DNA of 64,000 nucleotides from Cliona cf. orientalis (Eukaryota; Porifera; Demospongiae; Clionaida; Clionaidae). The DNA is taken from assembly GCA_963930775.1 (NCBI GenBank), contig OZ005690.1, forward strand, positions 10,256,411 through 10,320,410, given 5' to 3'. Under the pieces are notes generated by a model that was not told the origin of the DNA, did no database searches, and worked only from the letters and a program-made list of their open reading frames with translations. Positions 1 through 64,000 of this stretch are shown piece by piece. How positions within the stretch are numbered: the stretch's first letter is position 1; every line of letters begins with the position of its first letter. The position numbers were made by a program, and so were the translations under genes.

Positions 1-2039
1 TGTGTGCCACATGTGCGTGTGCATGTGTGTGTCTGTTTGTGCATGCAAATGTGTAACAGAATGTGTGTATGTGCATGCGCATATGTGTGATAGGAAATGA
101 AATAGCATTAATTTTTTAATGTCCATTGGAAGTTGGTTTAATTTGTGTATAGTTTAATTTGTGTACATATGTGTGTTTGAAAGAAAAGAAGAGGGGTTGG
201 AGTGACGTCTGTTGGCTATAGCCATGACTGGAGGCTATATGTGTATGCTCCTGAATAGAATAATAATATTATATTAATAATAATTGTCACTGTGTTTCAT
301 GACAGTTCGATCAGTTCCCATTGGTTCATCTTTTTTACATAGTTGCACAGTTCCATTACTAGAATTAGCACTATAATTCTTCCCTCCCCCCAACAAAATT
401 TTTTATTGGCCGAAGACTGCTATCTATACATGTTATAGGACCTCCTATATGCATAATATGCACATGATTGTATTTAGACTCTAGTTGTAACAAATTCTGT
501 CATTTGATTGGTTGGAATCAAGTATCTAAGTCACTTAGTAAGCCTACAACTTAGAAAGCTTACAACTTAGAATACTTACAACTTAGAAACCCAGTTTTTG
601 ATACCTAGGGCAACAACTTGCATCATATTCATGCTAGAGTCTAAATAAGTTAGATGGGATCTACAGACACTTATAAAACCCTCAGGCTTCGCCTTCGGGA
701 TTTTATATCAGTGTCTTCAGTATTCTAAATCCTGTAGATCCCTCGGCTTCAGTGTCTAACTTATATATAGAATATCTTATATCTATATACGATGTCCTAT
801 AGGACATCCTATAATAATATAGCAATTCTCTAAGAATTATTTTGTCAATATGATGATGCTGTGAAAATTATTCAGTTAATCATGTAGCATCAAAATGAAT
901 GCATACTTATATTTCACACTTGAATTTAATTTGTGCTATTAATAATCCTTGCACTTTGAAGTTTCTACATTAATTCCTCAAGATATTCTATGTGATTAAT
1001 CAGATAATTATGTCATTTCCTCATTCCCAGGAAGTGTATAGGAGATCCTGTATTATTAATCGGCTACATGTGTATACATTGTGCATGCATGCATGTGGAG
1101 TCATTGCATGGAAGTCTAATGTACACCTGAGAATATTTTAATAGAATTACTAGAGCATATATAGGAGGTCCAATATAGCTATATATATGTATGGCCAGTC
1201 AAAATGCCCGATCAAAATGAAATTTGACCGGACATTAATTTATACCAAATGCCCGGACACCAATGTACATTAATTTTGTACTATAAATAATTCTTTTGAC
1301 CCAACTATCAATGCTGTAGCAGGTATGTTAATTATGTAATATTGCAGAACAAATGATATGCAGCTCAAGATGTACAGCTGCTGAGTCATTGTGGTCAGTG
1401 TAGTTGGTGGGTGCTAGGCCCACCCTAAGCCAGCCTCCGAAACCATAGTTGACACAGTGACAGCTACTACTGTTACAGTAACAGAGCTAGTAAACAGGAT
1501 GCTAGTGCTTGAACTGTGCTATCGAATGCTGCATCGAAAATGTATCCGGATAATCAAGTGAATGGCAGGACATACTGGCTATTTATCCAGAAAATGTCCG
1601 ATGTCCGACCATTATTATAAGGTTTGTATATAATAGTAATCTGATAGTAATGCATCTCATGCACCCCAATTACTGTCAGATAACTATTTTGTTGGTAATT
1701 GATCTCTGTTCATCATTGGCCTACTTTATGATGACCCACCCCCTTCCTATAGCCGGTAAATCGCTTATAATATAAAAACTTTGGTTGCTAGGCAACTACC
1801 AACAAATAGGTATATAGGAGATCCCATAATAGATATGGGATCTGCTATATATGTTAGGATATAGATATAGCGTCATGCAGCCATATCCATATGGCGTATG
1901 CTACATGCCATATTATAGATTATGCTACATACATATTATAGCGTACACTATTATGTATGCATCCACTAAAAATGATGGTAGACAAAATGTACATGCAAGT
2001 GCTTCGCTTTTTATCTAGTTTGGCTCCCCATAATATGCC
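1..2039. other. No gene seen
   Basis: Begins with a TG-rich microsatellite (1-90). An imperfect inverted repeat lies around 650-770 (AGTTAGATGGGATCTACAG / CTGTAGATCCCTCGG). 1195-1620 is a GTCCGGACAT-rich stretch. Confidence 0.6.
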
Positions 2040-2680
2040 CCATAACTACATACTCGGCCTCTTATTCTGTTTCCAACCCTCTTCCCCCTTTCTCTATCAT
2101 GATCAATACTTGAACTCATAATAGCCTTCGTGCAGGCCACTGGGCACACGCAATGAACACTTGGTCCTGCACGAGTCACCACTCGGGGATCGTTTGCACT
2201 CACATGCACAATGCAAGAGTACCGGTGAGTCTACTGTGATTACATTTTGGGAAGTCTTGGTCTGGATTCTACCATGCCCACTAATACAGTTTGGATGAAA
2301 CGAGATAATTCTTGGCTAATCTCATACGCCATACCCCTGGACTAGTGTGGGAGAATAGCATGCAAACCAGCTACTCTTCAGGCTCCGCCCCCTTTTTCGT
2401 GCATATTGTGTTGAAACCACAGGGACTCTAGCTAATATTTGTTGAATTCACTCAGGGCTTGTGTTTCCCGATATTAGAGCCTGTGAACCACTAATTTTCC
2501 ACATTGTATGTATGCGTGTACTGATAAGTTGTAGACAAAATTAATCACATACTTAGTCAAAGACACCATCCAACCAGGACACAGTTTGTAGAGTACTTGT
2601 GGTATAGTGGTTTGTACCACTTTACTTTGCACTATTACTAGATCAGGGGCATTAAGGACTGGGAAGAGTAAAATGCACGT
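2040..2680. repeat. Dispersed repeat, first copy
   Basis: Resembles 14600-15300 in order and orientation (CTTTCCCCCTTTCTCTATC, GGACTAGTGTGGGAGAATAG, GGTTTGTAC); the short frames here are not genes. Confidence 0.65.
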
Positions 2681-3017
2681 AAATGTAGGGTAACTTTAGA
2701 TGTTGATATCTCCACTTCTGAATGACATATAGATAAAGTAAAAGTACCAACAAAAACTACTAGCCTTGCACTACACAAAAATGGTGACCACGCCCTCTGA
2801 ATGACGTCACAGCCACTTTGGTGGCTTCCTCAACGATTGTACTCTGGCGAAGTATAAACCTCGATGAGGCGGTCTACTTCCATGCATTGTGAGCCAGCCT
2901 TATTAAACGCCATCTATACTTTCTCAATAAGCTATACTAACTTTTCATCGGATTGCTTTTGGATAGCTAACATACAAAGGTGGATACAACAAAAAATATG
3001 GTTTTGACTAGCGTAAG

Positions 3018-4140
3018 TACGGTGTCATAGGTGGAAATGATTCCCCCTCAAAATGACTCCCCAGTCATTCTAGCCTAGGCTCAAATGACCCCCCTTCATT
3101 TTAACCTAGGTAGAAATTAATCCCCAGTCATTTCTACCTAAGGAATAAATGACTCCCTCCAGGATGAAATGACTCCCCTACAAATTGATGTAACTATTGT
3201 CACTAGATTAATGTCATGTAGCTATACTCGTGTTCTTCACAGTTTGAACAATACTATACCAATTACTCTATTACTCTGTGGTGCACGTTGACATATGCAA
3301 GGTGGCCATGGAACCATGCTGTGATTACAGCCATCACAGGCCACCATGTGTTTCAGAGTGTCTGGGCACTTACATGTACAAATGCACATGCACTTTACAT
3401 CGAAAGTTTGCTTTTTCTCCGATGTAAAGGTTCGTTGGGTACCTTGCATTCTTGACTGTGATGCATGATTTTTTTTACTTCTTCCATAGTTAGCTATCAT
3501 ATTAAAATTTTGATAGTAAATTTTGCAGTGTATTTATTCACAGCTAGCAGGGTTTCATCCAGTGGGGGGAAGCTCCCCCAACCCCAACCCCCCCCCTCCC
3601 CCCAAAAAGGAAGAGAGAAAGAAGAAAAAAGGGAAAGGATAGAGAGAAAGAGAGAGATGTAGCTAGTGGGGGAGGGGAGCGTGTTTTTTTTTGCACTGTG
3701 GTGCAAGTGATCAGTAATATTAAGAGCACTAGGTGAAATCATGTACCTCAGTGACATCAAAAACACATCTTAATGGTTAATGGGGAAGGAGGGGGGACAC
3801 GATGCGTGAAACTACCACGCCCACTTCTCTCCCCAAATTTTATTCTGGATGAAATCCTGGCTAGGTGCTGTTTGACAGGTCTTGAAAATTCAAGAGATCA
3901 TTGACCTTTGCACATCAAACTTAAAAAAAATTCCAGGGAGGGATGCTCAGCGAAGGTGAGGGGCTCAGGCTTTAGAGGCAAAGGCCAATGGCAACTTATT
4001 TAGGGGAGTCTGAGACTTCTTTTTGTATCATGTCCAGAGAAGCTGCTCAGCTGCCGGGATGCGAACAAAATACCAATTATCTGGGTGAGTCATTTCATCC
4101 TTAGGTTAGAATGACTGGGGAGTCATTCTAGCCTGTGACA
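3018..4140. mobile_element. ~1.1-kb element with repeated AATGACTCCCC ends
   Basis: The left ~150 bp contains several units like AATGACTCCCCAGTCATT and CCTAGG; the right end (4087-4135) contains the inverse (GAATGACTGGGGAGTCATTC). The outer ends GTGTCATAGG and CCTGTGACA are also roughly inverse. A second element (3549-3855) lies inside it. Confidence 0.5.
3549..3855. mobile_element. GCAGGGTTTCATC-type element, diverged copy
   Basis: Begins GCAGGGTTTCATCCAGTGGG and ends near CTGGATGAAATCCTGGC, the same termini as the copies at 19842 and 37508. Confidence 0.5.
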
Positions 4141-5413
4141 ACGGACTATACACGCTCATAAATAGTAGCATGGATTATTTCAGAAGAAGCAATCCGGCAG
4201 ATCAGCTACTTACATCACAATAAACCTCTCTAGACTCTTAAGGTAACGTAAAAGTACCGTTTTCCTGACCGCCTCTCCAGACACTGTCTTTCACCATTGC
4301 AAGAGCCATTTCTGCCGAGTCAGCATAGCAATTGACCTTTAACCCACATAGGCATAATGCAAAAATTAGTTGAGGGCGCCGCGCTGGCGGGTGAGGTTAC
4401 CGCAAACGAGCCATTTACAAGCTTTATCAGCGTGGACAGTCCTTAATGCGCTATTATGTTCCCAGTGACTTAATTAGCTAGGATCCATTGTCTTAATTCT
4501 GTCTTGTTTGTGGCAATCAATCTACCCTTTTTTTTTTTTTTTTCAAGGCGACCAGAACACTAAGCAGAAAAAAATTGTCCAAAAACCACCACATAATCGA
4601 GCTGGATGCATAGTAGAGACATACAATGCAAGCAGGCAGCCTATACATAAATTTTGATCAAAGTGGGTAATGGTCGTCACGTTAATGTGCGCGCGTGGGC
4701 GGAAAACATTGCAAACGCATGGCTTCCTATACAAACATATGGGGAAACTTCAAAGGGCCATAACTTTAATTGTAAGGTGTGAATCAAAAATCTGTCCGGT
4801 CAAATCTCTAGTTTTGACCCATTCTGCATGCTCATGTAAAAATTATCCCCCCAAGTGCTCCCAATCCCCCCATGAATTAGATTATTTAATTATTTAAATA
4901 TGCTTTTTTTTTCTACTTAGTGTTTAATAATTTTTTTTTTCAAGGAGACCACACACTAAGCAGAAAAAAAAATTGTCCGGAAACCACCACATAGTTGAGA
5001 TGGATGCTTAGTAGAGCCATACAATGCAAGCAGGTAGCCTGTACTCCAATTTTGACCAAATCGGATAAAGGTCGTCACGTTTATGTGCGCGCGTAGCCCC
5101 GCCCCTCACGTAGCGCGTGGGCGGAAACATTGCAAATGCATGGCTTCCTATACAAACATATGGGGAAACTTCAAAGGGCCGTAACTTTAATTTTAAGGCG
5201 TGAATCAAAAATCTGTCCGGTCAAATCTCTAGTTTCGACCCATTCTGCGTGCCCATGTAAAAATTGTCCCCCCAAGTACTCCCAAACCCCCCATGAATTA
5301 GATTATTTATTTAAATTTGCTTTTTTCAAGCTACCGTGCACACTAAGCAGAAAAAAAAACTGCGGCACATAAGTATATGTACCTGCATTGTATAGGTTCG
5401 CACAAACTAATAT

Positions 5414-5746
5414 CAAGAGTATATAAGAGGAGGGAGAGAGAGTATCCTACTTCCTATTGCTGTGTGCAAACACCCTTTGCCAAGTACAGAGGTCAAGTTG
5501 CACTATCTTACACACAAACTTACCACAAACGTCTGGCATATGACCACGCGCTTGTACTTACACGCATGATAGTGGTCTAGTGAGCAATGATAAGCACTAA
5601 AATACTATGGGTGGTCATGCATCTGTACAGGTTTGTGGTAGCCTTTATGTAGTGCTGACCACATTGACCTCTGTACTTGGCAAAGGGTGTTTGCACACAG
5701 CAATAGGAAGTAGGATACTCTCTCTCCCTCCTCTTATATACTCTTG
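5414..5746. mobile_element. Foldback element with perfect 83-bp terminal repeats
   Basis: Left arm 5414-5496 and right arm 5664-5746 are exact reverse complements over 83 bases, starting CAAGAGTATATAAGAGG. The target duplication CTAATAT occurs at 5407-5413 and 5747-5753. The tandem-duplicate copy of this locus (near 7900) lacks the insertion. Confidence 0.85.
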
Positions 5747-5998
5747 CTAATATGCACTTAGGCTTACTTTACATTGATTGTTTACCATGCAGATACACAT
5801 ACAACTGTACACTGCAATACTTTATGTACATTTGGTATATATTACTATGGTAACAACATCTAATGTCACTAAAACCATTCTTCAGTAGAGTAGAGCATCC
5901 ATAATCAAGTCATGTTCAAAACAGCTACCCTAGCCCACACAGTGTACGTGCCTGTACGATCGATTTAGCATTGGTATACCATAGTAACAATAGCAAGT

Positions 5999-6072
5999 AC
6001 CTTAGATGATTTCCACCCGCTCTAACTGCACCGCAGGCACAGTTAGAGCTTGCCGGAAATCATCTAAGGAGC
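5999..6072. repeat. Short palindrome, two copies
   Basis: CTTAGATGATTTCC ... GGAAATCATCTAAG with inner CTCTAACTG/CAGTTAGAG; the second copy is at about 8157-8220 in the duplicate. Confidence 0.6.
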
Positions 6073-6897
6073 TACATTGTACCATGCACACTAAGCACAA
6101 AAAGTTCCACATAATTAGAAACATGCATGTATATAATATTCACACGCTACAGTATAATATTATTATAGTCATCCCGAGTATTACTGTAAAAAAATTGTCC
6201 AGAAACCACCACATAGTTGAGCTGGATGCCCATACTATCGGAAACAAGGCCGTCTATGCTCCTAATAGAGCCTAGAAAACTCAGAGTATATGATCAGTGT
6301 TGAGAGGTTCAGTACCAGTGGCCACTGCAATACGCCGTTACTTCCTACTAGTACTCAAGATCACCACAGCTCACACACAAGGCTAGGGGAAGAGGTTCAG
6401 TACCTGTGCCCACTGTAACACGTTACTTTGTACTAGTACTCAAGATCACCACAGCACACACACAAGGCTAGGGGAGAAGCACAAAACAATTTTAGTTAGT
6501 TATGTTTCTAGAGCTCAATTAGATGTATTTTCCCACACACTGATCCACACATACAAAATGTAAAACTATAGCTGTATTACCCCACCTACCTCTCAGCAAA
6601 AACGGGAGAGTTACTGTTGTGACTGCTTCCTCATCCATTCAGCAAGTCTCTGGATACAATACCAGCTGCATGGTAGCCTATGCATGTACTGGACTAGCGA
6701 TTTTCTAAATAACGCACACCGGGACTCAAAACATTGCAAACACATGGCTTCGCTGTACAAACATATGGGTAAACTTTAAAGGGCCGTAACTTTAATTCTA
6801 AGACATGAATCAAAATTCCCCAGGGTCAAATCTCTAGTTTCGACCCATTCTGCGTGCCCATATAAAAATTATCTCCCCAAGTGCTCCCAAACCCCCC

Positions 6898-7781
6898 CGT
6901 TGCCAGAAATGCGCGGCCATCCCATAGTTGGAATAGCGAAAATGTTTCATAATTCGTTTAATTGGATGTGAACATTCTCTATGGGGATAAGACAAAACTA
7001 CAAGCTACCCAACTTCCGATCATCTAGACTTCTTTGATACAATAAAAGGAAGCTCCTGATGATTTACGACTATCCATACTGCATGCACAGAATTTACTAT
7101 TTTAGCAAACGTACTTGATCAACTTGTCCATAGACAGCAATACATTTTTGCTGAAGTGCCTGTAAACTTGCACGATTTTGCATCACTAGTAGCCTAAAAT
7201 TCCGACTTCCGATCATCTAGACTACTTATTTAGCTATGAAACCTCATAGATCAAGCCTAAATCTCACTTCACCGCCATTTTAAAATTTTACTTTGCAAGG
7301 GCAAAGTTCAGCAATATTGCAGAATTTTTGCTGACTCGGCAGTTAGTGACGTCATGACCTTTGAACTGGTCTACAGCAGAGGCCCTGAATCGTGGACAGG
7401 ACTGCTGCGAGTGTCAAGATCAAGTCTCTGTTGACTATTTAGATTGAAAATAGTTGAGATTAGGCTACTTTAGTGTATCTATCAGTAGCTAGATTTAGCC
7501 GTCAAGTGTAAAATATCATTGTTGAACTGCACTGATCTGCTGTGGACTACATTATTTTATCACAAACGGCAATTGAAGGTACTATCTAGCTATTTTAAAT
7601 TAAATTACCTTGTAGGAGCCTACAAAGGCCTGATTATAATGATAAATAAGTTGATTTTTGTCGATCGTGAAATTTATAATGATATTCATGACTTCCTGTA
7701 CGCTTGTAATTAGTAATTACGAGGGCTTGTATAATGCAAACATATGGATGTCCGCTGCTCCATAGGGCATTTCTGGCAACG
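6898..7781. mobile_element. 884-bp insertion with 15-bp terminal inverted repeats
   Basis: Starts CGTTGCCAGAAATGC and ends with its exact inverse. It interrupts a repeat exactly between a C run and ATGAATTTT; uninterrupted copies of that junction are at 5289, 9020 and 9403. No target duplication is visible. A 20-bp motif containing CTTCCGATCATCTAGAC occurs twice inside. Confidence 0.75.
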
Positions 7782-9906
7782 ATGAATTTTCATATTTTTT
7801 TTTTTTTTTCTACTTAGTGTGTAACAAGCTACCGTGCACACTAAGCAGAAAAAAAAAACTGCGGCACATAAGTATACATACCTGCATTGTATAGGTTCGC
7901 ACAATTTAATATGCACTTAGGCTTACTTTATACTGATTGTTTACCATATGGATACATACACTGCAATACTTTATGTACATTTGGTATAATATATTACTAT
8001 GGTAACATCTAATGTCACTAAACCATTCTTCAGTAGAGAGTAGAGCATCCATAGTCAAGTCATGTTCAAAACAGCTACCCTAGCCCACAATAATTTAATC
8101 AGTGTACAGTGTCTGTATGATTTAGCATTGATTTACCATAGTAACAATACCGAGTACCTTAGATGATTTCCACCCGCTCTACAGGCGCAGTTAGAGCTTG
8201 CTGGAAATCATCTAAGGAGCTACCATGCACACCAAGCATAAAAAGTTCCACATAATTAGAAACATGCATGTATATAATATTCACACGCTACAGTATAATA
8301 TTATTATATTGTCATCCCGAGTTACTGTACTTGAAAAATTGTCCAGAAACCACCACATAGTTGAGCTGGATGCCCATACAATCGGAAACAAGGCCATCTA
8401 TGCTCCTAATAGAGCCTAGAAAACTCAGAGTATATGATCAGTGTTGAGAGGTTCAGTACCAGTGGCCGCTGCAATACGTTACTTCTTACTAGTTACTAGT
8501 ACTCAAGATCACCACAGCACACACACAAGGCTAGGGGAAGAGGTTCAGCACCTGTGGCCACTGCAACACGTTACTTTGTACTAGTACTCAAGATCACCAC
8601 AGCAAACACACAAGACTAGGGGAAAAGCACAAAACAATTTTGATTATGTTTCTCAACTAGATGTACTTTCCCACACACATACATAATGTAAAACTATAGC
8701 TGTATTACCCCACCTACCTCTCAGCAAAAACGGGAGAGTTACTGTTGTGGCTGATTCCTCATCCATTCAGCAAGTCTCTGGATACAATACCAGCTCCATG
8801 GTAGCCTATGCATGTACTGGACTAGCGATTTTCTAAATAACGCACACCGGGACTCAAAACATTGCAAACACATGGCTTCCCTATACAAACATATGGGTAA
8901 ACTTTAAAGGGCCGTAACTTTAATTCTAAGACATGAATCAAAATTCCCCAGGGTCAAATCTCTAGTTTCGACCTATTCTGCGTGCCCATGTAAATAGTAT
9001 CTCCCCAAGTGCTCCCAAACCCCCCATGAATTTTTATTTTATTTTTTTTTCAAGGCGACCTGAACACTAAGCAGAAAAAAATTGTCCAAAAACCATCATA
9101 TAATCGAGCTGGGTGCATAGTGGAACCATACAATGCAAGCAGGCAGCCTAAATTTCAATTTTGTCAAAAACTTGGTAATGGTCGTCACGTTTATGTGCGC
9201 GCGCGTGGCCCCGCCCCTCACGTAGCGCGTGGGCAGAAACATTGCAAACGCATGGCTTCCCTGTACAAACATATGAGGAAACTTCAAAGGGCCGTAACTT
9301 TAATTGTAAGGTGTGAACCAAAAATCTGTCCGGTCAAATCTCTAGTTTCGACCCATTCTGCGTGCCCATGTAAAAATTATCTCCCCAAGTACTCCCAAAC
9401 CCCCCATGAATTAGATTATTTAATTATTTAATTATTTAAATCTTTTCTTTTTTTCTACTTAGTGTTTAACTACTTAGTGTGTAATTTCTACTTAGTGTAT
9501 AACTTAGTGTATAATTTCAAGGGGACCACACACTAAGCAGAAAAAAAATGGTCCGAAAACCACCACACAGTCGAGCTGGATGCATAATAGAGCCATACAA
9601 TGCAAGCAGGCACCCAAACAGCAATATGAACAATGTTTGGTAAAGGGTCGTCAACGTATCCCGCGCGCCCGTAAAATTTATCGCGCGTGCCCATAAAAAT
9701 TTTTTGGCAAACATTGCAAGTGAATGGCTTCCTATACAAACTTCAAAGAGCCATAACTTTAATTCTAGGGCGTGAATCAAAAAAATCTCTCGATCAAAGT
9801 TCGTAATTTGAGCCATTCTGCGTGCCCATATAAAATTTACGGTCCCAACCGCTCCCCAGAGTCCCAGTAATTAAAATCTTTTTTTTTTTTTCTACTTAGT
9901 GTGTAA

Positions 9907-11815
9907 TTTTTTTGTCTATAATACTTTATGCAATATAAGCATAGGATACACAGTAGCACAAAGTACTAAACGAGTGTGCACCCAGATAAATTATATTACA
10001 GTAACTAATTAAACAGATGTATGAGAGTTAAGATGAGTTACAAGAAAGAGGTACATAAAATTAATGTCTTAAGTTACGCATAAATGACAAGTGTGATTGG
10101 TTTAAAACACAGTTTTCGTCCAGCATGTTCCAGGTGGAGGAGGTATGTGGAAAGAAAGAGTAAAAGTAAGAATTAGTGTGAGCCAAAGGGATATAGAGCT
10201 GCTGGGAGTGTGAACTCCTACCACTGGAGAAACTGCGGTATTCCACTGAGCCTTCTGGAAAGAAACACAAGTTGTGTAGAATTTTGAATAGTAATCCAAG
10301 TCTGAGCTCTGTACGTCTCTCTTCAAGGGGTTTCAAGTTAGCAAGTTCTAACAGCTCATCATAACTACTGTCCCACTGTGCGGTTACTACTTTCAGAGCA
10401 AACCTCTGGACACTTTCAATTGCTTTCTTGTCTTTCACCAAATGAGGGTCCCATACTTGACATGCATACTCCATGTGGGGTCTAACTAGGGACAGATACA
10501 GCTGTTTCAGTGAACTCTGCGAGGTCTGCCCATAAAACCTCCTGTAGAGGAGACCCAGTACACGGCGTGCCTTAGTGCAAATGTTGCCAACATGAGAAGA
10601 CCAAGATAGATCGCTTGTAAGCAGCACACCCAAGTATTTATAGCTGTTGACTCGCTCCAGTTCATTCCCAAGCAATTCCAAGGGCGTTTCTGGAAGTGTG
10701 GGTGCCCTCTTACGAGAGACAATCATATACTTGCATTTCATTGGGTGGAGATAAAGGTAGTTATTAGTTGACCATTGCTCAATGGAACTCACCATCTCTT
10801 GCAGTACAGTATAGTCTTCTGCGGAAGAAATTACGTGATACAGCAGAACATCATCAGCAAAGAGATTCACATAGCCAGATACAGCACTTGGGAGATCATT
10901 AATATAAAGAAGAAATAAGAGAGGACCAAGCACTGAACCCTGGGGTACTCCAGAGACAACAGGTAGTGGATCAGATGTTTCGCCACCAGCAACAACTGTT
11001 TGACTCCTGTAAGAGAGATAATCCTGCAGCCAGCAAAGAATGGTATGATCTAGCTCAAGACCTGTAAGCTTAGCCATTAGTGGCTGGTGAGGTACGGTAT
11101 CAAAGGCCTTCCGGTAATCAAAGAATACTGCACATATCTCTTTACCTTCTTCCATCATCTTCAGCCAGTCATCAACACACTTTATAAGAGCTGTCACTGT
11201 TGATCTTCCCTCTGTAAATCCCCACTGAGAGTCAGAAAAAATAAGACGAGACCGTAAATGTTGGGTGATCAGGCTGTGGAAGTGTATTTCAAGTAATTTA
11301 CTCAAAAGAGGAAGTAACGATATCGGCCGGTAGTTAGAAGGAGAAGATACATCTGAGGCTTTTGGAATTGGTACTATTGCAGATTTCTTCCACATCATAG
11401 GTACCCTGCATTTGGAGATAGAAAGGTTGAAGAGTTTAGTCACAGAAGTGGTAATACTCGTTGCAGTGGATTTCAGCATTCTGGCTGATAGTCCATCAGG
11501 ACCACTGGCTTTAGTAATATCCAAGGATGAGAGAAGATCAAAAACTTCTTCTTCAGTGCAAAGATGTTCTTCCGAGCACTCGAAATTATGCAAGCTATGC
11601 GATGTAATAGGTGGGTGTGAAGTGTTGAAACATGAATGAAAAAAGGTGTTTAAGAGATTGGCTTTACCGTAGTCAGTGGTTGCAGTAGTATCGCCTTGGA
11701 TGAGAGTTGGTACAGATTGAGGCTTCTTTGCTAGGAACTTGACTGCTTTCCAGAAGCTCTTGGGATCCCTGGAATTCAGCTTTCGGAAGTACACTTTCTT
11801 TGCAGCACGAAATTA
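9907..11815 (-). mobile_element. LINE insertion (3' UTR to truncation point)
   Basis: Extent of the LINE: 3' tail at about 9907 (seven T on the plus strand = short poly-A), coding part 10061-11805, truncation near 11806-11815. No target-site duplication was clear. The clade (CR1-, L2- or Jockey-like) cannot be settled by eye. Confidence 0.75.
10061..11805 (-). CDS. 5'-truncated non-LTR retrotransposon (LINE) reverse transcriptase
   Basis: An open frame of about 580 codons without stops, read from a stop at ~11806 down to 10061. It has reverse transcriptase blocks in order: KASGPDGLS, NYRPISLLP, GFTEGRST, FFDYRKAFDTV, SGVPQGSVLGP and the catalytic FADDVLLY, then a CR1/Jockey-type C-terminal region (LVRPHMEYACQVWDP; LKPLEERR). 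The apurinic endonuclease that should precede the polymerase is missing and the frame runs straight into unrelated sequence, as expected for a 5'-truncated insertion. About 150 bp of 3' UTR follows, to a short poly(T) on the plus strand near 9907-9913, next to the end of a CACTAAGCAG element. The intact core suggests a young insertion; it cannot move on its own. Confidence 0.9.
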
Positions 11816-12058
11816 TATAGCTAGAGGTCTACAACCACTAGTAGGCAAAACCCATGAAATGCCTATATTATGAATTGTTACATGTGTTTTTCACAGCCTG
11901 GTACCCCGTGATATTATTACATGTAGCTAGGATCCACTGTTCAGTAGCCCTATAGCAACAACAGTAATTATGTACATTTATCCTTAACACTTGGACCAAC
12001 AGGTGTGCACACTTATAATTAACAGGATTTATATGTATACTATTATGTATTGATTTAA

Positions 12059-13051
12059 GGTACCATTTAATTGCGTGGGCGTGAGCGTCAGGAATGGCTA
12101 ATTTAATTAGCGAATCGTGAAGGGGCGTGGCCGAAGAGGCCATACGAGTGCTTTTGGTCGAAGGTGGGCGTGTCCAGAATCGGCCAGGGATGATTATGCG
12201 CGTGTAATTAGCGACCGGAAGTGGCCCCTGAAGAAAAGGCCGGTAATTGCCCACATCAAAGCAAGATCAAAGCATTCTTTCTTAACTATTAACCGCAACG
12301 ACAAAAAAAAAAAAAAAAAAAAAAAAAGCTTATTAGGCCTAATTAAGCATGTGGGCGTGTTCCTGGCACTGTGTGGAGTGTGTGCGTGTGCGTTAATGCA
12401 GGTTTTATTGCTTCCGATTGGGCGTGGCTTCACGGGCCAGTGCTTGGACATCGGCGCCTGGGACTTGGCCTCGGCGATAGGTGGGCGTGTCCCGGAAGCG
12501 GTGGCGACCTTTGAACCCGCGAGGAGGCTTTGGGGGCGTGGCAGGAGGTCAAAGGTGAGGCCATGTCTGTTAATGAGGCACTGGGGGCCTGTACGGCTGG
12601 ACGGAAGCTGACGATGGTTTGAAGCGGATGTGGTTGCGATGACGTGTTGTTACTCCGCCCACACAGGAAATGAGGTGAGCTCCTGCGTGGGCGGTGTGGC
12701 AGAACGGCCTCCAAGTGTTTGTGTGTGTTTTGGCCTTGAGGAAGCTGTGTGTTTTAATTGGGATTGATTGTGGGCTTCCGGTGGACATCCGGTGGTTAGT
12801 AGGCACTTGATTGAGAATGGTGGTCCTTGGGGAACAGGGTGGGGCTGTTTTGGGCGTGGCCTGGCCCCTCCCTTCCGGCTCGGCTTCCGGTCCATGGAGG
12901 ATATTAAATGAACACTTCCGGCTCTAGCAGCCACACCCCTGAGACCTGTGCAATTAAAAGGGCGTGGTTACACAACATGCACCTCACTAATGACTTTGAT
13001 GTGGTTTAGGTGTCATATCCCCACCTCACGCCCACGCAATTTAATGGTACC
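12059..13051. mobile_element. GC-rich inverted-repeat element with TTAA target duplication
   Basis: Ends are GGTACCATTTAATTGCGTGG on the left and its near-perfect inverse on the right (about 28 bp), flanked on both sides by TTAA (12055-12058, 13052-13055). The inside is far richer in G+C than its surroundings and codes for nothing convincing. GGGCGTG(G/T) recurs about nine times on the plus strand and CTTCCGG several times. TTAA duplication suggests piggyBac-type mobilisation, but the termini are not the usual CCY form. Confidence 0.75.
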
Positions 13052-13055
13052 TTAA

Positions 13056-14599
13056 TTACTCTGATTTTATCAATAATTCTCTGTCATATAATATTATGTT
13101 CCGATGCATGCATAGGTTACATAAGAGGTGTAGGTCTCTACGGGATTTACACATGCACCAAGGGCTGGGGGTCCAAGGCTGTGTAAATAACGTAGATAGA
13201 TACCAAACAGAGTGATATAACCGACTTGTACCATGGGCTGGGCTAAATGGCCCTGACAACGTATCTACGGTCTATCAATTACAGCGTCAGCCATAAAGGC
13301 TCGGGCGCGTACTTAGCAACAGTTCAAACCATTGTCGTCAATCGAGTCGCTGCTAGACATTGATGAACAGTGAGCTGATACCATATTTTCTGTCCAACTA
13401 CAACTTCTTCCTTGATATTCACAACCACAATACTATCATCAATGTGTACAAAAGGCCGACTATGTCATCACTATCTTAATTTCATCTCAAAGTAGCTAGT
13501 CTGAGTGCAGCTACCACTAGCATTGCTTCTACTAGTACTGCTGATTTGGCAATCATTCGTTCAATTAACACAGTAGCTATTAAAGACCTGCCCACTAATC
13601 ATCTGCATACCAACACTGACAGTATAGTACTCTGCATAGCTATATCTTTTCACTGCTGCATTCTGTAACCACCCTAGCAGGCATGATCATATAGCCTCAG
13701 AGATAGGTGATTGAATAAATATTTAGACGCCTACAAGTATTATTTAGATACCTACAAGAGGTGTACAAGTTATTAAATTTAAACACCTCTCTGGACGACA
13801 CCTATGAAGCAACCTGATCGATCAGAATGTTACAACCATGGTACAAGTTATAGTATGTGTGACATTGTGGCCTTGAATCTGTACACATGGATTTTCTGTT
13901 ACTGTAACAGTAATGGCTGTCTCACTCTACATTATTAATAGTGTTTTATGTGAGCAGGCTTGTCGACCTTTCACAGTTAAGCTTGCCCCAAAGAAGTCTC
14001 AAAGAATTCACAGTAGCTGTTTATGAGCCAATGTGCTCAAAATGTACCATGCAGAATTGCTCTAAGGAGATTCAATCTGATATGACCCCTAAGACTCACC
14101 ACATGTATTAATTCAGTATATAGTATTTGTAATAATCATAATAAATTAATCTGCCATACCATGCCTTACCTTGGGGTCTAACTGGGAGGTGGGCTGACGT
14201 TGCCGTACGTCAATTCAATATTACTTGCTATCAGTACTTGTATTAGTTTAAACCAACTATGCTGCAGTGTACTGTAGGCCATGTAGTGTATGTAAACCAG
14301 TCTCACCACATTCTCAGGCCTGCTGGACAGTGGAAATCCCCATTTATTAGGTGGGCGGCACTCTTTCAAATAAGCTTTATACCTTAATTAGCAGATAATA
14401 GAGGCAGACAATCCAGTGGCCCCTCTTTCCATTAAGCACTTCAAGTTTTATTTTTAATTTTATATAGTAACATTTTTAATCTCTGATCGTACTCTTGTCT
14501 CTATTCATATACTATTAGTATCCTCTACCACAGTTAAAGTTAATACTTCCTGTAGTTCAGGATGTGTAGGTGGAAATACGGATGAACATCAAAGGCCGT
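13056..14599. other. No gene seen
   Basis: Short frames only, no splice-consistent exons and no ankyrin-like sequence that could extend gene A upstream. Confidence 0.55.
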
Positions 14600-15700
14600 G
14601 CCGCCCACTATATACTCAGCCTCTATTTCTATTTCCAACCTCTTTCCCCCTTTCTCTATCAATGCTTGAACTCATAATAGCCTTCATGCAGGCTGCTAGG
14701 AGTCTACTATGATTACATTTTGGAAAGTTCTGGCCTGAGCTCTGTCACACCTACAAATAGAGTTTGGATAAAAGTAGAAAGTTGGTAGCTAGCGGATCTC
14801 ACATTCCACACTCCTGGACTAGTGTGGGAGAATAGCATGCAAGTCAGCTACTCTTTAGGCTCCTCCCTCTTTTCTCACACATATCATGTTGAAACCACAG
14901 GGGCTCTAGCTGGCTAATGGAAGTCTGTTGAATTCACTCAGGGCTTGTATTTCCTGATATTAGAGCCCTAGAGCATGCTGATGATCAGTGGTAGCTAATA
15001 AATGTTTGAATATTCAAATTGGAAATCTTGAAGTAATTTTTGGAAGTTTACGTTGAAACAATTCAGTGAGCAATTGAATGACAATTGTTGGCCACTGTAA
15101 TTATCCACATTGGATGTATGCACTGTATGTATGCACTGATACTTGTAGACAGATTGTCATCAAACCAGGATAAGGCTTATAGAGTACTTGTGGTATAATG
15201 GTTTGTACTGAATTAGAAGTGAACCACTTTGCTTTGTCTATGCTTTGCCTATGCATTCACATTATATACAATGCTCCCAGTGACTTAATTAGCTATCATA
15301 ATATTGAAACCACAGGGGTCATAGCTGGGCTAATAGAGATTTGTAGAATTCACTCATGGCTTATGTTTCCCAATACTAGCACCTGTGAGTAGCACATTAA
15401 TGATCTAACAAAAGTTTGAACATACAAATTTGAAATCTTTAAGTAACTAATAATTTGAAATGTAATTTGAAATGGTTCAATGAAAAATTGAATAACAGTT
15501 GCTGGTCACCATAATTATCCACATTGTATAACATTGTGTGCACTGATACATGTAGACAAATCTTGTACTTTGTCCAACTATATCCATCAAACCAGGACAA
15601 GGCTTATAGTACTTCTGGTATAGTGGTTTGTACTGAAGTGAACCACTTTGCTTTGTTTATATATTTGCACTATAATATGCAATGTTCCCAGTGACTTAAT
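14600..15700. repeat. Dispersed repeat, second copy and a partial third copy
   Basis: 14600-15300 matches 2040-2680. From about 15295 a partial copy repeats the last ~400 bp (GAAACCACAGGGGTCATAGC to CCCAGTGACTTAATTA). The end motif CCCAGTGACTTAATTAGCTA also occurs at 4463. Confidence 0.65.
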
Positions 15701-16364
15701 TAACTAGGATCCACTGTAGTAACAGCATACTTATCATAATATTATTATTATTATGTTGGTGAGGTTGCAGTAGCTGTGGCAGGCCAGGCCTGGTGCTGGG
15801 CTAGCTGTCATCAGTTTATGGGGCATTGTCTACATCCACTGCACTGCCTTCCCATACACAAACTCTCACACTCACAACAATAAACATTAATTTGTTAATT
15901 ATCTGATTACTAAAAATATTTTGGTGAGCATGAAATGGGCTTTTATTATCCTAGATGCACATGGATTAACTTTTTTTGGCCAAATTAAAAACAAAACCTC
16001 CCCAAAGTTTCCCACTATACAGTATCTAGAAGCTCACATGATAATTACTGTTATGTGTGTGTCTGTAATTCTGTCTCTGGAACAGCACTAGCTATTTGTA
16101 GTCAGTCTAAAGGAGAACTGAATAGTTATTCTTTTTGCTGACAGTGCACACACACTGACCAGCCAACTGATGGAGACTATTTGTGTGCATGCTAATACTT
16201 ACAGTGCATGTCATTACTATCTTCACACACTCAGCCATGAATGCAGTGGAAGTGGGTTTTTTCCTTTCTCTGACCTAGCTCCACTGTTGACAGGAAATGA
16301 ATAATTATCATTATTACCTAACTGTTTTTATATTCATTGACATAATATCCTAGCTGCTGTTGCC

Positions 16365-18703
16365 ATGTCCTTTATTCCACAGACAAAGACACACTCTTCT
16401 CCCCTCACAATATCATGTGGAGGAAACCATCTCCAAGTAGCTCAGCTACTGATTAACAATGGTGCCAACATCAATTATAAAGATGGTGTATGTGATAATT
16501 GTCACTATTGCTTTCATACTTTTAATGAGTGTTTCCCCACAGTATGATAGAACAGCTCTTCACTGGGCATCCGAGAATGGACACCGTGCAGTGGTGAAGC
16601 TACTGGTGCAGTCTCATGCCAATGTGAATGTTAAAGACGATGTGAGTACAGAATCACCTAACTAGAATGAGTACTATTTACTCCTTACACTGTACATGTG
16701 GTAATGTTTGCTGTCAATTGAAAATTATCATTGCCGCACGAGACAATGAAAAATAATTAAAAATAATGTTATGGAGTTTTGGAGGAAGCTTAGCCAAACA
16801 CGTGTCAGCCCAGGCCGTGAACGGGCATTGAAGTGATGATTTTTATAATCGATTGGATATTCAGCAATATCTCGCTCTTTTCATGACTATTTCCATGTTA
16901 GGGATGGACTTCCCAATCATAGCTATTATAGCATACCTATCGGAAGCATTATCAGGCTCTCTTTCACACGTATGTCAAAGATTCTCCAACACTTGCCTCC
17001 CATACCTCTTTGTACATGTGGTAGCATCAAATACAATAATGCCTTTCAAGTAGCTCCTCTAGTGGCACTTTTCTTTTTCTTGAACTTGTTGATAGTTGTA
17101 GTTCCACAAAGTAGTATGAATTTCAGTATAAAAATTCATAAATGGAGTTCGAGCATGACACACAGAATTCTAATGAAGGTTTCATCGGTCTCCATTTGCA
17201 GTTGTGGTCCATTCTGTATGCTTGTAAGAATAATTTGGCAAGCTATGGACGGCTATGTACCTACATGTAGACAGCTGATATCGATCTCGTTAAATACTTG
17301 CCTTAAACAGTTAAAACTTGGACAGCCTTTCCACCTTGGTCTACCTCAAATAATCACCAATAAGTTTGCATAATATCCTCAAATGCCTCAGTGCTGAAGG
17401 GTTGTTGGTAGCCACCTTGGCTGCATGTTTCTTGAGCACATCTTGAAATTTAAGTTAATTGTTTGTATATGGAGCTATGATCACATGCGCTCAATGTCAT
17501 AATCACATAATTGGCACTAATTAGGAATACTAGTTAAATACAAGCTATTTGCAAGCCCCTGCACAATCATCAGCTGAGGCTGTACAATCCTAAAACCACA
17601 AAATTGGAATTAGATGCTGATGTGTTTCAGATCGAGGATTTAGAAAAGTCACATTTTTGTAACAGCACATGCAATACTCATTCTGTGTGTGTATCTATTC
17701 ATTACCACGCCACCTGCCATGTTGTACCTCCTTCATAATGTCAAAACGGTAGTTCCTTGAAGAATACTTATTGTGTAAGAACTTTGCTGATTCAGACATG
17801 CTTTAATCGAGAAATATGGCGTTGATCGGCACTCATCTCTCTCTCTCTCTCAGTAGGAAATACACAATTGAATTATTAATACAACTGCATGCTACCGACA
17901 TCGCATGTGAACTGCTAGCTAGAAATTACGAATAATTTTTTTATTGTCTTGGCTTCCAGGCTTGATGGCTAAGTTTAGCTGGCTCATGATATTAGCATGT
18001 GATTTGGCAATTCATGGCCCACTTACCCCAAGTTGGGCCAAGTAGGGGAATTTGTATGGGGCTTGATATCAGGATTTGGCCTGACTTGGGGTAGTTGGGG
18101 CATGACATTGATAGGTGCATTAACAGATTAGCTATTAAATTTTTCTCACAGCTTGGATACACTCCTCTTCATGACGCTGTTAAGGGTGGTCACACTGAAG
18201 TGGTGAAGCAGCTTCTACTGTCCCAAGCCAACCTGGACATTGAAAACAATGTGAGCTCTGCCATCTCCTCTGTCAGCACAGTCATGCTGTACTTCATTAA
18301 TAGAGTGTAACTTGATGGGTCACTTGATCGAGCAGTCGGTCAGTGGGTGGGTGGGTGTGGCCAGTAGCTACTATATGGGAAGCATATTCCATTTGTAAAA
18401 TTAATGCTTAGCCTAATCGAAAATAATATTATTGTGAGGTGCTTTAAAAAAAATTAATACTCACTCGTTATTGTCATGACATAATAATATTGTAGCTGAG
18501 GGCGCGTGTGTGTTTGGCCATTGGTAGAGACTTAATCATAGAATTTGTGGTCGATTAAGTTAATTTGTTTATTATGTAAACTGTCTGTATAGATAAGTGC
18601 TGTTTTAATTAATTGGTGTATCTGTTCCAGGCTGGCCAGACTGCCCTCCAGATAGCAGAAGACAAAAACCACTCAGAAATAGTTAGTCTGCTGAAGACTG
18701 CAG
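16365..18703 (+). CDS. Gene A exons 1-4: ankyrin repeats
   Basis: Four exons each carry one ankyrin repeat, with conserved TALH/TPLH starts, a GH or NH turn and a VV.LL helix. Introns between them are phase 0; the last exon ends in phase 1 (GCA G|gtgagt). They match exons 7-10 of gene B (39850-41661) one for one, including much of the intron sequence. The only in-frame ATG near the 5' end is at 16365, inside what is intron and splice acceptor in gene B, so the first exon could be an initiating exon or an internal exon starting at 16383. No promoter was recognised upstream. Confidence 0.85.
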
Positions 18704-21700
18704 GTGAGTGAGCTCAGATAAAGAGCTAGCTATTATTTTGTGTTCACTTATCCCTTCCCAAGGAAGAAAATAAGTGCAAGATTCAGCCCAATAATAATTA
18801 TTATTATTATTATAACAAAATTATGGGTTAACAATAGAATAATATGCCTGATAAAGTTAAGAGGGTTTTGGTGATATACATTATACTAGTAGAGGAGACC
18901 TCTTGTGCGTAGATAGTATACTAATATAGTTTTCCTAAACCTTCATCATAATGTGCATGAGCCTCACCAAGTACCTACAGAGGCAAAATATTCAAACTTC
19001 ATGTGCATGTGAGATACACACCTTGTGATCTATTCACATTAAATTATTATGTGTGATAACCTTTTGCCAAGAATTATTATAAATAGATTTTCCAAATATT
19101 CAATAACTTTCCAAACAACACATTTGCAATAATACAGCTGATCAATGTGCCCAGTGCAAGAGAAAGTTCGCCTTTTATAGAAGACAGGTGTGTATAATAA
19201 TTTTAATATAACCTGTAGTGCATACATGGCCGCATTGATTAGCTATAGTGTCTTTTCCTGTAGTATAAGTGCCAAAGATGTTTAATCCGAGTGTGTGATA
19301 GCTGCTCCAAGCACAGGGTACCAATTTCCGATCAAACATCCAAGCCTGAAAGAGTCTGTGATCGCTGTTTTGATGACCTTACAGCTCAACGCAAAAAAGA
19401 AAGTAAGGCTTCACTTGAAGTGATAATAGTTAGTCCTAATTCAAGGAATCTTTAAACTATTCAGATCAACCACTGTCAGCAGATGAGCTGAGAATACTCA
19501 ACATCGTCCTAGTGGAGTACGTGGACAAACTGAAGGATGCTGGTTTATGTTTTGAAGCAGCCATTGCTAGCCAACCAGCCACTAAACAGCCAGTGGTCAC
19601 TAAGAAAAGGGTGGTGGAGTGCTTGCAACAGATTGGTCAGCAAGAGTTAGCTGACATTTTGATCAAAAATCAAGGTAAAAGTTTCATAAAGAATAAGCCA
19701 AGTATAGACAAGATTTGTTGCTTTAACCACTCTTGCATGTATCCATAAAAATTTAATAATAGTCTCCTGAATACACAGTCTACATAAAGATTCTGTAGAA
19801 GATAGTGTCATTCTTCTTCACTAAAACTACACAGTACCTATGCAGGGTTTCATCTAGCGACAAAAATTTGGGGTGGAATTGTGATAAATGAGTGGGTGTA
19901 TTTAGCACACATTAGTTCCTTGAGACATATTTACTCTAGATTGTTTCGGGTAATTTTTGATCAAAAACAAAATTAATGCGAGTGATTTGATTTGGTGACT
20001 TATTGTGATATTATGATGCTTAATTTAGTAGGGGGGTGGAAGCTAGGGAGTTTGGAGGGAATTAAGCTTTCCTCCCCACTGGATGAAACCCTGCTATAGT
20101 TCATGATTCATAAGCCTACTCACTGGTGTTATGGACACATAGCATCAATTTCATTTGTCATGATGACCATGGAGGACTTTGTGTGCACCAATCAGAGTTT
20201 ATATTTAACCCATGCAGTGATTACTAGCTGCAGGAAATTATGCAAAAGCACCATTGCCCGGTATACAAAATTAATTGAATCACCTTAAGTTACTGATCAA
20301 TCGGTTTGGAATCTGAGCTCTGCTCAAGTGCACCTGTGTTGGCATGCACAAGCCAACCCAAGCTAATGGCCCAGGGTCACCAAGTACTCTTCCCTCCTTT
20401 AGTTAGGGGGGGGGGGGAGGGGGGGAGGGGGAGGGGGGTGACGGCGAGACTAATATTATTGATCGCATGCTTGACTTTCATTTAACTGACTCGCAGAAGT
20501 GCTACAGTGGAACACCTCAATGCCAAACACCCTTTGGACCCAGTATAATTATAGAATATAATATTATATTATATTATTGTAATGATTTTGCGGGCTTCAA
20601 AATAGCCAGGTACAAAGAGTTTAGCAAGGTCCTTTCCAACAGCGAGCAAGCGCTTCTAGAGCCTAGCACATAGCTTCACCAATGACACTAGTATTAATTG
20701 TGTGTGTATATACAAAGATACCCCATCTTGACAGTGCTAGGGGTATTTATACTAAAAGGGACAAGAATCAGGGCTGCTCTAACCAGCCAACAGGACGTGT
20801 AATAGGGTACAAATAATAAGAACAATAACAATTAGTGTCTCAATAAGAACCAGTCAATAGCTGAATTAGCAATTCCGCTACAATATGTATAGGTGGCCGG
20901 ATTAGCGAGGTATCCTAGGGTTATTTAAGTATGGCTTACTGCTATAAGTAATGTAACGCACAATCTCACAAATGAAGCTACTCAGGATCAAGATTGCCAA
21001 TACAGAGATTAGCAGTTCTAGCGCAATTTTAGCACTATAGCTATCCTTGAGCTCTTCTTGCTGTTTGTTTTACAAGTGAATCTATGAATCTTTTGCCAAG
21101 GTGTTGGCTATACAGAATAGTGGGGTATCTGCTGTTGAGTGGGGTTGAATGTATTGATCGAAGTCTGGAGATGCAATCCAGATATTCAGCATTGTCTGTT
21201 ATATTGCGAGTGTCCGTCAAGCGGGATTCCATTGTATATGATAGTGATCCGGATAAGTGCTCTACCATAATTATAATAATGTTTCACCAGGGCACTTACA
21301 ATGTACCAAACCACGTGCAAATTAGCGGGTATGGCAATGTTGACCTACCATAGTATTATGTTGGTGGCAAGCTAAGTCTGCTTAGACACAAGGCAGTCAC
21401 TCTTTAAATTTGTTATGTATAGATGCTACTAATGCTAAATTGTGACTGTGTGTGCTCAGCGGTTGGTGGCAAATAAGATCAATTCACGATCGAGCTATGA
21501 TGTTATGTCGACTACATAATATGGCTACATTAATTTTGGTACTGAAATTTGAGGTGAGATTTATGGATACATGCTCAATGTTGAAACTCAAGCTAACACC
21601 CTGTCTTTGCCTCTACCCCAAATTATCTCGGCAGCTGTGATGTTTCCATGACAGAGATCAATAAATTTTGAATATAGAGCTTGTTTTTGAAGTACCATAG

Positions 21701-24700
21701 AAAGTGGTTGTTAATTAAGTGCACGCGCTTATAAATCGCAGAAATAAGGGAAATATGCACCAGGAAAAAACGTCCGCTTAATTGAAAAGGCTAAAACGCA
21801 GTAGGTGGGGCGTGCGTAATGATCTACATGCCTAAAGTAGAAGTGCCTAATTCCACCTAACAATTACTTCGACTCCAGTCTCTGCGTCATGATTGATCAT
21901 TAACTGTATAAAGGAGGCTTGTGTTTAACAGACAGAAGTTCAGCCTGCACAAGACCATGCATTTAATGAAACATGAACTGTGCTTATCGTTACAGCCAGT
22001 GTCTATGGTAGTTGGATTGATTTGTGTGTAATTTAATTTCTCTCTAGCCAGCTCGATCTGGTGCTGCATATCATGGAGCATCGATCAATATTTTGAGCTA
22101 TCTCACATTCATAAGCGTATCAAATCAGACTCTCATTCAAAGAAACCTGAGCTAGCACATTATTAAGTTTCTTTGTTGATTCTGGCGATCGTCTTGCGTG
22201 AGGTACGTAAGGACACGTGCACAAATGATGTCATGTGATGCAATAACTGTAAATTTCGCGGCACGAGAAGCACGCAATAATTAATTTTATTATTGCATTA
22301 TCTTAATGCTATCAAAATCACTGCTATGCCTATGTCACGTGATTAGTTATGTGCATACAAATAACGTAAAGAATTGCATTAGCAACTAATGATAATATTA
22401 TGACGATGATAGCGTATACACAATCAGATACCATTCACGCATTGCAAAAGGCTAGTTAGCTATAGCTATAATATGTATCTGCACTAACAGGCATCAAAGA
22501 GCTTCAGGATTACGTGTATAAAAACATCTACGAAAGTGCATTAAGAAGCGAAAAAGCTGAAGTCAGCCTTCAAGCATTCAAGATGATATTGAGTGGAGTA
22601 CCACGATCGGGAAAAACCACCTTCTGGAAGCGATTAGCGATCAAGGACTTTGTGCCCAGTAAGACATCAACAAGCACTGGAGCAGCAGAGTCACACTTTC
22701 TCTCAGCCCACATGAGCACGGAAATGCTGCTTGATTTGCACTTGTACAGCGAAACGGATACTGAAGATCTCACAACAGAAGCACTGACCATTTATAAGTG
22801 CATTTTAGAAGCAGCTCCCACACAGACTGATTCAAGTCAAAGTGAGAGTGTCAAAGAATCAACGAGTGTGCCTTCAAAATCAGTCAGCAAGGAAAATGAT
22901 CAATCACAAGCAACTAACACTCAGATATCCGAAGAATACGTTTCGAGTCAACACGAGCCACAAAGCATTGATCCTGATACTAATCAGCAATTTGAAGCCA
23001 GCACTGCAAGTCAGAATTCAACAAAATCAACGAGTGAAAATGAACAAAGAGTACCAGTAAAGTTTGCGTATCGTGAAATCATTGATGAAAAAATATTGGC
23101 AGCCCAGAAGCAAGAAGTTGAACAAATTTCCAAAGAGATTGATGACTATTTCAATGAATTAACTAGCCTCCTACGAAAAGGCGAAAAAGTGCCCACCAAC
23201 ATCACACTTATTAAGAAAATTTGTCACTTGATTGACACTGGAGGTCAAAGGGCATTTTTAGAACTGCTTCCTACGGTGACAGTGGGCAAGGCACTCTACC
23301 TTCTCTTCTTCTCATACGAGCACTTCGACAGCAGAATTCACGAGACAGTTCAACAGCAAGGTGCCTCTACGGAAGTACACACTGGTACATTCTACGAACA
23401 GATGGACATAGTAATGCAGTCGCTAATCTGTGTATCGAGCACTTCCTCCGTATCGAAAGATAATTTAGCCCTACTTGTTGGTACACATGTTGATAAAGTT
23501 GAAGCTCAACATGTGGAAGATGTTAATAAAATCGTTAGTAAGAAAGTGGAACCATTCCTGAAAAGTGGCCTCGTCTTTGCAGATGAAGAAAAAGATAAGA
23601 TGGTGCTGGAAGTAAGCATTGAGAAAACTAAGAGGTGTAGTAATCAGCCCGAGGATTATCGAAAAGTGATTTTGGACATTGCAGAAAATAAGCTATCTTG
23701 TCCAGAATCCGAAAAGCTGCCTGCGTCATGGTACATGTTCTCAATTGTGTTGCGCAGGATGAAAATAGCCGGTCATTCAGTGCTTCGATACAGCCATTGT
23801 CAACAGATCGCTAGCAAATTGTATATCAAAGAAACACAGCTCCAGAGCTTGCTCTCTCGTCTCCATAAGATCCTCGGCATTGTGATGTATTTCCCAGAAA
23901 TACGTGAACTTAAGGACTTAGTCATCTGTGATCCCTCGATCGTGTATAGAGGTATATCTGAGCTTATTTTCAATTCATTCACCAAGAGCAGTACAATGCG
24001 ATCCTTGCAGTTGAGAAACTGGGGAATATTCACATATCGGGAGTTAAAGGAACACTGCAGATCAAAATCGATGAAACAAGGATATCAGCTTCTAATTGAC
24101 CAGTTAATAATTATTCTTCAGCATCTTGGAATCATTACTCCAGTTCAGCTCAGTGAGCCAGACGATTCTTCAGATGATCCTAAGGACGAGAAACATTCAT
24201 CGCAAAGCATTGATGCAGAATTCATAATTCTCGCTGTTCTTAATAATGCTCAACCAGAGGAGCTCCAACTGCAGCTAAGAGATGGAGAGGCCTGCTCAAT
24301 TATCCCTCTCAGAATGTATTTCAAGTGTGGGTTTTCCCCAATGGGCGGATTCTGCTACCTCTTCGCAAGATTGATATCCGATCGAAAATGGAAACTTCCA
24401 CTTAAAAAGGAACAGATGATTATCGATAATAAGATTTATTGGAGAAATAAAGCCACTTTTATCGTTGAAGCAGATCAGAAGAAATATTTTGTGACTCTAG
24501 TGTCAACCAAAGTATACTATGAAATTCACATTGTGCATACTCATTCAAAAGAGCCATTCCAGCTTAAAACTGATGGCCGCAACATTTGCAGAAAAGTTTG
24601 GAATGATATCGAAGCAGTCATTTCGAACTCTTTAAATGCACCTTTGAAAGAGTATACAGTTGCTTGTCAGTGCACCTTGCACGGAACAGAATTGGAACAT

Positions 24701-27700
24701 GCAATGGAATTCAATAGCAAACCACATGATGAAGAATCAGAAGTTAAGGCCAATTGTCTGTTGGACAAAAACAGACCACACCTGCTTACTATAGACAGTT
24801 CTAAACAATCTGTAATAGTATGGTTCAAAGTAAGTATATAGAAAAATTGTAATGTGTACTTTATTTATCCTCGGAAAATTGCTAAACTTTACCTCATTGT
24901 CTTTATAGGAACCATGTGATCATCGAGTCCAGAATTTGGGCAGTGTTGTTAAACTATCTACGGACCACTTTTTCGTAACCACTGCCAGCAGTGGGCAGCT
25001 CAAGTATCAATGGTCAAAAATTATTAATGATGAAGAGGAGAAAATTGAAGATGAGGAATGTTTCAAAAACAGTGACTCAAAATCAATGGTTATCAATGCT
25101 TTTGAAAGTAATGTTGCTGGAACCTACCGATGTGTCATTTCAACATCAAATCAACTTGTACTTTCAATGTCACTCGAAGTGGAACTACATCTACCAGGTA
25201 AGTACAAACATTATTCTTCAGAACAATAATAATAATAGCTACTGTTTGCAGATTTCCCTGAAGATTTTAGCACTGCAATGAGCAATAAGGAGTTTTTGCT
25301 ATTTCTCAATGCTAATGGTATTCGTTATAAAGTCTGCAAGAAGTTGAAAGGTACAAAGGGATGAATTACACTATAGGTGATATCATTGCTACAGGAGTGT
25401 AGTTAATCCTAAGTTTTATTGGTAGCAGGTGAGAGAAATCTAGACTTCCATCTTTCCACTAGCCGCAGTACACTTCTCTCACCTGCTTACAATGCTAAGC
25501 TTACAATAATTATTCCCAATTATTATCCTAACTTTATTTCGATTGCAGAACAAAAAATCACCGCTGAGAAATTTAATCTGAGCTCTTTTGCATTTTGGGC
25601 ACCACATCTAAACCTGACACCCATGGAGAGGAGTGAACTACAAGATTTATTAAGTAAGTAGTACACTTTTTCCACAAAATATTGACGTTGTGCTCCTCAG
25701 TTGCATCTAGGCAGGTGTTCATTAGGAAGTCTTGTGGGTGGAGGGGGTGTATATCACAAAAATATAATATTATTAAGAAGGGTAATAATTATTATGAAGC
25801 TTTATTAACAGCTAGTATTCCAGAGGGGAATCTTAGACTATTTTATATTCCTCTAAATTAAATACCCAGCACTATAATAATAATATTAACTATTCAATAC
25901 CATGTAATTTTTATCTACCACAATAAGTTTAAATTTGATAATTGTCTTATGCATACATTTGGAATCAGCCCAAGTCAGTCCAGCATTAGAAGTACAAGAA
26001 GTACAGGTAATAATATAATATTATTACGTATTATTCAAACATATCAAGGTTGATGGCATAATAATTATTATTAATATACATGGATGCACACACTCAAAGG
26101 CTGAAATGAAGTGCCCTGTGTGTCGAACCTTGCAAGTCGATCCCTGCACACTTCAGTGCGGACACACTATTTGTCAACTGTGCTTGGCTCGTATGTACAA
26201 AAATATTGACAAATTCTGTCCTATGTGCAAAGAGCCATGGAGTATGTTTCCTGCAATCAGCTATGACTACAGGTATAATGATCAGAGTTCATCGTGATTA
26301 CTATTATAGTGTAACTGCATAATCTGCTTTGAATTTTAGAGCCAACATTGAGAGTTCTTATGGTCATCAAGTTAGTCAGCTGAGAATGCAATACACTCAA
26401 GAGGACAAAGAAGTTATCGAAGAATTTTTGAAAGCAAAGAGGAGTTTTAGTCTGAAATCAGAAACTCATGTGGGAAGAGAAGGCCTATGTGGTAACAGCA
26501 AACACTCACTCATTCTTCTTCACCCCCACCCCTAGAAACTCCTCTCTCACTCTCTCTGTCTTTTCACACTCTTTCACTTGCTTGTACTTAACATTATTCA
26601 TGCAGAAGATCCACTGTTGACATTCTCAAAGCACCTGGACCATGAGCAGTTGTCTCGATGGTTATCTCACCATTCAAGATTAATGGCTGTTGATTATCGA
26701 CAAGATATTGGCAAACTGAAAGGTATAATTATTTCATTGCATCGTAATTATGTATTCATTCATTTTTACGACTGCATGTAGACGCCAAAGTAAGTGGTGA
26801 TGTATTTCTGAGCCTGGACAAAGACTCACTGGAGCACTATGGATTGTCTACTGAATTTCAAACACCACTAATAAAAATTATTGAGGAAGTGGTATGTAGC
26901 TAACCCTGAATGCCTATTTTGAGATTTGATTCAAACATTATGATGTACTGTAGAAAATGCATCCACAATCTCCTGAAAAGGAGACAGAATTACAGCTATA
27001 CCAGCAAAAGTACTTAGAAAGTGTGCTTATCGCAGCTTCCGATTCCTCTGGCACAGACGTTCAGTCTACAGAACAAAGTACTAAATTATTATTAGTGTGT
27101 GATACTGTAATTATTATTATGCTCACTCTCATGTACTTCAGGTGAATCCCAGATTGAAAAAATTGATGCTGTACAATCAATGTCAGCTGATTCGGAAGCA
27201 ACTGACCTTGGTACGTACTATATATGTAGCTACTAAAATTTAAGTTGTATAGAGCTCTTCGATGTGATCATGTCATCATATGCTGTCGTATACATGCCTA
27301 AATACAATTTAATTTTGTGTACACCTTTATGCAGCTGTGTGGACATTACCTGGTGTAGAAGAGTGTGGTGAAACGAGTGTGGTTGTACACTCTTCTCAAG
27401 GTCAGCTAGTTGAATGGAATGGCTTGAAGCTTCATATCCATGCAGGCAGCTTACCAGAAGGCTTACAGCAATGTACCATTTTCATCAAAGCTTCTCTTGC
27501 TGGGGACTATGAGATCCCTGAGAACACTAGTCTAGTCAGTGGCGTCTTTTGGCTGCGCTGCGAGCCACAGTGTATCTTCGTTAAGCCTATTATAGTTGAG
27601 ATCCAGCATTGCAGTACTAAACGGGATATCTCAAAGCTTAAAATAGTACGAGCATTTTGTAATCAGAAGTCCCTCCCCTACAAGTTCAAGCCACTGGGAG

Positions 27701-30700
27701 GTAACTTCAATGCTGACACATTTTATGGAGCCATAGATATGAAAGGTTTCTCTGGAGTTGGTGTTGTTGACGAGAACTCAGAGAGGCTGTACTATAACCA
27801 GCTAATATATTGTAGTAATCAAAGTCAGCAGAGACATAACGTCGAAATACACATAGTGTTCACCTGGAATACTAACACACACATCAATGTAAGCTATTCA
27901 CTATTGTAATAATAGCTATAATAATAATAGCTAATTATTATTATAACATCCCAAATGTAGTATGTGAGCAAGAAGTACCCTGAGCAGCAGGGGTTCATCG
28001 CTGACTACTACCAGGTTGTTGAATTAGATGGAAACGCAATCAGAGTCGATCTTCCTAAAGCGAAGTGGACTGAACTGATGGATGGTCAGTGGGAAATTCA
28101 TCCCAAAAAAGCAGTGGTCAGTCAACAGTACAATTTAATAGTATGCAAGATACCATGATTTTAGCAATATGTATTCCAACTTTGTATCTTAGGTAACTAA
28201 AACAGAACTTGATGATTTTAAACCAGACCGAGGGATACCCAACTGCTTGCTCCTAGCACGCCCTCTATGTGAAGATGCCCCTTATCTCTTACACTTAATA
28301 ACTCTGGATGGAATCAAACCACCATACAATGAACTCACTCTATCCTACGAACCAATAGCAAGAGGTTAGTATTATTACTGCTGTTTCAGTCAGGCCTTCA
28401 TGCGGCTATAAGTATTGAGCATACTAAACTTTTAACTCAGAGGGAAACTCTCTTCCACAATAATAATATATTATAATTCCTTGTATTAAGTATTGGAACA
28501 TGCATAGATTCTGTGATCAAATTTAGTGATCCAGGGGCCTTTAATAAAATGAATGAATTATCTAAGATTGTGTAGTACAACTAGTTAGGTACTAATCACC
28601 TGTCAATATTGATGCAAACAGATTCTACAAGTGATGCTACACAACAGCCACAAGAACTACCAACAGGTCAACAAAGTCAGGGTGAGCTATTTATCTCTGC
28701 ATGCAAGGACATACACAACTCATTGAACCCATACGCTGAAGACCTGTCCACACTACATGTACTTACAATGCGAATGGCCTAATATTTTATTTAGCTATAC
28801 CAGTGTGATCCAGAAGCTTAAGAATTAGCATGCAGATGATAATAACCATTTTCATTAATAATTCCACCTACAGTTCAGACTCCAGTGGATGTACGTGTAC
28901 GTTCGCAAACATTCTCCGAGGACATGAGTAGTGAGCAACTAGCACTGTGGTTAAGAAACCACCCCAGCTTGAGTGAGGGAGAATATGAAGAAGATATTAG
29001 CAAATTAAGAGGTACATTACCCAACACAGTGCTAATTATTACGGTAGTAATAAGATTATTGCTTTGTTTAGATGCCAGGATTAATGGCCATATATTTCTG
29101 AGCCTTGATGAAAGCCGGCTAGAACGTTTCAGAGTATCAGCTGGATTCGAATTTGCCATCATGAATATCATAAAAGACGTGGTAAGTTCATGGGAAAGTA
29201 TCTAGTGTAATATTACTTCAACTTAGTCCTGTTATATAGCTACAGAAAAGCAGCCATCAACCTCCCAGTAGTGAGAGACTACCACTACAGCAACAGTCTC
29301 CAAGAAGCAGTGTGGCTACCCCCAGAACTAAACAGCATCAGCTAAGCTCTTCCACTACTGGACAACAAATAAAACTTGGTAGGCAGTACGACATGCATAC
29401 ATCCATTTATGCATAATTATGCACACACCATACACGAGTACACCTTTTTGGTAGTTAAAAATTTAAAACGTGTGGCTTGTTTAATTTTACCAATTTTATC
29501 AAGATTGTGAGCACAGGCTCCTTATACTAAATTGACTACAATCAATTCACCAGTAGATAACGTTTCAGCGAACTTCTTAATTGGGTGTTCGTCATGATAT
29601 TGATAGCTGCGAGCTACATCGTGTTATACCAATCTGCCATTATTTCTCTCAATGAAAATAATGCCATAGGCAATTGCAGCTATCAATATCATAATTTACC
29701 AGTAATAAGGAATTTGAGAGTTCAAAGGTTCGAAATCAAGTTTGCCAGATCAGGATAAGATCACCTTGAAATCCAAGCATTAAGATAATACTGTGGGTGG
29801 TCTAAATTCCATTGGAGCGATAATGCATAAATGCTGTAGTTGAAGAGATACTTAATAAAATTCATGGCCAATGTGATCACTGTTTCTGGATGTTGACGCC
29901 AATCAACACTCTCATTCAAGGAATGCATGCATGATACGCCGTCGCATGCAATAGTATCACATATCTCTCAATAGATAAATTGGGGATCGTGGGGCAACAA
30001 CAGCGAGAGTTATTTTTAAAAGCAAATAATACAGAAGATTAAAAGATCATTCAATTTTAGGATTCTAGTAAGAAATCGGTGATGTTTTCATGTTTGACAC
30101 TGTAATCGTGTAGCTATATATACTACAAAATGTATACCGCTGTCACAGTGGTTAATGTCACACTATAATAATTATAATTACAACTTGGCTTGTAGTGGGG
30201 TGCTTGCGCAATAGAGGGTGACTGGCCTTAATAATTGGATACCCAATTTCAATTTCAGCGCCTGTACCACATTCACAAGCTCTGGCAAGTGATCAGCCAA
30301 AGCTGGATGTACCTCCAGAATTCTCAAAGAATATGAGTCATGAGCAACTAGCAGTGTGGCTAAATAACCATCCACAGTTTGTGGGAGAAGAATATCAACA
30401 AGATATTAGCAAACTGAGGGGTATTAATTGATACAATTACCATGATAGTGTATAGCTAACTAAATGTTCATTTTCTATTCAGATGCCAAAATTAATGGCT
30501 TTGTATTCCTAAACCTGAATGAAAGTATGCTAAGACTCTTCGGGGTATCATTTGGATTTCAGTTTATATTAATAAATATTATTGGACACTTGGTAGGTTC
30601 ACTAGCGATTACTAATATTACAGATTTTAGTAGCTATAACCCTGGTGTATATTTTTACAGAATAGTCAATCTACAGCAACTAGTGTTGATACCACCATGG

Positions 30701-32824
30701 TACAGCAGCAGCCAAGCCCTCATACTACTGTGCAACAAAATCAAACAAGACTTGGTAGGCTGACTTAGTAATATAATATAATATACTGTAGCTAATTATC
30801 ACAAACATGTAACTACTGATATACACAGTGTACACATATTATTATCGGCAAACAAAGACCATGACCACTCCCAATAGGTCAATTTTGAGCTCAATAGTCG
30901 TATAGAATCATTTTTTAAAGCAAATACAAAAGGTTATAAGATTATTACTAGCCATTGTTTTGAATTCTCATTTGAAACCGTAATCATGTAGCTATTATAT
31001 AAAATACATACTGCCATGGTTAAATTTGAGTGATGTCACACTATATATATGAGCACAAGTTGGCTTGTAGTAGGGCACACACACAACAAAGGGTGACTGG
31101 CCTGAGTAACTGGATACCCAATTTTTAATTTCAGAGCCTGTACCACATCCACAAGCCCTATCAAGTGATCAGCCAAAGCTGGATCTGCCTCCACAGCCAT
31201 TGGAATTCTCAAAGGATATGAGTTATGAGCAATTAGCAGCGTGGTTAACCAACCATCCTCAGTTTGTGGGAGCAGATTATCAACAAGATATCAGCAAACT
31301 GAGAGGTATATATAATTAGCACTTAGCTACACAGATTATCAGAATGGCTAACTAGATGACATTGTTCATTTACTTTTATTAGCTGATGGAATCAATGGCT
31401 TTGTATTCCTAAATCTGAATGACAGTATGCTAAGACAGCTAGGAGTGTCAGTTGGATTTCAGTTTATACTAATGGATATTATTAGACACTTGGTATGTTC
31501 GCTAATGATTATATAATAATACTATGACAGATTTTAGTAACCTGGTGTATATTTTTACAGAATAGTGAGTCTACAGCAACTAGTGTTGCTACCACCATGA
31601 TACAGCAGCAGCCAAGCCCTCATGCTACTGTGCAACAAAATCAAACAAGACTTGGTAGGCTGACTTAATAATACGATGTAGTGTAATTATCACAAACATG
31701 TAACTACTAATACATAGTGTACATGAAAGTTCTTAGCTTAACAAGGATGGGCACACACACTCTCATCACCCCATCTACATCCTAAAGCTAGCTGGAAGAG
31801 AAAAAATCCGGGCAGCCACCGGGAATCGAACCCAGGGCCACTGGCTTGAGCCACCAGCGCTCTACCACTGAGCTACGACCACCCTTAGGCACCCGAACTC
31901 CCCCCTTCCAGCTTTAAGGGCGAAAGTCAACCCTATACCCAAACTACGTTCACGGAGTCTGCCGGGATAATTAAATCACCAAAGCACAGAGCCCCAACAA
32001 TAGTAATTACATGTACACATTATTATCGACAAACAAAGGCCATGATCACTCCCAATAGGTCAATTTTGAGCTCAATAGAGTCGTATAGAATCATTAATTT
32101 TTTTAAAGCAAATACAAAAGGTTATAAGATTATTTCTAGCCAGAAATCAGTGATGTTTTGAATTCACATTTGAAACTGTAATCGTGTACAATACAAAATG
32201 CATACTATTACGTATCGTCGTGGTTAATTTTGAGTGATGTCACACTATATATGAGTGCAAGTTGGCTTATAGTCGGGCGCACGCACAACAGAGGGTGACT
32301 GGCCACCATGGCCGCCCTACTTTCTACTTTCGAGTCCACATTTACTTCAATGTACTGGCATTTCCTATGCCACTGTATTATGCAAGTGCTGTCGATGAAT
32401 CAGATGTGCATACATGCATGCATACTCATTTACACACCAATACACACATGTACTGACCTGAATAATTTATTGTATTTTGTACATAGATGAATTACCGACA
32501 TTAGAAGAGTTGCTGATACTCAAGTACACTGACGAAGGAAAGCAACACAAACTTCGAATTATAAAAGAAGCTAGCCATAAATGGAAGGACATTGCTAATT
32601 TAATTAGCGGTGATGTTAATGTAACGAATATATTAAAAGAAAAATGTGGTGGTGATCCCAACGAGTGCCTCAAACAAACATTCATTGACTACTTCATTAA
32701 CAAGAAACCACAAAGGTATACCCAGAACTGGAATGGACTGATTGAATTATTGGATGATGTTGATCTTGAAACACTCGCTAAAAAAGTAAAACATGCATCT
32801 TTATGTGTGATAGGCACTAGATAG
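16365..32824 (+). CDS. Gene A: ANK-FYVE-Roc/COR-Ig-RING-SAM-ZU5-SAM(x3)-Death protein, 32 exons
   Basis: Exons: 16365(or 16383)-16487, 16543-16641, 18152-18250, 18631-18703, 19138-19187, 19264-19402, 19465-19674, 22491-24829, 24909-25197, 25252-25350, 25549-25653, 25969-26006, 26100-26272, 26340-26491, 26606-26722, 26782-26891, 26954-27077, 27142-27210, 27335-27888, 27961-28140, 28193-28364, 28622-28681, 28874-29011, 29072-29181, 29246-29378, 30259-30420, 30483-30592, 30661-30754, 31135-31305, 31383-31492, 31561-31654, 32487-32824. Every junction has GT/AG and matching phase; the sum is 6834 nt, a multiple of three, with no internal stop. Domains by residue: ANK 1-131, FYVE-like 132-194, helical linker 195-264, Roc/COR 265-1044, Ig-like 1045-1140, SAM-like 1141-1208, RING ~1224-1270, SAM1 1330-1405, ZU5 ~1470-1654, SAM2 1792-1874, SAM3 1919-2009, SAM4 2041-2134, Death 2166-2277. 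No signal peptide or membrane segment is seen, so it is probably cytoplasmic. The 2.8-kb intron before 22491 is the weakest link: two genes are possible, though the phase fits. More 5' exons may be missing. Confidence 0.8.
19138..19402 (+). CDS. Gene A exons 5-6: FYVE-like zinc finger
   Basis: Two exons joined in phase 0 encode eight cysteines in four CxxC pairs (CAQC, CQRC, CDSC, CDRC) and the RVC motif expected near the end of FYVE domains. The WxxD and R(R/K)HHCR signatures are lost or degenerate (RRQYKC at the second site), so zinc binding looks intact but phosphatidylinositol 3-phosphate binding is uncertain. FYVE domains normally target proteins to endosomes. Gene B has no equivalent. 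Confidence 0.75.
19465..19674 (+). CDS. Gene A exon 7: helical segment before the GTPase
   Basis: A 70-residue exon in phase 1-1, rich in Leu, Val, Glu and Lys, predicted by eye to be helical, ending with a pattern (VVECLQQIG..ELADIL) that faintly resembles the last helices of a death-fold domain. I do not recognise the family with confidence. Its phase matches both the FYVE exon and the large GTPase exon. Confidence 0.65.
19842..20094. mobile_element. GCAGGGTTTCATC-type element in gene A intron
   Basis: Inverted ends GCAGGGTTTCATC / GATGAAACCCTGC around 253 bp; possible TAT target duplication. Confidence 0.7.
21190..21353 (+). pseudogene. Possible beta-helix-type gene fragment in gene A intron 7
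   Basis: An open stretch ending MFHQGTYNVPNHVQISGYGN reads like the GTY..P..V.I.G..N signature of secreted right-handed beta-helix proteins common in sponges. No start, stop or splice partners were found, so it may be a fragment or chance. Confidence 0.25.
22491..24829 (+). CDS. Gene A exon 8: Roc/COR-like GTPase module
   Basis: A single 2339-nt exon after a clean TAACAG acceptor. It carries a P-loop (GVPRSGKTT, about residue 300), a Ser/Gln/Glu-rich insert (about residues 370-450), a G3 motif DTGGQ (about 512) and a G4-like GTHVD (about 595) in place of NKxD. The next ~200 residues resemble a COR domain (ILGIVMYFPEI, then a predicted strand and helix containing CDPSIVYRGI). The C-terminal part (PLRMYFKCGFSPMGGF and onward) resembles the segment after COR in animal Roco-like proteins. 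The Walker A lysine and DxxGQ are intact, so nucleotide binding is plausible. No kinase domain follows, unlike LRRK proteins. Confidence 0.8.
24909..25197 (+). CDS. Gene A exon 9: Ig-like domain
   Basis: A 96-residue exon in phase 0-1 with an Ig-fold pattern: a tryptophan of strand C (YQWSK), a VINAFESNVAGTYRC segment covering strands E-F with the GTYxC signature, and a beta-rich end. The strand-B cysteine is replaced (VVKLS), so the usual disulfide cannot form. That fits an intracellular domain. Confidence 0.65.
25252..25653 (+). CDS. Gene A exons 10-11: SAM-like fold
   Basis: Two phase 1-1 exons (25252-25350, 25549-25653) encode about 68 residues: EFLLFLNANGI then a basic helix, and a second half ending NLTPMERSELQDLL. 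The pattern recalls SAM-like domains (FL...GI, then a short helix and ...ER.L..LL). It is more diverged than the four SAM domains downstream. Confidence 0.55.
25969..26491 (+). CDS. Gene A exons 12-14: RING finger and helical extension
   Basis: The middle exon (26100-26272) has a C3HC4 RING: CPVC, then CGH, CQLC and CPMC in the expected spacing. The preceding 38-nt exon is a linker. The following exon (26340-26491) is a charged, probably helical extension. RING-HC fingers bind E2 enzymes, so this would make gene A a potential ubiquitin ligase. All eight metal ligands are present. The acceptor at 26098-26099 is AAAG, with a weaker pyrimidine tract than its neighbours. Confidence 0.8.
26606..26891 (+). 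CDS. Gene A exons 15-16: SAM domain 1
   Basis: A SAM domain split over two exons (26606-26722 and 26782-26891) at the same point and phase as every other SAM in genes A and B. The first half has EQLSRWL, the second GDVFLSLDKDSLEHYGL, matching the SAM pattern WL...G..LL.L....L...G. It is the most diverged of the four and lies before the ZU5 domain. Confidence 0.75.
26954..28364 (+). CDS. Gene A exons 17-21: linker, ZU5 domain and beta-rich extension
   Basis: Two short linker exons (26954-27077, 27142-27210) precede a 554-nt exon with a ZU5 domain: a GQL strand, GLKLHIHAGSLPEG (compare the usual V.L.IP.GA...G), then SLVSGVFWL and IFVKPIIVEIQH. Exons 27961-28140 and 28193-28364 continue a beta-rich region where ankyrin- and UNC5-type proteins carry UPA; I could not match it to UPA. 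ZU5 next to Death recalls the UNC5/PIDD/ankyrin ZU5-UPA-Death arrangement, but here SAM domains separate them. Confidence 0.75.
28622..29378 (+). CDS. Gene A exons 22-25: linker, SAM domain 2, Ser/Gln-rich linker
   Basis: A 60-nt Gln-rich linker exon, SAM halves at 28874-29011 and 29072-29181 (MSSEQLALWL; GHIFLSLDESRLERF), then a linker exon (29246-29378) rich in Ser, Gln and Pro. This module is the closest relative of the gene B SAM module: the same 138- and 110-nt exons and an almost identical linker. Confidence 0.8.
29594..29692. repeat. ~99-bp foldback in gene A intron 25
   Basis: ATGATATTGATAGCTGC at the left and GCAGCTATCAATATCAT at the right. Confidence 0.55.
30259..30754 (+). CDS. 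Gene A exons 26-28: SAM domain 3 and linker
   Basis: SAM halves at 30259-30420 and 30483-30592 (MSHEQLAVWL; GFVFLNLNESMLRLFGV) and a linker at 30661-30754. It is nearly the same as the following module (SAM 4), introns included, which points to a recent tandem duplication of about 876 bp. Confidence 0.8.
31135..31654 (+). CDS. Gene A exons 29-31: SAM domain 4 and linker
   Basis: SAM halves at 31135-31305 and 31383-31492 (MSYEQLAAWL; GFVFLNLNDSMLRQLGV) and a linker at 31561-31654 that differs from the SAM 3 linker at only a few residues. The intron after it (31655-32486) still contains the duplicated intron tail seen before SAM 3 and SAM 4, and has gained the tRNA-like insertion. Confidence 0.8.
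31724..32017 (-). mobile_element. tRNA-like element inserted in the last intron of gene A
   Basis: The equivalent intron after SAM 3 (30755-31134) runs from ACACAGTGTACA straight into CATATTATTATC, while here about 294 bp are inserted, flanked by GTACA repeats (31719-31723 and 32013-32017). The insert holds the tRNA-like sequence, flanked by an imperfect inverted repeat (TAAAGCTAGCTGGAAG and CTTCCAGCTTTA). Confidence 0.65.
31811..31882 (-). tRNA. tRNA-like sequence, probably the head of a SINE-type insertion
   Basis: On the minus strand there is a good A box (TAGCTCAGTGGTAGAGC) and B box (GGTTCGATTCC), a D stem GCTC/GAGC, a T stem and a 5-bp anticodon stem. The acceptor stem relies on several G-T pairs and the base before the anticodon is G rather than T, so a working tRNA is unlikely; the anticodon would be CTC. 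It lies inside an inserted block in a gene A intron. Confidence 0.5.
32487..32824 (+). CDS. Gene A exon 32: Death domain and stop
   Basis: The terminal exon encodes 112 residues with a death-fold pattern: KLRIIKEASHKWKDIANLI, then CLKQTFIDYF and WNGLIELLDDVDLETLAKKV, equivalent to the W..IG..L, CL..L..W and W..L..AL....LA.KI helices of Death domains. It is close to gene B 44150-44478. One extra A near the end relative to gene B makes the frame bypass the gene B stop and use a TAG a few codons later. Confidence 0.8.
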
Positions 32825-35329
32825 TAGTACCATTAGCTGTTACTTTCTAATAATATAGTATATTTTATAACTACATATCTAACAGAGCTTTAAGCTAGTG
32901 AATACTTTTCCCCTTATTATTGTAGGATGTGTGTTGTTAATTATTCTGTATTCGTTCATCATGGAAAGCATTAAAAAATTATTGTTCATTTTGCCAGATC
33001 AAAAACCTTGACAAGATACATTTTCTAGAGCGCTCTAGATCTCGAGCACAAAACCCTCGGTGCATTTCATGGCAATAGCTACTATGTTCGTACGATAAAG
33101 TGCTGGGGTCGAGGCTATATACAGTACTATGTATAATTAACTATAGGGCTGTGGACAAGCCTAATAATATTATACTTAAAGAGCAGTGTCATTCAAGGTT
33201 CAACGGCTCTGACATCAAGTCAACTTCCCTCACAGTATACAGCCGTGAACACGTGTCAAGTAAAAATTGGGCCTTAGGAACACTTCGATATTATTATGTG
33301 AAATGGCCTGAAGAGCGTTAAAATGCCATAAAGATCATAATAATAATTATTGATGATCCCATCTATGAAAAGCTTCAAGAACTTGATATGTGAATTTTGT
33401 ACATTCTCTGAATCACGTTTTGCACCTATTCCCACCTTTGGGGTGAAATTGGCCCAAGTGTACCAAAAGGCCCATGCAATTTTTACTTGTTGCTGCTGCT
33501 GCCTCTGATTCTTGAGGACATTCACTAGCTTCTTCAAAACATCTTGAAGGACTATGATGCAAAACCTTGGCACAAGGCCAAAGTTAACTGAGCAGTAGCT
33601 AGCTATAGTGCATGCATATCCATTACTATCGCTGTGACTTGCTCACATGGTGCATGAATGCATATACATACATGTACAAGTTTAGCTATAGCCAGAGAAT
33701 CAGAGGGTACGACAAAAATTATATTAACATGGCATGGCAGCAAAATTATCTATGCTTAGAGTTGAAAGGAATCCACTAGACTAGTACTGTCATCGAAAGC
33801 TTGCCAGCTAGTGCACTATCGTGTAAAACTTGCAAGTTATCCAGCTGCCTTAGTCTGTATGAAGGGGCTGGCAACTACATGTAGCTACAATGTATACTAT
33901 AGCTAGTCCAGCCTATGCGCATGCATAATATGTACAGTAGCACAATCAGTGATAGAGATGGTGCTGTGCACTAGACATGAAGTAGTTCCTTCACAAGGTG
34001 GAAGGGTCTGGTATGTGGATTTGTTCTTCACATCCCACAGGTAGCTATATACCATGGGCAAGTGTTCTTCCAGCATACATAAGGCATGTCAGCCCAGCAA
34101 GCCTTCAGTAGAGAATTTCCTTTGATGTGTGAATAGAAAGATTCCAAAAGCTTTGATGTGGCCAGTGCACAGCCTCAACCCAAAGTATGCCCTACTACCG
34201 TGCCTTGCATTTTGCTTTGGGAGAATACGGCATGGGACGACAATTATTATTGAGTGTGAAAACATCACCCATACGTACTGATTTTAGGGAGTACCACAAG
34301 ATCGAGAAATTTTAGAAAATTTGGCTACAGATACATCACAAAATTCAAAGATAAACGATACAATGAATGTAAGAACATCGTTAGACAGTTTCACATAAAA
34401 TTTATTACATTCCAAAGCTATTCTGGATAAAATCAGAAGGGGGCAGAGAAGCTAGTGAGCTTTGATGGAATGCCCTTCTCAGTAGACAAGATGAGTGTTC
34501 GGGACTGCCAATATGGAGATTACTACTGGAAGGAAAAGAAGGAAACAGAAAATAAAAATAAGCTCTTGAAATTGCAGGGTTCATGCAAGATTGGTTGCCA
34601 TGTACACATGCATACAGACACACATACTTTTTATACGCTCTATCCTGACTTTCAACTAGCTAGTTACTATAATAATATAGCATTTTGTGGAGCGATAGCA
34701 TTATTCATGAGTATGCTTACAGTAACTGTGAAAGGAAATCTGTACTGTGTATAAATAATAAAACTCGTCAAGATCAAGGTACATAGATTATTACATGACA
34801 TTGTACTGGTACTCAAGCATAATTAGTTTTGTTAGAAAGGTATAATAATAAAGTGCTCCACCAAAATAGAGTAATGGTCGTTAATTAATGGTGCTATCGA
34901 CATTGTGTATGGAAATTAATGGTCGCACAGTGTCATGTAATAAGTGTTAATAATCTGAAGCGGCCACTGAACTCCTTGCCCGTGCTGTTCGCACTCTAAG
35001 AGTCCATTTATCATATATTATACAGGCGAGGAGTAATTAAAATCTATCACGTGCATGTGATTTGTAATATTAGACTTAGTCTAGCCTGTTGACGTGACAA
35101 CCAATTCCAACACTGCATGTGGAGCAACCATATTATTATAATGATTGTTGGTTGATCATGACTACCTGTATCCAGTGCTATAGCAACATACACACTAGTG
35201 TACTGTGTACATGCATGTAGTGAGGACACACATGCACACATCCATAGGTAGTAGCAAGAATAGTAGAATGGTAACTGTATGCTTAAACCCTTCTACTAAT
35301 CTATTTATGACAACCGAGGCTCGGTGGCC

Positions 35330-35590
35330 TGCCCGGCCCAAGCAGGCCTGTCGAAACGCACGGCGCTTACGCCGCTCGAGCCGAGAATGCATCTCTATAG
35401 CTAGCTAGCTATGGCCCCTAGGCTCTGCCAGGCAACCTCGTTTGTGCACACGGCACAACAATTCTGACCAATCATGAGTCTTCTGAACTTGTAGGAGAGC
35501 GCATCTTTTATGCCCTCCAGGACAGTACTATATAACTGAGAAAATTGTCACTATGAAAAATATTTTTCGTTGTATATATTAATACTATTA
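35330..35590. repeat. Repeat found inverted at 45770-46080
   Basis: Contains GAAAAATATTTTTCGTTGTATATATT, GGCCTGCCCGGCC and GTGCACACGGC in an order that reads as the reverse complement of 45770-46080. It lies 3' of gene A and its partner inside a gene C intron, so the two bracket gene B. Confidence 0.55.
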
Positions 35591-36070
35591 ATACACCTTC
35601 AGAATTGGAACTAGACTTTGTGTAGCTAGATCAGCATACATACCCTGGCCATACAATAATATTATTATAATAATTATTATTATACTCTAAACACTAAAAT
35701 ACATAGTTATGCAACACAATGTCTAATTCCTAAACCACATTCCAATCCTGCTACACAAAGTCTCATTCCAATGCATTAGTAAACTAACAAGGTATAGTTA
35801 CCCTTACAACATCTTGGTGCAACACAAAGTCCCATTCCCACTATTTATCACACCTGGGGCTGACCCCCCATAAAATTGTTGTTAGGTAAATACAACTATT
35901 TCTGATTCAGGTATAATACTATGGCATGTATTGTATTTACACAGCATATGTACATTTATTGGCCATCACCTAGCAACCAAAGTTTTTATAGGCAAATTGC
36001 CGGCCACCACAGGGGTGTGGATGATCATAGGGTAGGCCAATGATGAGAGGGGATCATGGGCCAATAAGAC

Positions 36071-36139
36071 AGTTACAAGACCTTAATTGGGGTGCATTCG
36101 ACCATGCATCTTATGCACCCCAATTAAGGTCTTGTAACT
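36071..36139. repeat. Perfect 26-bp inverted repeat
   Basis: 36071-36096 and 36114-36139 are exact reverse complements (AGTTACAAGACCTTAATTGG...) around a 17-bp loop. Related single sequence occurs in the other orientation near 1660-1800. Confidence 0.75.
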
Positions 36140-36586
36140 ATAATGTATAAGACATTGTGTAGCTACATTGCTTATCTGTACATGTGTTGCTGGGATAGGG
36201 CATAGGTGAGTAGTATTTTGGTTGCTGTGGGGTATCCTCCACTCAGGGCCAGTTCATACTTGTACATACACTTTTTCTAAGAGTCACTGTATACACTAGC
36301 TGTGACACACTCTCTTACTCTCATAATAATAATAATAATATTATTCTTATGCACATAAACTTTAACATACACACAATAATGATTATTGGTGATAATAATA
36401 ATATTATGTCATGATAAGTGTTGATACACGTACACTCCTCCACGCATTAGACGGGTGTGTCTCACAATACCAGTCACTTTTTCATGCAGTTCTCAATTCT
36501 ATAATAGTCCTACGGTACCTAGATCTGAATAGAATATAAGTTAGCTAGTCTATCATTGATTGTCGTGGCACCATAGACCATTATCT

Positions 36587-39500
36587 ATGATGGCACAAGG
36601 TCTAACTAAGGTTAGCAACTGTATATGTATTACGAAAACTATCATAGCTGTAGCTATTCACAAATAAACTTAATTCTGTAGGAAGAGGAGCAGCTAATTC
36701 AGTTGTGTTATGAGGGAACAGCTCCTATCAGTCAGTTTGCTGCCTTACTTGATCGAGGAGTAACGCTAAATATCCATGATAAGGTAGACCACTCAACAAC
36801 GCACAGTTACTAATTATATTGTGGTCTACTCTAAGATGCTGTGGTTGTTTATACCAATGGCTGTTAATTTCACTGTAGACGGGCCGCCATCCACTCTGGC
36901 TGGTCAGCTACCATGGAAAGACAGACCTTGCTGACCTTTTTCTTCAACGGGGTGCTCAAGTGGACTTGGCTACGAATGACGTACGTGAGGCTCTAAAAAT
37001 AGCTAGTTAGCTTTACAGTGGCTAACCCAGATCAAGAGATTTTATGAGGTCCTGGTAGCTAATATTATAGCTAGTATGAAATTAAATGCTAGTTAGTAAT
37101 GTGCGTTAACTGTACACCACAGTGGCATAAGAACTGGGAGGGACTTCAGATCCCACCCCCCCCCCTCCCCACAAGGGTTTCATTCAGTATTTTTTTCAAG
37201 TGGGGGCAAACGCGGCAATTCCAGAGTTAAGGGTATGTGGCAAAGACTGTGACTATAATATGTTTTTCCATCCTTCACTTTTCCCACCACTTATTATATA
37301 GCCTAGGGACTCCCTTGTGGCCCCTTGCAGGCTGTCTAATTACATCCAATATTAATTAATTAAATGCTGAGTATATATGTGTGTGTATGTTAAGATTAAT
37401 ACTTATTACAAATTTAATTAGCTTAATTATGGATAGATAATTATGCACAACATGTTATAGTAATGTAAATGAGCTCCAATAGAGTATGGTCCATGACTGT
37501 GTTCACTGCAGGGTTTCATCTAGCGACAAAAATTTGGGGTGAAAGTACGATAAATGAGTGGGCGTATTTAGCATACCAAGTTCCTTGGGGCGCATGTTCA
37601 TGAAAATTTCTTTAATTCCTTTAGATTGTCTCGGGTAATTTTGATCAAAAATAAATGCTAGTGGTTTGATTTGGTGATTTACTTTGATATTATGATGCTT
37701 AATTAAATTAAAGTCAAATTCTTGGGGGGGGGGGGGGAAGCTTCCCCCCTGTTCCCCAACCCCCCCCCCCCCCAACCCCCCCCCCCCCCCCACTGGATGA
37801 AACCCTGCCCTGTATGATGGAGTGGACTTCGTTGTGGTCATTCACAGTCTCTGTGTCTGTTGTGTTGCATTGTCTCACTTCATGACATGATGTAGGAGGA
37901 GCATAGAGAGACAGCGCTGATAACAGCCTGTGGCAATGGTCATCTAGCAACAGCAAAACTACTCGTCCATCGAGGTGCTGTGGTCAACCACCCAGAAAAG
38001 GTGAGACTAGCTATAATTACACTGCATAGCTTTGAAATTGATTTTAATTGGCAGTTTGGTGGTCTGCCTTGCAACAGCCAAATTTAATACAATAATACGG
38101 AAATTATAAATTTGTGTACATGGCAAGACTTATTTAAAAATAATGCATGTGGAAATGCTAAATTAGCACGCATGTGAGGCATAGTTGTGGAAGTGTCAGT
38201 TCCTTGAAAATATTCCACTCTCTGCCCCAGACCTGCATGTATATGCACTACTATCTATATTAATATTATTATAGCTACCATATAGCCAGAAAACTTGGCG
38301 AAAATTAAATTGGCAGATAGGCCTCAACCAGCGAGGTCAAAAATATTGGCAGATTTTAATTTGGCAGCATGACACGAGTACTTTCAGTAATATTAAGTTT
38401 ACCGGTAGCTAGCTATGCGCATGGTCATCACGGTGTGTGGGTCACTGATGCGTGGAGAGTGCTGCAGGCTATCTGCCAGGGAGAAATTTAGACCAACATG
38501 ACTCTGGCTTACTTCAGTGTGCATTTGTACATGTAGTGGGAGGGGTTGGCGGATTTGCCTTAGTAAGCCCTCTATGTGTCTCTCTTACAGGATGGAAACA
38601 CAGCGTTGTATTTCGCCAGCTCAGAGAATCACCTTGAAGTCGTAACATTTTTGGTAGAGAGAGGAGCCCAGGTCAATAAGGTACAGCACTGTAATGTAAT
38701 GTAAGCATGCAGCGTAGCAGCACATCTCAAGCTAGCATGTGGATAGCTTCATCATTCTTGGAGGTCATGTGTAGGGGTAGGTAAACATAATTTTGAGCAT
38801 AATAGGTGTGTGGAAGCATTTGAGAATAATTATGCTAGCATTAATGGGCAAAATTATAGCTAAGGGCACACGATTATTGGGTATTGCTGCATGTTAATTG
38901 ACAAAATTAATTGAGTCACAATGATTATAGCATAGAGGTCTTCTGTAATATTATTACTAACAGTTTCACAGATTACCAGACACAAATTAGAAAGTTCAAA
39001 CATTCGTTATGTTACAGATAATTTTTTTGTTTTGTTTACAGTTCAATTGAGCATAATGGGAAATAATGTTATACATAATAATAATTATAGACACGCGTCT
39101 TGAGCCATCATTAGGGATTTATTTACTCCTAGTGTCAATATTCAATTGTCCTCATTCTCTACAGGGCACACAAACTGGACTTTATGTTGCAAGTTTGGAT
39201 GGAAATCTCAAAATGGTTCAGTATTTCCTGGACCATGGAGCTGATGTGAATCAGCCATGTGATGTGAGCAACTGTTCATATGTACTATAAATCGCAAATG
39301 TTTCGTTGTTAAAAATTTTCAGACAGCCAAGCTTGTGCGAAAATTGAACACGCGAAAATACATGCGCAATATTAACAATAATGTGGTACAGGGTCATTTG
39401 TTCGAAAATTCTTTATTATCGCATGAAATATTTTAGACATGAAATATTCGCGATTTATGGTAATAATTATCTATTGGTACCAATTGCCATTCAAATTAGA

Positions 39501-41661
39501 CACTTCCATTCCTAATTTTTCTAATGTGAATATTCTATTTTTAGTGCACAGCTCACATTAGCTATGACTCGTTAATTGCCAGGGTCTGGGGACAATGCTA
39601 GCCCTCCCAGATATTTTCAATGTATGCATGAGAAAAATGGAGGAGCCCGGAGATGAGAATACTTCAACATTTTAAGAGAGCACCACTCGGCTAGCACGCA
39701 TGCTATTAGTCTCCTTACCCACACACCAGTCGATACACATTGAAAGGAACCAGGCTGGAACTTCACAGAATGCGATTATTATATTATATGACATTGTCAT
39801 TATTCATTGACTTATCATAGCTGCTGTTGCCATATCCTTTATTCCACAGGTAAAGCCTCATTCTTCTCCCCTCGGTGTAGCGTGTGAGAAAAATCAACTC
39901 CACGTTGCTGAGCTATTGATAAACAATGGTGCCCATGTCAATTATAAAAACAGCGTATGTGGTAATTACCATTATTAAATTTCATATTTTTAACGAATGT
40001 TTTCCCCATAGTATGATAGAACAGCTCTTCACAATGCATCTGAGGCGGGTCACCCTGAAGTGGTAAAGCTACTGGTGCAGTATCATGCCAATGTGAATGT
40101 CAAAAAAAATGTGAGTGCTGATTGTATCACCTCACTAGTACTATTACCGTAAATCGCGAATATTTCGTTGTTAAAATATTTTCGGGGAGCCTGGCTTGTG
40201 TGAAAATTAAACGCATGAAATACATACGTAATAACGATAATGCGGTACAGGGTCGTTTGTCCGAAAATTATTTAACATGAAAATTTATCGCATGAAATAT
40301 TTTAGACATGAAATATTCGCGACTTACGGTATAATATTGTAAATCTGGAAATGTTTACTGTTAATTGAAAATTTTCTGTTGTTGCACGAGACAATGAAAA
40401 TCACAATTAACATTATTAATTTTATGAAATTTTGGAGAAAGCTCATTGACAGACAAACACATACCAGTCCCTACCATGAATGTGCATTGAAATAATGATT
40501 TTATTATCAATTGTATATTCAGCAACATTTCTCTCTACTCGTGACTATTTCTCATTAAATTTTTTTACTTAATTATAAACTTTTCAAAAACAGCTACGAT
40601 GACAGCGTACTATGTATCAGAGGCATTGTCAGGCTCTCTTTCACATATCAAAGCCTCTCCACAACTTGCCCTAAATTTGTACACGTGGTAGCATAAAATA
40701 CGATGCCTTTCGAGTAGCTCCTCTATGCCAGGTCATTAAATTTTGTCTAGGCACACATTTTAGAAGTTACCCGTGGTAAGATCATGAATGTTTAAGTTTA
40801 ATATTTATAATAATACATGATTGCATGTTCTCAAGTCTGAGTTTGTAATGTACAGATGCATTTCTGTTGTTACTCCAATTCTGAGCTTCATAACTGCATG
40901 CTGACTAATGCACTGAAGATTTTGCACCATTATAGTGCTCCATATATATCAGTTTTGAGAATAGAGCAGTGCACCTATCATTATCATTATCTTTACCCAC
41001 CTACCCCAAGTCGGGCAATTAGGGGATTTTGTACGGGGCTTGATATCAGGATTTGGCCCAACTTGGGGTAGGTAGGGCTAGATATTGATAGGTACATAAA
41101 TAGAGCTACTAAACTTTTCTCACAGAATGGTGACACTCCTCTTCACCTGGCTGTTGAGGGTGGTCACTCTGAAGTGGTGAAGCAGCTCCTGCTGTCCCAA
41201 GCCAACCTGGACATTAAAAACAATGTGAGCTCTGTCATCTCCTCTGTCAGCACAATCACGTTGTACTTCATTACTAGAGTGGAACTTGATGGGTCACTTG
41301 ATTGAGCAGTTGGACAGTGGGTGGGTGGGTGTGGCCAGTAACTATGGGAAGCGTATTCCATTTGTAAAATTAATGCTTAGCCTTAATGTAAAATTATTGT
41401 GAGGTACTCTTAAAAGCTTAATACTAAGTCGTTATTGTCACGACATTGTGTAGTTGAGGGTCGGTGTGTGTTTGGCCATCGGCACAGATTTTATCATAGA
41501 ATTAGTGGTCAAGTTAATTTTTTATTATGTAAATTAAACTGTCTGTATAGATAAGTGCTGTTTTAATTAATTGGTATGTCTGTTCCAGGCTGGTCAGACT
41601 GCCCTCCAGCTAGCAAAAGACAAAAACCACTCAGAAATAGTTAATCTGCTGAAGACTGCAG
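36587..41661 (+). CDS. Gene B exons 1-10: start and nine ankyrin repeats
   Basis: The start exon encodes eight residues. Exons 2-10 then carry one ankyrin repeat each, with lengths of 90-105 nt and all junctions phase 0 until the last (phase 1). Typical repeat features are visible, for example TALITACGNGHLATAKLLV. Exons 7-10 are orthologous in position to exons 1-4 of gene A. Introns hold two TACCGTAAATCGCG elements and one GCAGGGTTTCATC element. Confidence 0.85.
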
Positions 41662-44478
41662 GTGAGTGAGCTCAGATAAAGAGCTATTATTTTGTGTTCA
41701 CTTATCCCTTCCAAAGGAAGGAAATAAACGCAAGATTTGGACTAATATTATATTATACAATATTAGTAACAAATACTGTGATCTGATTGGTCTGGAGCAG
41801 GTATCTGTTTTCCATGTAATATTGCCTATAGTTAACCCTCGGCGCATGCGCGAGGGTTACGGTAGTTGGTCTGTGTGTCAGTCTGTCTGTTATCACGCTA
41901 GCTGCTACGTACTTCGTTTGCGAGTCCAATTTGCGGTGTTCTAAGGTTCCTTATGGCGTTCCAAACCCATGATTTGTGTGGATTTCTCTGAAAACGCTTT
42001 GTTCACCAGTTTTGGCATCATAAAATTTTGCCAATTCTAAGCTTCTTGACTTTGCCCGAGCTAGCGATAGCATGACTTAACGTATAAATAGGTTGTGCAC
42101 TATATACGGTATGTACATCTATTAAGCCTCAGCGCATGCGCGGTTGCATCAGTCCCGTTGCTCAGTCCACTGGCAATCTTTGACGATCGTTGGGATGACA
42201 GTGATCGACTTCTTTTCAACTCTAAGGCTTAGCTGCCAATTGCCATCTGTATACTATTCTTGTGGTACTCTTTGATTCTCTGGCTTGTATGCATGCATGG
42301 TATTACAGTGCTTGAACCCAAGTGAGTTGCGATAGCTACTGTTGGACTCATGCAATATTGCGCAGTGTGCTTCAGTCCGGAGCTTGTGCAGATTGGAGTT
42401 CAATAAAACATACCTGGGTTAACTGCTATGAGCCGTTGAACCTTGAACACTGCTGTACATTAGCCTCATCCCCAAACCTAGTAGTCTCACCCCGGTGGTC
42501 CACAACCCTTTAGCTATACCTGCTTGTCTGCAAGCAACTGTTGAAGCATGTAGCTAATGTCATGCAACGCACCGAGGATTTTGTGCTTGAGAGAGCTCTA
42601 GTTATGATTGTTGCTAGGCAAAAGTGTCTAACTATTATTTATAGGGATATCACGTGGGACTTGGAGCATTTTAAACTTCTTTATGAGTGCAAGATTTTAA
42701 CAATGATAGTACTATGCTCCTATATCCATACTTAATAGGAGAAAGGTACAAAACTATTATTGCAATCAGTTAATTATTATGTAATACTTACTGTGGTATG
42801 TACAATGGCTTATAAAATTTTAATATTAAATTTTTTTGATGCACTCAGATTATCCCAGTGTGCAGCAGCCACAGATTCCACCTACAGTTAAGACACAAAT
42901 GGGATTCAAATTTGCCAATATGAATTTTACAGAAGACATGGTATGTTCATGGGAAAGTATCTAGTTTAGAATTACTTTTCAACTTGTATCTGTTATGCAC
43001 AGAGAAGCAGCCATCAACCTCCCATGGCCAGTAGTGAGAGACTACCACTACAGCAACAGCCTCCAAGAAGCAGTGTGGCTACCCCCAGAACTACACAGCA
43101 TCAGCTGAGCTCTTCTACTGCTGGACAACAAACAAAACGTGGTAGGCAGTCACAGAAAAGCAGCCGTCAACTTCCTAGTAGTGAGAGACTACCACTACAG
43201 CAACAGCCTCCAAGAAGCAGTGTGGCTACCCCCAGAACTACACAGCATCAGCTGAGCTCTTCTACTGCTGGACAACAAACAAAACGTGGTAGGTAGTCAC
43301 ATCATATACACCTATATACACATATACACATAATAATATAGTAGCTGTGATAATCGAAGGGTATGTTTTAGAAGTTATGTGGGCTACATCGTGCTTTGCT
43401 AATTGTTTAATTTCCAAACAGCATGCATAATATTATTATGCTAGTGTGCAGCAGCCACAATCCCCACCTACAGTTCTGATGCCAGTAGATGTACATTCGC
43501 AATCATTAACATTCTCCGAGGACATGAGTAGCGAGCAACTAACACTGTGGTTAAGAAGCCACCCCAGCATGAGTGGGGCAAACTATGAAGAAGATATCAG
43601 CAAATTGAGAGGTATCTAATGTTATAAACAACATTGTGAATGGCCTCATTATTGTAGATACTCACTTTGTATATTAGATGCCAAAATAACCGGTCGTGCA
43701 TTTTTGAACCTCAATGAAAGCAGGCTGGAACGATCTGGAGTATCATTGGGATTCCAGTGTACTCTGATGGATGTCATTGAAAGCTTGGTATGTAATAATA
43801 ATATTCACTTTCATAGAAATAAGTGGCTATGTCAGAGTGTACGATCTATTAGCTCAATATCCTTTTTTGTGTACAGAAGAGTAGCGATCAGGGTCGAGAC
43901 AGTGCGGGACTACCACCACAGCCAGAGTCTCCATCAAGTACTGTAACTAGTAGGCAACTTTCAACCTCCGAGTCTGTTACTGGACAACAAAATCGATATC
44001 AGACAAAAATAGGTAAACTGTTTGACTCATACACTTAATACATCTTATTATGCAAAATTAATGCATCAGATGTGCATACATGCATACATACTCATGTATG
44101 CTTAATATACACAATGTCATACTTATGTGAATATTGTATTTATACACAGATGAATTGTTGCCGACATTGGACGAGTTGCTGCTACTCAAGTACACCGACA
44201 AAGGAAAGCAACCCAAACTTCGAATTATAAAAGAAGCTAGCCATAAATGGAAGGACATTGCCAATTTAATTTGCGATGATGCTAACGTAACGATTACATT
44301 GGAAGACAAATGCCGTGGTGATTCCAATGAGTGCCTCAAACGAACATTCATTGACTACTTCATTAACAAGAAACCACAAAGGTATACCCAGAACTGGAAT
44401 GGACTAATAGAATTATTGGAGGATGTTGATCTTGAAACACTTGCTGAAAAAGTAAAACATGCACTTTTAGGTGTGTAG
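36587..44478 (+). CDS. Gene B: ANK(x9)-SAM-Death paralogue of gene A, 16 exons, 649 aa
   Basis: Exons: 36587-36610, 36682-36783, 36879-36980, 37896-38000, 38591-38680, 39165-39263, 39850-39954, 40012-40110, 41126-41224, 41589-41661, 42888-42940, 43003-43288, 43474-43611, 43678-43787, 43877-44012, 44150-44478. The total is 1950 nt with every phase matched and no internal stop. Exon 1 starts ATGATGGCA. Nine ankyrin repeats (residues 9-299), a remnant SAM tail (~300-317), a doubled Ser/Gln/Pro linker (~318-412), SAM (~413-495), linker, Death (~541-649). FYVE, Roc/COR, Ig, RING and ZU5 are absent: the 1.2-kb intron 41662-42887 shows no trace of them. The architecture fits a cytoplasmic adaptor or competitor for gene A. 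Exon 11 could instead begin at 42849, adding 13 codons in frame. Confidence 0.8.
37508..37808. mobile_element. GCAGGGTTTCATC-type element in gene B intron
   Basis: Same termini and left half as the copy at 19842, but at a non-equivalent position. The right part holds a run of G, then two runs of C separated by AA. Confidence 0.7.
39284..39462. mobile_element. TACCGTAAATCGCG-type MITE in gene B intron 6
   Basis: Short element with inverted ends (TATAAATCGC / GCGATTTATGGTA) resembling 40144-40331. Confidence 0.6.
40144..40331. mobile_element. TACCGTAAATCGCG-type MITE in gene B intron 8
   Basis: Inverted ends TACCGTAAATCGCGAATATTTC and GAAATATTCGCGACTTACGGTA around 188 bp, the best-kept of three copies. 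Confidence 0.7.
42888..44012 (+). CDS. Gene B exons 11-15: collapsed SAM, doubled linker, intact SAM
   Basis: Exon 11 (42888-42940) joins the start of a SAM first-half exon to the end of a second-half exon, leaving only about 18 residues. Exon 12 (43003-43288) holds two head-to-tail copies of the linker exon that follows SAM 2 in gene A. Exons 13-14 (43474-43611, 43678-43787) are an intact SAM with the same lengths as gene A SAM 2. Exon 15 (43877-44012) is a Ser/Gln-rich linker. Confidence 0.75.
44150..44478 (+). CDS. Gene B exon 16: Death domain and stop
   Basis: The terminal exon carries the same death fold as gene A (KLRIIKEASHKWKDIANLI; WNGLIELLEDVDLETLAEKV) and ends LLGV-stop. Identity with gene A is very high except near the middle loop (CDDANVTITLEDKCRGD versus SGDVNVTNILKEKCGGD), which may alter partner choice. 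Confidence 0.8.
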
Positions 44479-45277
44479 GCACTAGATAGTAGTATCGTTA
44501 GCTGTTTCTTTCTAATTACTAGTATTCATAGCTACATATCTAACAGTCTGAAAACTTTAAGCTAGTGAATACTTTTTCCCCTTATATAATTAATTTTATT
44601 ATATAGAATGTGTGCAAAAATTTGCTTAATTCCGTACTCATCTATAATGGAAAGCTTTAGAAATATTATCATTGTTCACTTTACCAAATCAAAAGCGTTG
44701 TAATTGCTAAGAATGCGATACATTTCCCGCTGTTATATAATTATAATAATAATGCATAATTTAATGTATGTATTCATATATGTGTTTGTGTGCATATGAA
44801 TAGTCTGTGTGCAAATTACTATTATAATAATGCTTAGAGTGGTATTGCATTGCTGGGAAGCAAAGTAAGCTACAGTTTGAATTGCAGCCATAGGCTCTAC
44901 TTGACACTAATTTCGTACTACGGCAGGAAACAGAAAACTTCGCAGATCATGCAATAGGAAATGAGTATTAAATTTTGGTAGAGAAAACTTGTTAAACCAT
45001 GCACACATGTAGGTGGGTACGTGGGACATGTCTAACTTTGTGGGGAAAGCATTTTCCTGGTAAAAGCCCAATAATAATAATAAACATCTTGAAAATTCAT
45101 GCTAATTTTTTACGCTAAATTATTCCATTAGATTAAGTATGGTGTACTAAATTTTATATTATCATTATTATGCATCCATTAATATAATTTTGTCTGGCTG
45201 TTCATGATCATGTTCATGGCATGCTAGATGATAATATTAGTATTATCTCCTCACGGCTCATGAGACCCTAGCAGTGA
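44479..45277. other. Convergent 3' region of genes B and C
   Basis: About 800 bp between the gene B stop and the gene C stop, AT-rich, with AATAAA near 45080 that could serve gene B. Confidence 0.5.
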
Positions 45278-46523
45278 CTAGAAAAAGAATTCACTAATGA
45301 GCTGTTTGACTGATCCTCCACTGTGACTGAGACCAGCCACCGTGATAAAGTGCTCTTCATCAACACTGGGACAGTTAGCACGATGCCTAAAAGTCATACA
45401 GTCATAATACATGTAATATTATTATAATTAAAGTTACTTGCATGCATCACATGACACAGACAATATTTAATACAAACAAAAATACTCTCAAAAAATTAAT
45501 TATCATAGTCCATGCACTGTTCACTATACAATGATAACATACATAAAATAATAATATAGCTAGCACTGATCATGCATATATTATATATGTCCACTGCTAG
45601 CTAGGTAAAAGTATACACACATAATAATAGACACTGCAGGACATACCAGTCAAAATGATCTTCACAACACAGTGCATTGGGAATGGCTCTCAAACCACTC
45701 TGTGACCTGCCATAAAAAATACTATTATATTATTACCATAGAGATCGAAATGTGACATTGCTGCTGCATATATATATATATACAACGAAAAATATTTTTC
45801 AGAACGACAATTTTCTTATAATATAGTCCGTGTCATTACATGAGGGCATGGATACACGTCTTGGAAGCGCCCGGTTGCTATGAACGCGCGGCGCTGGCGT
45901 AGAGAAAGTCCGCACTATAAGGCTCAGGAGTGGTCAGAACTGTAGGGCCGTGTGCACAAAGAAGAGTGGCCTTAATGCCTCGGGCCATAGCTACAGCTAG
46001 AGACGCATTTTGTCGATCGAACGATCGGCGCCGCACGTTTCGAGGGCCGGCTTGCTAAGCAGGCGCTGGCGCTAGCCACAGAGCCTCAAGCGAAGCAAGA
46101 GACAAAGTCTGTTCTTTGTCATACCTGTCAGTAGTCTGGTAACGACGTTCGAGCAGAGTGAGAACATCGCCATTGCACACTTAGTTGGAGAGGTGTGGCC
46201 TCTGCAACCGATTCCATCTGCGCATACGCACGGTACTAATGTGTGAGCATGTACTGCTATTAAATACATGATCATGCATGCTAGCCACATTATCCCATGA
46301 TTGTGACATTAACATACTTGTATTATAATAATATTATTTTTAATGTTCTTACCAAGTTGCATTGATCATGGAGTAGTGCTGAGAGAAGGCCTTGCTGAGG
46401 CAGTGGGAGCAAACTAGAAGATCGTAGACATTCACAACTGGACACGTGGCCTTGCAGCACTTGAGCTATGAGGAATGAAAAATCAATAATTAGCTAATAT
46501 TACGAGGATATCACTCTCTCCTT

Positions 46524-46555
<32 letters not shown>

Positions 46556-49500
46556 CCCCTCTCTCTCCCTCTCTCTCTCTCTCTCTCTCCCCTTCCCTCC
46601 ATTCCTTGCTTAGTTTCTCTCTCCCTCCCTCCCTCCCTCCCTCCTCTCTTCTTACCATTCTTGACAGTTTGTATGAGTATATCAGGTGATGAGAAGAATG
46701 AGAGAGAAGATGTGATGATAAATGACCACGCCCATCACAGTACACAGCTCTGTATGGTAACTACATGAAGACAATGAAATTATTAATGATTATAGGGACT
46801 TACCCACACTCAAGGCAACAGGCCAGGTTGCTATGGACACCGCATTCAGCACACTGATCCCTCTTCCTCTTTTGAAGCTCTCGACACTTGGCATAAAAAG
46901 ACTTCAGCTCATCGGGTATTCTAAGCTATGTATAAATACCATAATAAACATTTGATAGTTTGGCACCCTTTACCGAATTAATTTTTTTCTAATCATGTGT
47001 TATGAACAGAACTAGATTGTACACACTGCTTGTCAATAAATGTTGAGCAAGTAGCTATTTGCCTACAAAGATCATTTATTTTGTGCCAAATTTTTAGAAG
47101 AAATACAGTATTATACCAAAAAAGCTAACAAACAATGTGAGGACGTCAGAGCAATGGAGTTAGTGTGCACGATGTTTGTACGAACAAGACAAAGAGAGAG
47201 AGAGAGAGAAGAGAAGAGAAAGAGAGCAAGAGAGACTGACATACCCCCTCCTTGTGTCCTTTCCTCCTGGCTCCCTCCTTGACAGCTGCAGTACAGTCTT
47301 TGGGCAGGTGACCAACCTTGCTACATTTCCAGCAGACATAGCTGGAGAGAGGAGAGGGAGAAAACACCCACTTCGACTTATCAGAGTCCCACTCTCTTGA
47401 ATGTGATGGTGGCGAACGCTCTTTTGATGGCTATATGTTATATCAGGGAATAATACACATGTACTATACAATCACATACATGTATAAGTTTAGCATTGTA
47501 GAAACAGTCATGTATCATAGAAATGAACGAAGAATCTCTGTGGAAACTTTAACTATTAGTTTTGCCAACGTTTCGACTAGCAAGATGCTCTAGTCATCCT
47601 AGCCTTAGGGCAAAAGGATGACTAGAGCATCTATATGTATATGTAGTCAAAATGTTGGCAAGTTTATTGAACAGTTAAATTTCTCTTAGCTAGAGTATCT
47701 TCGTTTGTTTCTATTTAGATAGCAACTGAGAACAATGTCACTTCGAACTGTATCAGGATCAATCATCGATCGGATACATACATAGCGGAACTGGTACCCT
47801 CAATTGATAAAAAATTAGCTAAAGCCACGATACAAAAACTATATCCATACAGAGTCATGTTACCACATAAAACTAGAGCTCTGTAGAGCACATAGCTACC
47901 CCGCGCGCTCTGTAGCCACTGTAGCGTAGTATTGCAACACTCTGTTTCATGACGTGATGACCCTTTCCAACATCGTGCTTGAGCATGCGCAGTCGCATCC
48001 GCATACTATTATGCTAAAAGTGTGGGTGTGGTTGATAAACCACAGGCATGCTGAACAGAAAATGCACGATTTGTGGCACTAGTAAGCCTTTTTGAGAAAT
48101 TCGAAGCACGTACAAACCACTTTTTCACCGATATCTACCGATTGGTTGTACTTACAGTATGCATAGATGCCTAGAACGCGAGATCTGGCGATTTTCGTGC
48201 CGACAATGATGATGACAACAATAACAACAACGATAGACAGACAAACCGATTGCTTTACCCCTTGCACATGCGCACAAGGTAATTAAGTCGCACGCACACG
48301 CATTATTTGGTTGCATTATTCTTTAAGGTACAAGACATACATTGCAACATGTATGTTTGACATCAATAATTCATGATTCTACCTACTTCATATTGCTGTA
48401 TGTTGTCATCGGAATCATCAGAGACTGCAGGTTCAAAGTAGCGAAGGTCAGTGGGGTCATCATCACTTTCGCTATCATTATCGTGTGCGGAGTGAGAGAA
48501 AGTGGCCTCACTTTTACCCTGAAACAACCAAAGGATAATAATACTATTACCGTAAATTGCATGGACAAAAATTAATATTTCGTGCGATAATTTTTCGAGC
48601 TGAAATTAATCATTTTTGGACAAACGACACTGTACCGCATTATCATTAATGGTGCGTTTTCACACAAGCCAGGCTGTCTGAAAATATTCTAGTAATGAAC
48701 GCGATTTATGGTATTATTATTATACATAATATTATTATAATAATAATTATTATTATACCTCCCATGGCCAACCTCCATCCCACCTACTATAGGGACGGCA
48801 TTGTGGTAAGAATTTCATGCCATGCTGCGACTGATCTGTAGTTTGGAAGCTGTAGGTCGAGGGTCGATGGTCTCATACTCCATCTCTGTGATTGGTAGAC
48901 TGTGTACACACTTACAACCGTTTACCACATGCATGATTACAACTACGCAGGTACTGGGGATAATATGGTCAAACACCAGTGTTTTTGATCGCTACACATG
49001 ATACGCATGTATTCATGCATAGCAACCATACAGCATCTACATAATCATTGCATAGCATGACATTGTACATAATAATATTCTTACTGATGCTTTTGATTCA
49101 CGAAACATCCGATGGATTGAATCTGGAATTGGAAGACTGGAATCAGGAATGAAAACCCTGGAATCACCTGAGGAGCAAAGATAAAGTTAGCATTGTCTTA
49201 TTCGACTTACACCTCATACCTAATTTCACACTGGTATCATAGTTTGGATGAGTATATATACGGTACATGCAATGTCCTGTACATGACATGCACTGTAGTT
49301 GCCCATGCTATTACCGTGTGGCAGGTAATTACCCCGCGCGCATGCGCAAGGGGTAAAGCAATCGGTTTGTCCGTCTGTTGTCGGCACGAAAATCGCCAGA
49401 TCTCGAGTTCTAGGCGTCTGCTCGTACTATAAGCACAATCAATCGGTAGATATAGGTGAAAAACTGGTTTGTACGCGCTTCGAATTTCTCAAAAAAGCTT

Positions 49501-52247
49501 ACTAGTGCTACAAATCGTGCATTTTCTGTTCAGCATGCCTGTGGTTTATCGACCACACCCACTCTTTTAGTATGCGGATGCGATTGCGCATGCTCAAGCA
49601 CTATGTTGGAAAGGGTCGTCATATCATGAAACAGCTACATGTATGCCTCAAGAGTGTTGCAATACTACGCTATAGTGGCTACAGAGCGCGCGGGGTATGT
49701 GCTCTACAGAGCTCTAGTTTTCGCGGTGTGCTAATTTTCATTATTTTCGTGGTCGATTTAGCAGTCACAACCACCAACAAAATTTAATGTCTGCAGTGAT
49801 AATATTATTATACATGCGGGGAGTGGATAGATGATGGGCGTGGCCAAACCCATCGTGGCAGCACAGCTAACTCAGGGGCTGATCCAGGGGGGGGGGGTGG
49901 ATAGGGTGGCTAGCCACCCCCTTCACCAGTTCTTTTATGCAACGTAGTATCGGAGACATCCACCATTATCAATCAGCCACCCCCCTTGCACCAGCATAGT
50001 TAACTATGGGTAGCCACCCTATCACCCACCTTCCGTGCAAAATTTCTGGATCAGCACCTGCAACTGTTCGCATTTGCAGTGTTTGCAAGCAATAGTAGCC
50101 ACTGATGGCGTACTCAACACCAATATTCTTCTATCTCATGCTATTTGCCCAAGTCTCTGCAGATGTGGCTTCGTGATAAGGAAAATCGCAAGCGAGATCG
50201 AGTGCATGTATCAATTACATTATCGTGTGTGCATTACCACACCCCTGGACTGGGTTGCTGTCATAAGATTAAAAATCATGAAAAGATTAATTCAGAGGGC
50301 CTTCTCTGACTTTCCACGAACATTAGCACCCCCACAAATTACACGTCGTATGGTATTATGACATCAAGAACAACATGTAGCTGGTATAACATTATAATAA
50401 TTTATCAATCTATCACTACTGTAACAATGTCCATTAGGCAAGGTCACTATAATTGCATAGGCTCAAAATTTAATGAGTGTTTGTTATTTGGAATAGTAGT
50501 AAGGTGTCTGCTGGTTTGAAAGCATTGAAATCTATGAAGTTACGATCCAGACCTTCAGAATTATCCATTATAATACAGTTGTTGTAGCAAGTACATACAC
50601 TACTATCAAGGCTATTGTCCCAGTTGTACACTACATACTATAGACACTACTATCAAGGCTATTGTGCACGCACAATGTCAAATAAAATGTCACGTAGTAC
50701 TCTAGGTCAAGTTCAAATAACAAAACACAGTGTTCAAAACAAAGGTATAATTAAATTTTAAAATAGGGACTTACCCAGCGGCATCAGTTAGCAAGATCAA
50801 AGCAAAAAAAACTACTGTATACTATACATACACTACATAATAATTCATAGTACTATCAAGGGTATTACATATACATATTATACCATGTTGTATAGCTTCT
50901 ACTCTAGGCCAAGTTTAAGCAAAAAAATTAGTCACCATATTGATGAACAGGGACATCTCTAGGACATTAATTTTAGAATTGTCTATCATATATCACAGGT
51001 GTCCACTGTTGAGTGGCAACTGCAAAGCAGAGTTCCGCTATACACTACATACTATTATAGCAAGTACATATGCTACTATCAAGGGTATTGCACACATACA
51101 ATGTCATGTAGTACTCTAGGTCAAATTCAAACATAAACATAGTATTGAAACAAACTGGAGCTGATCCAGCTAGGTGGGAGAAAATGGTATGCTTCAGCTA
51201 GTGCTTGCATGTATGTATGGTATATATTTTATAGTATAACTAGTACTACTATAGATGGCCCATATGCATGCACACAATTAAATTTAATATTAATGCTAGC
51301 CAGCCACTGAGGCTGTGCACCTACACATGTATACTGAACTTCAAATTTTTCTCATGGAATGCTGAAAATATGGAAAGGTCTGAGCATGAGGCTATATTAG
51401 CTACATTGTACATGCACTAGTATGGTTTTTTTTTTAATGCAAGAATGGACAAAAATAGCAACAATATGCTAATAAATGGTATGTACATCCTTAGATAAGA
51501 AATTATAATAATAATAGTTATGAGTGATAATTAACTACTGGGTAATAGTTCTGACAGTCATCATTTCCCCACCAACCCCTCACAATTTCAATAATTTATT
51601 CATTCTTTTGGAAATCTCACCTTCTTCACTGGACTCGCCACTGCTGCTAGAGTAAGCTGAAGCAAGCATCTTCAGAGATGAAGAAATGCTAGCATCTGAC
51701 TCACTAGGTTGTTCCCGAGTACCATACATTTTAAAATCAGTCTGATTATCACATTCTCCTTTTGACTGTATGAAATATGAAGAGGTCTCTACTGGTATTG
51801 ATGTACTGGATGCTGCTGGCTCAGTGTTGGTGCTCGATATTGATGTGGATGCATAGATAGGGTTGCCAGGCTTAGGTGCCTTAGTTCCAACTTTGTGATG
51901 ACCTTTAAGGGAGGGAGGAAGGAGAGAGAATAAGGAAAGAGAATTAAGGGGAGGGGGGAAGAGCGAGACAGAGAAAGGAGAAAGAGAGAGAGAGAGAGTC
52001 ACTCTACAAGGCTTGCATGATCCTTCCACTCTCTTTATTATCTAGCTATACCATGCCTCCTTCTTTTTCTCTGGGTAGTTGACCTCTGACCCTCCACTTG
52101 ACTAGCACCCCCTCCAATGCCCTCCAAGCTAGTCCTTGCCTCTTGCGATAGAAGAGCACCATAAACCTTTCCTTCATCATCGCCATAGATCTCCCTGGCT
52201 TGTCTTAGCTGTGAAGGAGCCACCTCTCCAGTGGCAAGCTTATAGCC
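45278..52247 (-). CDS. Gene C: CCHC zinc knuckle plus UBP-type zinc finger protein, 11 exons, 5' end not found
   Basis: Exons in transcript order: 52247-52052, 51902-51621, 49167-49085, 48885-48788, 48510-48387, 47430-47245, 46925-46804, 46749-46656, 46465-46353, 45706-45647, 45386-45278. They sum to 1467 nt (488 codons plus stop); every junction is GT/AG on the minus strand and phase-matched. The N-terminal half is low complexity: Ser-rich, basic (QRKRRR), then acidic (SESDDDPTD). Residues ~262-323 hold a CCHC knuckle (CWKCSKVGHLPKDC); ~324-432 a UBP-type finger (CAEC, CCLEC, then H..H and CCKATC). A Cys/His-rich tail (CCEDHFDWH) follows. CCHC knuckles bind RNA or single-stranded DNA; UBP fingers often bind ubiquitin C-termini. 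There is no USP protease domain. I do not recognise the family. The first exon with ATG must lie above 52247. Confidence 0.75.
46353..47430 (-). CDS. Gene C exons 6-9: CCHC knuckle and UBP-type finger
   Basis: These four exons carry the recognisable domains. The 186-nt exon 47430-47245 ends with a CX2CX4HX4C knuckle and a basic stretch. Exons 46925-46804, 46749-46656 and 46465-46353 join in phases 2 and 0 to give a finger with CxxC, CLECG, YC, repeated His and a final CCxxxC. The CT- and GA-rich microsatellites at 46511-46650 and 47190-47230 lie in the introns between them. Confidence 0.8.
46511..46650. repeat. CT-rich microsatellite in gene C intron
   Basis: About 140 bp of (CT)n and (CCCT)n; frames read from it are low complexity only. 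Confidence 0.8.
47872..48285 (-). repeat. ~410-bp dispersed repeat, copy 1 (gene C intron)
   Basis: Runs from AGAGCTCTGTAGAGCACATA to TTGCACATGCGCACAAGGTAA and shares CTAGTAAGCCTTTTTGAGAA, ACCGATATCTACCGATTGGT and GACAGACAAACCGATTGC with the copies at 49326-49722 (opposite strand) and 52431-53670. Confidence 0.65.
48548..48713. mobile_element. TACCGTAAATCGCG-type MITE in a gene C intron
   Basis: Third copy: begins TACCGTAAATTGC, ends GCGATTTATGGTA. It lies about 40 bp upstream of the 48510 acceptor of gene C. Confidence 0.6.
49326..49722 (+). repeat. ~400-bp dispersed repeat, copy 2 (inverted, gene C intron)
   Basis: Reverse-complement match to 47872-48285, starting ATTACCCCGCGCGCATGCGC and ending with TGCTCTACAGAGCTCTAG. 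Confidence 0.65.
49873..50060. mobile_element. 188-bp MITE in a gene C intron
   Basis: Ends CAGGGGCTGATCCAG and CTGGATCAGCACCTG are inverse, with a G run next to the left end. Confidence 0.6.
50590..51140. repeat. Three diverged tandem units in a gene C intron
   Basis: ACTACTATCAAGG(G/C)TATTG, then GTAGTACTCTAGGTCAA(G/A)TTCAAA, recur at about 50590-50740, 50820-50930 and 51040-51140. Confidence 0.5.
51621..52247 (-). CDS. Gene C exons 1-2 as found: Ser-rich and basic N-terminal part
   Basis: Exon 52247-52052 (phase 0 in, 1 out) encodes 65 residues ending in a basic QRKRRR stretch. Exon 51902-51621 (phase 1-1) encodes a Ser/Thr-rich region ending SSSSGESSEEG. Neither resembles a known domain. 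Frame closure with the downstream exons is the main support. The start codon was not found; the region above is repeat-filled. Confidence 0.6.
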
Positions 52248-52430
52248 CTACATAGCAGAGAGTACATTGCCACAGGTTCAATGATCATCAACCAATTGAA
52301 ATGGATATAGTATCAAGAGCAGTAGGCGAACTTGTCCCTAATATTGTCATGTCATGATAGCTAGATATCCCTTCAGGTTTACTAGGCTACAGCTACCATT
52401 GCAGATGTAGTCGTACTGGATGCACAATAA

Positions 52431-53670
52431 TAATAAGAGCTCTGTAGAGCACATATACCCCGCACACTCTGCAGCCTGTGGTAGTGTAGTACTGCAACAC
52501 TCTGCGGCAGAGCTGTTTTATGACCTGACGACCCTTTCCAACACTGAGCTAAAAGAGTCAGGGGCGGCTGAGGGTAGGTCAGTTTGGGGGGGCAGTCAGG
52601 CACCCACAAGTTTTATAACAAATGTCATGTTTAGTACAGTTCAATAAACAGAGCTTGTAGCTAGCTAGTTAGGTCCACCTTCATGGCTATTACATACTAA
52701 ATTAATAATATTTAGAATTTTGGTTCAACGAACTTGAATTGATTATAGTAGGTGAGTTGCTAGAAATACAGTGTACATGCATCAGAATAATAATGTAGGT
52801 CTAACTCTAGCCATCCAGTTTGGGGGAGCAAGGCCCACTGATCTTAACTTTGAGGGGGCGATTGCTCCCCCTGCCCCCCCTGTTCCGCCTCCCCTGAGAG
52901 TGGGTGTGATCCATAAACCACAGGTGTATTGAACAGAAAATGCACGATTTGTAGCACTAGTAAGCCTTTTTGAGAAATTTGAAGCCTGTACAAACCAATT
53001 TTTCATCGATATCTACCGATTGGTTGTGCTTTAATATACAGCACGCACAGATGCCTAGAACTCGTGATCTGGCGATTTTCGTGCCGACGACGATGACGAC
53101 AACAACAACGACAGACAGACAAACTATAGACAGTAGAGAAGGGGGAAAGGGACTGGAAACGTCCATATATTATATATAGGAAAAGTGTGGCACATGTTCA
53201 GTTTGGTTCAATTCTGTTGTATAGGGATATTTAATACATTCTTTTGTAGTTTTTATGAGTTACTTATGGCTTTTTTCTGGCCAAAACTCTCCATAGAACA
53301 TTCAGTAACACAAGGATAATGTAATGGCAAGATATTTGGGGGTTGTATCGGTTGTGTTTATTTTCACCATAAGCCATAAAGCCACAACCTTATATTATTT
53401 CAATATGTTTTTCTATATAAAAATTTATTCGTAGTTTTTTACGAAAAATTTTAGTAATTAATCTATATAGCTAGCATTAATGGCCGGTATAATCCGAATT
53501 GTGACATAGAATGTAATATGGTGCACTTTTCTAAAACCCATATATGAAGTATTAGGTGGTCATGCTCAACCAAACTGAACATCGTCCACCCGTTTCCAGT
53601 CCATCTTCCCTTCTCTATTGTCTATGGACAAACCAATTGCTTTACCGCTTGTGCATGCGCGCGGGGTAAT
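52431..53670 (-). repeat. ~410-bp dispersed repeat, copy 3, split by insertions
   Basis: Same order of motifs as copy 1, but interrupted at about 52551-52900 by unrelated sequence and at 53125-53626 by an inverted-repeat element. Confidence 0.6.
53125..53626. mobile_element. 502-bp inverted-repeat element nested in a repeat
   Basis: Ends TATAGACAGTAGAGAAGG... and ...TCTCTATTGTCTATG are inverse over ~36 bp. Subterminal ATGTTCAGTTTGGTT also recurs inverted. The target GACAAAC is duplicated (53118-53124, 53627-53633); the intact repeat copy at 48236 has it once. Confidence 0.8.
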
Positions 53671-53768
53671 AATAATATTATTATGCATGATGATGATGAG
53701 TATTGTATTCTCAGAATGCAATAGTGCAACAGGTACACTTGTATCTTACTTGTTGTGGCTTTGTTATA

Positions 53769-54168
53769 GTGACCTGCTCTGAGAAAAGGGACCACTTGGG
53801 ATAAAATTTCATTTTACAATAATAGCTAAAATGTGGGGAAAATAAATATTTATCATTAATTTTTTCTGTATTTTAGTCTACCAGAAAATGTAGAGTTTTA
53901 GTTTCATACTGATATATGCTATATTTATGTAGTTGCTATATGTAAACTATCGTAATGGGTGCAAACAATTGCTCGGACACATACAACTTAATACAAAATA
54001 TGTGCATTTTCCGAAAAACGAGTATATCTATAATAACTCCACTTATGATCTACATTTTTTTCATGAAACTTGCACCATTGGATTCAGCACACACAAAGCT
54101 ATCAATCCATGCTAAAAACTCAATTTTATGAAATATCCCGAGTGGTCCCTTTTCTCAGAGCAGGTTAC
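53769..54168. mobile_element. 400-bp element with ~34-bp inverted ends
   Basis: GTGACCTGCTCTGAGAAAAG at the left and its near-exact inverse at the right. It contains only short frames, which I reject as genes. Confidence 0.7.
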
Positions 54169-54579
54169 ATCATTATAATAACATAATTAGTGCCTACGTA
54201 ACAGTAGTATTGAGAAGAGTAGTTCATCGAGGAACATATACTTATTCAAGTATAGTTCACTTTTGTTAGTATAGCTAAAGAAGATGGTCTCTAAAAACTC
54301 TTCCTATTTCATTTAAACATTCTATTAATAGGATTACATGCCATTGCTAGCCAAAGGTTATTCACGAATACCCTCTCAGTTAGAAAAATACACATTGTTA
54401 TAGTTAAATCTCCATTCGTTCATTTCAAAATCTATAGTCTGCTGAACATGCCATTTGTAGCATATAATTATGGGGGCATTGGCCTATAAACAGTTCCTTT
54501 CCAAAAGCTTGGAGGTAAACCGGTTGAGGGGAGCTAGGGGCTTACTTTCGGGAGAATACACAAATCAGAGAAGGCAGGT

Positions 54580-54587
54580 TATAAAAG
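54580..54587 (+). promoter_or_regulatory. TATA box of gene D1
   Basis: TATAAAAG, about 98 bp upstream of the D1 start codon; gene D2 and the Tyr/Arg-rich gene have a similar box at a similar distance. Confidence 0.55.
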
Positions 54588-54677
54588 TAGCTATAGGTTT
54601 TCTTGAGGAACTTGCGGCAATCAAATTTTAATAAGCTATACTCATGCAGTGAACTGCTACATCAGATTGTGAATTCA

Positions 54678-55383
54678 ATGATTATGTTTGGAATAGCTCT
54701 TTGTATATCTGTAGCTGCAACAGCTATTACTGCAGCCAATGCTCAGTCCTGTACTGCCTGTAACTGCAGGCTTAACAACATCCAACTTCTAGATCAACTT
54801 GTGGAGGCAAAAGTGAATCATATTCTGGCCAATGAACCAAGTGAGTTATAATTACATGATAGCTACATTTCAACTTATCCTTGTTGCAGTTGTTGCAGTT
54901 CTGCAACTATTGCACATACAAATGACTGTAAACAGACATTTGAGGCTGCTTACAAAAAATGATACAACCCTACAAACTAGTGAAGCTACTGAACTAGCTA
55001 CTGTCTCTCTCTCAAACCCCTCTCAAGCTGTGACATCATCAAATAACCTTCTAGCATATCGACCACAATTTGCAGACGACCATAACAGTAACTTAGCTGG
55101 TGTTTTCATTAACATGGAAGGTGTGTTTCCATGCCTTCAATCACTCTCTAACTACCATCCAATATGCCAAGTCTTCTCAGAAGAGGAGGATGGTTTCAGA
55201 GGTGGTAGAGCTTTGATTGGTGCTGGTGATATCGGTAACAACTTTCGTGTATTCAGTTCTACCAGTCGAATTTCAACCTATGGAGTAGCAATACAAGAGT
55301 GTCCTGAATTTAATACCACCTGCTTTCCATTGTATCATGAATTTGCAGTTGCCTGCTATCTACCACGAACAACCTGCTCGTAA
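54678..55383 (+). CDS. Gene D1: secreted protein of unknown family, two exons, 215 aa
   Basis: Exon 1 54678-54840, exon 2 54899-55383, separated by a 58-nt intron. Exon 2 could also start at 54890, since a tandem acceptor nine bases apart would add three residues. The first ~20 residues are a signal peptide (MIMFGIALCISVAATAITA), followed by a CTACNC cluster and a predicted helical segment (IQLLDQLVEAKV). The C-terminal ~110 residues are conserved in D2: GVFINMEGVFPCLQSLS, then GFRGGRALIGAGD and a Cys-spaced end. The start at 54678 is preferred to 54603 because the TATA box at 54580 places transcription start near 54610. No known family recognised. Confidence 0.75.
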
Positions 55384-56573
55384 AAGAAATTGATCTCCAC
55401 ATAAATTGATTCACTTTTGGACAAACAATACCATAGCTAGCTATAGTGCTATTATAGCTTTGCATATAGGTAATCATAGTGTGTTATGTTTAGCCTCCGA
55501 GTGTGACATAATAACGTTATTAAAATAATATTATAATAATTGTGTTTGTTGTAATCCAAGTTGTTACAAGGGCTCAGTTGAAATTCCAATAATAGCTATT
55601 CCACTCATGAATGAACTATGTAGAAGTCACAATAATATTGTTGTATTCTCTTTGACATTTCTAATTATTCAATATCTAGCAGAATGTGCATACAGCTTGA
55701 ATCTAGCTAAGTTCATACCAAATTCATGCCAAACTTGATTCAGGAAAGTATTAGCATAAATAATAGCACCATAAAGTAGCGCATGCGCTTATCACTCTCA
55801 GTGGTAAGGAAACATGCACCTATTAGACGATGTGTACTTAATAGAGAGTGAAGTTTTGGCCCCGCCCACTGCCAGCATGTTCGAGCGCTCAATCACAAAG
55901 CTATAGCAAGTTATGAACACAGTGATTCTTGGACTAAGCTCTGTATTAGTTCATGGGAGTATGATCGGAAGCCATCGCTGGAAGAAAATCGTGAAAAAAA
56001 GCAGACTTCTTTGAAGTCAAGGTCAAGCCTGAGTCCGAACCCGGAACATTGCAGTGTTGAGTACGTAGCCAACCTCGTGCAGCTGGCTATCCGAAAATAG
56101 GTTGGTAAATTAGTTCTAGCCATGCAGAGCATGCTTGATCGAACTGTGAATATTGGGCGCATGCACTTACTAGACAATACTTATAACAACAGGTGCTTAT
56201 TGGCAGACTTTATGGTAGCTATTGCTTGAGCTTCGCCAATCTTTTAGATGTTGTCAGTCACTGCTTCAATGTCATATAATAATATTATAGAAACCTCACA
56301 ATTAATATTGTCTAATCAAGTAGTGAACTGATATTGAAATTCACTGCTGATCCACACACTTCACTACCTGGTAGGAAATAGATGATAGCGAAGCTTACTA
56401 CTTATGTGCTTTAAAGACAGTTATACTGTCATGATACATATATGTATCATGACATACATTGTATACAATGTAAATAATCTATTTTTATAGTGGGTCCATG
56501 TATGCATATTCAGTGCTATAGTAGGTCTGACTTCGGCAAAATAGCATTATTAATAAAAATTTTTATGATCGAG
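55384..56573. other. No gene seen between D1 and the D2 promoter
   Basis: AT-rich; only unsupported short frames. Confidence 0.5.
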
Positions 56574-56736
56574 TGTATCACAAACCAATGGTCAACTTAG
56601 ATTTCCTTCTTCTGTAAATGCATCCAAGCATGGGATTCATACAAGATAATAATTATGCAGTAACAACACTTTTGATCTACTGTGTATATACATACAATTT
56701 AAGATATTGAGATTCTTGGTTGGGTAAATAGATACT

Positions 56737-56851
56737 GCAAGTATGCTCATTCTTGTTACACCAACACTGGTAGAATAGAATAATACTAAGAATACTATTA
56801 TTATTCATTCTATTATGCTCGTGTTGGTGTAACAAGAACGAGCGTACTTGC
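56737..56851. repeat. 115-bp hairpin upstream of gene D2
   Basis: GCAAGTATGCTCATTCTTGT...ACAAGAACGAGCGTACTTGC: near-perfect inverted arms of ~48 bp about 120 bp upstream of the D2 TATA box. Confidence 0.65.
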
Positions 56852-56967
56852 TATGCGGATTAGTATAATATTCAATTTTTTGATAGTTTAATACCTACAC
56901 TAGTACAAGTTTTTCATCCACATATACATTCAATTTATTGACATTCAATACCTATACTAGTACTTAG

Positions 56968-56976
56968 TATAAATAG
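56968..56976 (+). promoter_or_regulatory. TATA box of gene D2
   Basis: TATAAATAG, 68 bp upstream of the D2 start codon. Confidence 0.5.
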
Positions 56977-57035
56977 CGGGTGTTATCATTAACGTGCATA
57001 AACAAGCTATAAGCTTAAAGTAATTGTAAGAAACA

Positions 57036-57777
57036 ATGAATAAGTCTGGAATAGCTCTTTGTGCATTTGTAGCTGTAATAGCTATTACTGCAGTGGCAGC
57101 CAATACTCAGTCCTGTGCTACCTGCAACTGCCAGATTAACAATGTTCAACTTCTAGATCAACTTGTGGAAGCAAAGGTACGTGAATCGTATTCTGGCCAA
57201 CGAACCAAGTGAGTATCACGCAATTGTACATAAGGATAGATAATTAATATGTAAGCAATTTCTATAATTATACTTTATCATTAATGCTACAGTTTTGCAA
57301 CTCTTGCACATTCGGATGAATAATATGAGACAACTGAGGCTACTTGCACAAAATCACACAACCCTACAAACTAGTGATTCAGAAGCTCTAGCTGCTATCT
57401 CTCTCTCAAACCCCTCTCAAGCTGTGACACCATCAAATAACCTTCTAGCATATCGACCACGATTTGCGGACGTCCATAATAGCAACTTAGCTGATGTTTT
57501 CATTAACATGGAAGGTGTGTTCCCATGCCTTCAATCACTCTCTACTTACGTTCCAATATGTCAAGTCTTCTCTGATGAGGAGGATGGCTTCAGAGGTGGC
57601 AAAGCTTTGATTGGTGCTGGTGATGGTGGTAATCATTTTCGTGTATTCAGCACTACCAGTGATATTTTGACTTATGGGGTTGCCGTCCAAGATTGTCCCG
57701 AGTTTAATGCTACGTGTTTTCCAATACGCCTCAGCTTTAATATTGCCTGCTATCTACCAAGAGCAGTGTGCTCGTGA
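57036..57777 (+). CDS. Gene D2: paralogue of D1 with an altered exon 1 splice donor
   Basis: Exon 1 starts at ATG 57036 with a signal peptide (GIALCAFVAVIAITAVAA) and a CATCNC cluster. Exon 2 is 57293-57777, 485 nt like D1, highly similar to D1 throughout. A 4-bp insertion near 57177 shifts the frame of the ancestral donor (GTGAGT at 57209) and creates a strong GTACGT donor at 57177 that would also break the frame. Only the weaker donor GTGAAT at 57181 keeps frame, giving 209 residues. So D2 is either functional with a shifted donor, a new pseudogene, or affected by a sequence error. Confidence 0.6.
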
Positions 57778-57849
57778 CACTGAACAATGTACAATGACTG
57801 CTATTTTATGTACAAAAAACTTAGTATAATAGTATAATATATATATAGC

Positions 57850-58020
57850 TGGGGATAATTTTAGATTATCCTGAGCTGAATACCACACATTTTCCAACAC
57901 ACCACAGCTTTAATATTGCCTACTATCAGGGTATCTACTAAGAGCAGCCTGCCCATAACATAGAATAATGTACAATGATTGCTGTTTTGTATAGTATAAT
58001 AGTATATAGCTGGGGATATT
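57850..58020 (+). pseudogene. Degenerate tandem copy of the D2 3' end
   Basis: This stretch repeats the last ~90 bp of D2 coding sequence and ~70 bp of its 3' flank (57690-57850) with substitutions and small insertions, ending again in the AGCTGGGGAT motif. It is a local duplication, not an open frame. Confidence 0.6.
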
Positions 58021-59367
58021 TTTTTGTTTAATAATAATAATATTATTATTATGCTAAATGTTCAATGGGAGGGTGTGGTTTGAGTAGACCTTGTGCACAA
58101 TGACATCATAGTGTTAAAAAAAGAGGCCTACTACTGACTTCTCTAAGAATAGCAATCAATACAAGTGGGAGAGGGACGGGCATGCATCGATCATACCCTG
58201 CCGTGCAAGTATGCTACAAAGGCATAACATTTTAATAGAACTGTGCAAATAAGCATGAAGTTTTCATAGTTAAGATCTAATTTAAAAGGGGAGAGTGTCT
58301 ATAGAGTATAGATTGGGGGGGAGGGGGGGGCAAAGGAATGCTATCCCAGGAATATTTGAAATTTTGATTCAGAGCCTTGGAGTGCTTCTGAGACCTTCTG
58401 TCAGCAAGTTTGAAGCTTCCTTTTACCGTGTCACCAATGCAGTATACCATAGATCATGTAGACTACGTAACCTACATGATCTATGAGTAAACAGAAAGGT
58501 ATGAAAATGAGGAAATTTCAGCCCCTCCCCCCTTCCCCCACCCCATGCCCACACTCCGAGCGTGAGTGCATGTGCCGAAAACATATAGCCTAAGGGGTTT
58601 TTTTTGTATACTTAAGCTATACACATGCTACACTCAAGTCACGCCATTTAATATACAGCACCGTCACTGAACCTTGTGCAATATCCACATCTGACATGTG
58701 ACTGACCTGTAGATTCTTCAGCACATGTTTGATCTTAAAACTCTTTTCATCTATGCAAGAATTAATGTCGGTCTGATACTGATGCACATTCATACACTGC
58801 AAACTTACATACAGATTTGTGTTGCTTGGGCAGATTGGCCATCACGGTATAGGTCAAAGGTTAATCTTGGGTGAGACGACCCCTTACCGTTTTGACCATT
58901 ATATTCGTAGTAGGTAATGGTCGTCAAGAGGTTGCTGGCATCTCCCTGACTGCCATGACTGACGCTGCAGCACGCGCAGGGTAGCTATATGTGTATTCTG
59001 TAGAACTCTAGTTAAAATAATAATAATAATAGTGTTTCCGTGCCTTCAATTACTCCCGGATGATAATTAAATTTGTTGATAATGCTTTAATTTGAAGTGT
59101 TAGTGCTGCATCATATGTTTAGAACCTTCTAGAACTCTGAGCTGTATTCTATAACACTATAAAAAAAAAATAAATATTTAGTGTTCTCTACGTAGCTACC
59201 ATTTCGAATCTTTATAGATTGCTATGCTGGCGGGAGAAACTGACACTGTGACAGATTTTGAAAGTTATCTCAGTACTAAAGTTATTAAAATGTTAAGATC
59301 ATAGCTAATTGGGTTTAATCTCCCTCTCTCTCTATTTCTCTCTCTCTCTTATGATAGCTATCTATGG
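58021..59367. other. No gene seen; one small hairpin
   Basis: Contains CATAGATCATGTAG / CTACATGATCTATG (58448-58485), a G-rich run near 58315 and low-complexity tracts. Confidence 0.5.
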
Positions 59368-59494
59368 GAAAAGTGAGGAGAAGGTCCTAGAAAGAAGTGC
59401 TTCTGAAAAAGGTTACACTCGTGCAGAAGATGTTACTGAAGAAGACCATGTGTCAGAAGAATTACTAGCCAAGTTGGATGAGTTTCTCCACTAA
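59368..59494 (+). CDS. Possible terminal exon of an unidentified gene
   Basis: A pyrimidine tract with CT repeats and ATGATAG is followed by an open 127-nt stretch ending in TAA: an acidic peptide with SEEKVLERSASEKGY and SEELLAKLDEFLH. It is not joined to D2, which has its own stop. A degenerate version lies directly after the signal-peptide fragment at 63659, so it may be the last exon of a D-like family member whose other exons I could not find. Confidence 0.35.
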
Positions 59495-59771
59495 CAATAG
59501 AAAACACAATAATTATTATTAGTGCCAGCTGAAAATTCCATTGTATTGTTAGCTATAATGATCGCTGCATCTACCAATAATGATGATTTTGTTTTTGTGA
59601 TGATGAATTAGACATTTATAGGAAATAATATGGTTAAAGAACTCATACATGCATGCATGTGTACACATGTACAAGCCTATACAACTAAACTAACTAGAGC
59701 CTATAGAAATCGTTCTGTGCAATCTAGTTCACACTGTTCCAGTTTCAGATTCTGCAGCACTGTCCGGCCTA

Positions 59772-60290
59772 TCAACCACGATGGCGTTTACAGTTGTAGT
59801 AGAGACGCCTGTATGTGAGGTAGAGGTGCCTGTAGCTCTTGTAATATCGCAGCAGGTTGTAGTAGTAATGCCTCCAGCGACAGTAGAGCCTGTAGTAGTG
59901 GATATAGTAGCGATAGTAGCGGGACTGGGCCCTTGCAGTCTCTTTTCCTTGAGCCAAGCTGAACTGTTGTAGCTCTCCAGGGACATCTCCTTGGAGCAAA
60001 GCACCACCATCGTCTGCTTGTTCCATGCCATCATTTTCATCTTGTACTTGAGCTTCCATGATCTTTTCCAGTTCTCCTGTCATACCAGGTCCTTGCTGTT
60101 CATCAGCAAAGCTCTCAATGGATCCACCATCATCATTTTGAGCTTTGGCTAGGTCAGCTTTGAGCCTCTGCATCAATCCTTCGATTTCAGCCTCTTCCTT
60201 GTCAGTGCCAGGTGGTGTGTTGTTAGGAGAAGCTTGAGCTGCAGAGATGAAGAGAGCAATGGTGCTCACAAGGAGAAGTGTATACTTCAT
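59772..60290 (-). CDS. Secreted precursor with acidic pro-region and Tyr/Arg-rich cationic tail, 172 aa
   Basis: A single-exon frame on the minus strand, start at 60290, stop at 59772. Residues 1-20 are a clear signal peptide (MKYTLLLVSTIALFISAAQA). Residues ~21-120 are acidic and Gln/Gly-rich with no cysteine. The last ~50 residues have no Asp or Glu: about a third Tyr, about a quarter Arg/Lys, four His and two Cys, with repeated YYR and RYY groups. Signal peptide, acidic pro-part and basic end is the general layout of antimicrobial peptide precursors such as cnidarian arminins; a Tyr-rich structural or adhesive protein is the alternative. There is no sequence match I can name. A TATA box sits ~90 bp upstream. 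Confidence 0.75.
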   Translation of the reverse strand: MKYTLLLVSTIALFISAAQASPNNTPPGTDKEEAEIEGLMQRLKADLAKAQNDDGGSIESFADEQQGPGMTGELEKIMEAQVQDENDGMEQADDGGALLQGDVPGELQQFSLAQGKETARAQSRYYRYYIHYYRLYCRWRHYYYNLLRYYKSYRHLYLTYRRLYYNCKRHRG

Positions 60291-60375
60291 CTTCTTTGGG
60301 ATTCAGTCTTGAGGTGTTAATGAGTTGATCTTCTTTCCACCAATGATGGATGTAGTCTTGCAGTAAGTGTGTCTG

Positions 60376-60383
60376 CTTTTATA
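60376..60383 (-). promoter_or_regulatory. TATA box of the Tyr/Arg-rich secreted gene
   Basis: TATAAAAG on the minus strand, about 86-93 bp upstream of the start codon at 60290. Confidence 0.6.
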
Positions 60384-60891
60384 GAAAACTAAAAGTAGCT
60401 AGATAGCTAGGTAGCTATGGATCAAGTTTCTGGGCATGCTTCATGCACTTAAAAGAGACATTACAAAACACTCTAACACTAAGAAGTTAGCAACATATCC
60501 ATTGATGGATGTTAGACGAGTGAAAGGATTGATATTATAGTTTCCTACATCACTGAATCACACTCCAGGAACGATGCCATGCATGCTCTATAGCTACATT
60601 TTGTTCTGTGATTCACAGTTAGCTATAATATTATTATAGCTAATTCCTTAAAGTCACGTTACAGGATAGCACTTACTAGAGCTCCTTGAAAGGAAAGGTA
60701 TGGTGTGAAAAAAGGCAATTACTCGTTTGCGTATCAAATTGCTTTGTTCCTTGAGGGAAATAGTTATTATTATGTGTGCATGTAATTGTAGTATAGCTAG
60801 CAAAAGTGGTTGTTTTATCTCGGGGGATTATACTAAAGTTACTTCCTCCTAGGAAAAATTGCATTATAAACTTAATGAACCCTTGACCATC

Positions 60892-61434
60892 TCCCCAGTA
60901 GCTGCCTAGTGTAATGGTGCATGTGGTAAAAGGTCGTCAATAGAATGTGTACACATCGATCGATGCTCGCCCCAGAAATCATGGAGATGGCGTCTAAGAT
61001 CGACTCTCAGCCTTGACAGCGACAAGTTTCGATGCTTCAATCATAGAGACGAACTCGACAGTACAGTATTCCTTCCGAACTTCAGGTTGGTCACGCTGCT
61101 GCAGTCGCGCGCGGGCCAGCCCCTTGCGACAATGCGTGCTATATATAGCACAAGGCTAGCTTTATTTATCCACGGCATTACGTAAGCCAAGAAAACATGT
61201 GAAGTTCAACCAACAGTACTTCTCAGAGAAAGTAGCGCTCAGCTTATAATGTATTCGCTGGATACACGCGTAAGATACTCTACATATTTACTGATTTTCA
61301 AGTCCCAGAAAGGCTCCAGCGAGGCCCTGAATTTTCTCATAATTACCTCATAGATTACACCATAGGTTTCATCATAATTACACCATAATTACCTCATAAC
61401 CACAGAAAAGTAAATTGCTACTGGGGAGATAATG
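60892..61434. mobile_element. Possible inverted-repeat element before the array
   Basis: ATCTCCCCAGTAGC near the left end and GCTACTGGGGAGAT at 61421-61434 are exact inverses. Its right end also carries diverged TTTCATCATAATTAC sequence like the array. No target duplication seen. Confidence 0.45.
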
Positions 61435-61448
61435 AACAACTCAGAGAC

Positions 61449-62745
61449 TACGTCCAGAGTCCCTCACGAATACGCCGCCATAAATTCGAACTAGGACACA
61501 TCGACAAACTGCGCATGCTCCGTATACGCGTACAATATTGGGGCGCGCGGCTTGAGCCGGTTGACCTTCACCTGCGCGCCATGTGCTCGACTGAATAGGG
61601 AAATCCCCCTGCCCTGAAAGCGAGCTCGCTAGAGAAAGCGAACTGAGAGAAACGCCAAAAGGATATCATCGGATAGTCCACGATCTCTTCTACGCTAGGT
61701 TCGAATTCTGGGTCCCAACAACCTTTCATGAGCGCTAAACATTTTGAAACAGTTTCACAGCAATTACATCATAATTTCATCATAGGTTTCATCATTATTC
61801 ATCATAATTACCTCATCGCGAGGCCGAATCGATTTGTTAATTGGGACTCTGGACGTAATGAACAACCTAGAGACTACGTCCAGAGTCCCTCACGAATACG
61901 CCGCCATAAATTCGAACTATATAGGACACATCGACAAACTGCGCATGCTCCGTATACGCGTACAATATTGGGGCGCGCGGCTTGAGCCGGTTGACCTTCA
62001 CCTGCGCTGCCATGTGCTCGACTGAATAGGGAAATCCCCCCGAGTGCGAGCTCGCCAAAGAAAGCGAACCGAGAAAATCGCCATATCTCATCGATAGTCC
62101 ACGATGTTTTCTACGCTAAGTTCGAATTCTGGGTCCCAACAACCTTTCATGCGCGCTAAACATTTTGAAACAGTTTCACAGGAATTACATCATAAGTTTC
62201 ATCATAGGTTTCATCATCATTTCATCATCATTTCATCATAATTTCATCATAGCGAGAGCCGAATTCTTTGTTTCTAATTGGGACTCTGGACGTAATGAAC
62301 AACCTAGAGACTACGTCCAGAGTCCCTCACGAATACGCCGCCATAAATTCGAACTGGACACATCGACAAACTGCGCATGCTCCGTATACGCGTACAATAT
62401 TGGGGCGCGCGGCTTGAGCCGGTTGACCTTCACCTGCCATGTGCTCGACTGAATAGGGAAATCCCCCTGCCCTGAAAGCGAGCTCGCTAGAGAAAGCGAA
62501 CTGAGAGAAACGCCATAAGGATATCATCGGATAGTCCACGATCTCTTCTACGCTAGGTTCGAATTCTGGGTCCCAACAACCTTTCATGCGCGCTAAACAT
62601 TTTGAAACAGTTTCACAGCAATTACATCATAGGTTTCATCATAGGTTTCATCATAGGTTTCATCATCATTTTTTCATCGTAATTTCATCATAATTACCTC
62701 ATCGCGAGGCCGAATTCTTTTTTGCGAATTGGGACTCTGGACGTA
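61449..62745. repeat. Three tandem copies of an inverted-repeat element
   Basis: Units 61449-61857, 61875-62294 and 62312-62745 each start TACGTCCAGAGTCCC and end GGGACTCTGGACGTA (its inverse), separated by 17 bp containing ATGAACAACCTAGAGAC. Inside are GCGCATGCTCCGTATACGCG, GGGAAATCCCCC and a variable TTTCATCAT microsatellite. The short frames that recur here are by-products. Confidence 0.85.
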
Positions 62746-63658
62746 ATAATTAACAAAAATTAATTATTACAATCAAGTGCATCACAAACCAATCATTAAC
62801 TTAGATTTCCTTCTTCTGTAAATGCATCCATGCATGGGATTCATACAATCTTGATAATAATATGCAGTAACAACACTTTTGATCTACTGTGCATATACAC
62901 CCCAATAAATTTAAAGGACATACCCCGAATAAAGGACAGAAGCCTATAGCTATATGTACCAATTCAAGGTGTCCATTATTCGGAGAGTCCACTGTATATT
63001 CAATAATATTATTTGTTGATATTAATATTATTTTAATACCTATACACATGCAGTGACTATAGTATTTTTCATATGCATAATATGCATTCAATGTGTTGAT
63101 ATTCAATACCTACACTATAATACTAAGTATAAACATTGTCAAGTATAATTATATAAAAACAATAATTTAAAAATTGAAGGATGAAGTAGGGATGGCAGGG
63201 TCAAAAAGTACACAAATAAGTAAGGGTATAATATACTTTTGGTAAGGGGTATAAGCATCAGATTCTGCAATACATCCCTTCACTTGCTTTTCTCGATTAT
63301 TGTACACCTATAATAATTATAATTATTATTAATGTTGATGTATTTGTCGAGTGCGGAATGTGGGAGACATTTAGAGGTTGTTCCTGGTTGTCACAATGGT
63401 CTGTCAGGATAGTCAGTTTTGATTCAGTTGCATTATTTTTGCACCCCTCAAAAGGCAAGCGTAGGGATGTATATATAGCAGATGCATGCTTACCCCTTAC
63501 AAATCTTATTTGTGTACATAATTATGCATTCGACTTGTTGATATTCAATACCTACACTAGTACTAGCAGGTATTATCAATTAATTAACATTCATAAACCA
63601 TGCCGTGACTTATGTATAGCAGATAACAAGCGACAAAGTAATAAGAAACACATGCATG

Positions 63659-63906
63659 ATGAATAAGTCTGGAATATATATTAGCTCTTTATGCATTTGT
63701 AGCTGCAATAGCTATAATAATATTATTATTACTGCAGTGGCAGCCAATACTCAGTCCTGTACTACCTACAACTGCCAGATAATTAATAATATTATAGCTA
63801 GAGAGTAGTGCTTCTAAAGAAGGTCACACTACTGCTACAGATGAAGACCATGCATGTGTCAGAAGCCTGAATCGCTAGCCAAGTTACGTTGGATGAATTT
63901 CTCCGC
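63659..63906 (+). pseudogene. Broken third D-family copy
   Basis: Starts like D2 (ATGAATAAGTCTGG), keeps the signal-peptide and CTTYNC-like region with small frame-breaking insertions, then passes directly into a degenerate copy of the 59368-59494 tail. Stops and frameshifts are present. Its upstream flank is also duplicated (62777-63130 resembles 56574-57000). Confidence 0.6.
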
Positions 63907-64000
63907 TATTCATAAACGATAGCAAGCAGGAAAATAATTCACTATTGCGAGTTCATTGTGTTATTGAAATGATTACTGCAAGCTGAGCTCGGAATTCACA

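Follow-up and report, generated by a model that had tools for sequence, protein, structure and literature searches.

The locus analyzed here raises two questions: whether a single sponge gene encodes a chain that combines ankyrin (ANK) repeats, a FYVE-type finger, a Roc/COR GTPase, and Ig, RING, SAM, ZU5, and Death domains, and, if so, what kind of protein this chain might be. The locus lies in a stretch of 64,000 nucleotides from Cliona cf. orientalis (hereafter, the window), and positions without a contig prefix are those of the window. A first-pass annotation of the letters of this stretch had proposed such a chain; we rebuilt its gene model and searched the genome for paralogs.

Structure and limits of the gene

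Rebuilding the gene from splice signals and reading frames recovered the proposed join of 32 exons in one frame, with matched phases and a single stop. The re-derived model occupies 16383-32824 of the + strand and comprises 2263 codons; all 31 introns are GT-AG, phases match throughout, and the sole stop codon is at 32822-32824. An exact-base splice test against the paralog L061-63, which took in the 17 of 32 exons with a usable match, identified AG at 13 of 17 acceptors and GT at 15 of 17 donors. Ungapped splice matching in a second paralog (L037/38) was passed by 16 of 25 acceptors and 16 of 24 donors, with the misses including exons that have no counterpart in that paralog. The gene is real, and the recurrence of its exons in one order across many paralogs exceeds what chance would give.

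The start codon that had been proposed, ATG 16365, has to be abandoned. It lies within the polypyrimidine tract ahead of the acceptor 16382/16383 of an internal ankyrin exon. Exon 1 opens at this acceptor (ttccacag/ACAAAG, 16383), and the acceptor tract recurs before a paralogous exon at 39850, where ATA replaces the ATG. No ankyrin exons were found at 1-16382 of the window; three further ones are located to its left (C2:10250711-10252268; L064 positions 4301, 5580, and 5760). Because these are collinear with three ankyrin exons of the neighboring paralog, we infer that they are part of the same gene, and an intron of approximately 20.5 kb would therefore precede exon 1. The gene is predicted to extend 5' past the window edge, such that exon 1 of the window is an internal exon. 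A 583-codon frame on the - strand (10061-11812), labeled reverse-transcriptase-like from reading, lies inside the predicted intron.

The first-pass annotation placed a doubt about a single gene at the intron between exons 7 and 8. Under the alternative, two adjacent genes, one comprising ANK, FYVE, and exon 7 and the other comprising Roc through Death, have been misjoined, and the length of this intron (2.8 kb in the window and about 10 kb in one paralog) is consistent with such an arrangement. The paralogs argue against it: in the 4 of 20 fetched loci whose flanks contain both exons, the intron measures 300, 656, 865, and 931 nt, the junction CAAG/gtatgt...ag/GCATCAAA is common to all four, and exon 7 accompanies Roc at 25 of 27 loci. 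Based on this evidence we reject the misjoining as extremely improbable, and the claim of one gene across 19675-22490 stands. A tblastn match in L037 with an apparent extension of exon 7 to exon 8 is an intron read-through, with the usual exon 8 acceptor present there.

Domain composition of the predicted chain

The order predicted from the joined exons is ANK array, FYVE-type finger, exon 7, Roc/COR, Ig, RING, SAM, ZU5(-UPA), three SAM, and Death (Table 1). That these belong to one chain in this order, as had been claimed, is supported by the same exon order at many paralogs. Pfam analysis of the joined chain agreed with the proposed domains in part: Ank, FYVE, and RING were called and ZU5 was called as a single exon, whereas Roc and COR-A were below cut-off, Ig was far below it, and SAM and Death were uncalled.

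Table 1. Features of the gene within the window and the evidence for each.
Feature	Position	Strand	Evidence or remark
Four ankyrin-repeat exons	16383-16487, 16543-16641, 18152-18250, 18631-18703	+	Pfam Ank, E 3.4e-25
FYVE-type zinc finger (exons 5-6)	19138-19402	+	Pfam FYVE 44.3 bits, cut-off 27.8
Exon 7, ~70 residues, near Roc/COR in most paralogs	19465-19674	+	Upstream of 25/27 Roc/COR loci
Exon 7-8 intron, doubted in the first-pass annotation	19675-22490	+	2.8 kb; 300-931 nt in four paralogs
Exon 8, Roc-like GTPase with long insert, then COR	22491-24829	+	GVPRSGKT, DTGGQ, THVD; Pfam below cut-off
Ig-like domain (exon 9)	24909-25197	+	Below cut-off for each of seven Ig-type Pfam families (best E 0.0015)
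Exons 10-11, ~68 residues	25252-25653	+	No Pfam match; present in paralogs
Mini-exon 12	25969-26006	+	In L009, L010, L012, L025
RING finger C3HC4 (exon 13) and exon 14	26100-26491	+	Pfam zf-C3HC4 26.6 bits, cut-off 21
SAM-like domain 1 (exons 15-16)	26606-26891	+	Alignment; no Pfam match alone
Linker exons 17-18	26954-27210	+	Frame only; counterparts in L037/38
ZU5 domain (exon 19), Phe-Ser dyad (GFS) at 27748-27753	27335-27888	+	Pfam ZU5 21.7 vs 21, single exon
UPA-position region (exons 20-21)	27961-28364	+	By place only
SAM-like domains 2, 3, 4 (exons 23-24, 26-27, 29-30) and linker exons between	28874-31492	+	Alignment
Death-like domain and stop codon (exon 32)	32487-32824	+	Place and 23% identity to L061 Death exon

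The canonical phosphoinositide motif of FYVE fingers, R(R/K)HHCR, is absent from exons 5-6, which have RQYKCQRC where it is expected; the profile match is still over cut-off. Phosphoinositide binding is therefore not to be assumed. Exon 7 has no Pfam match. The Pfam scores of exon 8 were 31.7 bits for COR-A (cut-off 35.3; E 1.6e-7) and 21.3 for Roc (cut-off 27; E 3.4e-4), and a paralog exon at C1:12199636 that is 50% identical scored 36.2 for COR-A, just over cut-off. Its nucleotide-binding motifs, which we take to be G1, G3, and G4, precede COR and are identical in the paralog alignment. A PDB profile search with Roc/COR returned only 3dpu (E 0.23), presumably the RocCOR of C. tepidum. Pfam detected no NACHT in the joined chain and no kinase in the 2263 residues read, the 5' end of the gene lying outside the window.

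By reading, the Ig-like domain has no Cys at the expected first place. The C3HC4 zinc ligands of the RING are intact in the window copy, and an intact RING pattern was identified in 18 of the 30 flanks searched, the window copy included. Mini-exon 12 was present in the four close paralogs read, one of which (L012) has lost the acceptor AG of the RING exon; no such exon was identified in L061 or L037/38, in both of which exon 11 is spliced to a different RING acceptor.

What had been annotated as one SAM domain comprises four SAM-like exon pairs, which Pfam does not call in the whole chain. Their identity derives from an alignment of five SAM-like pairs, for which the best PDB profile match was SAMD12 (E 0.015). 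Domain 4 reached 15.8 bits for Pfam SAM_2, below the cut-off of 20.5, and domain 2 had no Pfam match. The Pfam score of ZU5, of which the joined chain has one stretch, depended on context: 21.7 as a single exon, 20.4 with exons 20-21, and 17.8 in the whole chain (cut-off 21). ZU5 was matched in all 16 paralogs scanned out of 30 fetched. Exons 20-21 had no Pfam or PDB match, and PDB profile searches with ZU5 and with ZU5-UPA returned nothing.

Pfam yields no Death match for exon 32 itself. The exon at the same place in L061 was called as Death (25.1 vs cut-off 22.6), and exon 32 is termed Death-like on account of this place and its 23% identity to the L061 exon. When a Death profile was searched against PDB, the top match was Mcl-1 (E 0.54), ahead of PIDD (E 1.4), a ranking that we read as noise; the L061 exon alone returned FADD (E 0.45). 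Family members that are otherwise closely similar end in at least two types of Death exon that are 23% identical, which suggests that last exons may have been exchanged among members. Some other full copies are followed within a few kb by a second Death exon (for example, C2:8295389 and 8300567, of which 8300567 has internal stops, and C2:10220989 and 10224196); these second exons are possibly short regulators, decoys, or remnants.

An expanded family within the genome

The genome (216.8 Mb in 149 contigs) was searched with the parts of the gene, and matches were joined by place and strand. At least 27 Roc/COR loci were identified, the window's own included, with identities of 47-100%; these are the 27 of 66 matches at or above 47%, with those at 39% and below left out. 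Also retained were 18 FYVE and 29 exon 7 places of 58 matches, 26 of 59 matches for Ig, 32 of 72 for RING, 36 of 168 for ZU5, and 31 and 13 of 150 each for Death; second pieces and matches that were weaker or more remote were set aside, and for Death we kept the strongest together with those near family loci. Partners were sought within 16 kb upstream of Roc/COR and, downstream, within 6 kb for Ig, 9 kb for RING, 12 kb for ZU5, and 16 kb for Death, with either of the two Death types being counted. Same-strand, in-order partners of the 27 loci comprised exon 7 at 25, FYVE at 14, Ig at 26, RING at 26, ZU5 at 22, and Death at 24, and all six were present at 13. The weakest locus (C5:4331359; 47%) had only ZU5 among the partners.

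Two paralogs illustrate the conserved order. The 21 kb read at L061-L063 comprised ten ankyrin exons and one half ankyrin-like exon, FYVE, exon 7, Roc/COR, Ig, exons 10-11, and RING, followed by ZU5, UPA-position exons, two SAM pairs, and a Death exon, without a SAM pair before ZU5. Its ankyrin array has one repeat per exon. In L037/38, counterparts of exons 8-11 and 13-25 are followed in order by an additional SAM pair and the last exons; its exon 7 lies at a distance of 10.6 kb upstream, and the search identified no FYVE in this paralog.

Between the window and L061, dN/dS was 0.21 for Roc/COR, 0.20 for ZU5, 0.21 for exon 20, 0.11 for RING (with saturated dS), 0.27 for exon 7, 0.37 for FYVE, and 0.41 for Ig. 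Comparison with L037/38 yielded 0.16 for Roc/COR and 0.14 for ZU5. The core exons are under purifying selection. Since the Death types differ and the length of the ankyrin array varies, the core has been kept while both ends change.

Related sequences occur in other arrangements. On the + strand of the window, at least seven ankyrin exons precede SAM-like and Death exons in a tandem paralog at 37905-44478, in which none of FYVE, Roc/COR, Ig, RING, and ZU5 was identified. At C7:3.94-4.10 Mb, five pairs of Death and COR-A matches lie in same-strand frames of equal length (860-887 residues) with COR-A first, and these are probably simpler, single-exon Roc-COR-Death genes. Genome-wide, at least 150 COR-A matches (150 of 290 candidates scored; the last three listed do not exceed the cut-off, and these are matches and not gene models) and at least 104 NACHT matches (103 of 490 candidates scored) were identified, numbers that amount to a very large GTPase/NTPase receptor-like repertoire.

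Relation to known systems and possible function

The domain arrangement had been regarded as one not known from a described family. Within the titles and abstracts searched, no description of the ANK-FYVE-Roc/COR-Ig-RING-ZU5-Death order was found (coverage is incomplete, and forty animal combinations may include the order); however, the arrangement belongs to a family of at least 27 loci on two known skeletons. The best reading of the sequences is that two skeletons, ANK-Roc-COR-Death of the DAPK1 type and ZU5-Death of the ankyrin/PIDD type, are joined around a RING in this family. DAPK1 carries ANK repeats. ROCO proteins are grouped as LRR-Roc-COR proteins, those with a kinase after these domains, and DAPK1, with Death and without LRR (PMC6337361). 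The predicted order of the sponge chain matches the ANK-Roc-COR-Death of the DAPK1 group. The sponge family differs in its additional FYVE, Ig, RING, SAM, and ZU5 domains, in its many copies, and in having no kinase in the part read.

Ankyrins have the order ANK-ZU5-Death with two ZU5 domains, and UNC5 has ZU5 followed by Death. These orders are in part described in PMC3210808. The sponge chain likewise has ANK with ZU5 and a Death-like domain in order; unlike ankyrins and UNC5, it has Roc/COR and RING in its middle and one ZU5. An ankyrin-like scaffold that ties membrane or cytoskeletal partners, with Death as a passive interaction module, would account for this ankyrin order and for a paralog on C10 in which ZU5-SAM and a Death exon come after ANK exons and the 18.5 kb read revealed neither Roc nor RING. 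Such a scaffold nevertheless appears unlikely given the single ZU5 and the RING that accompanies Roc/COR at 26 of 27 loci. Ankyrins, moreover, are not known in tens of copies.

A further comparison concerns PIDD, CARD8, and NLRP1, which carry ZU5-UPA ahead of a death-fold domain and also have Phe-Ser at the place where ZU5 self-cleaves (PMC3210808). For CARD8, neither Phe nor Ser is dispensable, the preceding residue can vary, and two histidines matter (PMC3210808). Phe-Ser is found at the ZU5 end in all of the best 30 of 168 genome ZU5 matches, a count outside which the distant members fall, as GFS in 26 loci, HFS in three, and SFS in one. The window copy has GFS in place of the HFS or SFS of PIDD, CARD8, and NLRP1. 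A search for an activating His found Gly before Phe-Ser and no His at exon residues 93-138 of the window copy, and in the alignment there is no His where CARD8 has His-270. From the invariant His of the ZU5 exon to Phe are 47 residues, compared with 44 in CARD8 and 53 in UNC5b (the His-252/His-624 pair). Phe-Ser being kept and the His-270 equivalent absent, the nucleophile is retained and the activator is missing. Self-cleavage of the window copy is thus uncertain from its residues, and would be more likely in the three HFS siblings. The sponge chain differs further from PIDD, CARD8, and NLRP1 in that UPA is not recognized, SAM domains lie between ZU5 and Death, and ANK and a GTPase take the place of LRR or NACHT.

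If the ZU5 did cut itself (27750/27751), the protein could be an NLRP1-like functional-degradation receptor. The N-terminal sensor-GTPase-RING half would stay bound to the SAM-Death half after the cut; upon sensing, the protein's own RING would mark the N-terminal half for destruction, freeing SAM-Death to polymerize. This is rather unlikely; were it true, GFS siblings would be uncut or slow and HFS siblings cut, yielding a graded repertoire.

We favor, with moderate confidence, the interpretation that the locus is a single long gene belonging to a ROCO family expanded in this lineage, and that its product serves immune or cell-death signaling as a cytoplasmic receptor or scaffold; a receptor or cell-death role seems likely. 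In this model, the ankyrin array, whose phase-0 exons mostly encode a single 33-residue repeat each and are easily reshuffled, would bind a target, and Roc/COR would act as a GTP-controlled dimer switch. Switching would expose the RING for ubiquitin transfer and release the ZU5-held tail, and the SAM and Death domains would then polymerize and recruit Death-fold adaptors.

Expansion and clustering suit immune receptors but also other recognition systems. The family's expansion, its clustering, and its variation at both ends (ANK number and Death type) would fit an allorecognition (self/non-self) receptor rather than an anti-microbial sensor, and self-non-self recognition is named for sponges (PMC8195603); we consider this specific role improbable. 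In brown algae, a single species can have as many as 47 ROCO genes, which encode one repeat in each exon and are proposed as immune receptors (PMC11378527). The expanded ROCO family and the exon pattern are shared with the sponge; the brown-algal proteins have LRR and not ANK, and are without Death, RING, or ZU5. In sea anemones, Roc/COR is fused to immune domains (PMC5094078), and in the sponge Amphimedon, TRADD-N/Death-like proteins are expanded (PMC8195603). NACHT-Zu5 and NACHT-Ank genes reported from early animals (PMC12909245) also join an NTPase to ZU5 or ANK (PMC12909245), whereas the sponge GTPase is Roc/COR-like and its chain has no NACHT match.

These observations suggest an animal lineage in which Roc-COR GTPases, and not NACHT proteins alone, form a large receptor-like repertoire, with a GTP switch, RING, and ZU5-Death output fused in one chain. 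This would make it testable whether relatives of LRRK2 and DAPK1 were defense receptors early in animals.

Two further features were observed elsewhere in the window. Related peptides are repeated in several frames at 4400-9800 (for example, at 4658, 5097, 6780, and 9030), constituting a repeat family, and on the + strand the open frames at 54817-55383 and 57268-57777 are related, lie in tandem, and have Cys residues in common.
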